The translations under genes and the position numbers were made by a program. DNA of 64,000 bases. It comes from Pomphorhynchus laevis (lineage: Eukaryota > Acanthocephala > Palaeacanthocephala > Echinorhynchida > Pomphorhynchidae). Positions 1-64,000 of the stretch are shown one piece after another. The notes beneath the pieces are model-generated. The model searched no databases, was not told where the DNA came from, and saw only the letters and a program-made list of their open reading frames with translations. The number at the start of each line of letters is the position of its first letter. Position 1 is the stretch's first letter. The stretch is taken from NCBI GenBank assembly GCA_012934845.2, contig WNNJ02000282.1, positions 180,044 to 244,043 of the forward strand. The letters run 5' to 3'.

Positions 1-1
1 C

Positions 2-1993
2 ATCGAACACTATCAACTTGAAGGAGTATTTGCTTACTTAGATGACATCATCGTGTGTGGAAATAGCACTGATGAACACGACAAAAGACTAGATCGTCTA
101 ACGACCATCGCTAATCAGCTCAACATCAAATTCTCTCCGGAAAAGTCGCGTTTGGGCAAGACACAACTCAATTTTTTGGGCTACCATATTCGACATGGTT
201 GCATCAAACCTGACACTGAAAGAATTAAGCCATTTCTTACTTACCCGATTCCGGAAAATCACACTTCACTACAGAGACTCCTCGGTATGCTCGCTTACTA
301 TTCGAGGTGGATCCCTTCTTTCTCGGCAAAGATACGCCCACTGGTAGAATCGAAAGATTTTCCCCTCGATCGTGCTGTCATCCGACAGATAGAAGAAATA
401 AAGTCGGAAATCTCGAATTCATTTTTATGTGCTTACAATCCGGATCTTTCCTTGACTGTTGAAACTGACGCCTCATATTCATCTATCGGCGCGGTGCTCA
501 GTCAAAACAACTGCCCCGTCGCCTTCTATTCACGATCCTTGCCTAAAACAGCGTTGCGACAGTCGAGTGTGGAAAAGGAGGCTTACGCGATTGTGGAAGC
601 TCTTAAATATTGGAAGCATTTCCTGCTAGGACGCTATTTCATTGTCAAAACCGATCAGAGGTCAGTGTCATTTATGTTTGATCAAAAACTGTCGAATCGC
701 ATAAAAAGTGACAAAATCGCTCGATGGAGAATTGAACTTGCACCTTACAATTTTGGCATTGAATACCGGCCCGGACAATCAAATAAAGCTGCTGACGCAA
801 TGTCTAGGATAACATGTTCGTCTTGCAAAACAGTTAATGATCTTAAGATCTTGCATAATTCATTGTGTCATCCGGGTGTCAGTCGATTACTTCACTACGT
901 TCGTTCGCATGAGTTACCTTTTGACAAAAGTGACGTTGCGGACGTTGTCTCTTCGTGTCAAATTTGCGCCGAATTGAAGCCTCGATACGCTAGACCAGAA
1001 ACAGCACATGTCATCAAGGCTACGCATCTATTTGAACGGCTAAGCATTGACTTTAAAGGCCCATTGATATCAACTACAGAAAACAAATATCTCCTTTGTG
1101 TCGTTGACGAATATTCTCGCTTTCCGTTCGCCATACCGTGTAAGGATACATCTTCTATATCAGTCATCAATTGCCTGAATCAAATCTTCAGTGTTTTTGG
1201 TTACCCAGCCAACGTTCACAGTGACCAAGCAACATGTTTTCAATCCAACGAATTCCGAACGTATCTAAATTCTCGCGGTATTAGCTGCACCCGCAGTTCG
1301 TGCTACAACCCACGTGGTAACGGACAGGCCGAACGATTCGTTGGAATAATCTGGAAGACAACCCAACTCGCCCTCAAAACTCACAGGAAAACACTGGCGG
1401 AATGGGAATTTGTTCTGCCATTGGTTTTGTCATCTTTGCGCAGCTTACTGTGTACCGCGATAGGGGAGACTCCACATCAACGACTATTTTCTTTCCCAAG
1501 GAATTCTTGTAACAAATGTATCGTTCCGAGATGGTTGGGAACAGGTGAAAACGTGCTTTTAAATCAGAATCCAATGTCTAAATCAAATCCGTTGTTTTCG
1601 CAGGCTGAAATCTTACAATCAAATGGTAACTACGCTACTATTCGGAAACCTTGCGGGAAAGAGATGAATGTGTCCGTAAGAAGACTGACCAGGTACCCTA
1701 TTACAAATTCTAACATAGATAACGATATGCTACTGATTGATCGGACATCAGAAGGAGACGGCATGCATTCAAAAACCGACTCGACAATCGTATCACGACA
1801 ATCATTGAATGGAGCTGATAATATTACACAAGTTGGAATCGGTAACTATCGGAGTGAAGAGAATCAACAAGTCGAACATAATAGACTTCAAGAATTACGG
1901 CGTAGTCCTAGGGATAGAAGAACTCCGAAGTACCTAGACGATTATATAATCGGGGAAGACTGTGATAATCTAACATGTAATCATATTGTATAA
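2..1993 (+). CDS. pol: Ty3/gypsy retrotransposon Pol, C-terminal part (RT end, RNase H, integrase)
   Basis: The open frame enters from the left edge and ends at TAA 1991-1993, about 663 residues. It begins inside the reverse transcriptase with the catalytic YLDD box (residues 12-15). RNase H follows: D156 in ETDAS, E192 in VEKEA, D218 in KTDQR. Integrase has an HHCC zinc site (H285, H290, C319, C322) and a D350, D408, E444 triad with the canonical 35-residue D-E spacing. The protein copies element RNA and joins the cDNA to the host chromosome. The visible part has no stop or frameshift. The 5' half lies outside the window. No 3' LTR is seen: only about 50 bp, including an AATAAA, separates the stop from the next repeat, so this copy looks 3'-truncated. 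Family assignment is firm; the clade is not resolved. Confidence 0.93.
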   Translation: MEHYQLEGVFAYLDDIIVCGNSTDEHDKRLDRLTTIANQLNIKFSPEKSRLGKTQLNFLGYHIRHGCIKPDTERIKPFLTYPIPENHTSLQRLLGMLAYYSRWIPSFSAKIRPLVESKDFPLDRAVIRQIEEIKSEISNSFLCAYNPDLSLTVETDASYSSIGAVLSQNNCPVAFYSRSLPKTALRQSSVEKEAYAIVEALKYWKHFLLGRYFIVKTDQRSVSFMFDQKLSNRIKSDKIARWRIELAPYNFGIEYRPGQSNKAADAMSRITCSSCKTVNDLKILHNSLCHPGVSRLLHYVRSHELPFDKSDVADVVSSCQICAELKPRYARPETAHVIKATHLFERLSIDFKGPLISTTENKYLLCVVDEYSRFPFAIPCKDTSSISVINCLNQIFSVFGYPANVHSDQATCFQSNEFRTYLNSRGISCTRSSCYNPRGNGQAERFVGIIWKTTQLALKTHRKTLAEWEFVLPLVLSSLRSLLCTAIGETPHQRLFSFPRNSCNKCIVPRWLGTGENVLLNQNPMSKSNPLFSQAEILQSNGNYATIRKPCGKEMNVSVRRLTRYPITNSNIDNDMLLIDRTSEGDGMHSKTDSTIVSRQSLNGADNITQVGIGNYRSEENQQVEHNRLQELRRSPRDRRTPKYLDDYIIGEDCDNLTCNHIV

Positions 1994-2045
1994 CTATATT
2001 CTAGATTGTTGAATAAAGCCTTATTTGGTTTATCATTACATAAAA

Positions 2046-3636
2046 GAAAGACAGTCGGAGGCAGAAATGCCAGTATCGTGTATGCGATGTGCGGGTGCAT
2101 GAGCATAGATGAGGATGTCATTGGCGTATTGCATGACGTTAAAGGAGAAAGGTTTAATAAACGGAGAGAGATCGCCAAGCAGAAGAGATAAAATCAGGGG
2201 ACCTAGGACTGAACCTTGTGGGACCTCGCAAAAAATAGGGATGTGAGGGGAGGATGATGAATTAAAACAGACGCGAAAGGAACGGTCGGAGAGATATGTG
2301 GCAAACCATGCTACGGAGGTGGAAGAAAATCCGTAATCTTAATGAAAGCGAGAAAGGAAGACGGAGTGGTCGATAATGTCGAAGGCGGAGGAGAGGTCGA
2401 GGGAGATGAGAACACTATATAGAGCCTTGTCTCGAGAAATGAGTAAGTCGTTGTACACTTTTATGCATGCGATTTCTGTGGAGTGATTAGAGCGAAAAGC
2501 GGGTTGGAAAGGAGGGTACAGATTGGATGAGGAGAGATAAGCGTTGATTTGTATTAAGATGAGGCGTTCTAAGAGCTTAGAAAGAGTAGGGAGTAGTGAA
2601 ATGGGGCGATAGCTAGAAGGAAGGGAGGGGTCGAGCGATTGTTTCTTAAGGAGGGGACGAACGATTGCGGATTTCCAGTGTGAAGGGAAGATACGACTGC
2701 GGATGGACGAGTTAAACAAGGTTGTGAGAAATGGGGATATCGATGAGCATATAGATTTTAATATGTGAGTAGGCAGGGGATCGGCAGGTGAGGTTTTGTT
2801 GGGCAAGGACATGAGGACAGATGATACTTCTGTAGGTGATACTGGGAGAAGATGAAAGAGTTCCGGAAGGATGAGATTAGACTGGGCAGAGTGGGATAGG
2901 ATGGAGACCGGGGTGTGAGAGAGCAACGTGGATACTTTGGTCTGGAAAATGACGAATAATCATGGGGATTGATATTACACGGCGAAGAGGAGCGAGCAAG
3001 GATTGAGTTAAAAGTATGCCAGAGAGTCTTAGAGTTGAATGAAGTGATGATTTTATGCTGCCAGAAGGAGTTGCATTTGGTACGTAGTAGGTTGAGATGA
3101 GACCGGTGAAGAGCAAGATAGGTATCACGTAAAGACGTTGTGATCGAGCGGAAATCACGTCTGAGAGAGCGGTGATATACTCGAAAAGCATGGCAGAGTC
3201 GACGCTTTGAGAGTAGGCATTGGATGTAAAACCATGGGGCACGGTGCAAGCGACGGTGTGGATGAGACCTAAAGGGCAAGAGAAGATCGAGAGTGGATGT
3301 GAGTTCAGTGTCGAAAAGAAAGGCGAGATCGTGAGGAGAGGAATATGTTAAGTGTGGATAGGATAGAGACGATTTGAGTAAGGTAGAGCGTAGAAGGGAT
3401 AGGTCAAGATTTCTCAAAGAGCGACGTAGGATTGTAGGTGTATGAGGAGGTGTGTTGTTGTGAGTGAGATCAAGGGTGATGAGAAAGTGATCGGATAGAC
3501 CAGGATCGAAAATGGACAGTGAGGTGTAGGCTGCAAAATAATCGGGGACTACGATGATGTTTCGATCCTGTAGACCAGGATCGATAATGGACAGTGAGGT
3601 GTAGGCAGCAAGATGATCGGGGACAGCAATGATGTA
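2046..3636 (-). pseudogene. L2/CR1-like LINE fragment, inverted partner of the 4.3-7.3 kb copy
   Basis: Read on the minus strand, this DNA encodes the end of an APE endonuclease, the EN-RT linker and the RT fingers/palm in several shifted frames (2339-2926 and 2758-3417 are the longest). Recognisable pieces include the LLKKQSLDPSLPSSYRP stretch and the SLDLSSAFDIIDH motif A. It matches the plus-strand LINE at about 4950-6475 closely. The RT catalytic box reads YAND instead of YADD, so the first catalytic aspartate is lost. Both ends are missing. It stops at its 3' side just after the YADD region, directly against the gypsy pol tail, which is atypical for target-primed insertion and points to a later rearrangement. 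It is a dead copy. Confidence 0.85.
3497..3634. repeat. Local tandem duplication in the LINE fragment
   Basis: Two copies of a segment of about 63 bp (3497-3559 and 3572-3634), both starting AGACCAGGATCGA and ending GATG, are separated by 12 bp. They differ at several positions. The segment lies at the 5' limit of the inverted LINE fragment and is single copy in the plus-strand LINE. Confidence 0.75.
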
Positions 3637-3955
3637 CTGAAATTCCAGTACAACTGGACTTTTAGTACACCGAATAATATTTTGTTGAAAAGTTAAGTCT
3701 AATATTGACCTAACATTTCAAATGTAGCCTTGGTATGTTCGATTGCGGGACAGTATGTACCAGTAGCTAAAAAATTACATTAATAAAAAACATAACAACC
3801 GTATAATTTTATTTAAATAATTAATAATTTTAATCACTAATCATTAGTCGTTTGTGCATTTTAATTCAAACGACACGTAATTCCTGGTTCAAAATTGATG
3901 AAGGATTCTGATAATAATTTGTGACTAAAGGAACTACGCTTCGCTATAGGGCAAA
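3637..3955. other. AT-rich spacer, no gene seen
   Basis: No supported ORF, RNA or repeat beyond short AT-rich stretches and small self-complementary runs such as CCAGTAC near 3650. Confidence 0.5.
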
Positions 3956-3960
3956 TGTCG

Positions 3961-4215
3961 GTTAGATCATATATCTCTTGGTAAACAATCCAGACATAGA
4001 CTTCCTGCTTTGACACATCAACAAGCTTTGCACACCATATTCTGCCCATTACAAAGACAACAATTTAAAACTGACTTTAAGCTCATTAAGCGTAGAATGG
4101 CAATCGTAATAGTTTGTGTTTGTTTGTTCGGAGCAAGGGGCAAACGACCTTGAACCAATACAATGTTTGCTTCCTCAACGCATGATAGACTCAATGTTCC
4201 ACATTTCAGCATTGG
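3961..4215 (-). pseudogene. Decayed N-terminal CXC (Cys-rich) head of an RLE LINE
   Basis: On the minus strand this region reads NCCLCNGQNMVCKAC, stop, CVKAGSLCLDCLP. It aligns with the Cys-rich head of the RLE LINEs at 9971 (CCDCNGPNAVCKGCRC, then CTNC) and 30536 (CCGCNGPSAKCKGCKC, then CVNC). A TGA replaces the residue between the two Cys clusters. Nothing downstream is recognisable, so this is a short remnant. Identification rests on the cysteine spacing plus the shared CNG and VCK residues, and it shows that this element type was once on both strands here. Confidence 0.7.
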
Positions 4216-4380
4216 TGATGGAAAAGTTGTTGTGATGCATTATTTCACGTGCGAGCGGACTAAGGCGAAATATAGATGCTTGAATAGTTTCGACTTAAGC
4301 TTACAAATTGTATTATTGTATTAACTTACAAATTGTATTAACAATACTATGTGTCTCTCCACTAGACTCTGTCACCACAA

Positions 4381-7227
4381 CACACGGTTTCCGCCTCGGT
4401 CTCCTCAACACTAAATCTATTCTCAATAAATCCGATCTTATCCTCAACCTATTCACCAAGCAATCCATCGATCTCGTCTGCCTCACCGAATCCTGGCACT
4501 CAGATTCCGACACCTTTCCATTCTCCGTCTGCTCTCTACCGGTTGCTCCCTAGTCGAATCCGCCCGCCCCCTCAGCTTCATGCCCTTCTAAATTCTCTAA
4601 TCATGGCGGCATCGTCGCATTCGCGCGTCACCCGGCGTCTCTTCGCAAAATCAATCCCCCTTTCAGTCCTTGCTCTTTTGAATTGCTCATATGTCGTTAT
4701 TCTAACCCGATCACTCTAGATCTCGCCATTGTATACCGTCCTGGTTCATCAGCTCCTACTGCCTTATTTTTTACCGAACTCGCTGACCTCCTTTCTCATT
4801 GTTCTTTGTCCTCAATCCCTTCAATCGTTCTAGGCGACTTTAATATCCGCTTAGACCGCCCCTCTTCCACAGATTCCATCCGGTTCATCAACATTCTATC
4901 CAACAACAATTACAAACTAATATTTACTGCCCCCACACATATACTTGGTGGAGCACTCGACATCATCGTAGTCCCCGATTATTTTGCAGCCTACACCTCA
5001 CTGTCCATCTCTGATCCTGGTCTATCCGATCACTTTCTTATCACCCTTGATCTCACTCACAACCACACCCCTCCTCACACACCTACAATCCTACGTCGCC
5101 CTTGGAGAAATCTTGACCTCTCCCTTCTCCGCTCTGCCTTACTCAAATCATCTCTATCATCACCCACAATAACATATTTGTCTCCTCACGATCTCGCCCT
5201 TCTTTTCGACTCTGAACTCACATCCACTCTCGATATTCTCTTGCCCTTCAAGTCTCACACACACCGTCGCTTGCACCGTGCCACATGGTTTGACATCCAA
5301 TGCCTACTATCAAAGCGTCAACTCCGCCATGCTTTTCGAGTCTATCACCGCTCTTTCAGACGTGATTTCCGCTCGATCACTCCGTCTTTCCGTGATTCCT
5401 ATCTTGCTCTTCGCCGGTCTCATCTCAACCTATTACGTACCAAATGCAACTCCTTCTGGCAGCATAAAATCATCATTTCATTCAACTCTAAGACTCTCTG
5501 GCATACTTTTAACTCAATCTTTGCTCGCTCCTCGTCGCCGTGCAACATCAATGCCAATGATTATTCGTCATTTCTCCAGACTAAAGTATCCACGTTGCTC
5601 TCTCACACCCCGGTCTCCATCCTATCCCACTCTGCCCAGTCTAATCTCATCCTTCCGGAACTCTTTCATCTTCTCCCAGTATCACCTACAGAAGTATCAT
5701 CTGTCCTCATGTCCTTGCCCAACAAAACCTCACCTGCCGATCCCCTGCCTACTCACATATTAAAATCTATATGCTCATCGATATCCCCATTTCTCACAAC
5801 CTTGTTTAACTCGTCCATCCGCAGTCGTATATTCCCTTCACACTGGAAATCCGCAATCGTTCGTCCCCTCCTTAAGAAACAATCGCTCGACCCCTCCCTT
5901 CCTTCTAGCTACCGCCCCATTACAATACTGCCTACTCTTTCTAAGCTCTTAGAACGCCTCATCTTAATACAAATCAACGCTTATCTCTCCTCATCCAATC
6001 TGTATCCTCCTTCCCAATCCGCTTTCCGCTCTAATCACTCGACAGAAACCGCATGCATAAAAGTGTACAACGACTTACTCATTTCTCGAGACAAGGCTCT
6101 ATATAGTGTTCTCATCTCCCTCGACCTCTCCTCCGCATTCAACATTGTCGACCACTCCGTCCTCCTTTCTCGCCTTCGTTATGATTACGGCTTTTCTTCC
6201 TCCTCCGTAGCATGGTTCGCCTCATATCTATCCGACCGTTCCTTTCGCGTCTGTTCTAATTCATCATCCTCCCCTCCCATCCCTATTTTTTGCGGGGTCC
6301 CACAAGGTTCAGTCCTAGGTCCCCTGATTTTCTCTCTTCTGCTTGGCGATCTATCTCCGTTTATCAAACCTTACTCCTTTAAGGTCATGCAATACGCCGA
6401 TGACATTCTTATCTATGCTCATGCACCCGCACATCGCATACACGATATCGGCATTTCTGCCTCGAACTGTTTTTTTTTCTATCTACAAACGTCTCTCCAA
6501 TCTCCATCTCGTTCTAAACCCCGAAAAGTCCAAAATAATGTGGATCCTCCCCCGTAAACCAGACATATCTCCTATCACTGTATATTTTGCCTCATCGATC
6601 ATCCCCATAGTCCACAATCTCACTTTCTTAGGCTTCCATTTCGATAATCACATTTTCCTTAAACCCTTCGTCCGTGACAAGGTCCGCTCATCTAATTTTA
6701 TTCTCCGTGACATCCGCCGTTTCCGCCCCCTTATCGACTTCCGTTCTTGTATGTCTCTTCTTTCATCGCTTCTTTTCCCTAAAATCGATTACTGCCTTAG
6801 CATTTTCGCCAATTCTCCAAAATCCATCATCCTACCCCTACAACGAATAATCAACACCGCCGTTCGAGTGCTCTTTCGTCTCCGTCGCTTCGACCACACA
6901 TCCACATATTTTGCCCAACTCTCCTGGCCCACCATCCACATCCGCATCAAACTCCGCCTTCTTCTCGTTACCTTTCGTCTCATCGCTGTCGGCTCCCCAT
7001 CGTTCATCAAACTTCCTTTCTTAGACGATACTCGCCCCACCTCGCTATCGCTTCGTTCCTGTCATACCCTCTTACTCCACGTTCCTAACTACTCCAACAA
7101 CTACGGTATCCGATCCTTCCTCGTCGCCGCCTCACTCGCCTGGAATCAACTTCCTCTCGACGTCCGCCGCGCCCCCTCGTTTATCACATTCAAACACCTC
7201 CTCCGTTCACACCTTCTCGACACCTGA
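4381..7227 (+). pseudogene. LINE ORF2: APE endonuclease plus reverse transcriptase (frameshifted)
   Basis: The endonuclease start (HGFRLGLLNTKSI, CLTESW) lies in 4381-4550. After frame disruption it resumes in 4683-6557 with VLGDFN, GGALDI and LSDHFLI, the expected APE active-site blocks. RT follows with SLDLSSAF (motif A), GVPQGSVLGP (motif B) and an intact QYADD box (about 6392-6406). The frame then breaks at the T9 run 6470-6478: removing one T would join it to the 6343-7227 frame, which carries the thumb and C-terminal region to a TGA at 7225-7227. The protein would nick DNA and reverse-transcribe the element RNA at the nick. It is non-functional as written because of at least two frame breaks, one of them a homopolymer that could be an assembly error. 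Confidence 0.87.
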
Positions 7228-7254
7228 TTCACAGTCTTGTTTTGTTTTGGTCAT

Positions 7255-7305
7255 GTAAGCGTGCGATGGCACGCATTTGCCACGTTTAAATAAATCCTTT
7301 TTTAA
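7255..7305 (+). terminator. LINE 3' end: hairpin and AATAAA
   Basis: GCGTGC (7259-7264) and GCACGC (7269-7274) form a 6-bp stem with a 4-nt loop. AATAAA follows at 7289-7294, then a T-rich run. L2/CR1-type elements commonly carry a 3' hairpin for RT recognition. The function here is inferred. Confidence 0.6.
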
Positions 7306-8056
7306 TACAGACTAGTAATGATTGTTTTTTATAATGAGTGACTTTTAAATGTAATCAGTTGTTGACAAAATCTAATGTATAGTGTTGTTCGATCGATTGA
7401 TTGAGTCGTTCAATCGTTGCTTGAGTCGTTAGATCGTTGTTTGAGTTGTAATTTGTGTATTTTATTGTATGTTACTATCTTGTAATTAGACTGAACAATT
7501 ATAACTTTTTCTTCGTAATTTTTTTATAATAAATAATAAATATGATTTTTAAAAGACAATAATTTTTCAAAATTTTTTTTTGATATCAGAAAGTTACAAT
7601 GTACAGGTTACTAGCAAATCGGCCCTTATATTGTTATCATTATTAGACTTAGAACGTTATATATGATTTTCTGTGATCATCGGTTGTTCCATGTCTGCTT
7701 TATAAAATGTGTAAGGTTGCATAATTATTGGCATTTAAACAGTATTTGCTATTAATGTTGAAATACTTGATCGTAGGGTTCGTATGCAATAAATGAATAA
7801 CTGCGAGTCATTCATACCTAAAATACTCGGATCCATACCTCATGTGGCCGATAATATAATTGAATGAAAGGATGCATGCTCATTATATTTTAGATCTCAA
7901 ACCTTAAAAAGTTTGAGATCAAAAATACATACAATTGCCTAATTCTCACAAACGTCCGCTGATCTAATTTCAGTTGCAGATTACAGCTCAGATCGCTACG
8001 CTCGCGGAAAAATCTGTATTAATATCAAATTAATACAGACACACAATATCAAACTA
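7306..8056. other. AT-rich intergenic DNA with a GATTGAGTCGTT mini-repeat
   Basis: No coding region is recognised. 7389-7446 holds three imperfect repeats of a GATYGxTTGAGTCGTT-type unit. TCTCAAACCTTAAAAAGTTTGAGA (near 7895-7918) is a hairpin, and its AAGTTTGAGATC half recurs at 9848-9860 beside the next element cluster. Confidence 0.5.
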
Positions 8057-8254
8057 CTTAATTTTTACTTTAAGATCCATACTAACTGTGACATTATCTG
8101 AACTGTTTCAAATGTCAATTGATAAATGCGAAATACCACCGGACTGGAAATGCGCAATTGTAGTTCCGGTTTTTAAGAAGGGTGCCATGCACAATCCTGA
8201 AAAGTACAGACCAGTGAGCTTAACTAGTATTGTCAGTAAAATTTTCGAACGATG
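8057..8254 (+). pseudogene. LINE reverse transcriptase palm fragment
   Basis: A short open stretch reads ...IPPDWKCAIVVPVFKKG, then KYRPVSLTSIVSKIFER and a stop. This is the conserved RT motif 1/2 region of APE-type LINEs of the CR1, RTE or Jockey kind (W-K-x-A-x-V-x-P-x-x-K-K-G ... N/K-Y-R-P-V/I-S-L-T-S). Only about 65 residues remain. It is truncated exactly where the next fragment begins, and that fragment normally lies upstream of this domain. Confidence 0.7.
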
Positions 8255-8257
8255 ATC

Positions 8258-8692
8258 CATTGATTTTTGGAGTTGAACCATCTTGGCAACAATTTGAAAC
8301 CCTAATGATATCGCTCCTTCTACGTTTCTCACCTCGTAAGGTAGCAACTGCCCGTGCACGCACAAATCCTTGGTTTGATACGGAACTTCAGGAGGCATTG
8401 AGATCCAAGAAGCAAAAATTCGTAAGGTATAAGAATGGAGAAACTGATTATAGATCATTTAAAAAGTGTCGGAATCATTTCACATATCTCAAGAGACTTA
8501 AAAAGCGGCAATTTGAAGAAGTACTGGTAGGAAAGTCAGCCAACAATCCTAACATATTATTAAAATATGCAAATTTTAAAAGTAATGTTCGACCTTCTAG
8601 CTCTATCATTGGAAACAATGGACGCATTCTAGTAGATCATTTCGATATTGATACTGCATTTGATAGATATCATAAGATCCAACTTGGTCCCT
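8258..8692 (+). pseudogene. LINE endonuclease-RT linker fragment
   Basis: The frame reads RTNPWFDTELQEALRSKKQ, a Lys/Arg-rich helix with Y-K-x-G-x-x-D-Y, then a region ending in LVDHFDIDTAFDRYH. This is the usual bridge between the APE endonuclease and RT domains of CR1/RTE-type LINEs. It sits downstream of a palm piece although the normal order is the reverse, so either two elements are juxtaposed or one is rearranged. No catalytic residues are present. Confidence 0.65.
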
Positions 8693-9757
8693 AAATTTGC
8701 TATATTTAAGCTAACCAATAGAATATCGAATATACTCTGCTCCACTTTCAAGCTAGGAGGAATAGGGATCGCCAACCCATTATTTACTGCTCATATTGAG
8801 AAAACATCATCAATAATGCTTCTAACGACTTATGATGGAGACTCTTTAGGTGATAGTCTACGCGAAAAGCAAAACACAGTACTTCATTAAATTATGCGAT
8901 TCCGAAATCAAGCACATCTGGATCGTGTATCAAAAATACTAACCGACCTAGCTCCCTCCCTACAAAACACCATCAAACATGCGGCAGATCTTGGTACCTC
9001 ATCGTGGCTAAGTGCCTTACCGCTAAAACACGAGAAATTGTATCTATCCATCAATGAATTCACCGATGCAATCAACGCACGATATGGTAACTTGGATCAA
9101 TGTCTCGATAAGCGATTGTGTTACTGTGGGTCGAATATAACCTTAGCGCACGCACTATCATGCAATTATGGATTACTACCGATCATCCGACATAATGCAG
9201 TCCGAGATACAATAGCAAGTGCTTTGAGCTTAGTTGGCCACAATGTCGGAATTGAACCGGAGTTAATCAATGTTCCCGATAATATTACCTTTGAAAACTC
9301 AGCGACAACGAACAAACAATGTGCACGGCTAGATATAGTATGCTCTGGTGTTTACGGTTCTCGATTCGAGCGAACGTTCTACGACGTTTATGTATTTTCA
9401 ACACAAGCTCAATCAAACATACCTCGTGCACCTGAATCGGCCTTCGAGTACAACGAAAACCGGTAAAAATTGAAGTACAGTGAAAGAGTGCGAAGAATTG
9501 AAAGCAGTTTATTTGTTCCATTAGTCTTTTCAACAGCAGGAGGATTTGGCAAAGAAGCTAGCATGTTAGTGAAAACAATTACATCGACGCTAGCACAAAA
9601 AAGAGCCTTAAGTTACAGTGATTTAGCAGTGAAAGTTAAGAGAAAGATCAGTTTCGAAATCGCTCGGTCAATATCTGCTAGTTGGCGAAGTCTACGCTCA
9701 TCCCGTGGTACGCCACTGCGTTTAGGCGAGCGAGCAGTATTACAACCAGAACAGTAA
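8693..9757 (+). pseudogene. RLE LINE C-terminal half (thumb, zinc knuckle, restriction-like endonuclease)
   Basis: Frames 8648-8890, 8894-9466 and 9470-9757 follow one another, broken by an in-frame stop near 8888 and a stop at 9464-9466. The order matches the intact RLE LINE at 27489-30536: KLGGIGIANP, then GTSSWLSALPLK, a CYCG...HALSC zinc knuckle, RHNAVRD, the endonuclease core ARLDIVC (first Asp) and ERTFYDVYVF (second Asp), KYSERV, and RKISFEIARSISASWR near the end. The RT palm is missing. RLE LINEs use this nuclease to nick their target. A short AT-rich stretch (9758-9970) follows, then the head of another copy in the same orientation. Confidence 0.82.
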
Positions 9758-9970
9758 CAAATAGGAATCCTCCAGTACTCATTTTCGGAAAAACAAAATC
9801 TTTTGTTTATTATAATAATAAATCTCTCTCATTTTTTTAATCTAAAAAAAGTTTGAGATCTAAGATAAATACAATAAATAACTCAAAGCACAATAAATAC
9901 AATCCTCAAAACACAATAAATTAACATACAATCGTCAAGCTTGACACAACACAAACTACAACTTGAAAAT

Positions 9971-11005
9971 ATGCCAAAGGGCGTGCCATCAGCACTTCCT
10001 AGATGTTGCGATTGTAATGGACCGAATGCTGTTTGCAAGGGTTGTCGGTGTCGCAAGGCTAACAAGCATTGTACGAACTGTGCAGCGCCTAATTGCTCAA
10101 ATAACAGCCCTTATATCAATATGGAGAGACAAAATGCACGCACTAATGAGTTTATTGGCGACGACATTAATCAACTGTTGTCAAGCGTTCAGATTACGGC
10201 AACTCATAACAAACAGCAAATAACATGTCTTCTTCATCTACCAACCATATCAACAATATATGACGAAATTAGAACATGGAGACCAAACCTCTTTCATCCC
10301 CCAATTTGTGATACCAGTAATAAGTTCGTGGACCTTTTGACTTCGGCTTACAGTAAATTCACTAACAACCATCCTGAACAATCAACTGCATTGAAAGAGG
10401 CAGCTGTAATGTGTCAGCTATTACTCAAAAGATTACCGACGAGAAAAACAACCGCATTGCGAAAGGCTCTTGAAAGACGCTTGGATGCATGGCAGAAAGG
10501 TGATTTCATAGCCTTGCTAGATGAAGGTATTGTTCTACAAAATGCCGTGAATGCTCAGACTAGAAAACCACGTACGAAGCACAATGACTGCTTAAAGTCA
10601 TTTTCTCGGCTCATGCAATCCGGAAACACAAGAGGTGCGCTTAAAAGTCTTACCATAGAAGAGTCTGACGAACCAGCCTTGTTCAAGATGAACGACGAAC
10701 TGAATGGACAGACGATTAAGAATATTCTGCTAGATCTTCATCTCGCTGCCAGAGACGTGGAAGCGGTCGCTCTTCGAGAAAATAGTCTCAGTGGGAGTAT
10801 TTCTCACCACCCAGTTGAATACACAGTTATTGATAGAACCAGGATAATGAAAGCTGCTAAAAAATTACAAGGCGGTGCGGGTCCATCCGGAATGACTGCT
10901 GCTATAATGAAAAGATTATTGAGCAGTTTCAAGACTCACTCTCAACGTCTTGCCGATGTTTTAGCTGTCATGGCTTGTAAAATTGCCACAGAAGCAATAA
11001 ACCCA
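9971..11005 (+). pseudogene. RLE LINE N-terminal half with CXC Cys-rich domain (truncated before RT)
   Basis: The start is ATG 9971, whose product (MPKGVPSALPRCCDCNG) aligns with the initiator of the intact element (MPKGIPSNQRLCCGCNG); upstream in-frame codons are ignored. The head has a dense cysteine cluster (CCDCN, CKGCRC, CTNC, NC) resembling a tesmin/CXC-type zinc-binding module. About 300 residues of conserved linker follow, including LLKRLPTRKTTALRKALERR and GGAGPSGM. Homology stops at about 11005 where the sequence becomes pure A/T, before any RT motif. It cannot encode a working element. Confidence 0.82.
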
Positions 11006-11223
11006 ATAATTTATTATATTATTTAATATAATAAATATATAAATATATTTATTTATATTTAATTATATAAATTAATATTTATATAATTAAATATTAATTA
11101 ATATAATTAATTAATATTTAATTAATTTTTATTAATTAAATATTTAATGTTGAATATTTAATTCAACATTAAATATTGTTGAATTGCAACAATATTGTTG
11201 AATTACAACAATATAGATACATA
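11006..11223. repeat. A/T-only low-complexity block with nested palindromes
   Basis: Almost every base from 11006 to 11170 is A or T, in ATTAATTA-type runs. 11145-11210 holds overlapping palindromes around TTGAATTGCAACAATATTG. It replaces the RT region expected between the head at 9971 and the tail at 11718. Confidence 0.7.
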
Positions 11224-11351
11224 TTTTAAAGTAGGTTACTATAAAAAACATGAAGCAGAAAATAGTAAAATATATAAATCAGCACAATAATATAAAGAAT
11301 AAATTTAAACTCTTAAGTGGCAAATTTTTATGGATGGATAATAAATAATAT

Positions 11352-11512
11352 ACTTTGTATTAGAATAAGATACTAGATAGTTATTTCAGAGGAAATACAT
11401 CATTAGCATGTATTTGGCCCCGCTGCTATGTTGGGTAGAGAAGTTAGGGGCCGAAACCTGATAGCATAGCAGTTCCTCCTGATGACCTCTAATTCTTATT
11501 CTGATACAACGT
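11352..11512. mobile_element. Small TIR element (MITE-like) with GC-rich structured core
   Basis: ACTTTGTATTAGAATAAGA (11352-11370) is the reverse complement, with two mismatches, of 11494-11512. The 161-bp interval has a GC-rich core unlike the AT-rich surroundings: GGCCCC (11416-11421) pairs with GGGGCC (11447-11452), CTGCTATG (11423-11430) with CATAGCAG (11465-11472), and TTAGGGG (11444-11450) with CCTCTAA (11486-11492). These pairings partly compete. No ORF and no clear target-site duplication is seen. A non-autonomous DNA element is the likeliest reading. Confidence 0.55.
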
Positions 11513-11717
11513 CTGTTATTTATTAGTCAATTCATAAAAATGACGTTTATTTTAAATTTCATTTTTTTAACTTGATTAAAATTATAGAAAATCTAAAAAC
11601 AATTATTAATTTTATTATTTGATTATTAAATTTTGACTAGCATTATTATGTTTTGTTTATTTTATAATTATTTTAAATACGTAGACTCAGTTAGCTGATT
11701 TAATCGTCAGATTATTC

Positions 11718-12175
11718 GAGGAAGTGGAAAATATTTTACAGTACGCTAGTTTGAAGGGCGCATCCAGCTGGTTAACAATCCGTCCACTATCGTTTAAATC
11801 ATTCCACCTGTCACATCATGAATTTCAAGATGCTGTCGCGGCACGGTATGGATGTACTCCAAACGACATATCCAGTATATGCATCTGTGGATCAGAGATG
11901 TCTTGCTGTCATGCGCTTTCGTGTCGTAGGGTCCCTTGATAATAATTAGACATAACGAGATACGAGATACACTATCTAGATATTTGTCCACTGCATGTAG
12001 CTGTGTTGCCTTGGAATCGTGCCTGTCAGCAGTACCCGAATGCTACAACATTTTGACCAGTACGACAACTCGCCCACCTGAAGCTCGAGCAGATATTGTG
12101 TGCAATGGACTTTTTGGAACTAGGATGGAGCGAACGTTCATCGACGTTTGTATCTTCAATAATCTTGCACCATTT
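11718..12175 (+). pseudogene. RLE LINE C-terminal fragment
   Basis: Two frames (11724-11939, then 11936-12175) give GASSWLTIRPLS, the zinc knuckle CICG...CHALSC, RHNEIRD, ARADIVCNG (first nuclease Asp) and ERTFIDVCIF (second Asp). They align with residues 755-900 of the intact RLE LINE. The frame shifts right after the knuckle. The N-terminal fragment ending at 11005 could be the other end of the same element with its RT lost. Homology changes to a GIY-YIG-like reading at about 12176. Confidence 0.78.
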
Positions 12176-12840
12176 GATATGTTTAGGAAAAACGTATCAA
12201 ATGTTAAAAACTAGGTTTAGGCAACACATATATAATATACAGCATAATAGTCAAACTATATTTCATAAACATATGAGATTAATAGGACATGATATTAAAA
12301 ACTGTAAATTATTTATTTTAGAACATATTTTCGAGAAAACATATCAATATTAAATCGAAAACTATTAGCAAAATAGTTTTTTGGATTAAAACGCTTAATT
12401 CCATGTACAAATTAGGATTGAATGACGTGGTACAAGGAATTGGCAGACGTAGTATAATACATAAAAAAATATATTATAATAATCCAGTTAAACGCAAACC
12501 AAGAGGTCATGGTGATAAAAGGGATAGGAAAAATAGAGTTAAAAATATTAAATAAGATATGTATATAAATAAACGATTAGAAATATTAAAACAACTTTTA
12601 AGTGATAATAAGCTAAAAACTCTTTATTTAAATATAAGAAGTTTTTCTAAAGATATCATATGTTCAATAAATCAAAAATTAATTAACGACTATGATAGGC
12701 TAAGTTGTACAATAGACAGTTATTGTAATACAAAATACTATAATCGTACAATAAATGTTAATAATAACAATAGAAAATATACATTAGCCATAAACTTCAT
12801 TAATAAATGTATAGATAACATAAATATAGCCGGACTTTAA
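12176..12840 (+). pseudogene. GIY-YIG-endonuclease-like C-terminal fragment of a retroelement
   Basis: The reading starts LGKTYQMLKTRFRQHIYNI, continues with H-x-R-L-I-GHDI and FILEHIF, then in another frame (about 12369-12555) FWIKTLNSMYKLGLND and KRKPRGHGDK. A third stretch (12559-12840) ends AINFINKCIDNINIAGL. The G-K-T-x-x-x-L-K-x-R-F-x-x-H block and the W-I-x-x-L ... G-L-N block are typical of GIY-YIG nuclease domains in Penelope-like and related invertebrate elements. The GIY-YIG signature itself is lost at the upstream junction. AT-rich codon use suggests long decay. Family assignment is tentative. Confidence 0.5.
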
Positions 12841-12849
12841 AAAGGTTTT

Positions 12850-14723
12850 TTGTATATATAGCCGGATAAATATAGTCGGACTTTTAAAGTTTTTTTGTAT
12901 AATCATTTGTTGCATTTAAAAGGTATCAAACATTTGACATGACACATCTATCAGTCAAAACATAAATGCAACAATTGTTTTGTTATATAATAAACATAAA
13001 CAAATGTTTTGGTTTAACTTGTTTTCACTGTCAATCTTTGGCAACCAAGATCTACAGTATAACAACATAGGAATATAATTCGCGTAAGCGCATTATTACA
13101 TCATTCTTACATAATGATGTAATAATGTAATAATTTAATTTTACGCAATGAGATTGGTACATAATTTATTGGTTTTAATTATTTTCTATTTATTCTTAGT
13201 CTTTAATTTGTTTTTATTACATTGTTTTTAACAATCTAACTAAATGATCGATAATATTTGTCAAACTTTAAATGGTTAAGAAATATTAAAACGTTTAATC
13301 AAAAAGACATCACCTTTCGAAGGAATACAACATAATTTGAGACCATTACGATAATGATATGTTAGTAGAAAAAAAACATTAAAAATATTTTCCATTGATA
13401 CATTCGATGTATTCATTAATCGTTCACGGCGTATAAACATCGAGAAGCAACAAGAAAATGTTAATCACGAATTTTCAACTATTTCAATAGTCCTTTTCAA
13501 GTGATACACTTGAAAAGTATCACTTGAAAAGGACTATTGAAATAGTTGAAAATTCGTGATTAACATTTTCTTGTTGCTTCTCGATGTTTATACGCCGTGA
13601 ACGATTAAAAATATTATAAAATATTTCAAGCCATAAAGTCTTTTAATTTTTTTTAATCGTCAAAATGCTCATACAATAGATACTTTAAATTATTTAATTT
13701 ATAAAATTATTATAATTATCTAAATAACAACGTTAGTTGTTACTAATTATAATAATTGTACTTATTAATAACTATATTTATATTAAAAAAAGTATAAAGA
13801 AGTATAAAATTAATTATTTTTATTGTATATAACTAAATATATTTTGTATATGTTAAAAAGTACATTTCATTGTATATTATTTAAATTATTTACAAAAATT
13901 ACATTCATTATGAATAACCGTAGGTTTTTAATTTATAAAATTTATTTTATCAGTATTACAAATACATTTAGTAACTTGAATTAATAGTAATTTTAAAAAT
14001 TATTAAATATTTATGTTAATCATTTTAAAATTATTAAATAAATGTATAAACTTTTTATTTTGAAATTTATTTGTAAATTAATAAAATCATTTCGTAAATT
14101 TATTACAGAAATGGTTTTCTAAGTCATTTTAATTATTATTCTTGATAAATAATTTTTTTTCATATAAAATATAGCACTTTTGTCGTAAATATATTACAAG
14201 TTTTATCAAAAATATGATTTGTGAAATAAGCAAATTCAGAAAAAAAATATTTAAAGTATTTTGTATTAAGTAATTATATTGTATAATAGTTTTGTCAAAC
14301 ATTTTGATAATGAACGTTTTGGTATCAACCAAAATAACATGTTATTTTTTAGAATTTGCTTTTTGTAGACAACAATTTATTCTTAAAAGAATATTTCATT
14401 TATTTTTTACATGATTGGTTTCGGTAAAAAAAATTGTAGCAAATCAAATAGTGAAATTTGCCACTAAGCGATCTTAGTAAGTAAGAAATATAACCTTTAG
14501 AAACAAGATTTGATTTACTTTTTTTGTTATAAATCTATTCGAAAAATATTTAATCTTTATATATTTCGTCAAATTTAATAAATTTGAATTAGTAATTAAA
14601 AATATTATCAAATGTTTTGTAATATATTAAACATTGAGATCATTTAAATATTGATAATAATTTTATTGAGATAATTTAAAAAAAGTTTATCATAACGATA
14701 AAGGTTCAAAGTGAATCATTCTA
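12850..14723 (+). repeat. AT-rich repeat unit, type A2 (partial)
   Basis: This block closely resembles 30806-33373, 33764-36018 and 42804-45054. Shared landmarks are the inverted pair TTGTTGCATTT ... AAATGCAACAATTG near 12906-12980, the TATAATTCGCGTAAGC box, a CCATTACGATAATG hairpin near 13343, the AATAACCGTAGGTTTTTAAT box near 13913, and ACATGTTATTTTTTAGAATTTGC near 14338. No ORF is convincing. The unit is cut at 14723 by a LINE. Confidence 0.8.
13416..13608. repeat. Perfect 92-bp inverted repeat with 9-nt loop
   Basis: 13416-13507 is the exact reverse complement of 13517-13608, around the loop 13508-13516. Sister units (near 31285 and 34250) lack it. ATTAAAAATATT flanks the inserted segment on both sides (about 13380-13391 and 13605-13616), which suggests insertion with a 12-bp duplication. 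No ORF is present. It is a foldback or hairpin-template insertion of recent origin, judged by its perfect symmetry. Confidence 0.85.
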
Positions 14724-15986
14724 TCACCTCAACCAATCCCGCCTTGGTGTAACTTCAGGATTAGGGATCTATCTGTTACGGATATCCTTAACTCCTGGGG
14801 TCCACTCCCGGGCATCTCCAAATCTCTCGTTTCACTTTCCTCTTGGATCTGTCAGCTTTTGACAGCTGATCAGAGAAGAGAGGTGGCCGTCACAATGCTT
14901 TTAGCCTCCCCATCCGATGTAGCAGGCATCAATATTAGTAAGCGTGTTTTTATTCCTAAGAAAAAATCCTGCTCATGCCCTAAAGATCTGCGACCCATTT
15001 CGATTCAAAATGCCCTCGTGTCGATTTACGAAAAAGCGCTTGCGCGTAAAATCCGCGACCATTTAAGTAGGCGTAATTTGATCCCTCCAGGTTTTCATGG
15101 GTTCGTCAAAGGTCGCTTGGTCCATTCAGCAGTTGGTGAGGTGGAGCAGTTTTGTCGGGATAATAGCCATCGTCTAGTTGTGGCTGTTTTCCTTGACTTT
15201 TCTGCTGCATTTGACTACATCTACATTCCTTTTGTGATCTCTTCTCTCAGGTCCCTCGGGTTGCCTGCGAGAATTGTGAACAGAGTGGAGATCCTGTTGT
15301 TTACCAAGCGATTTTACTATGAAGACGACCCTGATGCGCGTCAGTTCTACCCTATTACGGGTGTACCTCAAGGATCCCCACTTTCTCCTATCTTATATCT
15401 TGCTGCCTCTATTAAACTATTCAAAATATTTAAACGCGAACAACGTCTTGTGGTGTACGCTGATGACACCACAGCACTGTTCACTGGACACAGGTGTAAA
15501 GACGTAGTCTCTGACATCAGCCGTTTCTTTTTAAGATTAAAAGATCAGTTACCCATATCCAATCTTATTTTAAACTCAGCTAAATCGCAGGTGGTCGTCT
15601 TTCATGGCACACCTGCTACAAAACATAAACTTAAGAGATTAGCACTCTCTGCGCTCTCCTCCATATTTGCCTCTGAACCACTTCCCACCTTCACAAGTCG
15701 AGTAAAATACCTGGGGTTCACCGTTACGGTTAACTAGTCGGTGAAAGCTGACCTGGATAGACTCAAACGTATCATGAAGAAAGCTAGGTGGGCCCTGAAA
15801 CGGGCTCAGCATCTGTCATTGAAAGGGAAAACCCAGGTGCGCCTTTGGGGTACCTGGGCTATCACGGGACTTATCATCTTCTCAAGAGGACGTCCCCCAG
15901 AGCAAAGGCTAATGTTTCTTAAGCTCCTCGTCTCTCGTTTACCCAGCATAGTCCGCACCGATTGGATTCTTCGGGGGGGGGGGTGA
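14724..15986 (+). pseudogene. LINE ORF2 fragment, reverse transcriptase (copy 1)
   Basis: The frame is open from 14724 and carries RT fingers/palm: PKDLRPISIQNALVSIYEKA, the motif A stretch VFLDFSAAFDYI, GVPQGSPLSPILY (motif B) and VVYADDTT (catalytic YADD). At 15735-15737 a TAG replaces the Trp codon of the conserved N-W-S-A/V-K-A-D sequence seen in copies 2 and 3. The same frame continues 15741-15986 and is then lost in a long G run (about 15975-15984). Endonuclease and ORF1 are absent. The palm is well preserved, so the copy is probably young but dead. Confidence 0.88.
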
Positions 15987-16190
15987 AAGACCCCGGGTGG
16001 TTCAGTCGGAAGGCGGCGTGTTGGATCGGTTGGGGGCTCAGATCCCCCTGGACCTGAGGCCATAGAAGAAGGAAAGAGTTAAAAGACTGAAGCGCTACTG
16101 ACTTACTATTGTTGTGTCTGATCTGGTTTATTGCATGTTTCTTTTTCTTTTTTTGTGTAGTTAAGAAAATCTTTATTTATTTATTTATTT
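14724..16190 (+). mobile_element. APE-type I/Jockey-like LINE, copy 1 (5'-truncated)
   Basis: It matches the 3' part of the LINE copies at 18889 and 38525 and ends in a (TTTA)n tail (about 16170-16190). The right flank is the end of the CxxC ORF (AAATCAGTCGTAAATTT), while the left flank is the middle of an A2 unit. The two flanks are therefore not one simple target site, and a recombination or deletion has occurred. Confidence 0.85.
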
Positions 16191-18750
16191 AAATCAGTCG
16201 TAAATTTAAAACTTATGTAAGTTTATATTTTACTGTTTATACAAGAGTAGTTATTACCTTGTTTAAATCAAAGTAAACTCTAATGTTACCTTTTATTTAT
16301 AATAACAAAATTTGATATCAGCAATCTTGATTTGGGTAAACATTTGTTATATAAACAAATGTTTAGATTAATGATTGTATATACAAAAAAGTAAAACTAT
16401 TTGTATAAGCATTTGTTGCATTAAAAGGTATCCAACATTTGACATGACATATCTATCAGTCAAAACATTTATGTAACAAATGTTTTGTTATATTATAAAC
16501 ATAAACAAATGTTTTGGCTTAACGTGTTTTCCCTGTCAATCTTTTGACACCAAGATCTACAGTATTACATCAAAGGAATATAATTCGCGTAAGCTCTTAC
16601 ATAACGATTTAATAATGTTACAATATAATTAAATGCAATGATTGTGGTACATAATTTATTGGTTTTAATTTTTTTCTATTCATTCTTAGTCTTTAATTTT
16701 TATTACATTGTTTTTAACAATCTAACTAAATGATCGTTAATATTGTCAAACTTTGAATGGTTAAGAAATATTAAAACGTTAAATTAAGAAGACATCAACT
16801 TTTGAAGGAATACAACATAATTGGAGACCATTACGATAATGGTCTGTTAGTAAAAAACATTAAAAACAATGTATTTGATTGCATCTGTGAGCTAAAATTG
16901 TTCCGATTGTGGCATGATATTATTCTCACAGGTATTGATCCTATTTTTGATACGGCAGGACGCTACTAATCAGTCCGGGTGAGTCTCAACAAATGAGAAC
17001 CACCGGGACTGGGTCAGTCAATGTAGGCTGACCCAGTCCCTGTAGGTGAGCTGACCCAGCCACTGTAGGTATGGGTCAGCCAATGTAGGCTGAACGAGAC
17101 CTACATTTCACGTTTTGACACTTATCATCTGCTTTCTTTGTTGACTGATGCTAATCGGATTTGAACTCAGGACGTCTGTATCGTGATTCAACGCAACATC
17201 CACTAAGCTGGCTGCACCCGTGGTGTAGATATACATTTCTGTATATTACCTTTTTTCTGTATATTACTTTATAATTATAAAACTATTATAAAATATTTCA
17301 AGCCACTAACATCTTTGAGATATTTTTCATCATCAAAATGCTTTTAAGAGATTTAAAAATTCAAAATTTCTATAGTTGTTTAAATTTTTTAATTACATTT
17401 GTTAAATTCATACGTTTTTTAGAAACCCGAGGTGTAGATATACATTTCTGTACATTACCTTTTTTCTGTGTATTACTTTATAATTATAAAACTATTATAA
17501 AATATTTCAAGCCACTAACATCTTTGAGATATTTTTCATCATCAAAATGCTTTTAAGAGATTTAAAAATTCAAAATTTCTATAGTTGTTTAAATTTTTTA
17601 ATTACATTTGTTAAATTCATACGTTTTTTAGAAACACATGAATGAATTTAATTTAATATAACTTTTATTCAATTAAAGGCTAACAACAAAATTTAAAATT
17701 TATTGAATTATATTAAATAAAATTTACATTATTATTAATTATTTGATTTAGTTTCAAAGATGACGTTTTTTATAAACAAAACAAAAAATTTTGATATTAA
17801 CAATTGTTATTGAATTAGTAATTAAAAAATATTATCAAATGTTTTATAATTATTAAACATTAAGATCATTTAAATAATAATAATAATTATATTGAGATCA
17901 TTTAAATTACGTTTATCATAACGATCAACGTTCAAAAAATAAAATAGTAATCATTTAGATAGTAATTAAACCACTGTTTTATTTACTTTTTTCAATAGTA
18001 ATTAAAAAAATAAAAACAATTATTGTATTTCGAATGATCAAATCTTTTAAAATTAAATCATTTATTCCATAAATATCATTATAAATCATTTGAATCATTA
18101 AAATAATCAAATAATTGATCGTTATAAATCAAATAAAATCATTCATTCAATTATTTATTTAACTCAGACAAATATACATAATTTTTATTTAAAGAATATT
18201 ATCTTACATTTTTATTATTACTCATTGTTTCGTATAAGTGTCTTTTTTAAATATTTTTTACTATATAAAATATTTAAGAAAATACTATATTATTGTATTT
18301 AGAAAATGTCTTTCTAAATACAATATAGATAACAAAATATCTTTATAAATTTAACGAATTTTAGTATATATTTTTTATTTTGTTTTTAGAGATTAATACG
18401 TTTTAATCGTTAAAACAAATTATATAATTTCATTAAATCTCTGTTGTTATTAAACTTTACATTTAAAAGTTTATAAATTTATGAATTGATAAATAAATTG
18501 GATAATCAATATTTATTATTCAAACTTTACTATTATTTACTTTACTATTTAAAAATCTAAATATCTTTTACTTGCAAAGTAACCGTTGTAGAACCTTAAA
18601 AATTAAAAATAATTAGAAACACTGATCGAAAATAACGAAACCAATCATCTTTTTATAATTACAATTGCAAATCAGTAAAATTATACCTGCAAATCAGTAA
18701 AGTTTTAAACGTACCTTGTTGACTTTCTTTTGACTTTGTGCATAAATCAA
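16191..18750 (+). repeat. AT-rich repeat unit, type A1
   Basis: It starts with the last bases of a CxxC ORF copy (16191-16216, ending ATG-TAAG) and a leader with ACCTTGTTTAAATCAAAG. A palindrome follows (AAACATTTGTTATATAAACA, about 16338-16364), then the A1 body shared with 23536-25378, 36045-38290 and 45081-47303. It contains the structured module 16877-17220. Just after the module, an internal direct duplication of about 195 bp (17221-17440 against 17441-17635) is visible. No further gene is seen. Confidence 0.8.
16877..17220 (-). other. GC-rich structured module with tRNA-like head (SINE-like), copy 1
   Basis: On the minus strand it begins CGGGTGCAGCCAGCTTAGTGG (A-box-like AGCTTAGTGG) and has AGTTCAAATCC (B-box-like) about 40 nt further on, as in tRNA-derived pol III promoters. 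The arms do not fold into a clean cloverleaf. The plus strand shows strong hairpins: GACTGGGTCAG pairs with CTGACCCAGTC at about 17012-17043, and GCTGACCCA pairs with TGGGTCAGC just after. Further copies lie at 24075, 36576 and 45613, always inside an A1 unit and in the same orientation. Confidence 0.55.
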
Positions 18751-18888
18751 ATGCCGGCCAATGTTATAAACTTAAAATCGGCGAACAATAAAGTACCAAA
18801 TCACAATGGTACGCAACTGATACTCAAGGAAAATTTTTGCGCACTTTGTTTTAAAGTGGAGAGTATTTACATACAAAATACACAGCAG
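18751..18888 (+). pseudogene. CxxC micro-ORF, copy 1, cut by LINE copy 2
   Basis: The first 46 codons of the ORF described at 25379 are present, with one difference at the junction (CAGCAG against CAGCGG). The ORF is then interrupted at 18888 by the 5' end of a LINE. Only the first CxxC pair remains. Confidence 0.7.
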
Positions 18889-18901
18889 TTGTCGAAATAA
18901 C

Positions 18902-20490
18902 ATGGAAAGTGGGTATACGACGGAGCGATCAAAGCATTCCACGTCGTCAAACAGAAACTTCAATATGGAACAAGGAACAAGTACAATTTCAGATTTAAAT
19001 ATTAATTCCGTCAACGAGTTAAGTGATTTGTTATGCCAATTTAAATCTGACTCGGGAGTGCTTGCCCCCCATTCCTAAATTATCAAACTTGTGCATAATA
19101 AATGCTCTGAAACCGATCGAAAGGCACAAATTATTTCCCACTTTCCTGAGAGAATTCGTGGGAAAATTTAATAATAGAATTTTATTCAATTCTGTTAAGA
19201 CGCTTGAAAATGCAATAAGAATTTCCTTCGCTAATGGCAGCGTTATGAAGGAGTATAACGAGTATTTTGCAAACGTCGCTTCGGACATCAGCCGTTTCTT
19301 TTTAAGATTAACAGACCAGCTGACCCTATCCAATCTTATTTTAAATTCATCAAAATCGCAGGTAGTTGTCTTTCATGGCACCCCTGCGACAAAGAAAAAA
19401 TTAAAGAGACTAGCACTCTCAGCTCTATCTTCTATATTGACTAATCAACCACTCCCTACCTTCACAAGTCGAGTAAAATACCTGGGGTTCACTGTTACGG
19501 TGAACTGGTCGGCGAAAGCTGACCTGGATAGACTTAAACGTATCCTGAAGAAAGCTAGGTGGGCCCTGAAACGGGCTCAGCATCTGTCGTTGAATGGGAA
19601 AACCCAAGTGCGCCTCTGGGGTACTTGGGCTATCTCGGGATTAGTCTTCTTTTCGAGAGGACGTCCTCCAGAGCAAAGACTAAGGTTTCTCAAGCTCCTC
19701 ATCTCGCGATTACCGCGCATAGTCCGCCTAGATTGGATTCTTCGGGGGGTGATAGACCCCGGGTGGTTCAGTCGAAGAGCGGCGTGTTGGATGTGCTGGA
19801 GGGCTCAGATCCCGCTGGACCTGAGGCCGTGACATCATTATGAAGACTAAATGCTATTATGAATTGTCTTATTTGAACTGCATTTGTTTTTTTTTCTAAT
19901 GTCTCTTTTCGTTATTTTTTAGTGGTTATAGTTATTTAAGAAATTCCTTATCTTATCTTATTTTGCAAACAATTTAGCCCATCTGGGATCGATTACACTC
20001 AAACCTATACAATGTTTCTTAAAAATTTCGAATTTTCCCTCTTTTTTGTCTGAAGATGATCTAACTATGTTACAAAAATCCTATTGCGTCCACTCTGTCA
20101 GGCAAGTTATAGGAAAGCTAGGAGACCCCCTCCCTGTAGCTTTCTGTAAGGCAGATATCGATAACGGATTGCTTCTGTCTAAGTCCGCTTCTAACCCTTT
20201 TTAGGGTTCAACCTTCGCTTTACTTTAATTGAGGAAGTCAATCTAACATATCCTCATTGTAATAATTGCCATGGATGGGGCCATTGGGGATTTTCCTGTG
20301 GTAAAATAAAGACTTGCGGTGTTTGGGCCTCAGACACATGTTCCAGTATGTGTAAGGGCGAGATATGCTCAGCTCCTCCCTCCTGCCTTAACTGCGGGGG
20401 TAAACACCCTGCTTGGTCCCGACGATGTAATCATTTCCGGGAATACCGACAGTTGTTTGCTAAAAAAACGGCTATAAACCCTTCTCTGTA
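18902..20490 (+). pseudogene. LINE ORF1 (Gag-like, three zinc knuckles), copy 2
   Basis: ATG 18902 gives a polar head with ERSKHSTSS, then LPPIPKLSNL and RILFNSVKTLENAI, homologous to ORF1 of copy 3 at 38550. After the nested insertion the reading resumes at 19971 (NLAHLGSITLKPI). It shifts frame at the T5 run 20198-20202 and then shows C2HC knuckles: CNNCHGWGHWGFSC, CGVW...C, and CLNCGGKHPAWSRRC. ORF1 proteins of this LINE group bind element RNA and form the RNP. There is another frame break upstream near 19060. It is non-functional. Confidence 0.82.
19275..19958 (+). mobile_element. Nested 5'-truncated LINE fragment with 12-bp TSD
   Basis: TATTTTGCAAAC occurs at 19263-19274 and again at 19959-19970, flanking 684 bp. 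The insert encodes the RT C-terminal region (SDISRFFLRLTDQL ... to LRP, stop) and ends in a (TTATC)n tail. It belongs to the same LINE family as its host. The apparent 269-residue ORF 19023-19832 is a chance fusion of host ORF1 with this insert. Confidence 0.9.
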
Positions 20491-20849
20491 GCTGCTCATC
20501 CAGTGGATCGAATGTCAAATTCTGATATAATTTTTCTTCTGGACAATACTAAAAAGATGTTAATGTCACAATTTCAAGCGATGTTGACTCCTCTGATCTC
20601 GGCACTCGTGGGGGCGGACTCTGCCCCAATTCCTGCTGAATGTAACCCCCCCCCAATCCAAGAAGAGGGGGCTTCCGCAAATAAAGTTCCACCGCTTAAA
20701 ATTGGAAAGCTTCTTAATAACATGAACATGGTTGGCGCCTCACTGGGAAATGAAGATATTGCCCAGGGAGCTCTGGCCCTTGATGGGGCTAGTGGCAAGG
20801 GGGTAACTTCCTTGCGCCTAGCTCTGTCTAGGCTGGCTGCCCCTGTCTA

Positions 20850-23322
20850 GTGAGTAAATCCGAGCCTTTTTCACTGAATATTCTTCAGTGGAATTCGGGA
20901 GGTGCTTCCGCACTTAGACTTTTATCTGGTGGAGATGCAGATGTTATAGTCCTTCAGGAGACGCGGTCTATCCGTCTCCCCCAGGACATTACTCGATTTT
21001 TCCCAAAGCACACATATTCCCACTATACTCCGTACATAACCTTACCCCACTTCTCTTCATCTCAAGGACTCTTAACCCTACTTAAATGCTCCTTAAGGTC
21101 TTCCCTCATATTAAATTACTCTTGTCCAGCCCTCTCCTGTCTAGTAGTGTCACTCGTTAAGAACGGTAAACGCCTCAGTATAGCCAATGTCTACATACGT
21201 CCAGGGGAGATTCACAAGAACCGCGACCTCCTGGACGGTATTATTGATAGCGGCTATGACATGATACTTGGAGACTTCAACGACAGAACTGGTCGTTGGA
21301 TCAACGCGTCACTTCGCAGAGCTAGGAACGGTTATCTTATTCACAAACCACCGACCCCTACCTTTCATTGCACATCAACAAATTCAATCCTCGACATTTT
21401 ACTGCTTCACTCAAGGTGGTTGCTTAAACCTCTCTGTACGGAGCAGTCGCGCCAACAATTGTCCACCTCTCATGACCTAATTCGCTGGAGAATTGAGGAA
21501 GATACATTGCTTCGAAGGAGGTTTCACTTTGATCCGATCAGAGTAGTCTTATTCCAGGCGGCTATCCGACTCTTTCCCCGAATAGGAAATCTGAGTCTGA
21601 ACGAATTTAATACCTACCTCTCTTCGCAAGCTACCGCGATTCTATCGACTACCTATAAAGGTCCTAGCAATATCACTGAACAGGTCCATACAATCTCACT
21701 CCGACGAAACTCAAGGTCATAGCAAAATTACTGAACCTCCCTAATCTCTCTGCTTCCGCCAAACAGGCCCTCTCGAATGAATATGGAGCACTAGATACAG
21801 GTTCCAGCTGAGCAGGGATAGGACGAGTATCGCTCGCCTTAATCCTTTTCAGTCTTCCTTCTGGAAGATATTCAAGAAGGAGAAGTTTGTTTGCTAGAAG
21901 GATAGAGCATTGAGTTGGATAGGAAATGTAGGCCTTGATAAAGTTTTGGAGGTGTCACTAGCCCTACACAACGATGGAGCCACTCAATCACCTCAACCAA
22001 TCCCGCCTTGGTGTAACTTCAGAAGTAGGGATCTTTCTGTTACGGATATTCTTAACTCCTGGGGTCCACTCCCGGGCACCTCCAAATCCGTCCTTCCACT
22101 TTCTTCTCGGGTCAGACAGCTTTTGACAGCTGATCAGAGAAGAGAGGTGGCCGTAACTATGCTTTTAGCCTCTTCATCCGATGTAGCAGGCATCAATATT
22201 AGTAAACGTGTTTTTATTCATAAGAAAAAATCCTGTTCATGTCCAAAAGACCTGCGACCCATTTTGATTCAAAATTCCCTCGTGTCGATTTACGAAAAAG
22301 CGCTTGCGCAAAAAATCCGCGACCATTTAAGTAGGCGAAATTTGATCCCTCCAGGTTTTCATGGGTTCGTCAAAGGTCGCTCGGTCCATTCAGCAGTAGG
22401 TGAGGTGGAGCAGTTTTGTCGGGAAAATAGCCATCGCCTAGTTGTGGCTATTTTCCTTGACTTTTCTGCTGCATTTGACCGCATCTCCATTCCTTTTGTG
22501 ATCTCTTCTCTCAGGTCCCTCGGGTTGCCTGCGAGAATTGTGAACAGGGTGGAGATTCTGCTGTACACCAAACGGTTTTATTATAATGACGACCCTGATG
22601 CGCGTCAGTTTTACCCTATTACGAGTGTGCGTCAAGGTTCACCTCTTTCTCTTGTCTTATATCTTGCTGCTTCCATTAATCTATTCAAAATATTTAAACG
22701 CGAACAACGTCTTGTGGTGTATGCTGATGACACCACAGCCCTGTTCTCTGGACACATGTGCAAAGACGTAGTTTCCGAAATCAGCCGCTTCTTTTTAAGA
22801 TTAAAAGACCAGTTTCCCAAATCCAATCTTATCTTAAACTCCGCCAAATCGCAGGCGGTTGTCTTTCATGGCACCACTGCAACAAAGAAAAAACTTAAGA
22901 GATTAGCACTCTCTGCACTCTCCTCCATATTTGCCTCTGAACCACTCCCCACCTTCACAAGTCGAGTAAAATACCTGGGGTTCACCGTTACGGTGAACTG
23001 GTCGGCGAAAGCTGACCTGGATAGACTTAAACGTATCCTGAAGAAAGTCAGGTGGGCTCTGAAACGGGCTCAGCATCTGTCATTGAAAGTGAAAGCCCAG
23101 GTGCGCCTTTGGAGTACCTGGGCTATCTCAGGATTAGTCTTCTTCTCTAGAGAACGTCCCCCGAGCAAAGACTAAGGTTCCTGAAGCTCCTCGTCTCTCG
23201 TTTACCCAGCGTAGTCCGCACTGATTAGATCCTTCGGCGGGTGAAAGACCGAGGGTCGTTCAGTCGGAAGGCGGCGTGTTGGATCGGTTAGGGTACAGAT
23301 CCCCATGGATTTGAGGCCATAA
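20850..23322 (+). pseudogene. LINE ORF2: APE endonuclease and RT, copy 2
   Basis: 20850-21722 encodes the APE endonuclease: NILQWNSGG at the start, VIVLQETRS, IANVYIRPG, LGDFNDRTGRWIN, and a terminal TSHDLIRW where most APE LINEs have SDH. A local duplication near 21655-21690 shifts the frame. 21910-23175 then encodes RT with SIYEKALAQKIRDH, IFLDFSAAFDRI, a motif B altered to SVRQGSPLS, and VVYADDTT. The frame is lost again near 23160. The order, size and 3' end (L-x-L-R-P, stop) match copy 3. It is a recently inactivated copy. Confidence 0.87.
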
Positions 23323-23405
23323 TGTTTTAAAGAAGACTGACATGCAACTTTGAAGATTGTCAATTCATCTCGAAAAAGATTAGATAAAGGCTTGATAGTA
23401 GGTAG

Positions 23406-25378
23406 TTATTAAACAAGGTAGTTATTACCTTGTTTAAATCAAAGTAAACTCTAATGTTACCTTTTATTTATAATAACAAAACTTGATATTAGCAATCTTG
23501 ATTTGGGTAAACATTTGTTATATAAACAAATGTTTAGATTATTGATTGTATATACAAAAAAGTAAAACTATTTGTATAAGCATTTGTTGCATTAAAAGGT
23601 ATCAAACATTTGATATGACATATCTATCAGTCAAAACATTTATGTAACAAATGTTTTGTTATATTATAAACATAAACAAATGTTTTGGCTTAACGTGTTA
23701 TCCCTGTCAATCTTTTGACACCAAGATCTACAGTATTACAGCAAAGGAATATAATTCGCGTAAGCTCTTACATAATAATGTAAGATTATAACATTATATA
23801 ATATATAATAATGTTATAATATAATTAAATGCAATGATTATGGTTAATTTATTGATTTTTATTATTTTTTTATTCATTTTTAGTCTCTAATTTGTTTTTA
23901 TTACATTGATTTTAACAATCTAACTAAATGATTGTTAATATTGTCTAACTTTGAATGGTTAAAAAATATTAAAACGTTAAATCAAGAATACATCAATTTT
24001 CGAAGGAATACAACATAATTGGAGACCATTACGATAATGGTCTGTTAGTAAAAAACATTAAAAACATTCTATTTGATTGCATCTGTGAGCTGAAATTGTT
24101 CCGATTGTGGCATGATATTATCCTCACAGGTATTGATCTTATTTTTGATACGGCAGGACGCTACTAATCAGTCCGGGTGAATCTCATCAAATGAGACCCA
24201 CCCCGGACTGGGTCAGTCAATGTAGGCTGACCCAGTCCCTGTAGGTGAGCTGACCCAGCCACTGTAGGTATGGGTAGGCCAATGTAGGCTGACCCAGACC
24301 TACATTTCACGTTTCTGCACTTCATTATCTGCTTTCTTTGTTGACTGATGCTGATCAGATTTGAACTCAGGACGTCTGTATCGTCATTCAACGCAACATC
24401 CACAAAGCTGGCTGCACCCGAGGTTTAGATATACATTTCTGTATATTACCTTTTTTCTGTATATTACTTTATAATTATAAAACTATTATAAAATATTTCA
24501 AGCCACAAACATTTTTGAGACATTTTTCATTATCAAAATGTTTTAAGAGATTTAATTATTTAAAATTTTTATAGTTGTTTAAATTTTTTAATTACATTTG
24601 TTTAGTTCATACGTTTTTTTAGAAACCCGAGGTAAAGACATACATTTCTGTATGTTACATTTTTTCTGAAAATTACGTTTTGATTATAAAACTATTATAA
24701 AATATTTCAAGCCACTAACATCTTTGAGATATTTTTCATCATCAAAATGCTTTTAAGAGATTTAAAAATTCAAAATTTCTATAGTTGTTTAAATTTTTTA
24801 ATTACATTTGTTAAATTCATACGTTTTTTAGAAACACATGAATGAATTTAATTTAATATAACTTTTATTCAATAAAAGGCTAACAACAAAATTTAAAATT
24901 TATTAAATTTTTTAGAAAATACTATATTATTGTATTAAAAAAATGTCTTTTTAAATACAATATAGACAACAAAATATCTTTATAAATTTAACGAATTCTA
25001 GTATATACTTTTTATATTGTTTTTAAAGATTGATACGTTTTAATCTTTAAAACAAATTATATTATTAAACTTTACATTTAAAAGTTTATAAATTTTTGAA
25101 TTGATAAATAAATTTGATAATCACTTTTTATTATTCAAACTTTACTACTATTGACTTTACTATTTAAAAATCTAAATATTTTTTACTCGCAAAGTAACCG
25201 TTGTAGAACCTTAAAAATTTAAAATAATTAGAAATACTGATCGAAAATAACGAAACCAATAATCTTTTTATAATTACAATTGCAAATCAGTAAAATTATA
25301 CCTGCAATCAGTAAAGTTTTAAAAGTACCTTGTTGACTTTCTTTTAACATTGTTTTATGATCTTTGTGCATAAATCAA
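23406..25378 (+). repeat. AT-rich repeat unit, type A1 (second)
   Basis: It contains the leader, the palindrome 23509-23535, the TATAATTCGCGTAAGC box near 23750, a GACCATTACGATAATGGTC hairpin near 24024, the structured module 24075-24420, and the same A1 body as 16338-18750. It leads straight into the CxxC ORF. No other gene is seen. Confidence 0.8.
24075..24420 (-). other. Structured module with tRNA-like head, copy 2
   Basis: Same elements as the module at 16877: minus-strand A-box-like AGCTTTGTGG and B-box-like AGTTCAAATC, TCTCATCAAATGAGA nested within an AGTCCGGGTG ... CACCCCGGACT hairpin, and repeated CTGACCCAG/CTGGGTCAG stems. Confidence 0.55.
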
Positions 25379-25624
25379 ATGCCGGCCAATGTTATAAACT
25401 TAAAATCGGCGAACAATAAAGTACCAAATCACAATGGTACGCAACTGATACTCAAGGAAAATTTTTGCGCACTTTGTTTTAAAGTGGAGAGTATTTACAT
25501 ACAAAATACACAGCGGCAATTATTACAGTTACACTGTTACAATTGTACAAAGCTACATTTATTTCTTGTGGCACATATTATTTGTAGTGTCAGCAAATCA
25601 ATCGTAAATTTAGAAATCATGTAA
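25379..25624 (+). CDS. Micro-ORF for an 81-residue CxxC-x19-CxxC peptide (unknown function)
   Basis: The start is ATG 25379, shared by all copies; an in-frame TTG upstream is ignored. The peptide begins MPANVINLKS. It has C30-A-L-C33 and C53-Y-N-C56, a spacing that could bind one zinc ion, followed by a hydrophobic stretch (LHLFLVAHIICSV). The frame stops at the TAA inside GTAAGT, so it may really be an exon ending ATG|GTAAGT-like. Copies at 18751 and 38291 are almost identical: I count 4 differences in about 225 nt against the 38291 copy, while about 118 nt just upstream show roughly ten. That is what a coding constraint would give, but recent gene conversion is possible. I recognise no family. 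Confidence 0.5.
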   Translation: MPANVINLKSANNKVPNHNGTQLILKENFCALCFKVESIYIQNTQRQLLQLHCYNCTKLHLFLVAHIICSVSKSIVNLEIM

Positions 25625-27012
25625 GTTTTTATTTTACTATTTATACAAAAATAGTTAATACCTTGTTTAAATCAAAGTAAACTCTAATTAACTATTTTAC
25701 TTATCATAACAAAATTTGATATCATCTATCTTGATGATAGATGGCTTGGTTTTCTAAGTCATTTCATCTATCTTGGTTTTCTAAGTCATTTCAATTCTTG
25801 ATAAATAATTTTTTTCATATAAAATATGAAAAAAAAATTTATATGATAAATTTTTTTCATATATTCACTTTTGTAATACATTTTGATGATAAACTTTTCG
25901 TGTCAACCAAAATAACATGTTATTTTTTAGAATTTGCTTTTTGTAGACAACATTTTATTCTTAAAAGAATATTTCATTTATTTTTTACATGATTGGTTTC
26001 GGTAAAAAAAATTGTAGAAAATTAAATAATAAAATTTGTCAATGAGCGATCTTATTAAGTAAGAAATATAACCTTTAGTAACAAGATTTGATTTACTTTT
26101 TTTGTTATAAATTTATTCGAAAAATAATCTTTATTTATTTCGTCAAATTTAATAAATTTGAATTAGTAATTAAAAATATTATCAAATGTTTTATAATATA
26201 TTAAACATTGAGATCATATAATAATGATAATAATTTTGTTTAGATCATTTAAATAACGTTTTTCAAAGGCGATAAAGGTTCAAAGTGAATCATTTAAACT
26301 TATCGTCAAAGTGGATAACTTTAAAATAGTAATTTAAAAAATAAAAATAATTATTGTATTTCGAATGATCAAATCTTCTAAAATTATATCATTTTTACCA
26401 TATATATTATTTAAAATCATTTAAATCATTAAAATGATCAAATGATTGATCGTTATAAATCAAATTAAATCATTTATTCGATTATTTATTTAATTTAAAA
26501 AATATACATCTTTTTTTAAAGAATCTTACAATTTTATAATTACTCATTATTTCGTATGTGTCTTTTTTAAATATTTTTTAATATATGAAATATTTAGAAA
26601 ATACTATCTAAGAAAATGTCTTTCTAAATACAATATCGATAACAAAATATCTCTATAACTTTAACGAATTTTAGTATATATTTTTTATTTTGTTTTTAAA
26701 GATTGATACGTTTTAATCTTTAAAACAAATCATTAATTTAAATTAAATGTCTTTTGTTTCTAAACTTTACATTTTAATATTTACAAATATTTGAATTGAT
26801 AAGTTTTAATCTTTAAAACAAATTATATCACTAAATTGAATGTCTTTTGTTTCTAAACTTTACATTTTGATATTTACAAATATTTGAATTGATAAATAAA
26901 TTTGATAATTTATAATTATTATTTAAACTTTACTATTATTGACTTTACTATTAAAAAATCTAAATATTTTTTTACTTGCAAAGTAACCGTAGAAGAACCA
27001 CAAAAATTAAAA

Positions 27013-27300
27013 GATGCAGCACTGTACACTACAATCAGCGTAGGTGGACCTCATCAGCAGTGAGCCTACGCCTACATTTCGTGTTTCGGTCTTTTAATGA
27101 TCTGCTGAAATTTTCCTCTGCTGCCTTACTGTAAAAACAAACGATACAGTTTGTAAGGAAAACATTTCCACTTGTGCAAACTGTACGTTGTTTCCGTCTT
27201 TAGTAACAAAAAGACGGAGCTAGCACTACAGTTGCCTGTAACAACAGACAATGTCTTTTGAATTTTCTTGACAGGAAACCGGAATCTGCCAGATTAATTG
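27013..27300. other. Structured GC-rich module 2, first copy
   Basis: This 0.29-kb module is repeated almost unchanged at 33374-33660. It folds strongly: GCGTAGG (27038-27044) with CCTACGC (27065-27071), TACAGTTTG with CAAACTGTA (about 27149-27212), and CCGTCTTT with AAAGACGG around a 6-7 nt loop (about 27198-27220). Its minus strand shares GAAAC-N2-GAAATGTAGG with module 1. No A or B box is clear. An RNA function or a non-autonomous retroelement is possible. Confidence 0.5.
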
Positions 27301-27367
27301 AATGAATAATTGCATACACGAGCGAGTATCATCATTTAGATAGATTATTTAGATAGATTATCATCTA

Positions 27368-27400
27368 TCTAAACATTTGTTATATAAACAAATGTTTAGA
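27368..27400. repeat. Unit-junction palindrome (14-bp arms, ATATA spacer)
   Basis: TCTAAACATTTGTT, then ATATA, then AACAAATGTTTAGA. Perfect copies lie at 33731-33763 and 42771-42803. Shorter or diverged copies lie near 16338, 23509, 36019, 42543, 45055 and 48111. Each sits at the border between AT-rich units. Confidence 0.85.
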
Positions 27401-27488
27401 TTAATGTTTTTTTTAATATATTATTAATTACAACATATGGTTCCCTCAAATGGGCCAATATACATTTAACATTGTTATGTATTATTAT

Positions 27489-30400
27489 TTATTCTAAAAC
27501 ATTAGAATCATCCATCCGTTCGGATCCACGACTATATGGGTGACCCCTAGTCGACCGGCACCCTCTGATTGCATGTGAGGCAGCACGACACAGCAGCAAA
27601 CTTATGGACCTTCTGAGGCTACACGGGCATTCAGCATAGCTTTTATTCCCACGTGATGAACGCAATCGAGCAATTGTACTGAGCAAAACCATGGCGTCGG
27701 GTCCCGCAGCACCAGAAGCCGTGAACACCAGCGGCATAAATCTACTCCTTTCGATATCGATGATACGTTCCGCGTATTTTGATCTTTTTCTCGCTTCATG
27801 AAAATCAAATGCAGCTTTTCTCGTAGACGCACACGATGGAGCAAAATGGTTGAAAACCGTAACGTCAAAAAACGTTCGCACATATCTGGCGTCAGAAAGC
27901 CCAATGCAGACGATGTCGAGTCGCGCGTCGTCACTTCGACAAGTGACCCGATGATCAAAACAGTGATCACTATCTACCCGTTGTAATATCGGTTCGACAC
28001 CAACCCCAGTACACACCTGTGATATTTTGGTGGCCAAGAAATCGCGTAAGGCGTTATGCCTTGTTATTACAACACCTCCTCGCTTGCACGAAAGCAAATG
28101 TGGGAGTTTCGCATCATCACCACACACACACTTGTCCTTGGGAATCCCGATAGGGTCAAAGCCATATCGCAACGCAAGAGCATCTCTGAATTCTTGTGGA
28201 CACAAATGACTGAATTCAGCTTTCACTGGAACTGCACTAATCCAAGAGGAAGCACCCTGTCCCAGTGCAAATTCCAGGGCTTGATGCATTGAGGCGGGTA
28301 AGATTGATCGAATGTATGCCAAACGCTCATCCACAACTTTTTGTCGTTCTTGATTCAACTCTTTTGTCAAGTTATTCTGAGCATCCCTGAGAAGATCACC
28401 TTGTAGCCCACTATCAAATGTTTTACAAAATTTTTTCGAGCTTTCGAACTCGGTCAAAGCTGCGCTTACTGGATCAACAATGCCCATTCCACCCTTTGAA
28501 ATTGGTGACGAAATCAACGCGTGCATAACTGAGTTTAGATCTTGATCGAAAAGTGAGGGAGCCAAACCACTGAATATAGTATCCCGTAAGGACAAATACA
28601 GATCCGTTTCACTTGGTGTCGATCTCATAAAGTGTGTCCATTTCCATTGTATTGACTTATTGAATCCTGAGAAAGCAGCATGGGGATCAAATCGTGATAC
28701 AGTAGATATACGAGAAACAAGCTCAGTCCACTTTAATATTTTACTTTTTGTAATTTCCTTTACAAATTCGCCTGAGCCAATTGGCGCACCAAGCACCTCG
28801 ATGCCATCGAACCGTGTCTCAATGTCTGCGGGAAGTGGATACACCCCTTCGGATTGCGGATGAAGGAGCATCTTGGTTTTGCTAGGGTTCACATTATATC
28901 CGAATTTTGGTCCTTGGATTTGGAGAAGTTGCCATACACGCAACAGATCCTCAGGCAAACCTACAAAATTCGCATCGTCAGCAAACCAACGCTGAACAAT
29001 GTTTGGCACGACTTGCTTGATCATACTTATCAATGGTAAGGATGCCATTGCGAAGGCAGCCATTGCTAAGGGATCTCCCTGGGTTACTCCCTCGCACGAT
29101 GCTAAAGATCCACCACCAAGTACCAGTTCTGCGTCGCCCGCATAAATGTTAGATAAGGACTGTGCTAGCCCAGGGCAAGTGTGTTTGATATTGTATAGCA
29201 TAACATTTCGATTGACAGAGTTGAACGCATTCTTAGCGTCGACAGCGAGAAGTCCATAGCTCTGGTTAGAAGAATACGTATCGCGAAGCGAGTGAATCGC
29301 AAAATCGATCCCATTTCGCTGGGATGCGCAAAGTTGGACAATCCCGGCTACGTCTTGAAGATCATCTTTGACGCAGGACAATATGGTTTTACTGACAATG
29401 CGGCGAACAACCTCTGATACACCAATCGGTCTAATTTTCCCATTATTCTTTGGTATTGATATCAACCGGCAAGCAGTAAACGCCTCTAACATCCGAGGGC
29501 TGAGTTGAATAGTGCTAAGGCTCACTGCAAAATTTGCCAAAGCATCCACTAGAGCCTTGGAATGCACGGAGAAGCTATTCAAGAGTTGTCTCCAAGCCAT
29601 CGCATCCAGCCCTGATGGGCCAGCTCCACCTGAGGTTTTGTTGGCCGCTCGGATGATAGCTTCCCCATCTATGACAGAGAAGAGCGAAGGATGATGCTCT
29701 CTAACATTCGGCAAATCTCGTTGTAATAAAGCGGACGCATCAGCATCTGCGGCTGTTGGGTGTAGATTCTGCAGGTGTTCACGTACAGTCAAACCATCGA
29801 CAATCGAATCAGGATCTAGAATGCTCGACTGTTGGTTCTCTTCTAATATGGCAGTCGCCGCTGACAGCTTTCCACTTGTGACCAACTTGACATAGCGCTT
29901 TATCCAATCGTCAGTACGTGGGCTCGAACGCATAGGCATGCAACGTCGCTGTAATATTCTTGCCTCATTGAAAACATCGACGAATCTGCCATTTTTCCAT
30001 AGTCTGATTCTGCGCTCCAGTGCTTTTCGGATCTCGGACACCTTTCTAGATGGAAGACGTTGCAAAACGCACCGGGACAAAATAGTGGCCTTTTTAAGTG
30101 CAAACATATCATGGTTATCAGCTTCGGCTGCAATCTGATAGAGGCTAGCAAGCATTTCAACGAATTCATTCGACGCAGCACATCTTGGGAGTCGCATCGC
30201 ACTAGGCCTCCATTGTATCACCACATCATAAATCGCCTGAAGTGAAAGAGACTGCCTATCAACAGGGTCGTGCAAGTTATCTACAATTGGATTATCAGTT
30301 GTCCGTGTACTGCCACTATCAGTAAGGGGATTCAAATCCGCCACTCTACCTACTGGTTCAGCAGCAGAGGTTAAACACACTGTCTGAGGTCCAATATGCA

Positions 30401-30536
30401 CGCTATTGTTACATGCAGGTGCACGGCAATTAACGCAAGGAGCTCCTGCCTTCGCACATTTGCAACCTTTGCACTTTGCTGATGGACCATTACATCCACA
30501 GCATAGCCTCTGGTTAGACGGTATTCCTTTGGGCAT
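27489..30536 (-). CDS. RLE LINE polyprotein: CXC domain, reverse transcriptase, restriction-like endonuclease
   Basis: 1,015 residues from ATG 30536 without interruption. Residues 12-43 form a Cys-rich CXC-like module (CCGCNGPSAKCKGCKC ... CVNC ... C), probably for nucleic-acid binding. RT runs from about 355 to 560: IPKNNGKIRPIG, motif A VDAKNAF (D433), GVTQGDPL (motif B) and RWFADD (518-521). After the thumb comes a C-x-C-x7-H-x3-C knuckle (C803, C805, H813, C817), then RHNALRD and the nuclease core with D874 (ARLDIV) and D891 (FFDVTVF), followed by a KYAERI block. The protein should nick target DNA and prime reverse transcription there. The exact clade among R2/NeSL/Hero-like RLE LINEs cannot be fixed by reading alone. 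Confidence 0.93.
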   Translation of the reverse strand: MPKGIPSNQRLCCGCNGPSAKCKGCKCAKAGAPCVNCRAPACNNSVHIGPQTVCLTSAAEPVGRVADLNPLTDSGSTRTTDNPIVDNLHDPVDRQSLSLQAIYDVVIQWRPSAMRLPRCAASNEFVEMLASLYQIAAEADNHDMFALKKATILSRCVLQRLPSRKVSEIRKALERRIRLWKNGRFVDVFNEARILQRRCMPMRSSPRTDDWIKRYVKLVTSGKLSAATAILEENQQSSILDPDSIVDGLTVREHLQNLHPTAADADASALLQRDLPNVREHHPSLFSVIDGEAIIRAANKTSGGAGPSGLDAMAWRQLLNSFSVHSKALVDALANFAVSLSTIQLSPRMLEAFTACRLISIPKNNGKIRPIGVSEVVRRIVSKTILSCVKDDLQDVAGIVQLCASQRNGIDFAIHSLRDTYSSNQSYGLLAVDAKNAFNSVNRNVMLYNIKHTCPGLAQSLSNIYAGDAELVLGGGSLASCEGVTQGDPLAMAAFAMASLPLISMIKQVVPNIVQRWFADDANFVGLPEDLLRVWQLLQIQGPKFGYNVNPSKTKMLLHPQSEGVYPLPADIETRFDGIEVLGAPIGSGEFVKEITKSKILKWTELVSRISTVSRFDPHAAFSGFNKSIQWKWTHFMRSTPSETDLYLSLRDTIFSGLAPSLFDQDLNSVMHALISSPISKGGMGIVDPVSAALTEFESSKKFCKTFDSGLQGDLLRDAQNNLTKELNQERQKVVDERLAYIRSILPASMHQALEFALGQGASSWISAVPVKAEFSHLCPQEFRDALALRYGFDPIGIPKDKCVCGDDAKLPHLLSCKRGGVVITRHNALRDFLATKISQVCTGVGVEPILQRVDSDHCFDHRVTCRSDDARLDIVCIGLSDARYVRTFFDVTVFNHFAPSCASTRKAAFDFHEARKRSKYAERIIDIERSRFMPLVFTASGAAGPDAMVLLSTIARLRSSRGNKSYAECPCSLRRSISLLLCRAASHAIRGCRSTRGHPYSRGSERMDDSNVLE

Positions 30537-30647
30537 ACAAGGCGACGTTCAATTGTTAGTTTCGATTGTCTTTGTGTCACAAAGTAAGTTGTAATCTTCC
30601 GCGCGAGTGCTCAACCCGGGAAGTACCCTGGGTGTACGACCTTACGT

Positions 30648-30752
30648 CCTCTAAAACGCAGTCCTCTGAAACGCGGTCCTCTGAAACGCAGTACTCTGAA
30701 ACGCAGTCCTCTGAAACGCGGTCCTCTGAAACGCAGTCCTCTGAAACGCAGT
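30648..30752. repeat. 15-bp minisatellite in the RLE LINE 5' UTR (7 copies)
   Basis: Seven tandem copies of CCTCTGAAACGCAGT, with single-base variants, lie upstream of the minus-strand ORF. By position they may act in the element's promoter. The open plus-strand reading (SSETQ repeats) is a by-product. Confidence 0.9.
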
Positions 30753-32114
30753 TGTAAGAACTTTAATAATCAATACTTTTTTAACGTTTTTTTAGATTAA
30801 TGTTTGTATATACAAAAAAGTGAAGGTTTTTTGTATAATCATTTGTTGCATTTCAAAGGTATCAAACATTTGACATGACAAAACATAAATGCAACAATTG
30901 TTTTGTTATATAATAAACATAAACAAATGTTTTGGCTTAACTTGTTTTTTTTGTCAATCTTTGGCAACTAAGATCTACAGTATAACAACATAGGAATATA
31001 ATTCGCGTAAGCTCTAACATAATGATGTAAAATGTAATAATTTAATTTTACGCAATGAGATTGGTACATGATTTATTGGTTTTAATTATTTTCTATTTAT
31101 TCTTAGTCTTTAATTTGTTTTTACATTGTTTTTAACATTCTAACTAAATGATCGATAATATTTGTCAAACTTTGAATGTTTAAGAAATATTAAAACGTTT
31201 AATCAAAAAGACATCACCTTTCGAAGGAATACAACACAATTTGAGACCATTACGATAATGGTATGTTAGTAGAAAAGAACATTAAAATATTATAAAATAT
31301 TTCAAGCCATAAAGTCTTTTAAATTTTTTTAATCATGAAAATGCTTTTAGAAGATTTAAAAATTCAATATTTTTATAGTTGCTTGAATTTTTTTTATAAC
31401 ATACATGTTAAACTCATACATGTTTATCAGATGTTCATACAATAGATACTTATGATTATTTAATTTGTAAAATTAGTATAATTATCTAAATAACAACGTT
31501 GGTTGTTACTAATTATAATAATTGTACTTACTAATTACTATATTTATATTAAAAAGTACAAAAAAGTATAAAATTAATTATTTTTATTTTTTTAAAACTA
31601 AATATATTTTGTATATGTTAAAAAGTACATTTCATTGTATATTATTTGAATTATTTACAAAAATTACATTCATTATGAATAACCGTAGGTTTTTAATTTA
31701 TAAAATTTATTTTATCAGTATTACAAATACATTTAGTAACTTGAATTAATAGTAATTTTAAAAATTATTAAATATTTATGCTAATCATTTTAAAATTATT
31801 AAATTATTGTATAACCTTTTTTTTGAAATTTATTTGTAAATTAATTAAATCATTTCGTAAATTTGTTTCAGAAATGGTTTTATAAGTCATTTTAATTATT
31901 ATTCTTGATAAATAATTTTTTTTCATATAAAATATAGCACTTTTGTCGTAAATATATCATTTATTCAATTATTTATTAAATTTAAAAAATATACATCTTT
32001 TTTTTTAAAGAATCTTACAATTTTATAATTACTCATTGTTTTGTATGTGTCTTTTTTAAATATTTTTAATATATGAAATATATTAAAAAGCGACAAAAGC
32101 GCTTTTAAAAAGCG

Positions 32115-32148
32115 ACTTGTACGACAAAAGCGCTTTTGTCGTACAAGT
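32115..32148. repeat. Perfect 34-nt palindrome
   Basis: ACTTGTACGACAAAAGC is followed directly by its reverse complement with no spacer. Neighbouring sequence carries further AGCGACAAAAGCGC pieces. Sister units hold only one half (near 34937 and 43970). Confidence 0.9.
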
Positions 32149-33373
32149 TTAATCAAAAATATGATTTGTGAAATAAGCAAATTCAGAAAAAGGATATTTA
32201 CAGTATTTTGTATTAAGAAATTATATTGTATAATAGTTTTGTCAAACATTTTGATGATAAACGTTTTTGTATCAACAAAAATAACATGTTATTTTTTAGA
32301 ATTTGCTTTTTGTAGACAACATTTTATTCTTAAAAGAATATTTCATTTATTTTTTACATGATTGGTTTCGGTAAAAAAATTGTAGCAAATTAAATAATAA
32401 AATTTGTCACTGATTGATCTTAGTAAGTAAGAAATATAACCTTTAGTAACAAGATTTGATTTACTTTTTTTGTTATTAATTTATTCGAAAAAAACTCTTT
32501 ATTTCTTCAAATTCTATAAATTTAAATTAGTAATTAACAATATTATCAAATGTTTTATAATATATTAAACATTGAGATCATATAATAATGATAATAATTT
32601 TATTGAGATCATTTAAATAACATTTATCAAAGGCGATAAATGTTCAAAGTGAATCATTTAAACTTATCGTCAAAGTGGATAACTTTAAAATAGTAATTTA
32701 AAAAATAAAAATAATTGTTGAATTTCGAATGATCAAATCTTTTAAAATTATATCATTTATTCCATAAATATTATTTAAAATCATTTAAATCTTTAAAATG
32801 ATCAAATGATTAATCGTTATAAATCAAATTAAATCATTTATTCAATTATTTATTTAATTTAAAAAATATACATTTTTTTAAAAGAATCTTACAATTTTAA
32901 AATTACTTATTGTTTCGTATGTGTCTTTTTTAAATATTTTGTACTGTATGAAATATTTAGAAAATACTATCTAAGAAAATGTCTTTCTAAATACAATATA
33001 GATAACAAAATATCTTTATAACTTTAACGAACTTAAGCATATATTTTTTATTTTGTTTTTAAAGATTGATACGTTTTAATCTTTAAAACAAATCATTAAC
33101 CTAAATTAAATGTCTTTTGTTTCTAAACTTTAAATTTTAATATTTACAAATATTTGAATTGATAAGTTTTAATCTTTAAAACAAATTATATCACTAAATT
33201 GAATGTCTTTTGTTTCTAAACTTTACATTTTGATATTTACAAATATTTGAATTGATAAATAAATTTGATAATTTATAATTATTATTTAAACTTTACTATT
33301 ATTGACTTTACTATTAAAAAATCTAAATATTTTTTTACTTGCAAAGTAACCGTAGAAGAACCACAAAAATTAA

Positions 33374-33660
33374 AAGATGCAGCACTGTACACTACAATCA
33401 GCGTAGGTGGACCTCATCAGCAGTGAGCCTACGCCTACATTTCGTGTTTCGGTCTTTTAATGATCTGCTGAAATTTTCCTCTGCTGCCTTACTGTAAAAA
33501 CAAACGATACAGTTTGTAAGGAAAACATTTCCACTTGTGCAAACTGTACGTTGTTTCCGTCTTTAGTAACAAAAAGAAGGAGCTAGCACTACAGTTGCCG
33601 GTAACAACAGACAATGTCTTTTGAATTTTCTTGACAGGAAACCGGAATCTGCCAGATTAA
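33374..33660. other. Structured GC-rich module 2, second copy
   Basis: Nearly identical to 27013-27300, with the same hairpins. In both places it lies about 70 bp before a perfect unit-junction palindrome. Confidence 0.5.
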
Positions 33661-33730
33661 TTGAATAAAAATTTGCATACACGAGCGAGTATCATCATTT
33701 AGATATATTATTTAGATAGATTATCATCTA

Positions 33731-33763
33731 TCTAAACATTTGTTATATAAACAAATGTTTAGA
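33731..33763. repeat. Unit-junction palindrome, second perfect copy
   Basis: Same 33-nt sequence as 27368-27400. Here the junction is uninterrupted, whereas at 27.4 kb the RLE LINE is inserted beside it. Confidence 0.85.
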
Positions 33764-36700
33764 TTAATGTTTGTATATACATAAAAGTGAAGGTTTTTTG
33801 TATAATCATTTGTTGCATTTTGAAGGTATCAAACATTTGACATGACAAAACATAAATGCAACAATTGTTTTGTTATATAATAAACATAAACAAATGTTTT
33901 GGCTTAACTTGTTATCCCTGTCAATCTTTGGCAACCAAGATCTACAGTATAAGAACATAGAAATATAATTCGCGTAAGCTCTAACATAATGACCTAATAA
34001 TGTAATAATATAATTTTATGCAATGATAATGGTACATAATTTATTGGTTTTAATAATTTTCTATTTATTCTTAGTCTAATTTTATTACATTGTTTTAAAG
34101 AGACTTACTAAATGATCGATAATATTTGTCAAACTTTGAATGTTTAAGAAATATTAAAACGTTTAATCAAAAAGACATCACCTTTCGAAGTAATACAACA
34201 TAATTTGAGACCATTACGATAATGGTATGTTAGTAGAAAAGAACATTAAAAATATTATAAAATATTTCAAGCCATAAAGTCTTTTAGATTTTTTTAAACA
34301 TCAAAATGCTTTTAGAAGATTTAAAAATTCAATATTTTTATAGTTGTTTGAATTTTTTAATAACATACATGTTAAACTCATACATGTTTATCAGATGTTC
34401 ATACAATAGATACTATAAACTATTTAATTTATAAAAAAATTAGTATAAGTATCTAAATAACAACGTTAGTTGTTACTTATTATAATAATTGTACTTATTA
34501 ATAACTATATATATATTGAATAAGTATAAAGAAGTATAAAATTAATTATTTTTATTGTATATAACTAAATATATTTTGTATATGTTAAAAAGTACATTTC
34601 ATTGTATATTATTTAAATTATTTACAAAAATTACATTCATTATAAATAACCGTAGGTTTTTAATTTATAAAATTTATTTTATCAGTATTACAAATACATT
34701 TAGTAACTTGAATTAACAGTAATTTTAAAAATTATTAAATATTTATGCTAATCATTTTAAAATTATTAAATTATTGTATAAACTTTTTATTTTGAAATTT
34801 ATTTGTAAATTAATTAAATCATTTCGTAAATATATTTCAGAAATGGTTTTCTAAGTCATTTTAATTATTATTCTTGATAAATAATTTTTTTTCATATAAA
34901 ATATAGCACTTTTGTTGTAAATATAGCGCTTTTGTCGTACAAGTTTAAGCAAACATATGCAAATTCAGAAAAAGGATATTTACAGTATTTTGTATTAAGA
35001 AATTATATTGTATAATAGTTTTGTCAAACATTTTGACGATAAGCGTTTTGGTATCAACCAAAATAACATGTTATTTTTTAGAATTTACTTTTTGTAGACA
35101 ACATTTTATTCTTAAAAGAATATTTTACATGATTGGTTTCGGTAAAAAAATTGAAGCAAATTAAATAATAAAATTCGTCACTGAGCGATCTTAGTAAGTA
35201 AGAAATATAACCTTTAGTAACAAGATTGGATTTGCTTTTTTTGTTATAAATTTATTCGAAAAATAATATTTATTTATTTCGTCAAATTTAATAAATTTGA
35301 ATTAGTAATTAAAAATATTATCAAATGTTTTATAATATATTAAACATTGAGATCATATAATAATGATAATAATTTTATTGAGATCATTTAAATAACGTTT
35401 ATCAAAGGCGATTAAGGTTCAAAGTAAATCATTTAAACTTATCGTCAAAGTGGATAACTTTAAAATAGTAATTTTAAAAATAAAAATAATTATTGTATTT
35501 CGAATGATCAAATCTTCTAAAATTATATCATTTATTACATAAATATTTTTTAAAATCATTTAAATCATAAAAATGATCAAATGATTAATCGTTATAAATC
35601 AAATTAAATCATTTATTCAATTATTTATTTAATTTAAAAAATATACATTTTTTTAAAAGAATCTTACAATTTTATAATTACTCATTGTTTCGTTTGTGTC
35701 TTTTTTAAATATTTTTTACTATATGAAATATTTAGAAAATACTATCTAAGAAAATGTCTTTCTAAATACAATATAGATAACAAAATATCTTTATAACTTT
35801 TACGAATTTAAGCATATATTTTTTATTTTGTTTTTAAAGATTGATACGTTTTAATCTTTAAAACAAATCATATAACTAAATTGAATGTCTTTTGTTTCTA
35901 AACTTTACATTTTAATATTTCCCAATATTTGAATTGATAAGTTTTAATCTTTAAAATAAATTATATAACTAAATTGAATGTCTATTGTTTCTACTAACAA
36001 AATTTGATATCATTTGATAACATTTGTTATATAAACAAATGTTTAGATTAATGATTGTATATACAAAAAAGTAAAACTGTTTGTATAAGCATTTGTTGCA
36101 TTAAAAGGTATCAAACATTTGACATGACATATCTATCAGTCAAAACATTTATGTAACAAATGTTTTGTTATATTATAAACATAAACAAATGTTTTGGCTT
36201 AACGTGTTCCCTGTCAATCTTTTGACACCAAGATCTACAGTATTACAGCAAAGGAATATAATTCGCGTAAGCTCTAACATAATAATGTAAGATTATAACA
36301 TTATATAATAATTTTATAATATAATTAAATGCAATGATTATGGTACATAATTTATTGATTTTTATTATTTTTTTTATTTATTTGTAGCCTCAAATTTGTT
36401 TTAATTACTTTGATTTTAACAATCTAACTAAATGATTGTTAATATTGTCAAACTTTGAATGGTTTAAAAATATTTAAACGTTAAATCAAGAATACAACTT
36501 TCGAAGAAATACAACATAATTGGAGACCATTACGATAATGGTCTGTTAGTACAAAACATTAAAAACATTCTATTTGATTGCATCTGTGAGCTGAAATTGT
36601 TCCGATTGTGGCATGATATTATCCTCACAGGTATTGATCTTATTTTTGATACGGCAGGACGCTACTAATCAGTCCGGGTGAATCTCATCAAATGAGACCC

Positions 36701-38266
36701 ACCCGGACTGGGTCAGTCAATGTAGGCTAACCCAGTCCCTGTAGGTGAGCTGACCCAGCCAGTGTAGGTATGGATAGGCCAATGTAGGCTTACCCAGACC
36801 TACATTTCACGTTTCTGCACTTAATTATCTGCTTTCTTTGTTGCCTGATGCTGATCGGATTTGAACTCAGGAAGTCTGTATCGCGATTCAACTTATCATC
36901 CACTAAGCTGGCTGCACCAGTGGTGTAGATATACATTTATGTATATTACCTTTTTTCTGAATATTACTTTATAATTGAAAAACTATTATAAAATATTTCA
37001 AGCCCTAAACGTCTTTGACATATTTTTTATCATCAAAATGCTTTTAGGAAATTTAAAAATTCAAAATATATATTGTTGTTTGAATTTTATAATTACATTT
37101 GTTAAATTCATACGTTTTTTAGTAAAACATGTATGAATTTAATTTTATATATATTTTTTATTCAATTAAAGGCTAACAACAAAATTTAAAATTAATTGAA
37201 TATATTAAATAAAATTTACATAATTATTAATTATTTGATTTAGTTTCATAGATGACGTTCTTTACAAACAAAACAAAAAAATTTGAAATTAACAATTGTT
37301 ATTGAATTAGTAATTAAAAAATTTTTAAATTATTAAATGTTTTTTTTATTATCAAATGTTTTGTTATATATTAAACATTAAGATCATTCAAATAAGGATA
37401 ATAATTATATTGAGATCATTAAAATTACTTTTATCATAACGATAAACGTCAAAAAAATAAAAAAGTAATCATTTAGATAGTAATTAAATTACTGTTTTAT
37501 TTACTTTTTTCAATAGTAATTTAAAAAATAAAAACAATTATTGTATTTCGAATGATTAAATCTTTTAATCATTTATGTAATTCATGATATTTATTCCATA
37601 AATATCATTATAAATCATTTGAATCATTAAAATAATCAAATGATTAATCATTACAAATTAAACAAAATTATTTATTTAATAATTTTTTTAGCCTAAACAA
37701 TTATACATCATTTTTATTTAAAGAATAGTATCTTACATTTTTATAATTACCCATTGTTTCGTATAAATATCTTTTTTAAACAGTTTTTACTATATAAAAT
37801 ATTTAGAAAATACTATATTATTGTATTTAGAAAATGTCTGTCTAAGTACAATACAGATAACAAAATATCTTTATAAATTTTACGAATTTTAGCATATATT
37901 TTTTATTTTGTTTTTAAAGATTGATACGTTTTGATCTTTAAAACAAATTATTTTATTTTATTTAATGTCTATTGTTATTAAACTTTACGTTTAAAAGTTG
38001 ATAAATTTTTGAATTGATAAATATATTTGATAATCAATATTTATTATTCAAACTTTACTATTATTGACTTCACTATTTAAAAATCTAAATAATTTTTACT
38101 TGCAAAGTAAACGTTGTAGAACCTTAAAAATTTAAAATAATTAGAAACACTGATCGAAAAAAACGAAACAAATCATCTTTTTAATTACAATTGAAAATCA
38201 GTAAAATAATACCTGCAAGTCAGTAAAGTTTTAAACTTACCTTGTTGACTTTATTTTAACATTGTT
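33764..38266 (+). repeat. 4.5-kb A2+A1 repeat, first copy
   Basis: It aligns end to end with 42804-47303 at a constant offset of 9,036-9,040 bp and very few differences. It consists of an A2 unit (to 36018), a palindrome (36019-36044) and an A1 unit with a tRNA-like module. Subtracting the intervening LINE and its TSD, the ancestral tandem period is about 5.2 kb. Confidence 0.9.
36576..36920 (-). other. Structured module with tRNA-like head, copy 3
   Basis: Minus strand: GGTGCAGCCAGCTTAGTGG (A-box-like) and AGTTCAAATCC (B-box-like). The plus strand shows the AGTCCGGGTG ... CACCCGGACT hairpin with inner TCTCATCAAATGAGA. Confidence 0.55.
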
Positions 38267-38290
38267 TTATGATCTTTATGCATATATCAA

Positions 38291-38512
38291 ATGCCGGCCA
38301 ATTTTATAAACTTAAAATCGGCGAACAATAAAGTACCAAATCACAATGGTACGCAACTGATACTCAAGGAAAATTTTTGCGCACTTTGTTTTAAAGTGGA
38401 GAGTATTTACATACAAAATGCACAGCGGCAATTATTACAGTTACACTGTTACAATTGTACAAAGCTACATTTATTTCTGGTGGCACATATTATTTGTAGT
38501 GTCAGCAAATGA
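38291..38512 (+). CDS. CxxC micro-ORF, copy 3 (73 residues, C-terminal stop)
   Basis: The same reading as 25379 with V5F and T44A changes and one synonymous change. A TCA-to-TGA change ends it at residue 73, eight residues early. Both CxxC pairs are intact. LINE copy 3 is inserted 12 bp downstream, within the ancestral ORF end (TSD 38512-38524). Confidence 0.45.
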   Translation: MPANFINLKSANNKVPNHNGTQLILKENFCALCFKVESIYIQNAQRQLLQLHCYNCTKLHLFLVAHIICSVSK

Positions 38513-38549
38513 ATCGTAAATTTTCATACATTTATTTTATAACTGTCAA

Positions 38550-39753
38550 ATGAGTAAATTTAGCATGTCGGAGCGTTCAAAGAACTCAATGAAAACTAAT
38601 TTTCCTGCCAATGCAATAAACGAGGTAAGTGGAGATTTAGGTTCTCTTGAATATATTCCGGAGGGTGAACTTCCCCCGGTACCAAAATTATCCAACCTCG
38701 TGATTATCAGACTTTTGGTGCCTCTGGAAAGGCAGAACATGTTTAATGTTTTTATAAGGGGCTTTGTGATCGATTTAAAAAAGGATATTGTTCAATGCGA
38801 TTAAATATTATGAATCTGAGATTAAAATCTCATTCTGCACTCCTGATCTGGCAATGTCGTACGTCGACTACTTTAAAAAAGAGCATTCGGAACAAGGTAT
38901 AATTGCTTCCAAACCAATCCTGGCAACAATAAAGATAAATAACATGCCCACATACATTTCAGAACAAGATATATCAGCCCTAGAAACTGATTACAAAATC
39001 TCTAACGTGCGCTTTATAAAAGGGATTAAAGGCTTCCCCATTCCCGTGGCGTTCTGCAATGCCCCGGTTGATGAAGCTCTACAACTATCGATTTCGACAT
39101 GCAATCCTTTTATGGGGTATAATTTGAGATTTTCAATAATCGAAACCGACTCACTAACGTACCCTCACTGCAACAATTGCCATCAGTGGGGGCATTGGTT
39201 TGCTGGCTGTTCTCTACCCCATAAGTGCGGCGTGTGTGGTACAACTGCTATACATTCTGAGAAGTGCGAAAGTAAGCCATTTTGCGCAAACTGCGGTGGT
39301 GAGCACCCCGCATGGTCAAAAAAGTGTAAAATCTTTAAAGCGTACCAAAAGAGACACAGGGGTGTGACAGCAAAACCGACTAGCTTCGTGGAAGCTGTCT
39401 CGTCTAACAAGAAAGACGACAGGATGCCGGATACAGAAATTCTTAAACTTATTGAAATGCAGCATCAGGCATCAATGATTCAACTTGAAAAATTGGTCCA
39501 AAAATTGGTGGGTCAATTAGCGGAATCCTTCCGTTCTCCTCCTTCTGGGAAGACTAACAATATTAAGAAGCCACCAAAATCTAAGAAACGAAACGGGTCA
39601 GCGCTGAGCATAGCTGCTCTGAAGCTTGCTCGGAAGGATTCGATCTGGGCTATGGCTAACGAGGGAAATGAAGATATTGCCCGTGGGCAAGCGACTCCAT
39701 TTGTCGTGACGGGAAGCGGTAAAGGCGACCTTTCCGCCTCTAGTTGCGACTAG
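38550..39753 (+). pseudogene. LINE ORF1 (Gag-like, three zinc knuckles), copy 3
   Basis: It starts at ATG 38550, with ERSKNSMK and ELPPVPKLSNLVII early on. The frame shifts at the A6 run 38777-38782 and continues in 38788-39753. A central domain (PVAFCNAPVDEALQLS, NPFMGYNLRFSI) precedes three knuckles near 39168-39335: CNNCHQWGHWFAGC, CGVCG...H...C and CANCGGEHPAWSKKC. A basic tail (KKPPKSKKRNG) follows. It would coat element RNA. If the A6 run is one base too long in the assembly, ORF1 is intact. Confidence 0.87.
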
Positions 39754-39787
39754 GTGGAGGGCGTCCCACTTCGGTAACACTTACGCA

Positions 39788-42250
39788 ATGGGAAGTAATC
39801 AAGGACTTTTTTCACTGAATATCCTTCAGTGGAATTCGGGAGGTGCTTCCGCCCTTAGCCTTCTATCTGGTAGAGATGCAGATGTTATAGTCCTTCAGGA
39901 GACGCGGTCTATCCGTCTCCCCCAGGATATTACTCGATTTATCCCTAAGCACATATACACCCACTTTACTCCTTACATAACCCCCCCCTCACTCCTCTTC
40001 ATCTCAAGGTCTTTTAACCCTAGTAAAAAGCTCATTAAGATCATCCCTCCTATTAAACTACTCTTGTCCAGCCCTATCTTGTTTAGCTATATCACTTTGT
40101 AAGAACGGTAAGCGTATAAGCATAGCCAATGTCTATATTCGGCCAGGAGAAATTCACAAGAACCGTGACCTTCTGGATCAAATATTGGGGAGCGGTTATG
40201 ACATGTTACTTGGTGACTTCAACGACAGAACTGGTCGTTGGATTAATGCAGCACTCCGAAGAGCAAGGATCGGCTATCTTATTCATAAACCACCTTCCCC
40301 AATCTTTCATTGCTCTACAACAAATTCTCTCCTCGACATATTACTGCTACATAAGATGTGGTTGTTGAAACCCATTTGCACCGAGCAGTCGCGTCAACAA
40401 CAGACCACCTCTCATGACCTAATTCGCTGGCGGCTAGATGACGATACGTTGCTTAGAAGAAGGTTTCACTTTGATCCTATTAGAGTGGCCTTCTTTCAGG
40501 CAGCTATCCAACTCTTCCCCAGAATTGGAATTGAGAGTTTGACCGAATTTAATTCCTACCACTCATCGCAAGCTACCGCGATCCTTTCGACTACCTATAA
40601 AGGTCGAATATACAATCCTACTCCAACAAAGCTCAAGGTCCTAGCTAAAATGTTGCACCTTCCCAATCTCTCTGTTTCCGCCAGACATATCCTCTCGAAT
40701 GAATATTGGAGCTCTAGATATAGGCTCCAGCTGAGCAGGGATAGGGCAAGCATTGCTCACCAAAACCCTTCTCAGGCTTCCTTCTGGAAGATATTCAAGA
40801 AGGAGAAATTTGTTTGCTGGAAGGATAGAGCCTTGGTTTGGATTGGTAGCATAGGCCTTGACAAAGTTTTAGAGGAGTCACTTTCCTTACACAATTATGG
40901 AGCCACTCAATCTCCCCAACCAATCCCGCCTTGGTGTGACTTCAGGAGTAGGGACTTGTCTGTTACAGATATCCTTAACTCCTGGGGACCACTCCCGGGC
41001 ACCTCCAAATCCCACGCGCCACTCACCACTCGTGTCTGTCAGCTTTTGACATACAGTCAGAGAAAGGAGGTCGCCATCACAATGCTATTAGCCTCCCCGT
41101 CTGACATAGCGGAAATCAACATCAGCCGTCGAGTTTTTTTTACCTAAAAAGAGATTAATCACTTGTCCTAAAGATCTGCGGCCCATCTCGATTCAAAACG
41201 CCCTCATATCCATCTACGAGAAAGCGCTTGCGCGTAGAATCCGCGTTCATTTATGTAGGCGTAATTTGATCCCACCGAGTTTTCATGGGTTTGTCAAAGG
41301 GCGCTCGGTCCATTCAGCAATTGGTGAAGTGCATCAGTTTTGTCAGGATAATAGTCATCAGCTTGCTGTGGCTGTTTTTTCTTGATTTTTCAGCTGCATT
41401 TGACCGGATCTCCATTCCCTTCGTTATAGTCTCTCTCAGGTCCCTCGGGTTGCCTGCGAGAATTGTTAACAGGGTGGAGATATTGTTGTACACCAAGCGG
41501 TTCTACTATGAAGACGACCCTGATGCGCGTCAGTTCTACCCTATTACAGGTGTACCTCAAGGATCCCCACTTTCTCCTATCTTATATCTTGCTGCATCCA
41601 TTGTATTATTCAAGAATTTTAAACGTGATCAACATCTAGTGGTATATGCTGATGATACCACAGCCTTGTTCTCTGGACGCAGGTGCAAAGATGTAATCTC
41701 TGACATCAGCCGTTTCTTTTTAAGATTAAAAGATCAGTTGCCCCCATCCAATCTTATTTTAAACTCCTCTAAATCACAGGTGGTTGTCTTTAATGGCGTT
41801 CCTGCCACCAAAAAGAAACTTAAGAGACTAGCACTCTCTACACTCTCCTCCATTTTGCAGCATCAACCACTCCCCATCTTCACGAGTCGAGTAAAATATC
41901 TGGGGTTCACCGTTACGGTGAATTGGTCGGCGAAAGCTGACCTGGATAGACTTAAACGTATCCTGAAGAAAGCTAGGTGGGCTCTGAAACGGGCCCAGCA
42001 TCTGTCATTGAATGGGATAACCCAAGTGCGCCTCTGGGGTACTTGGGCTATCTCGGGATTAGTCTTCTTCTCACGAGGACGTCCCCCAGAACAAAGACTA
42101 AGGTTTCTCAAGCTCCTCATCTCGAGATTACCAACCATAGTCCGCCTTGACTGGACTCTTAGGTGTGTGAGAGACCCCGAATGGTTCAGTCAGAGGGCGG
42201 CGCGCTGGTGTGGCCGAGGGGCTCAGATCCCTCTGGACCTGAGGCCGTGA
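39788..42250 (+). pseudogene. LINE ORF2: APE endonuclease and RT, copy 3
   Basis: It starts at ATG 39788, 34 nt after ORF1. Endonuclease blocks are NILQWNSGG, VIVLQETRS, IANVYIRPG, LLGDFNDRTGRWIN and TSHDLIRW. RT blocks are FLDFSAAFDRI, GVPQGSPLSPILY and VVYADDTT; the C-terminal region ends L-D-L-R-P, stop. Frame breaks fall at C8 39981-39988, T8 41134-41141 and T6 41375-41380, each corrected by removing one base. The conserved SDH of APE nucleases reads S-H-D here and in copy 2. Mature function would be target nicking and primed reverse transcription. Confidence 0.9.
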
Positions 42251-42389
42251 ATTTAAGTTGAAGATTCCAAAATACACGTCGTGAACAGTTTCTATTTTAA
42301 GTTGTCTTTTGCATGTTTTTGTTTCTTAAGTTTTTATCAGTTATATAGTTATTAATAAAACCCTTACTTACTTACTAATCGTAAATTTT

Positions 42390-42770
42390 GAACTCATGAA
42401 AGTGTTTATTATACTGTATATACAAAAATAGTTAATACCTTGTTTAAATCAAAGTAAACTACAATTTACTATTTTACTTATCATAACAAAATTTGATATA
42501 ATCTATCTTGATAATCATGGTTAGATAGATTATCATCTATCCAAACATTTGTTATATAAACAAATTTTTCGATAAATGTTTGTATATACAAACAGTAATT
42601 TACTTATCATAACAAAATTTGCTTTAATTTACTCTAATTTACTTACTTGTATATACAAACATTAATTTACTTATCATAACAAAATTTGCAAAATTCACTC
42701 TAATTTACTTACCATAACAAAATTCGATATCATCTATCTTGATGATCATGATTAGATAGATTATTATCCA
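42390..42770 (+). repeat. Leader with AATTTACTTATCATAACAAA sub-repeats
   Basis: At least four spaced copies of AATTTACTTATCATAACAAA or close variants occur at 42470-42725, interspersed with a degenerate palindrome (42543-42566) and GTTTGTATATACAAAC. The same motif precedes the palindromes elsewhere and recurs at 48165-48186. No gene. Confidence 0.7.
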
Positions 42771-42803
42771 TCTAAACATTTGTTATATAAACAAATGTTT
42801 AGA
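42771..42803. repeat. Unit-junction palindrome, third perfect copy
   Basis: Identical to 27368-27400. It opens the second 4.5-kb A2+A1 repeat. Confidence 0.85.
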
Positions 42804-45800
42804 TTAATGTTTGTATATACAAAAAAGTGAAGGTTTTTTGTATAATCATTTGTTGCATTTTAAAGGTATCAAACATTTGACATGACAAAACATAAATGCA
42901 ACAATTGTTTTGTTATATAATAAACATAAACAAATGTTTTGGCTTAACTTGTTATCCCTGTCAATCTTTGGCAACCAAGATCTACAGTATAAGAACATAG
43001 AAATATAATTCGCGTAAGCTCTAACATAATGACCTAATAATGTAATAATATAATTTTATGCAATGATAATGGTACATAATTAAGTGGTTTTAATAATTTT
43101 CTATTTATTCTTAGTCTAATTTTATTACATTGTTTTAAAGAGTCTTACGAAATGATCGATAATATTTGTCAAACTTTGAATGTTTAAGAAATATTAAAAC
43201 GTTTAATCAAAAAGACATCACCTTTCGAAGTAATACAACATAATTTGACACCATTACGATAATGGTATGTTAGTAGAAAAGAACATTAAAAATATTATAA
43301 AATATTTCAAGCCATAAAGTCTTTTAGATTTTTTTAAACATCAAAATGCTTTTAGAAGATTTAAAAATTCAATATTTTTATAGTTGTTTGAATTTTTTAA
43401 TAACATACATGTTAAACTCATACATGTTTATCAGATGTTCATACAGTAGATACTTTAAATTATTTAATTTATAAAAAATTTGTATAATTATCTAAATAAC
43501 AACGTTAGTTGTTACTTATTATAATAATTGTACTTATTAATAACTATATATATATTGAATAAGTATAAAGAAGTATAAAATTAATTATTTTTATTGTATA
43601 TAACTAAATATATTTTGTATATGTTAAAAAGTACATTTCATTGTATATTATTTAAATTATTTACAAAAATTACATTCATTATGAATAACCGTAGGTTTTT
43701 AATTTATAAAATTTATTTTATCAGTATTACAAATACATTTAGTAACTTGAATTAATAGCAATTTTTAAAATTATTAAATATTTATGCTGATCATTTTAAA
43801 ATTATTAAATTATTGTATAAACTTTATATTTTGAAATTTATTTGTAAATTAATTAAATCATTTCGTAAATATATTTCAGAAATGGTTTTCTAAGTCATTT
43901 TAATTATTATTCTTGATAAATAATTTTTTTTCATATAAAATATAGCACTTTTGTCGTAAATATAGCGCTTTTGTCGTACAAGTTTAATCAAACATATGCA
44001 AATTCAGAAAAAGGATATTTACAGTATTTTGTATTAAGAAAATTATATTGTATAATAGTTTTGTCAAACATTTTGACGATAAGCGTTTTGGTATCAACCA
44101 AAATAACATGTTATTTTTTAGAATTTACTTTTTGTAGACAACATTTTATTCTTAAAAGAATATTTTACATGATTGGTTTCGGTAAAAAAATTGAAGCAAA
44201 TTAAATAATAAAATTCGTCACTGAGCGATCTTAGTAAGTAAGAAATATAACCTTTAGTAACAAGATTGGATTTGCTTTTTTTGTTATAAATTTATTCGAA
44301 AAATAATATTTATTTATTTCGTCAAATTTAATAAATTTGAATTAGTAATTAAAAATATTATCAAATGTTTTATAATATATTAAACATTGAGATCATATAA
44401 TAATGATAATAATTTTATTGAGATCATTTAAATAACGTTTATCAAAGGCGATTAAGGTTCAAAGTGAATCATTTAAACTTATCGTCAAAGTGGATAACTT
44501 TAAAATAGTAATTTTAAAAATAAAAATAATTATTGTATTTCGAATGATCAAATCTTCTAAAATTATATCATTTATTCCATAAATATTTTTTAAAATCATT
44601 AAAATCATTAAAATGATCAAATGATTAATCGTTATAAATCAAATTAAATCATTTATTCAATTATTTATTAAATTGCAAAAAAATACATTTTTTAAAGAAT
44701 CTTACAATTTTATAATTACTCATTGTTTCGTATGTCTTTTTTAAATATTTTGTACTATATGAAATATTTAGAAAATACTATCTAAGAAAATGTCTTTCTA
44801 AATACAATATAGATAACAAAATATCTTTATAACTTTAACGAATTTAAGCATATATTTTTTATTTTGTTTTTAAAGATTGATACGTTTTAATCTTTAAAAC
44901 AAATCATATAACTAAATTGAATGTCTTTTGTTTCTAAACTTTACATTTTAATATTTCCCAATATTTGAATTGATAAGTTTTAATCTTTAAAATAAATTAT
45001 ATAACTAAATTGAATGTCTATTGTTTCTAATAACAAAATTTGATATCATTTGATAACATTTGTTATATAAACAAATGTTTAGATTAATGATTGTATATAC
45101 AAAAAAGTAAAACTGTTTGTATAAGCATTTGTTGCATTAAAAGGTATCAAACATTTGACATGACATATCTATCAGTCAAAACATTTATGTAACAAATGTT
45201 TTGTTATATTATAAACATAAACAAATGTTTTGGCTTAACGTGTTCCCTGTCAATCTTTTGACACCAAGATCTACAGTATTACAGCAAAGGAATATAATTC
45301 GCGTAAGCTCTAACATAATAATGTAAGATTATAACATTATATAATAATTTTATAATATAATTAAATGCAATGATTATGGTACATAATTTATTGATTTTTA
45401 TTATTTTTTTTTATTTATTTGTAGCCTCAAATTTGTTTTAATTACTTTGATTTTAACAATCTAACTAAATGATTGTTAATATTGTCAAACTTTGAATGGT
45501 TTAAAAATATTTAAACGTTAAATCAAGAATACAACTTTCGAAGAAATACAACATAATTGGAGACCATTACGATAATGGTCTGTTAGTACAAAACATTAAA
45601 AACATTCTATTTGATTGCATCTGTGAGCTGAAATTGTTCCGATTGTGGCATGATATTATCCTCACAGGTATTGATCTTATTTTTGATACGGCAGGACGCT
45701 ACTAATCAGTCCGGGTGAATCTCATCAAATGAGACCCACCCGGACTGGGTCAGTCAATGTAGGCTGACCCAGTCCCTGTAGGTGAGCTGACCCAGCCAGT

Positions 45801-47303
45801 GTAGGTATGGATAGGCCAATGTAGGCTTACCCAGACCTACATTTCACGTTTCTGCACTTAATTATCTGCTTTCTTTGTTGCCTGATGCTGATCGGATTTG
45901 AACTCAGGAAGTCTGTATCGCGATTCAACTTATCATCCACTAAGCTGGCTGCACCAGTGGTGTAGATATACATTTATGTATATTACCTTTTTTCTGAATA
46001 TTACTTTATAATTGAAAAACTATTATAAAATATTTCAAGCCCTAAACGTCTTTGACATATTTTTTATCATCAAAATGCTTTTAGGAAATTTAAAAATTCA
46101 AAATATATATTGTTGTTTGAATTTTATAATTACATTTGTTAAATTCATACGTTTTTTATTAAAACATGTATGAATTTAATTTTATATATATTTTTTATTC
46201 AATTAAAGGCTAACAACAAAATTTAAAATTAATTAAATTATATAAAATAAAATTTACATAATTATTAATTATTTGATTTAGTTTCAAAGATGACGTTCTT
46301 TATAAACAAAACAAAAACTTTTGAAATTAACAATTGTTATTGAATTAGTAATTAAAAAATTTTTAAATTATTAAATGTTTTTTTTATTATCAAATGTTTT
46401 ATAATATATAAAACATTAAGATCATTCAAATAAGGATAATAATTATATTGAGATCATTTAAATTACTTTTATCATAACGATAAACGTCCAAAAAATAAAA
46501 AAGTAATCATTTAGATAGTAATTAAATTACTGCTTTATTTACATTTTCAATAGTAATTTAAAAAATAAAAACAATTATTGTATTTCGAATGATTAAATCT
46601 TTTAATCAGTTATGTAATTCATGATATTTATTCCAAATATATCATTATAAATCATTTGAATCATTAAAAAAATCAAATGATTAATCATTACAAATTAAAC
46701 AAAATTATTTATTTAATTATTTATTTAACCTAGACAATTATACATCATTTTTCTTTAAAGAATATTATCTTACATTTATATTATTACTCATTGTTTCGTA
46801 TAAGTGTCTTTTTTAAATAGTTTTTACTATATAAAATATTTAGAAAATACTATATTATTGTATTTAAAAAATGTCTGTCTGAATACAATATAGATAACAA
46901 AATATCATTATAAATTTAACAAATTTTAGCATATATTTTTTATTTTGTTTTTAAAGATTGATACGTTTTAATCTTTAAAACAAATTATATAATTTTATTA
47001 AATGTCTTTTCTTATTAAACTTTACATTTAAAAGTTGATAACTATTTGAATTGATAAATATATTTCATAATCAATATTTATTATTCAAACTTTACTATTA
47101 TTGACTTTACTATTTAAAAATCTAAATAATTTTTACTTGCAAAGTAAACGTTGTAGAACCTTAAAAATTTAAAATAATTAGAAACACTGATCGAAAAAAA
47201 CGAAACAAATCATCTTTTTAATTACAATTGAAAATCAGTAAAATAATACCTGCAAATCAGTAAAGTTTTAAACTTACCTTGTTGACTTTATTTTAACATT
47301 GTT
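42804..47303 (+). repeat. 4.5-kb A2+A1 repeat, second copy
   Basis: Nearly identical to 33764-38266. Homology ends at 47303, about 25 bp before the CxxC ORF would start; instead a minus-strand ORF follows. It includes the palindrome 45055-45080 and the tRNA-like module at 45613. Confidence 0.9.
45613..45957 (-). other. Structured module with tRNA-like head, copy 4
   Basis: Same A-box-like and B-box-like motifs and hairpins as 36576-36920, from which it differs by only a few bases. Confidence 0.55.
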
Positions 47304-47350
47304 ATTTGATTTTTTTTATGTTTTTTAACCAAGAAAAAAATTATTACAAA

Positions 47351-48091
47351 TTAGAGTAAGTATAATGAATGATCAGATTCTAAATTCTCACCGATCGGCA
47401 AGGATTTTGTAAGCTCCGGCTTATTACTGTACTTTTTAGAGTTATTTCTTTGTGATCGCTGATATTCTTCGCTATCATGTTCATGCGATCCATGAGCGTT
47501 GCTGTGACGATTATCTTCCGATTCGGTTGATGTATTCGCGGCCGCGGTGGTGGCGGTTGTAATGAATTCGTTATTTCTTCGAACCATGTTTGAGCAACTC
47601 TTCAAAATTGATGCGATATTACAACTTTTATTCGTAATTAAGTGATTGGTGGTATTTGTTGTCACTATCATTTGTACTGCCGCTGGTGCGTCGTCATGTT
47701 GATCATGCTCAACACCTTGAACATCAACAACATTGTCGGGTAGTATAAGATCATCACACATGTTGAGAAACTTATGAATGATCTGGTTGAGATGATCATT
47801 ACAATTGTCGGGTGTATGATCGGCAACACTAGATTGGCTGCAATTCATCGTGGAAATTCCGGTTTTACCATTGTCAATCATAGTTTCTTCTTGGTTACTA
47901 CTCGATGATACAAAGAAAGGCGCAGCAGATTCGTCGGCACCGGGTTCGTTGATAGAACCAGAAGCAAATTTTGCAAATTCATTCGATGGATTGCAATCAA
48001 GCCCATATTTAGGATCATATGATGTAAATGACATCATTGGTATTGTTGAATTGCTGTTAAGTATAAATGATGACGATTCAAACTCCAATCC
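47351..48091 (-). CDS. Unrecognised Ser/Asn-rich protein or exon, about 245 residues
   Basis: The minus frame is open from a possible splice acceptor (CAACAG|GGATTGG, AG at 48092-48093) to TAA 47351-47353. There is no in-frame ATG near the start (the first Met pair is about residue 18), which favours an internal or last exon. The product is hydrophilic, with DHDD/HEHDSEE-type acidic-His runs, Ala/Thr repeats and KKYSNKPELTKS near the end. Codon composition is balanced, unlike the AT-rich surroundings. It lies between an A1 unit and a palindrome copy (48111-48140), where other units have the CxxC ORF. No family is recognised; it could be a host exon or a captured fragment. Confidence 0.5.
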   Translation of the reverse strand, partial: GLEFESSSFILNSNSTIPMMSFTSYDPKYGLDCNPSNEFAKFASGSINEPGADESAAPFFVSSSSNQEETMIDNGKTGISTMNCSQSSVADHTPDNCNDHLNQIIHKFLNMCDDLILPDNVVDVQGVEHDQHDDAPAAVQMIVTTNTTNHLITNKSCNIASILKSCSNMVRRNNEFITTATTAAANTSTESEDNRHSNAHGSHEHDSEEYQRSQRNNSKKYSNKPELTKSLPIGENLESDHSLYLL

Positions 48092-48191
48092 CTGTTGGGA
48101 TGATCCTTACAAACATTTGTTATAAAAACAAATGTTTAGATAAATGTTTGTATATACAAACATTAATTTACTTATCATAACAAAATTTGCT

Positions 48192-48197
48192 TTTATT
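48192..48197 (-). terminator. Poly(A) signal downstream of the ubiquilin-like ORF
   Basis: AATAAA on the minus strand, about 75 nt after the stop codon at 48273. It is the only such signal between the stop and the AT-rich repeat, and fits a short 3' UTR. Confidence 0.6.
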
Positions 48198-48272
48198 GCA
48201 TATATTCTGGTTACCGTTATCAAAACTGTTGAATAAGTTTAAGAAATTTACATCAATTAAAACTATAGTCAA

Positions 48273-49706
48273 TCAATCAAAATCTTCATTACGTTCCACA
48301 GCCATTTTTGCGTCCCCCATAGATGCAGCAAGCTCTTCCAGATTAGTATCACGGCTATGGAATCCCAATGTCTGCATTTGTACAAGTTCGGATGCATAAA
48401 GATGTTCTTGAGTTTGGTTTGGTTGTTGATTTGTCGGCTGATGTTGCTGGAGATGAAGACGATCTAATGGTTGAAACAACGAAGCAGTATAATCTTGATT
48501 TGAGTATTGTAAATTTTGAAATACTGTTGTTGCATAAGCTGTTTGTCTATTGCTTGGTGATCGAAAAGAATCCACATCAGATGAAGTAGGTTGACTATTC
48601 ATTTGATTATCGACTAGACCGCTTATATTTGAAGATATCAACTGTGAATATACTTGTGGGGATGTGTCCCTAAGACGAATTAGATTCTTTAGAATTTGTA
48701 CAATCGTCCTCAATGCTCGAGTATTTGTGCATAGAGCACAAATTTCAGGTATTGGCCACTGACTCATAAACTCATGAATTACACGATGTACTTGTTCTCT
48801 TTGTCCTTCGTCCTGTATAAATTCATATGTACGCAGCAGATTAAGAAGAATCTTAAGCAGATTAAGTAGAGTACCAGGATCGCAAAGAGAATTATTCATA
48901 TTTGGGTTAAAACTGGATGCCCGCAACATGTCGAATAACATGAGAGGATTTTCAGCATCGACTACTAATAATTGTTGAGGGTTCATCGTAGAATACCGAT
49001 TAGTGTTTTCGCTTGACGTAGATTGCAAAGGCGACTCTAAACGGTTTGAATTAGATACATATGAACTAGACGAATCGATTTGAAATGTAGTATTCTGAGA
49101 TGCCACCGGGTTTGGCAGGAGGTTTGTATTTTCAGTTCCTACTTGACTAGTGTTAGCTGTACCAGATGAACTAGAATAAGTATTCAGAGGGTTATCGCCA
49201 AACTGCTCATGTGCCACATTAAGCATTGGTTCTTGAAAATCGCGATAAATTCTCTGTCGAACTTTATATCCGCTCGGTAATCTCTCAAGGTTAATCAGGG
49301 CTCTGTCATGGTTTCTCGTAATTTCCTGTATAGTTGTAGGAATACGAATCATTTCCATTGTTTGACACATTAAATCCGGATTGTTAACGAATTGTGAAAC
49401 CTCGTGGTTCTGCTCCCTCACTCTTTGCATTTGTGGATTGTTAAGCTTAATTGAACTAAGCAATGCAGGATTACTCATAAGTCTTTGAGCCAAATTATTA
49501 CTTAGAAGGTTTTGAACTGCATGTGGATTTGTCTGAATAGTGCCAAAAATATTTTGTTGTATTTCAGTACAATTTGAATTTCCAAATGGAAGGTTCAAAA
49601 ATGGTGCAAGTGTTAATCTGGATAATGTTGCAGTTCCATAGGTATGTTGATCAATATTCGGTTGAAGCGATATCAACCCCTCCTTAATTGTTGGTGATTG
49701 CTGAAG
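48273..49706 (-). CDS. UBQLN: Ubiquilin-like segment (STI1 repeats and UBA; no UBL), fused in frame to an RLE LINE
   Basis: The last about 475 residues of a 1,031-codon minus frame are ubiquilin-like. The STI1 core is unmistakable (about 49490-49195): LMSNPALLSSI, FVNNPDLMCQTMEMIR, QEITRNHDRALINLERLPSG, FQEPMLNVAHEQFG. A second, weaker STI1-like stretch follows (NPQQLLVVDAENPLMLFDML ... LLNLL). A C-terminal UBA domain (LVQMQTLGFHSRDTNLEEL, about 48400-48285) ends the protein. Ubiquilins shuttle ubiquitinated clients to the proteasome through an N-terminal UBL. That UBL is absent, and its place is taken by retroelement sequence. There are no introns in this stretch, which fits a retrocopy or an intron-poor gene. 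The exact border (49690-49960) is not visible. Confidence 0.87.
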   Translation of the reverse strand, partial: LQQSPTIKEGLISLQPNIDQHTYGTATLSRLTLAPFLNLPFGNSNCTEIQQNIFGTIQTNPHAVQNLLSNNLAQRLMSNPALLSSIKLNNPQMQRVREQNHEVSQFVNNPDLMCQTMEMIRIPTTIQEITRNHDRALINLERLPSGYKVRQRIYRDFQEPMLNVAHEQFGDNPLNTYSSSSGTANTSQVGTENTNLLPNPVASQNTTFQIDSSSSYVSNSNRLESPLQSTSSENTNRYSTMNPQQLLVVDAENPLMLFDMLRASSFNPNMNNSLCDPGTLLNLLKILLNLLRTYEFIQDEGQREQVHRVIHEFMSQWPIPEICALCTNTRALRTIVQILKNLIRLRDTSPQVYSQLISSNISGLVDNQMNSQPTSSDVDSFRSPSNRQTAYATTVFQNLQYSNQDYTASLFQPLDRLHLQQHQPTNQQPNQTQEHLYASELVQMQTLGFHSRDTNLEELAASMGDAKMAVERNEDFD

Positions 49707-52700
49707 TGACAAAGAAGCATTATTTGATTGTTTAGATGTTGAGTGATATGCCGAAGGTCGTCGTGGAGACATGAGTTGCAGGACAGGCATGTCAACCTCA
49801 GAATGGTCGCCTTTGACGACGGAAGCTGACCGAATATTGGAGTCATGAACTATCTCAACTGACTGGGCCTCGGGCTGTGCAAGGTTGCTCAAAGAAAAGA
49901 GTCGCGGAGATGGGTCGTCACAAAATCCAAGACTTTTCTCTAGTAAGGGTTGGCCCATCTCGTCAAGACTTTTGAGGATCGCTTTAGCATTTCCTCTCAT
50001 CAGTGCGACGGACAAGCGCTGAAATAACTGACCCGCTGTGCTACAATACGGGGTACCGTTTCTACATGACATAGAACGAGCAATGAAACGAATTAGCTTT
50101 TCCCCTTGGGGGTTCCATCCTCCGTAAGTTTCAACAACTGCTGCCGTAAAACTGTATCCATTCTCCTCTAATTTGCGTTTATATTTCCTTTCCTTGACAC
50201 AGGTGGCATACTTGCTTGCGGCATAGCCAGGGATCTCAGAAGCCATGGAAATATAAGCATTTTGTTGAGGGTTAGTTACGGCAAAATCAACTGCTAAAGG
50301 AGGGTCCTTATAAAATAGAATGTCCGCCGGTCTCTCTCGCAAACCACGAATAAGGTTGGGTACCTCCTTTGCCACCCTCAATCCAGCAGAAACCGCTGCT
50401 TGAAAGACTGTATCCCTCAAGCTATCATGTCGAATTCCAGGGTGGCCTCCAAACTGACATGTTAAGGCGTGGAAGCCGAATTTGTCTGCCATCCTAAGGC
50501 AGCGTCTGCATCGATAATCACTGTTCCAGAGAGACAACCCTAACCAAAGACGTAGTAGCACAACGAATTCATTTGGTGCCAAGTTCATATGTGTGGCTTT
50601 GCTAGGGACGGCCTGTAACCAAGCACACGCGTGTGGGCATGAAACTGCCAATAATCGGGCAGTATTGAAGCGATCGGCATTCTCCAATAGCCTGCTGCGC
50701 GACACTTCGTCAATGTGACAAGATAATCCTCGTTGATTTGTTTGCGGATTGCCTACATGTTGCGGAATAATAGATTTAACGAATTCGTACCCAGGGAAAG
50801 TTAAAGGGTCAAGATTTAATTGGCTAGCGACAGTGTCTACACTAGACAGGAAGGCTGCCTGAGAGTGTTGGAAGCAGCTTCGAAGGCCCAGTCCTCCCAT
50901 CTTCAGCGGTAAGCAAGCTTGCATCCACGCCCACTTATCGGGTTGAATAGAAGTGATATTGCTAAAACACTTCAATATCAAGCGGTCGAACAAACGGAAA
51001 AACTCTTCGGCGAAGGCGGGGTCTATAGTGCGCATTAAATGGTTTACCCGTGGAGCGGATGCGCAGCTACGAAGCAGGATGAAAGCAACTTGTGGGTCAG
51101 GGAGATTTTCGAGCGAGTCCAGAGTTTGACGCAGGGATGGTAGAACAACATCGACAAGGTATCCCGAACAATGTTCCTTAGACCCGATGGGACTTCCAAG
51201 AATTGTAAAGTTTTTTGTGGTGTTGACCAATGTGATCCATGGGCATCTGTTCTTTATCAAGTCGACCTTGTCTTCCCTACCAATTACTTCGGTTTTTTTT
51301 CCAGTTAATAGACAGTCCAATCGCAGGAAAATTAGCAGCAAGACGAGCCAGAGCCTCGCCCACCGCAATAGGAGTACCGCCGATTATTCCGTCGTCGAGG
51401 TACCACCTATTTAAGCTGACACCTTCAATCTCCGATATCTGGACCACAATCGGATCAATCGCCAGGCAAAATAGAACTGGACCAAGAGGATCTCCTTGTT
51501 GTACCCCTCTTCGAGACTGAAGAGGTTTCAGGCTACCGAACCGAAGGCTTGAGGTAGTGCCGTAGCACCATGATGTCCAACGACTAATTTCTGGAAAATT
51601 CTTATCGATCGCGTTGACGAAGGAATCCCGGTTCAGCGTGTTAAAAGCATTAGCCAAGTCGATTTTAGCCCAAACCCAATTAACATTTTGATCATGAAGT
51701 TGTTGTAGCCGACGTGCTTGATGTACTATCTGTTCCATTCCGTTTGGCGTCGCTACACCGAGCTGGTGCGGATGGAGGGATTCGGCAAATCGCTGTCGAA
51801 GTTTGGAGCAAATACACTTAGCGCAAAGACGACGTAATGTCTCCCCAATGGCAATGGGGCGGATCCCTCCATCTGGTTTGTTCAATGCCATGAGATTAGC
51901 ACCGGCGACAAAGGGCACGAGGTCTTTCGGGAGAGTACCAGCGATCATGTTGTTGACTAGTGATGTTAGGCGTTGAAGCAAAACCCCGTGATCTACCGAC
52001 AGCATATCTCGAATATGTTCTGCCCTCAAACCTAAACAGCCAGGAGAGGAAGAGGGTGGGAATGATGATACTGCGGCCTCAACTATGTCTGAGTCAACCG
52101 ACAAGGGGGTATTCAAAGATGGCTGTCCAGGACTTTGGAGAACATCATGTAAGGGGTGTAGCTCTGTCAGTTTACCGCGTAAAGATTCTGAAAATTCGCA
52201 TGCACTATTCGACGTAAGGCGGCGCATCGCTTTTCCGAAATTGCCATTTCTCGCCAATTCGATGACTTCCATAAATTCATTTTTCTTATCATTAGTTCCT
52301 CTGAATTTCCTGGATGATCGAAGCCCCGAAGAGGAAAGGCAATCACGCTCTCTTCCATTTTCGAATTTGTCTATAAGCGCGTTGATATTAGATCTAGTGT
52401 TGTCTCCGGCATGGTGCCGACCTGAGGAAGTCTGTAGGCATAGCTTCGGAAAGCACAGCAAACGCTCCCAATCGTTGGATGAATTTGAGCACAATGCCTC
52501 TAGAATTAAAGAGGAAAAAACATTGGCAACTCGGCGGCGAAGATTCCAAGGAATGTGCTTGATCGTGTTAACTGGTTCCATCCAAACCCTATGAAGAAGC
52601 TCGAAGGATCTCTTTTGATTTTCGCAGCAGGAACTGTCTATCTTTTCAAACTGAAACGATGTCTTCGAGGTGTTCTCGTTAGCTTTTAAAAACTCAGGTA

Positions 52701-52860
52701 TTGTGTCAGTTGATGCGATAACGTTGTGAGAGCTGGCTGTCGGTAGATGTCCTGATCCTGAGCAGCGCAAGTTCACAGGTCCGTGTACCCGAAGATGACC
52801 TGATGCGTTAAGGCGAAACGATCCGCCACAGACTGCGCAACTAGCCGTATTCGCTTGCAT
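49707..52860 (-). pseudogene. RLE LINE polyprotein: zinc finger, RT, restriction-like endonuclease (one frameshift)
   Basis: ATG 52860 gives a head with CAVCGGSF ... HLRVH ... C, a zinc-finger-like motif unlike the CXC head of the other RLE elements. RT follows: LNKPDGGIRPIAIGE, motif A KIDLANAF (D401), GVQQGDPLGP and WYLDD (487-490). At the 8-nt homopolymer 51293-51300 the frame shifts by one. Reading continues in 51368-48273 with the thumb, zinc knuckle C287-x2-C290-x9-H300-x3-C304, RHDSLRD, and nuclease core D349 (RPADILF) and D361 (LAVDFAV), then K-rich KERKYKRK. Without the homopolymer change, RT, nuclease and ubiquilin would form one frame of about 1,528 codons. Confidence 0.88.
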
Positions 52861-53001
52861 GTTATCCCAAGCTCGGTTTTGTATTAATTAATTGTAAGCC
52901 GTTGGTTCGAAGCTGATTATGTTTTGCTTGTATAGTTTGTTTCGTGTGTATATTAATTGTAAGTACTTTATTAATCAATTCTTTTTTTAACGTCTTTTTT
53001 T
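49707..53001 (-). mobile_element. RLE LINE with complete 5' end, 3' end joined to ubiquilin-like sequence
   Basis: The minus-strand 5' terminus (52960-53001) matches that of the intact RLE LINE (about 30748-30797): a T/A-rich end with TTTTTTAACG and an ACTTTA-TTAATCAAT stretch. It abuts satellite DNA exactly (AATTAGTATAAATGCG at 53002). No 3' UTR, oligo-A or TSD is seen on the other side; coding sequence runs straight into ubiquilin. Confidence 0.8.
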
Positions 53002-56000
53002 AATTAGTATAAATGCGTACAAATTGAAATGTAATTAAGAGTGTAAAAAAGAGTGTAAATAAATGCGTAAAAAAGTGCAATTTAAAGTGTTAAAAAAGTG
53101 TAAAGAAAAGTGTAAAAAGGAGTGTGAACTAGAGTGTAAGTAATAGTGTAAAAAAAAGTTTAAAAAAAAGTGTAACGAAAGAGAAAATAATATTGTAAAT
53201 TTCAGCGTAAATTAAAGTGTTAAAAGAGAGCAAAAAAAGTGTAAAAAATAGTATAAAAATAGTAAAAAATGTATTAAAAAGTGGTAATAATAGTGTAAAA
53301 ATAGTTTAAAAAAAAGTGAAAAAAGAGTAAAAAAGGTAAAAAAAGTGACGAAAATAATGCTAAAATGAGTGTAAAATATGGTGTAAAAATATGTTGAAAA
53401 AAGTGTAAAAAAGTGTAAATTATGGTGTAAAAATTTATGTAAACAAAATTGCAAATAAAAGTGTATAAATGCGTTTAGAAAATAGTGTAAAAAGGGGTGT
53501 AAACAAAAGGGTAAAACGACTTGAAAAAATGGTGTAAAAAATAGCAATAATAAAAGTGTTTAAACAGAGCAAAAAAAGTGTAAAACATAGTATAAAAAAA
53601 GGTTAATAAATGTGTTAACAAAGTGGAAATAAAAGTGTAAAAAAAGTGTAAATAACATTGTAAAAAAGGGTAAAAAATTGATTATAATAGTGACTATAAA
53701 TAAAAGTGTAAAAAAAGTGTTAGTAAATGAGTAAATGAAAGTGTATATAATGTTGTAAATAATAGTGTAAATAATAGTTTTAACAAATTAGTATAAATGC
53801 GTAAAAATTGAAGTGTAATTAAGAGTGTAAAAAACGGTGTTAATAAATGTGTAAAAAAGTGCAATTTAAAGTGTTAAAAAAGTGTAAAAAAAGGTGTAAA
53901 AAGGAGTGTGAAATAGAGTGTAAGTAATAGTGTAAAAAAATAGTTTAAAAAAAAGTGTAACGAAGGAGAAAATAATATTGTAAATTTCAGCGTAAATTAA
54001 AGTGTTAAAAGAGAGCAAAAAAAGTGTAAAAAATAGTATAAAAAATAGTAAAAAATGTATTAAAAAAGTGGAAATAATAGTGTAAAAATAGTTTACATAA
54101 CAGTGTAAAAAAAGGTATAAAAAGTGACGAAAATGATGTATAAATAAGTGTAAAATACAGTGTAAAAATATGTTGAAAAAAGTGTAAATAAAAGTGTAAG
54201 TAATGGTGTAAAAATTGATGTAAACAAAAGTGCAAAAAAAGTGTAAAAATGCGTTTGGAAAATAGTGTAAATAAGAGTGTATATAAAATTGTAAATAAAA
54301 GTGAAAAATATTGTGTAAAAATTAAAACTAAAAAAGTGTTAAAAAAGTGAAATTAAAGTGTAAAAAATAGTATTAAAATAGTAAAAAATGTATTGAAAAA
54401 TTAGAAATAATAGTGTAATAATGATTAAAAAACAGTGTAAAAAATAGGCAAAATCAAAATATAAAAAGTGAAAAAAAGTGGGTAAATGAGTGTTTAAAGA
54501 AGTGTAAAAAATGTGTAAAGATATCTTGAAAAAAGTGTAAATAATGGTGTAACAAATGATGTAAATAAAAGTGCAAATAAAAGTGTATAAATGCATGTAG
54601 AAAATAGTGTAAAAAAGAGTGTAATTAAAAGTGTAAATAATAGCGAAAAAAATGGCGAAAATTATAGCAATTTAAAAAAGTGTTAAAACAGAGCAAAACG
54701 AGTGTAAAAAATAGTATAAAAAAGGTTTAATAAATGTGTTAACAAAGTGGAAATAAAAGTGTAAAAAAAGTGTAAATAACATTGTAAAAAAAGGTAAAAA
54801 ATTGATTATATAAGTGACTATAAATAAAAGTGTAAAAAAAGTGTTAGTAAATGAGTAAATGAAAGTGTATAAAATGTTGAAACAATAGTGTAAATAATAG
54901 TTTTTACAAATTAGTAAAAATGCGTAAAAATTGAAGTGTAATTAAGAGTGTAAAAAAGAGTGTAAAAAAATGCGTAAAAAAGTGCAATTTAAAGTGTTAA
55001 AAAAGTGTAAAGAAAAGTGTAAAAAGGAGTGTGAACTAGAGTGTAATTAATAGTGTAAAAAATAGTTTAAAAAATAGTGTAACGAAAGAGAAAATAATAT
55101 TGTAAATTTCAGCGTAAATTAAAGTGTTAAAAGAGAGCAAAAAAAGTGTAAAAAATAGTATAAAAAATAGTAAAAAATGTATTAAAAAAGTATAAATAAT
55201 AGTGTAAAAAAAGTTTAAAAAACAGTGTAAAAAAGAGTAAAAAAGGTATAAAAAGTGACGAAAATAATGTTAAAATGAGTGTAAAATACAGTGTAAAAAT
55301 ATGTTGAAAAAAGTGTAAAAAAGTGTAAATTATGGTGTAAAAATTGATGTAAACAAAATTGCAAATAAAAGTGTATAAATGCGTTTAGAAAATAGTGTAA
55401 ACAAGAGTGTAAATAAAAGTGTAAAAAAAGTGTAAATAACATTGTAAAAAAGGGTAAAAAAGTGATTATAATAGTGACTATAAATAAAAGTGTAAAAAAA
55501 GTGTTAGTAAATGAGTAAATGAAAGTGTATATAATGTTGTAAATAATGGTGTAAATAATAGTTTTAACAAATTAGTATAAATGCGTAAAAATTGAAGTGT
55601 AATTAAGAGTGTAAAAAAGGGTGTTAATAAATGTGTAAAAAAGTGCAATTTAAAGTGTTAAAAAAGTGTAAAGAAAAGTGTAAAAAGGAGTGTGAACTAG
55701 AGTGTAAGTAATAGTGTAAAAAATAGTTTAAAAAATAGTGTAACGAAAGAGAAAATAATATTGTAAATTTCAGCGTAAATTAAAGTGTTAAAAGAGAGCA
55801 AAAAAAGTGTAAAAAATAGTATAAAAAATAGTAAAAAATGTATTAAAAAAGTATAAATAATAGTGAAAAAAAATTTAAAAAACAGTGTAAAAAAGAGTAA
55901 AAAAGGTATAAAAAGTGACGAAAATAATGTTAAAATGAGTGTAAAATACAGTGTAAAAATATGTTGAAAAAAGTGTAAAAAAAGTGTAAATTATGGTGTA

Positions 56001-59000
56001 AAAATTGATGTAAACAAAATTGCAAATAAAAGTGTATAAATGCGTTTAGAAAATAGTGTAAAAAGGGGTGTAAATAAAAGTGTAAAAAAAGTGTAAAAAA
56101 CATTGTAAAAAAGGGTAAAAAAGTGATTATAATAGTGACTATAAATAAAAGTGTAAAAAAAGTGTTAGTAAATGAGTAAATGAAAGTGTATATAATGTTG
56201 TAAATAATGGTGTAAATAATAGTTTTAACAAATTAGTATAAATGCGTAAAAATGGAAGTGTAATTAAGAGTGTAAAAAAGGGTGTAAATAAATGTGTAAA
56301 AAAGTGCAATTTAAAGTGTTAAAAAAGTGTAAAGAAAAGTGTAAAAAGGAGTGTGAAATAGAGTGTAAGTAATAGTGTAAAAAAATAGTTAAAAAAAGTG
56401 TAACGAAGGAGAAAATAATATTGTAAATTTCAGCGTAAATTAAAGTGTTAAAAGAGAGCAAAAAAAGTGTAAAAAATAGTATAAAAAATAGTAAAAAATG
56501 TATTAAAAAAGTGGAAATAATAGTGTAAAAATAGTTTACATAACAGTGTAAAAAAAGTAAAAAAGGTATAAAAAGTGACGAAAATGATGTATAAATAAGT
56601 GTAAAATACAGTGTAAAAATATGTTGAAAAAAGTGTAAATAAAAGTGTAAGTAATGGTGTAAAAATTGATGTAAACAAAAGTGCAAAAAAAGTGTAAAAA
56701 TGCGTTTGGAAAATAGTGTAAATAAGAGTGTAAATAAAATTGTAAATAAAAGTGAAAAATATTGTGTAAAAATTAAAACTAAAAAAGTGTTAAAAAAGTG
56801 AAATTAAAGTGTAAAAAATAGTATTAAAATAGTAAAAAATGTATTGAAAAATTAGAAATAATAGTGTAATAATGATTAAAAAACAGTGTAAAAAATAGGC
56901 AAAATCAAAATATAAAAAGTGAAAAAAAGTGGGTAAATGAGTGTTTAAAAAAGTGTAAAAAATGTGTAACGATATCTTGAAAAAAGTGTAAATAATGGTG
57001 TAACAAATGATGTAAATAAAAGTGCAAATAAAAGTGTATAAATGCATGTAGAAAATAGTGTAAAAAAGAGTGTAATTAAAAGTGTAAATAATAGCGAAAA
57101 TAATGGCGAAAATTATAGCAATTTAAAAAAGTGTTAAAACAGAGCAAAACGAGTGTAAAAAATAGTATAAAAAAGGTTTAATAAATGTGTTAACAAAGTG
57201 GAAATAAAAGTGTAAAAAAGTGTAAATAACATTGTAAAAAAAGGTAAAAAATTGATTATATAAGTGACTATAAATAAAAGTGTAAAAAAAGTGTTAGTAA
57301 ATGAGTAAATGAAAGTGTATAAAATGTTGAAACAATAGTGTAAATAATAGTTTTTACAAATTAGTAAAAATGCGTAAAAATTGAAGTGTAATTAAGAGTG
57401 TAAAAAAGAGTGTAAAAAAATGCGTAAAAAAGTGCAATTTCAAGTGTTAAAAAAGTGTAAAGAAAAGTGCAAAAAGAGTGTGAACTAGAATGTAAGTAAT
57501 AGTGTAAAAAATAGTTTAAAAAATAGTGTAACGAAAGAGAAAATAATATTGTAAATTTCAGCGTAAATTAAAGTGTTAAAAGAGAGCAAAAAAAGTGTAA
57601 AAAATAGTTAAAAATAGTAAAAAATGTATTAAAAAAGTATAAATAATAGTGTAAAAAAAGTTTAAAAAAACAGTGTAAAAAAGAGTAAAAAAGGTATAAA
57701 AAGTGACGAAAATAATGTTAAAATGAGTGTAAAATACAGTGTAAAAATATGTTGAAAAAAGTGTAAAAAAAGTGTAAATAATGGTGTAGAAATTGATGTA
57801 AACAAAAGTGCAAATAAAAGTGTAAAAATGCGTTTAGAAAATAGTGTAAACAAGAGTGTAAACAAAAGGGTAAAACGACTTGAAAAAATGGTGTAAAAAA
57901 TAGCAATAATAAAAGTGTTTTAAAAGAGCAAAAAAAAGTGTAAAACATAGTATAAAAAAGGGTTAATAAATGTGTTAACAAAGTGGAAAAAAAAGTGTAG
58001 ATATAGTGTAAAAAACATTGTGAAAAAGGGTAAAAAAGTGATTATAATAGTGACCATAAATAAAAGTGTAAAAAAACTGTTAGTAAATGAGTAAATGAAA
58101 GTGTATATAAAGTTGTAAATAATGGTGTAAATAAGAGTTTTATCAAATTAGTATAAATGCGTAAAAATGGAAGTGTAATTAAGAGTGTAAAAAAGGGTGT
58201 AAATAAATGTGTAAAAAAGTGCAATTTAAAGTGTTAAAAAAGTGTAAAGAAAAGTGTTAAAAGGAGTGTGAAATAGAGTGTAAGTAATAGTGTAAATAAT
58301 AATTTAAAAAAGTGTTACAAAAGAAAAAAAATATTGTTAATGTAAGCGTAAATTAAAGTGTTTAAAAAGAGCAAAACAAGTGTAAAAAAATAGTATAAAA
58401 AAATAGAACAACATGTATTAAAAAAGTAGAAATAATAGTGTAAAAATAGTTAAAATAAGAGTGTAAAAAAGAGTCAAAAAAGGTAAAAAAATGTGACAAT
58501 AATGGGGTTAAAATGAGTGTAAAATACAGTGTAAAAAAATGTGACAATAATGGGGTTAAAATGAGTGTAAAATACAGTGTAAAAAAATGTTAAAAAAATG
58601 TAAATAAAAGTGTATATAATGGTGTAAATAGTAATGTAAACAAAAGTGCAAATGAAAGTGTATAAATGCGTTTAGAAAATAGTGTAAATAAGAGTGTAAA
58701 TAAAATTGTAAATCAAAGTGAAAATAATGGTGTAAAAATTAAAACAAAAAAAGTGTTAAAAAAGTGAAATTAAAGTGTAAAAAATAGTATTTAAATAGTA
58801 AAAAATGTATTAAAAAATTGGAAATAATAGAGTAATAATAATTAAAAAACAGTGTAAAAAAAGGCAAAAATAAAATATAAAAAGTGAAAAAAAGTTGGTA
58901 AATGAGTGTTTAAAAAAGTGTAAAAAATGTGTAAAGATATCTTGAAAAAAGTGCAAATAAAAGTGTAAATAATGGTGTAAAAAATGATGTAAATAAAAGT

Positions 59001-62000
59001 GCAAATAAAAGTGTATAAATGCATGTAGAAAATAGTGTAAAAAAGAGTGTAATTAAAAGTGTAAATAATAGCGAAAATAATGGCGAAAATTTTAGCAATT
59101 TAAAAAAGTGTTAAAACGGAGCAAAACGAGTGTATAAAATAGTATTAAAAAGGTTTAATAATAGTGTTAACAAAGTGGAAATAAAAGTGTAAAAAAGTGT
59201 AAATAACATTGTAAAAAAGGGTAAAAAAGTGATTATAATAGTGACTATAAATAAAAGTGTAAAAAAAGTGTTAGTAAATGAGTAAATGAAAGTGTATATA
59301 ATGTTGTAAATAATGGTGTAAATAGTAGTTTTAACAAATTAGTATAAATGCGTACAAATTGAAGTGTAATTAAGAGTGTAAAAAAGAGTGTAAATAAATG
59401 CGTAAAAAAGTGCAATTTAAAGTGTTAAAAAAGTGTAAAGAAAAGTGTAAAAAGGAGTGTGAACAAGAGTGTAAAAAATAGTGTAAAAAATAGTTTAAAA
59501 AATAGTGTAACGAAAGAACAAATAATATTGTAAATTTCAGCGTAAATTAAAGTGTTAAAAGAGAGCAACAAAAGTGTAAAAAATAGTATAAAAAATAGTA
59601 AAAAATGTATTAAAAAGTGGAAATAATAGTGTAAAAATAGTTTAAAAAAAAGTGTAAAAAAGAGTAAAAAAGGTAAAAAAAGTGACGAAAATAATGCTAA
59701 AATGAGTGTAAAATACAGTGTAAAAATATGTTGAAAAAAGTGTAAAAAAAGTGTAAATTATGGTGTAAAAATTGATGTAAACAAAATTGCAAATAAAAGT
59801 GTATAAATGCGTTTAGAAAATAGTGTAAAAAGGGGTGTAAATAAAAGTGTAAAAAAAGTGTAAATAACATTGTAAAAAAGGGTAAAAAAGTGATTATAAT
59901 AGTGACTATAAATAAAAGTGTAAAAAAAGTGTTAGTAAATGAGTAAATGAAAGTGTATATAATGTTGTAAATAATCGTGTAAATAATAGTTTTAACAAAT
60001 TAGTATAAATGCGTAAAAATGGAAGTGTAATTAAGAGTGTAAAAAAGGGTGTTAATAAATGTGTAAAAAAGTGCAATTTAAAGTGTTCAAAAAGTGTAAA
60101 GAAAAGTGTACAAAGGAGTGTGAACTAGAGTGTAAGTAATAGTGTATAAAATAGTTTAAAAAATAGTGTAACGAAAGAGAAAAAAATATTGTAAATTTCA
60201 GCGTAAATTAAAGTGTTAAAAGAGAGCAAAAAAAGTGTAAAAAATAGTAAAAAAATAGTAAAAAATGTATTAAAAAAGTGGAAATAATAGTGTAAAAATA
60301 GTTTAAATAACAGTGTAAAAAAGAGTAAAAAAAGGTATAAAAAGTGACGAAAATAATGTTAAAATGAGTGTAAAATACAGTGTAAAAATATGTTGAAAAA
60401 AGTGTAAAAAAAGTGTAAATAATGGTGTAGAAATTGATGTAAACAAAAGTGCAAATAAAAGTGTAAAAATGCGTTTAGAAAATAGTGTAAACAAGAGTGT
60501 AAACAAAAGGGTAAAACGACTTGAAAAAATGGTGTAAAAATAGCAATAATAAAAGTGTTTTAAAAGAGCAAAAAAAAGTGTAAAACATAGTATAAAAAAG
60601 GGTTAATAAATGTGTTAACAAAGTGGAAAAAAAAGTGTAGATATAGTGTAAAAAACATTGTGAAAAAGGGTAAAAAAGTGATTATAATAGTGACCATAAA
60701 TAAAAGTGTAAAAAAACTGTTAGTAAATGAGTAAATGAAAGTGTATATAAAGTTGTAAATAATGGTGTAAATAAGAGTTTTATCAAATTAGTATAAATGC
60801 GTAAAAATGGAAGTGTAATTAAGAGTGTAAAAAAGGGTGTAAATAAATGTGTAAAAAAGTGCAATTTAAAGTGTTAAAAAAGTGTAAAGAAAAGTGTTAA
60901 AAGGAGTGTGAAATAGAGTGTAAGTAATAGTGTAAATAATAATTTAAAAAAGTGTTACAAAAGAAAAAAAATATTGTTAATGTAAGCGTAAATTAAAGTG
61001 TTTAAAAAGAGCAAAACAAGTGTAAAAAAATAGTATAAAAAAATAGAACAACATGTATTAAAAAAGTAGAAATAATAGTGTAAAAATAGTTAAAATAAGA
61101 GTGTAAAAAAGAGTCAAAAAAGGTAAAAAAATGTGACAATAATGGGGTTAAAATGAGTGTAAAATACAGTGTAAAAAATGTTAAAAAAATGTAAATAAAA
61201 GTGTATATAATGGTGTAAAAAGTAATGTAAACAAAAGTGCAAATGAAAGTGTATAAATGCGTTTAGAAAATAGTGTAAATAAGAGTGTAAATAAAATTGT
61301 AAATCAAAGTGAAAATAATGGTGTAAAAATTAAAACAAAAAAAGTGTTAAAAAAGTGAAATTAAAGTGTAAAAAATAGTATTTAAATAGTAAAAAATGTA
61401 TTAAAAAATTGGAAATAATAGAGTAATAATAATTAAAAAACAGTGTAAAAAAAGGCAAAAATAAAATATAAAAAGTGAAAAAAAGTTGGTAAATGAGTGT
61501 TTAAAAAAGTGTAAAAAATGTGTAAAGATATCTTGAAAAAAGTGCAAATAAAAGTGTAAATAATGGTGTAAAAAATGATGTACAAAAAAGTGCAAATAAA
61601 AGTGTATAAATGCATGTAGAAAATAGTGTAAAAAAGAGTGTAATTAAAAGTGTAAATAATAGCGAAAATAATGGCGAAAATTTTAGCAATTTAAAAAAGT
61701 GTTAAAACGGAGCAAAACGAGTGTATAAAATAGTATTAAAAAGGTTTAATAATAGTGTTAACAAAGTGGAAATAAAAGTGTAAAAAAGTGTAAATAACAT
61801 TGTAAAAAAGGGTAAAAAAGTGATTATAATAGTGACTATAAATAAAAGTGTGAAAAAAGTGTTAGTAAATGAGTAAATGAAAGTGTATAAAATGTTGTAA
61901 ATAATGGTGTAAATAATAGTTTTAACAAATTAGTATAAATGCGTAAAAATTGAAGTGTAATTAAGAGTGTAAAAAAGAGTGTAAAAAAATGCGTAAAAAA

Positions 62001-64000
62001 GTGCAATTTAAAGTGTTAAAAAAGTGTAAAGAAAAGTGTAAAAAGGAGTGTGAACTAGAGTGTAAAAAATAGTGTAAAAAATAGTTTAAAAAATAGTGTA
62101 ACGAAAGAACAAATAATATTGTAAATTTCAGCGTAAATTAAAGTGTTAAAAAAGAGCAAAAAAAGTGTAAAAAATAGTATAAAAAATAGTAAAAAATGTA
62201 TTAAAAAGTGGAAATAATAGTGTAAAAATAGTTTAAAAAAAAGTGTAAAAAAGAGTAAAAAAGGTAAAAAAAGTGACGAAAATAATGCTAAAATGAGTGT
62301 AAAATACAGTGTAAAAATATGTTGAAAAAAGTGTAAAAAAAGTGTAAATTATGGTGTAAAAATTGATGTAAACAAAATTGCAAATAAAAGTGTATAAATG
62401 CGTTTAGAAAATAGTGTAAAAAGGGGTGTAAATAAAAGTGTAAAAAAAGTGTAAATAACATTGTAAAAAAGGGTAAAAAAGTGATTATAATAGTGACTAT
62501 AAATAAAAGTGTAAAAAAAGTGTTAGTAAATGAGTAAATGAAAGTGTATATAATGTTGTAAATAATGGTGTAAATAATAGTTTTAACAAATTAGTATAAA
62601 TGCGTAAAAATTGAAGTGTAATTAAGAGTGTAAAAAAGGGTGTTAATAAATGTGTAAAAAAGTGCAATTTAAAGTGTTAAAAAAGTGTAAAGAAAAGTGT
62701 AAAAAGGAGTGTGAACTAGAGTGTAAGTAATAGTGTAAAAAATAGTTTAAAAAATAGTGTAACGAAAGAGAAAATAATATTGTAAATTTCAGCGTAAATT
62801 AAAGTGTTAAAAGAGAGCAAAAAAAGTGTAAAAAATAGTATAAAAAATAGTAAAAAATGTATTAAAAAAGTGGAAATAATAGTGTAAAAATAGTTTAAAT
62901 AACAGTGTAAAAAAGAGTAAAAAAAGGTATAAAAAGTGACGAAAATAATGTTAAAATGAGTGTAAAATACAGTGTAAAAATATGTTGAAAAAAGTGTAAA
63001 AAAAGTGTAAATAATGGTGTAGAAATTGATGTAAACAAAAGTGCAAATAAAAGTGTAAAAATGCGTTTAGAAAATAGTGTAAACAAGAGTGTAAACAAAA
63101 GGGTAAAACGACTTGAAAAAATGGTGTAAAAAATAGCAATAATAAAAGTGTTTAAACAGAGCAAAAAAAGTGTAAAACATAGTATAAAAAAGGGTTAATA
63201 AATGTGTTAACAAAGTGGAAAAAAAAGTGTAAATATAGTGTAAAAAACATTGTAAAAAAGGGTAAAAAAGTGATTATAATAGTGACCATAAATAAAAGTG
63301 TAAAAAAACTGTTAGTAAATGAGTAAATGAAAGTGTATATAAAGTTGTAAATAATGGTGTAAATAAGAGTTTTATCAAATTAGTATAAATGCGTAAAAAT
63401 GGAAGTGTAATTAAGAGTGTAAAAAAGGGTGTAAATAAATGTGTAAAACAGTGCAATTTAAAGTGTTAAAAAAGTGTAAAGAAAAGTGTTAAAAGGAGTG
63501 TGAAATAGAGTGTAAGTAATAGTGTAAATAATAATTTAAAAAAGTGTTACAAAAGAAAAAAAATATTGTTAATGTAAGCGTAAATTAAAGTGTTTAAAAA
63601 GAGCAAAAAAAGTGTAAAAAAATAGTATAAAAAATAGTAAAACATGTATTAAAAAAGTAGAAATAATAGTGTAAAAATAGTTAAAATAAGAGTGTAAAAA
63701 AGAGTAAAAAAAGGTAAAAAAATGTGACAATAATGGGGTTAAAATAAGTGTAAAATACAGTGTAAAAATATGTTAAAAAAGTGTAAATAAAAGTGTATAC
63801 AATGGTGTAAAAAGTAATGTAAACAAAAGTGCAAATGAAAGTGTATAAATGCGTTTAGAAAATAGTGTAAATAAGAGTGTAAATAAAATTGTAAATCAAA
63901 GTGAAAATAATGGTGTAAAAATTAAAACAAAAAAAGTGTTAAAAAAGTGAAATTAAAGTGTAAAAAATAGTATTAAAATAGTAAAAAATGTATTAAAAAA
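53002..64000 (+). repeat. GTGTAAA-type satellite, about 11 kb, with higher-order repeat near 2.6 kb
   Basis: The array is built of short A-rich units (A2-4 GTGTAAA A/T) about 11-13 bp long and is strikingly poor in C on the plus strand. A diagnostic GGAGTGTGAA block recurs at about 53119, 53902, 55025, 55687, 56348, 57473 (variant), 58263, 59454, 60114, 60903, 62045, 62705 and 63495. The intervals fall into classes of about 660, 785 and 1125-1190 bp. From 57.5 kb onward they cycle as 660 + 789 + 1142 (about 2.59 kb). Phe/Leu/Thr-rich minus-strand ORFs are low-complexity by-products. The array runs off the right edge. Confidence 0.93.

Follow-up and report, generated by a model that had tools for sequence, protein, structure and literature searches.

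How does the C-terminal half of a ubiquilin come to lie behind a LINE endonuclease, in one open reading frame with it? This arrangement occurs on the minus strand of a 64,000-nucleotide stretch (hereafter the window) of the genome of Pomphorhynchus laevis, a thorny-headed worm that parasitises fish. The first-pass annotation offered three readings: a composite retrotransposon which had taken up a proteostasis adaptor, a host gene fusion under the control of the LINE 5′ end, or a deletion between a LINE and a neighbouring ubiquilin gene. We show here that the element belongs to a mobile composite retrotransposon family, and a composite non-LTR retrotransposon with a spliced-in ubiquilin tail is very probably the overall explanation.

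Layout of the element

The features of the window copy are as follows (window positions).

48235..52990, minus strand: composite LINE–ubiquilin element, ~4.75 kb, from the extent of homology to fetched copies
3′ end near 48235 and 5′ end within ~52912–52993, minus strand: borders of the composite element, from the extent of homology
52762..52839, minus strand: N-terminal zinc-finger-like Cys/His motif, CxxC...HxxxH...C, read by eye in the translation
51277..52887, minus strand: ORF coding for the zinc finger and the reverse transcriptase (RT), first Met at 52860
51295..51882, minus strand: RT domain, RVT_1, with YLDD motif (Pfam E 4.3e-17)
51293..51300, minus strand: A8 homopolymer, frame break of the window copy, compared in readable copies
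48273..51383, minus strand: ORF of 1036 aa running from the RT end through the restriction-like endonuclease (RLE) and a linker to the ubiquilin tail, closed by TGA at 48273–48275
49971..50675, minus strand: putative CCHC zinc knuckle and RLE region (RPAD-x11-D...K), within the match to P0123
49674..49970, minus strand: linker from RLE to ubiquilin, a LINE tail without known domain, also in older copies
48276..49673, minus strand: captured C-terminal half of ubiquilin, its first base aligning with the parental exon's first base
49311..49517, minus strand: UBQLN1 (PF23195) region (Pfam E 8.4e-18)
49185..49412, minus strand: STI1-I region, from ubiquilin alignment, borders by eye
48633..48986, minus strand: STI1-II region, from ubiquilin alignment, borders by eye
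48276..48410, minus strand: UBA-like C-terminus with LGF motif retained, from weak phmmer matches and a low-confidence model
48235..48275, minus strand: stop codon and short 3′ tail without poly(A), copy ends variable
48110..48197, no strand assigned: flanking repeat outside the element, holding AATAAA at 48192–48197, 94% identical to 42542–42629

Pfam recognises RVT_1 in the upstream ORF and UBQLN1 in the RLE–ubiquilin ORF, and in the latter returns no match to a UBA or a UBL. The absence of the UBL had been remarked on before and is borne out, as homology begins only past the UBL exons, at the exon that follows them. As for membership in the ubiquilins, the STI1 repeats are present (PF23195 and alignment) and the N-terminal UBL is not; the second repeat is drawn from the alignment and a low-confidence structure model. 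That model of the tail (mean pLDDT 55, pTM 0.24) is too weak for a fold search; its UBA-like region forms three helices (pLDDT ~55–70), and phmmer matches this end weakly to ubiquilin-family UBA chains (E 0.011–0.14). Third-position GC falls near 49.7 kb, from 0.35–0.55 in the LINE part (windows to codon 480) to 0.17–0.38 in the ubiquilin part.

We take the LINE part to be of the RLE type, placing it by similarity and domain order rather than by a tree and leaving its clade at that level. It has a non-LTR type RT domain (with weak matches to R2 PDB chains, E 1.5e-8), followed by a CCHC knuckle and a putative PD-(D/E)xK-like endonuclease, which shares an ORF with the RT in family members though not in the window copy. 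The residues RPAD-x11-D...K, read by eye, presumably form the catalytic motif of the RLE. Like R2, NeSL, CRE/SLACS and Utopia, which we take to be the RLE groups concerned, the element would be a single ORF with an N-terminal zinc finger, a central RT and a C-terminal knuckle plus RLE; it differs in its ubiquilin tail and in the lack of a single target site among the copies seen.

The join recurs in a dispersed family

Copies were counted in the 249 Mb P. laevis assembly. With a query spanning the join, 134 of the 150 matches listed cross it, on many contigs, which answers the earlier call for further copies holding both RLE and ubiquilin; since the same join is found in many other copies, it is no artefact of the window contig. 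The remaining 16 do not count as crossing by the cut-off that we set. Compared by eye across the listed matches, ten of these have a ubiquilin match directly adjoining, C1022 has one 3.6 kb off and C2301 stops at a contig end; for C2740, C2129, C1605 and C1701:31201, all four ending 4–12 residues past the join, none was seen among the matches listed.

A query with the ubiquilin end gave 87 genome matches (723 candidates, 86 scored), and we fetched 40 copies out of the first 42 rows. These high-ranking copies are 99.4–99.97% identical to the window copy, a similarity that is partly due to the selection of rows. Thirteen are whole to the 5′ end, 24 are 5′-truncated, two run into a contig end and one has an internal deletion. 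Flanks are dissimilar between most of them, and neither a single target site nor site-specific insertion was seen among them; L028 and, by eye, L016 sit inside AGTGTAAA satellite. The family shows the dispersed copies, variable 5′ truncation (24/40) and shared 3′ end of RLE-type elements, its 3′ ends clustering about the stop codon; site-specific insertion is common among such elements but not universal. In older copies identity across the join drops to as low as 62%, and the tail is still present.

Taken by itself the window would be compatible with a local deletion, an assembly chimera or a single LINE-driven host fusion gene, and the frame break of its copy would fit decay. Copy number rules out all three, including the host fusion and the deletion proposed in the first-pass annotation: with the same join on so many contigs and with differing flanks, we regard an origin of this kind as extremely improbable. 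Another possibility is that ubiquilin retrocopies dispersed by themselves, one landing beside a LINE. Public gene models do join ubiquilin pieces to other sequence, and ~12 of the 87 ubiquilin-end match rows start inside the ubiquilin part, a pattern that 5′ truncation or frame breaks would also produce. However, every one of the 40 fetched copies has LINE or linker ahead of ubiquilin (the latest starts at EL 3381, and ubiquilin at EL 3628), which rules out independent retrocopies among them, and the contigs of P0005 and P0006 (189709 and 258628 bases) equal in size those of the LINE–ubiquilin copies L013 and L044; this reading is thus highly improbable. The composite retrotransposon is the one earlier reading that stands: many copies are dispersed, share the join in the same frame and show truncation at the 5′ side, and their ubiquilin part has no intron and opens at an exon boundary (see below).

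That zinc finger, RT, RLE and ubiquilin run on without a stop in one reading frame, as first described, is true of family members and false of the window copy. In the window the frame is open from the RT end through ubiquilin (48273–51383), but the zinc finger and RT are in another frame, the break falling in the A8 run. Of the 40 fetched copies, 25 allow the length of this run to be called (A7 in 17, A8 in seven, A6 in one). Among the 13 copies that are whole to the 5′ end, five show an open frame of 1,537 codons, and seven of the 87 ubiquilin-end genome matches have an open frame of 1,537–1,538 aa with no stop within the match.

Ends of the copies

At their 3′ ends, copies terminate anywhere between ~6 nt ahead of the ubiquilin stop codon and ~40 nt beyond it. 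The poly(A) signal previously attributed to the element belongs to its surroundings: the AATAAA lies ~38 nt beyond the element, in the flanking repeat that recurs at 42542–42629, and copies end before reaching it. The reported absence of oligo-A is right for the window copy and usual in the 40 copies examined. Target site duplications, too, are absent by eye from the window copy, while short ones occur in some other copies. Direct repeats of at least 9 nt near the insertion ends were found in eight of the 40 copies as against 2.9% of mismatched pairs (binomial P 1.6e-5), in a test that is loose, with the 3′ border misplaced in four copies (L009, L030, L032 and L042) and no 5′ flank in L030 and L040.

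The ubiquilin part starts at an exon boundary

The parental ubiquilin gene, with the UBL that the first-pass annotation proposed to look for elsewhere in the genome, is found on contig C1375, with UBL exons at 68394–74249, the next exon at 59963–60181 and an intron of ~8.2 kb between. The parental exon reads TCTTAG/GTATCG...GTGATTGAG/GTAATA (exon between the slashes), and homology of the element starts at its first base. From there the element continues into the next ubiquilin coding stretch without the parental intron. The direct reading covers this exon start and this intron, and the element therefore lacks at least one intron of the gene. Because the homology starts at the exon's first base and the next intron is absent, the captured part derives from spliced RNA. 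The tail resembles the host ubiquilin P0003 of P. laevis (74% over 263 columns, the STI1 region being common to both), but it evolves fast, forms part of a LINE protein and lacks both the UBL and at least one intron.

A join made by RT template switching from LINE RNA to spliced ubiquilin mRNA, or by trans-splicing, would also be expected to leave the ubiquilin part intron-free. Template switching, however, need not break at the first base of an exon, as the ubiquilin join does, and the Rpt3 tail of a related element (P0123, see below) also begins at an apparent P. laevis exon start; we consider these routes unlikely, though trans-splicing to an internal acceptor is conceivable. Cis splicing is the route we favour. 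A search for a LINE in positions 63000–68700 of the parental locus gave only a chance-level match of 24 aa (E 0.75).

Selection on the endonuclease part and the ubiquilin tail

Purifying selection acts on the endonuclease part: master-branch dN/dS is 0.30 (95% interval 0.13–0.67) over the RT end, RLE and linker, and pooled pN/pS in the RLE region (49971..50675) is 0.35. The ubiquilin tail evolves fast yet stays open. Its master-branch dN/dS of 1.07 (0.55–2.99) indicates no overall purifying selection, and comparison of the parental exon with the window gives a dN/dS of 1.54, not significantly above 1 (Fisher P 0.52).

These rates would suit a tail that is a mere passenger, captured and inert as protein, and serving only as the 3′ sequence of the RNA. 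Pooled pN/pS is 1.28 in the N-part of the tail and 0.99 in STI1-II, and the UBA match is weak. On the other hand, the tail frame is open through 476 codons, while simulated neutral drift left few of 500 runs stop-free (18 at 90% amino acid identity, six at 85%, one at 80%, none at 75%, one at 70% and none at 61%); pooled pN/pS is 0.47 in STI1-I and 0.70 in the UBA, both from small counts; and the tail persists in the most diverged copies. A passenger tail is a serious possibility, if somewhat short of probable. With less assurance, we suggest that the tail may act as a C-terminal proteostasis tether, its UBA and STI1 regions stabilising or chaperoning the LINE protein; among roles for the tail this seems the likeliest, though as a claim it is tentative.

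Relatives with and without host-derived tails

The closest LINE relative found is P0123 (43% over 517 aa in a match that takes in the RLE region, and 41% over 477 aa for the zinc finger–RT ORF), on a 4,852-base 'lgn' contig. Like our element it is a LINE with a C-terminal tail from a host gene; unlike it, its tail of 193 aa matches the 26S proteasome ATPase Rpt3/PSMC4 instead of ubiquilin, and a PHD finger is also present. The Pfam AAA profile, 131 positions long, aligns only from its position 23 onwards, and Walker A is presumably absent. In P. laevis Rpt3, an inferred exon start lies at the position matching the start of the P0123 tail. No Rpt3-tailed family was seen in P. laevis among the 23 genome matches to the Rpt3 part of P0123: those of 76–89% identity all fall on contig C399, and the remaining 19 reach 68% at most.

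We aligned 123 relatives, namely the best 120 of 759 plus three further matches. Of these, 113, with P0123 among them, align to the end of a model that includes the endonuclease region, with a median of 12 aa beyond it (95th percentile 74). In the proteins with the five longest tails besides that of P0123 (P0127, P0132, P0138, P0163 and P0190) only RT was found, with P0127 also giving an Sgf11 match below cut-off; the remaining listed relatives were judged by precomputed Pfam only, according to which P0156 and P0230 carry Sgf11 and SAND. A Diplonema protein named SLACS is also among the relatives.

In the portions of the literature searched we found no account of an RLE LINE fused to ubiquilin. 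NeSL/Utopia elements are RLE LINEs to which a domain from a ubiquitin-like pathway has likewise been added, an Ulp1-like protease (PMC4640811); that domain is an N-terminal protease, whereas the tail described here would be a C-terminal adaptor captured as exons.

A proposed origin of the composite element

We propose that the ubiquilin gene of the worm once had an RLE-type LINE in its long intron, or upstream of that intron. Transcription reading through the LINE could have yielded an RNA in which a site towards the end of the LINE ORF was joined by splicing to the next ubiquilin exon downstream, and this intron-free RNA would have been reverse-transcribed by the LINE's own machinery. The resulting single protein, if translated through the tail, would have the order zinc finger, RT, RLE, linker, STI1, STI1, UBA. 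The chimera then spread over a long time, as older copies with as little as 62% identity across the join indicate, and has also done so recently, as the many near-identical copies do. Insertion probably proceeds by target-primed reverse transcription, which would account for the 5′ truncation, ragged 3′ ends, lack of poly(A) and short duplications in some copies. It is also conceivable, if rather doubtful, that an RLE LINE lineage repeatedly gains ubiquitin–proteasome tails (ubiquilin here, Rpt3 in P0123) through splicing into host 3′ exons, retaining them as a proteostasis device that protects, chaperones or routes the LINE protein and evolves fast against host control.

For P. laevis itself the finding carries a caution, as ubiquilin-like exons of its gene models may be transposon sequence. 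It is an unusually clear case of a retrotransposon gaining a host domain, with an exon-boundary start, an absent intron and a join in frame, and the capture can be traced through younger and older copies alongside the surviving parental gene. That a relative bears another tail from the proteasome pathway suggests that such capture can recur, and why LINE proteins hold domains of the ubiquitin pathway becomes a testable question.

Organisation of the window copy

The element lies on the minus strand of the window and comprises the following features:
51277-52887, minus: ORF with zinc finger and RT, overlapping the second ORF in a different frame
48273-51383, minus: ORF with the RT end, RLE and ubiquilin-like end
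51293-51300, minus: A8 run, the meeting point of the two ORFs

Pfam matched these ORFs to RVT_1 (E 4.3e-17) and UBQLN1 (E 8.4e-18) and returned no UBL, bearing out the first-pass annotation on the absence of this domain; third-codon-position GC falls at the start of the ubiquilin part, near 49.7 kb. The single reading frame proposed for RT, RLE and ubiquilin does not apply to the window copy, in which the RT and RLE ORFs are in different frames, but does apply to family members: 1,537 codons are open in five of the 13 fetched copies that reach the 5' end whole. The window has A8; in the 25 readable copies among the 40 fetched, the run is A7 in 17, A8 in seven and A6 in one. The window copy thus belongs, with a broken frame, to a family that has open members, although A8 in some copies could be a sequencing error. 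The AATAAA taken for the element's own poly(A) signal sits in flanking DNA.

A 251-aa ORF directly downstream of the element (47351-48106, minus) has a weak DUF4456 match (0.0035, below cut-off), and a degenerate, strongly strand-skewed satellite of period 12 (unit AGTGTAAAAAA; 53040-64000) begins some 50 bases beyond the 5' end of the LINE; L028, and perhaps further copies, is inserted in this satellite too. Repeated blocks make up much of the window between about 14 and 47 kb, among them a 4.6-kb direct repeat of 97.7% identity (33686-38277 and 42725-47314). Another RLE-type LINE with a 1,019-aa ORF, together with a relative's fragments (27489-30548, minus; 8891-11026, plus), has no ubiquilin tail, and an inverted pair of LINE pieces shares 94% identity (2037-3560 and 4960-6485).

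The join recurs across the genome

The top protein matches come from P. laevis itself (GJ496 proteins), whose genome has been described as LINE-rich (PMC7310846; PMC7943196). We searched assembly G000 (249.4 Mb, 3,242 contigs; the window is C1701:180044-244043) with the ubiquilin end (495 aa, including 29 aa of linker), which gave at least 87 genomic matches, a lower bound as only 86 of 723 candidates were scored. The search for further copies with both parts, suggested at first pass, proved positive: 134 of the 150 listed matches of a 190-aa join-spanning query (150 of 1,026 candidates scored) cross the join, taken as a match that starts at query position ≤102 and reaches ≥142; the lowest identity among them is 62%.

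We fetched 40 copies from the best 42 matches of the ubiquilin-end search, leaving out the window itself and contig C1505; being drawn from the top, the sample is biased to young copies. Identity to the window copy is 99.4-99.97% along the longest match. The 5' end is reached in one piece by 13; of the remaining 27, 24 are shortened on the 5' side, L030 and L040 hit the contig end, and L013 is internally deleted with its 5' end present. The copies end between about 6 nt before and about 40 nt after the ubiquilin stop codon, with several different short 3' tails and no poly(A) in those examined. Matches of at least 9 nt between the two flanks occur in 8/40 copies versus 2.9% of mismatched flank pairs (P 1.6e-5) and are absent in the other 32, in a loose test with four 3' borders misplaced by the script and two copies without 5' flank. 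Flanks are AT-rich and mostly differ between copies. L023 and L024 differ in 5' flank and 5' end but have 76 or more bases of 3' flank in common, perhaps through duplication or 3' transduction; in L028 and L029 the first 17 nt of the 3' flank are identical.

The tail begins at an exon boundary of the host ubiquilin gene

The proposed search for an intact ubiquilin and comparison of introns led to a parental gene that retains the UBL, on contig C1375:
C1375:74145-74249, UBL-side exon match
C1375:68514-68633, UBL-side exon match
C1375:68394-68477, UBL-side exon match
C1375:59963-60181, next exon

A short intron parts the second match from the third (15-residue gap), and an intron of about 8.2 kb separates 68394 from 60181; we found no further parental gene sequence in C1375:63000-68394. 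The UBL exon preceding the long intron ends ACACAG/GTAATT, and the next exon has the borders TCTTAG/GTATCGCAACAACCG at its start and GTGATTGAG/GTAATA at its end. The element-parent match begins at the first base of this exon, with no clear likeness of the element to the preceding intron, and at the exon's end the element continues directly into the next coding stretch without the intron. Because of this match from the first exon base and the missing intron, we conclude that the ubiquilin part passed through spliced RNA and that an exon boundary marks its start. Another 107-aa stretch of the host ubiquilin protein P0003 had no C1375 match among the 150 candidates scored (of 252), an indirect hint that the parental gene is interrupted there by one more intron.

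Gene models carrying pieces of the tail

Besides P0003, nine P. laevis proteins join part of the tail to other sequence, among others a PI3/4-kinase domain in P0005, an HSP90-like ATPase match (below cut-off) in P0006 and, in the precomputed annotation, methyltransferase-type domains in P0029. We compared 14 diagnostic tail sites, each covered by two or more models. The window's derived residue is present in every covering model at five (P-H, A-V, L-R, A-V, Q-H), is missing from just one or two models at four, and occurs in none at one (W-V); at the remaining four, most models have the parental or another residue, and the window's is common to P0005 and P0006 (at one site also P0008). Judging by the residues so restricted at these four sites, the window copy belongs to a younger subfamily. 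The tail-bearing models resemble LINE copies that were either annotated as genes or exonised. Candidate contigs of P0005 and P0006 are those of L013 (C2832) and L044 (C2437), respectively, and these two models may be either annotation contamination or exonisation.

Selection on the LINE part and the tail

The selection tests cover the element from the RT end onwards, the RT domain proper being in the other frame. Pooled pN/pS was measured against three old copies (L049-L051) and thus includes their neutral decay. Ahead of the ubiquilin part it is 0.43 (RT end), 0.35 (RLE region) and 0.90 (linker); within the ubiquilin part it is 1.28 (N-part), 0.47 (STI1-I), 0.77 (middle), 0.99 (STI1-II), 0.74 (Q-rich) and 0.70 (UBA). 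At codons on which all three of these copies agree, dN/dS between them and the window is 0.30 (bootstrap 0.13-0.67) across RT end, RLE and linker, against 1.07 (0.55-2.99) in the ubiquilin part, with N:S counts of 15:14 versus 37:9 (Fisher P 0.011). The tail as a whole therefore has no visible amino-acid constraint, and it is possible that the tail is a passenger. Variants in the ubiquilin part of the 40 young copies are mostly single and amino-acid changing (singletons: 38 non-synonymous, 11 synonymous, two stops), as expected of dead insertions.

The tail is open over 476 codons. When neutral drift was simulated from the window tail, 18, 6 and 1 of 500 runs were stop-free at 90%, 85% and 80% amino-acid identity, and 0, 1 and 0 at 75%, 70% and 61%; window tail and parent share 74% identity over 263 columns. 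With eight other ubiquilins as outgroup, 155 sites were polarised: the change is confined to the element at 18 and to the parent at 7, and both sequences depart from the outgroup majority at 56. We read the tail as translated and fast-changing.

A model of the tail from 30 sequences has two helical blocks, for the most part at pLDDT 60-80, and three helices at the C-terminus (about 55-70), with a mean pLDDT of 55 and pTM of 0.24; it is compatible with STI1 and UBA and is no proof of either.

A relative with a proteasomal tail

The closest LINE relative found, P0123, from a 4,852-base contig (43% over 517 aa, 41% over 477 aa), carries 193 C-terminal residues that match the 26S proteasome subunit Rpt3/PSMC4 (E 4.9e-98). 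Close Rpt3 matches in P. laevis are all on one contig, and the exon matching the beginning of this part is inferred, from the immediately preceding AG and in-frame stop codon, to start no more than one codon away from it; an intron at the Rpt3 join is assumed to be common to P. laevis and the host of P0123. Near its N-terminus P0123 has a PHD finger (residues 157-202), perhaps another captured domain. In the 113 relatives reaching the model end (123 aligned), the median tail beyond the LINE is 12 aa, and no other host C-terminal domains were seen in five long-tailed ones.

RLE LINEs with domains from a ubiquitin-like pathway have been described: NeSL families and a Utopia element carry Ulp1-like proteases at the N-terminus (PMC4640811). 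Among the open-licence papers listed by our searches, we found no report of a LINE with ubiquilin. We class the element among the RLE LINEs, its tail being of a new kind.
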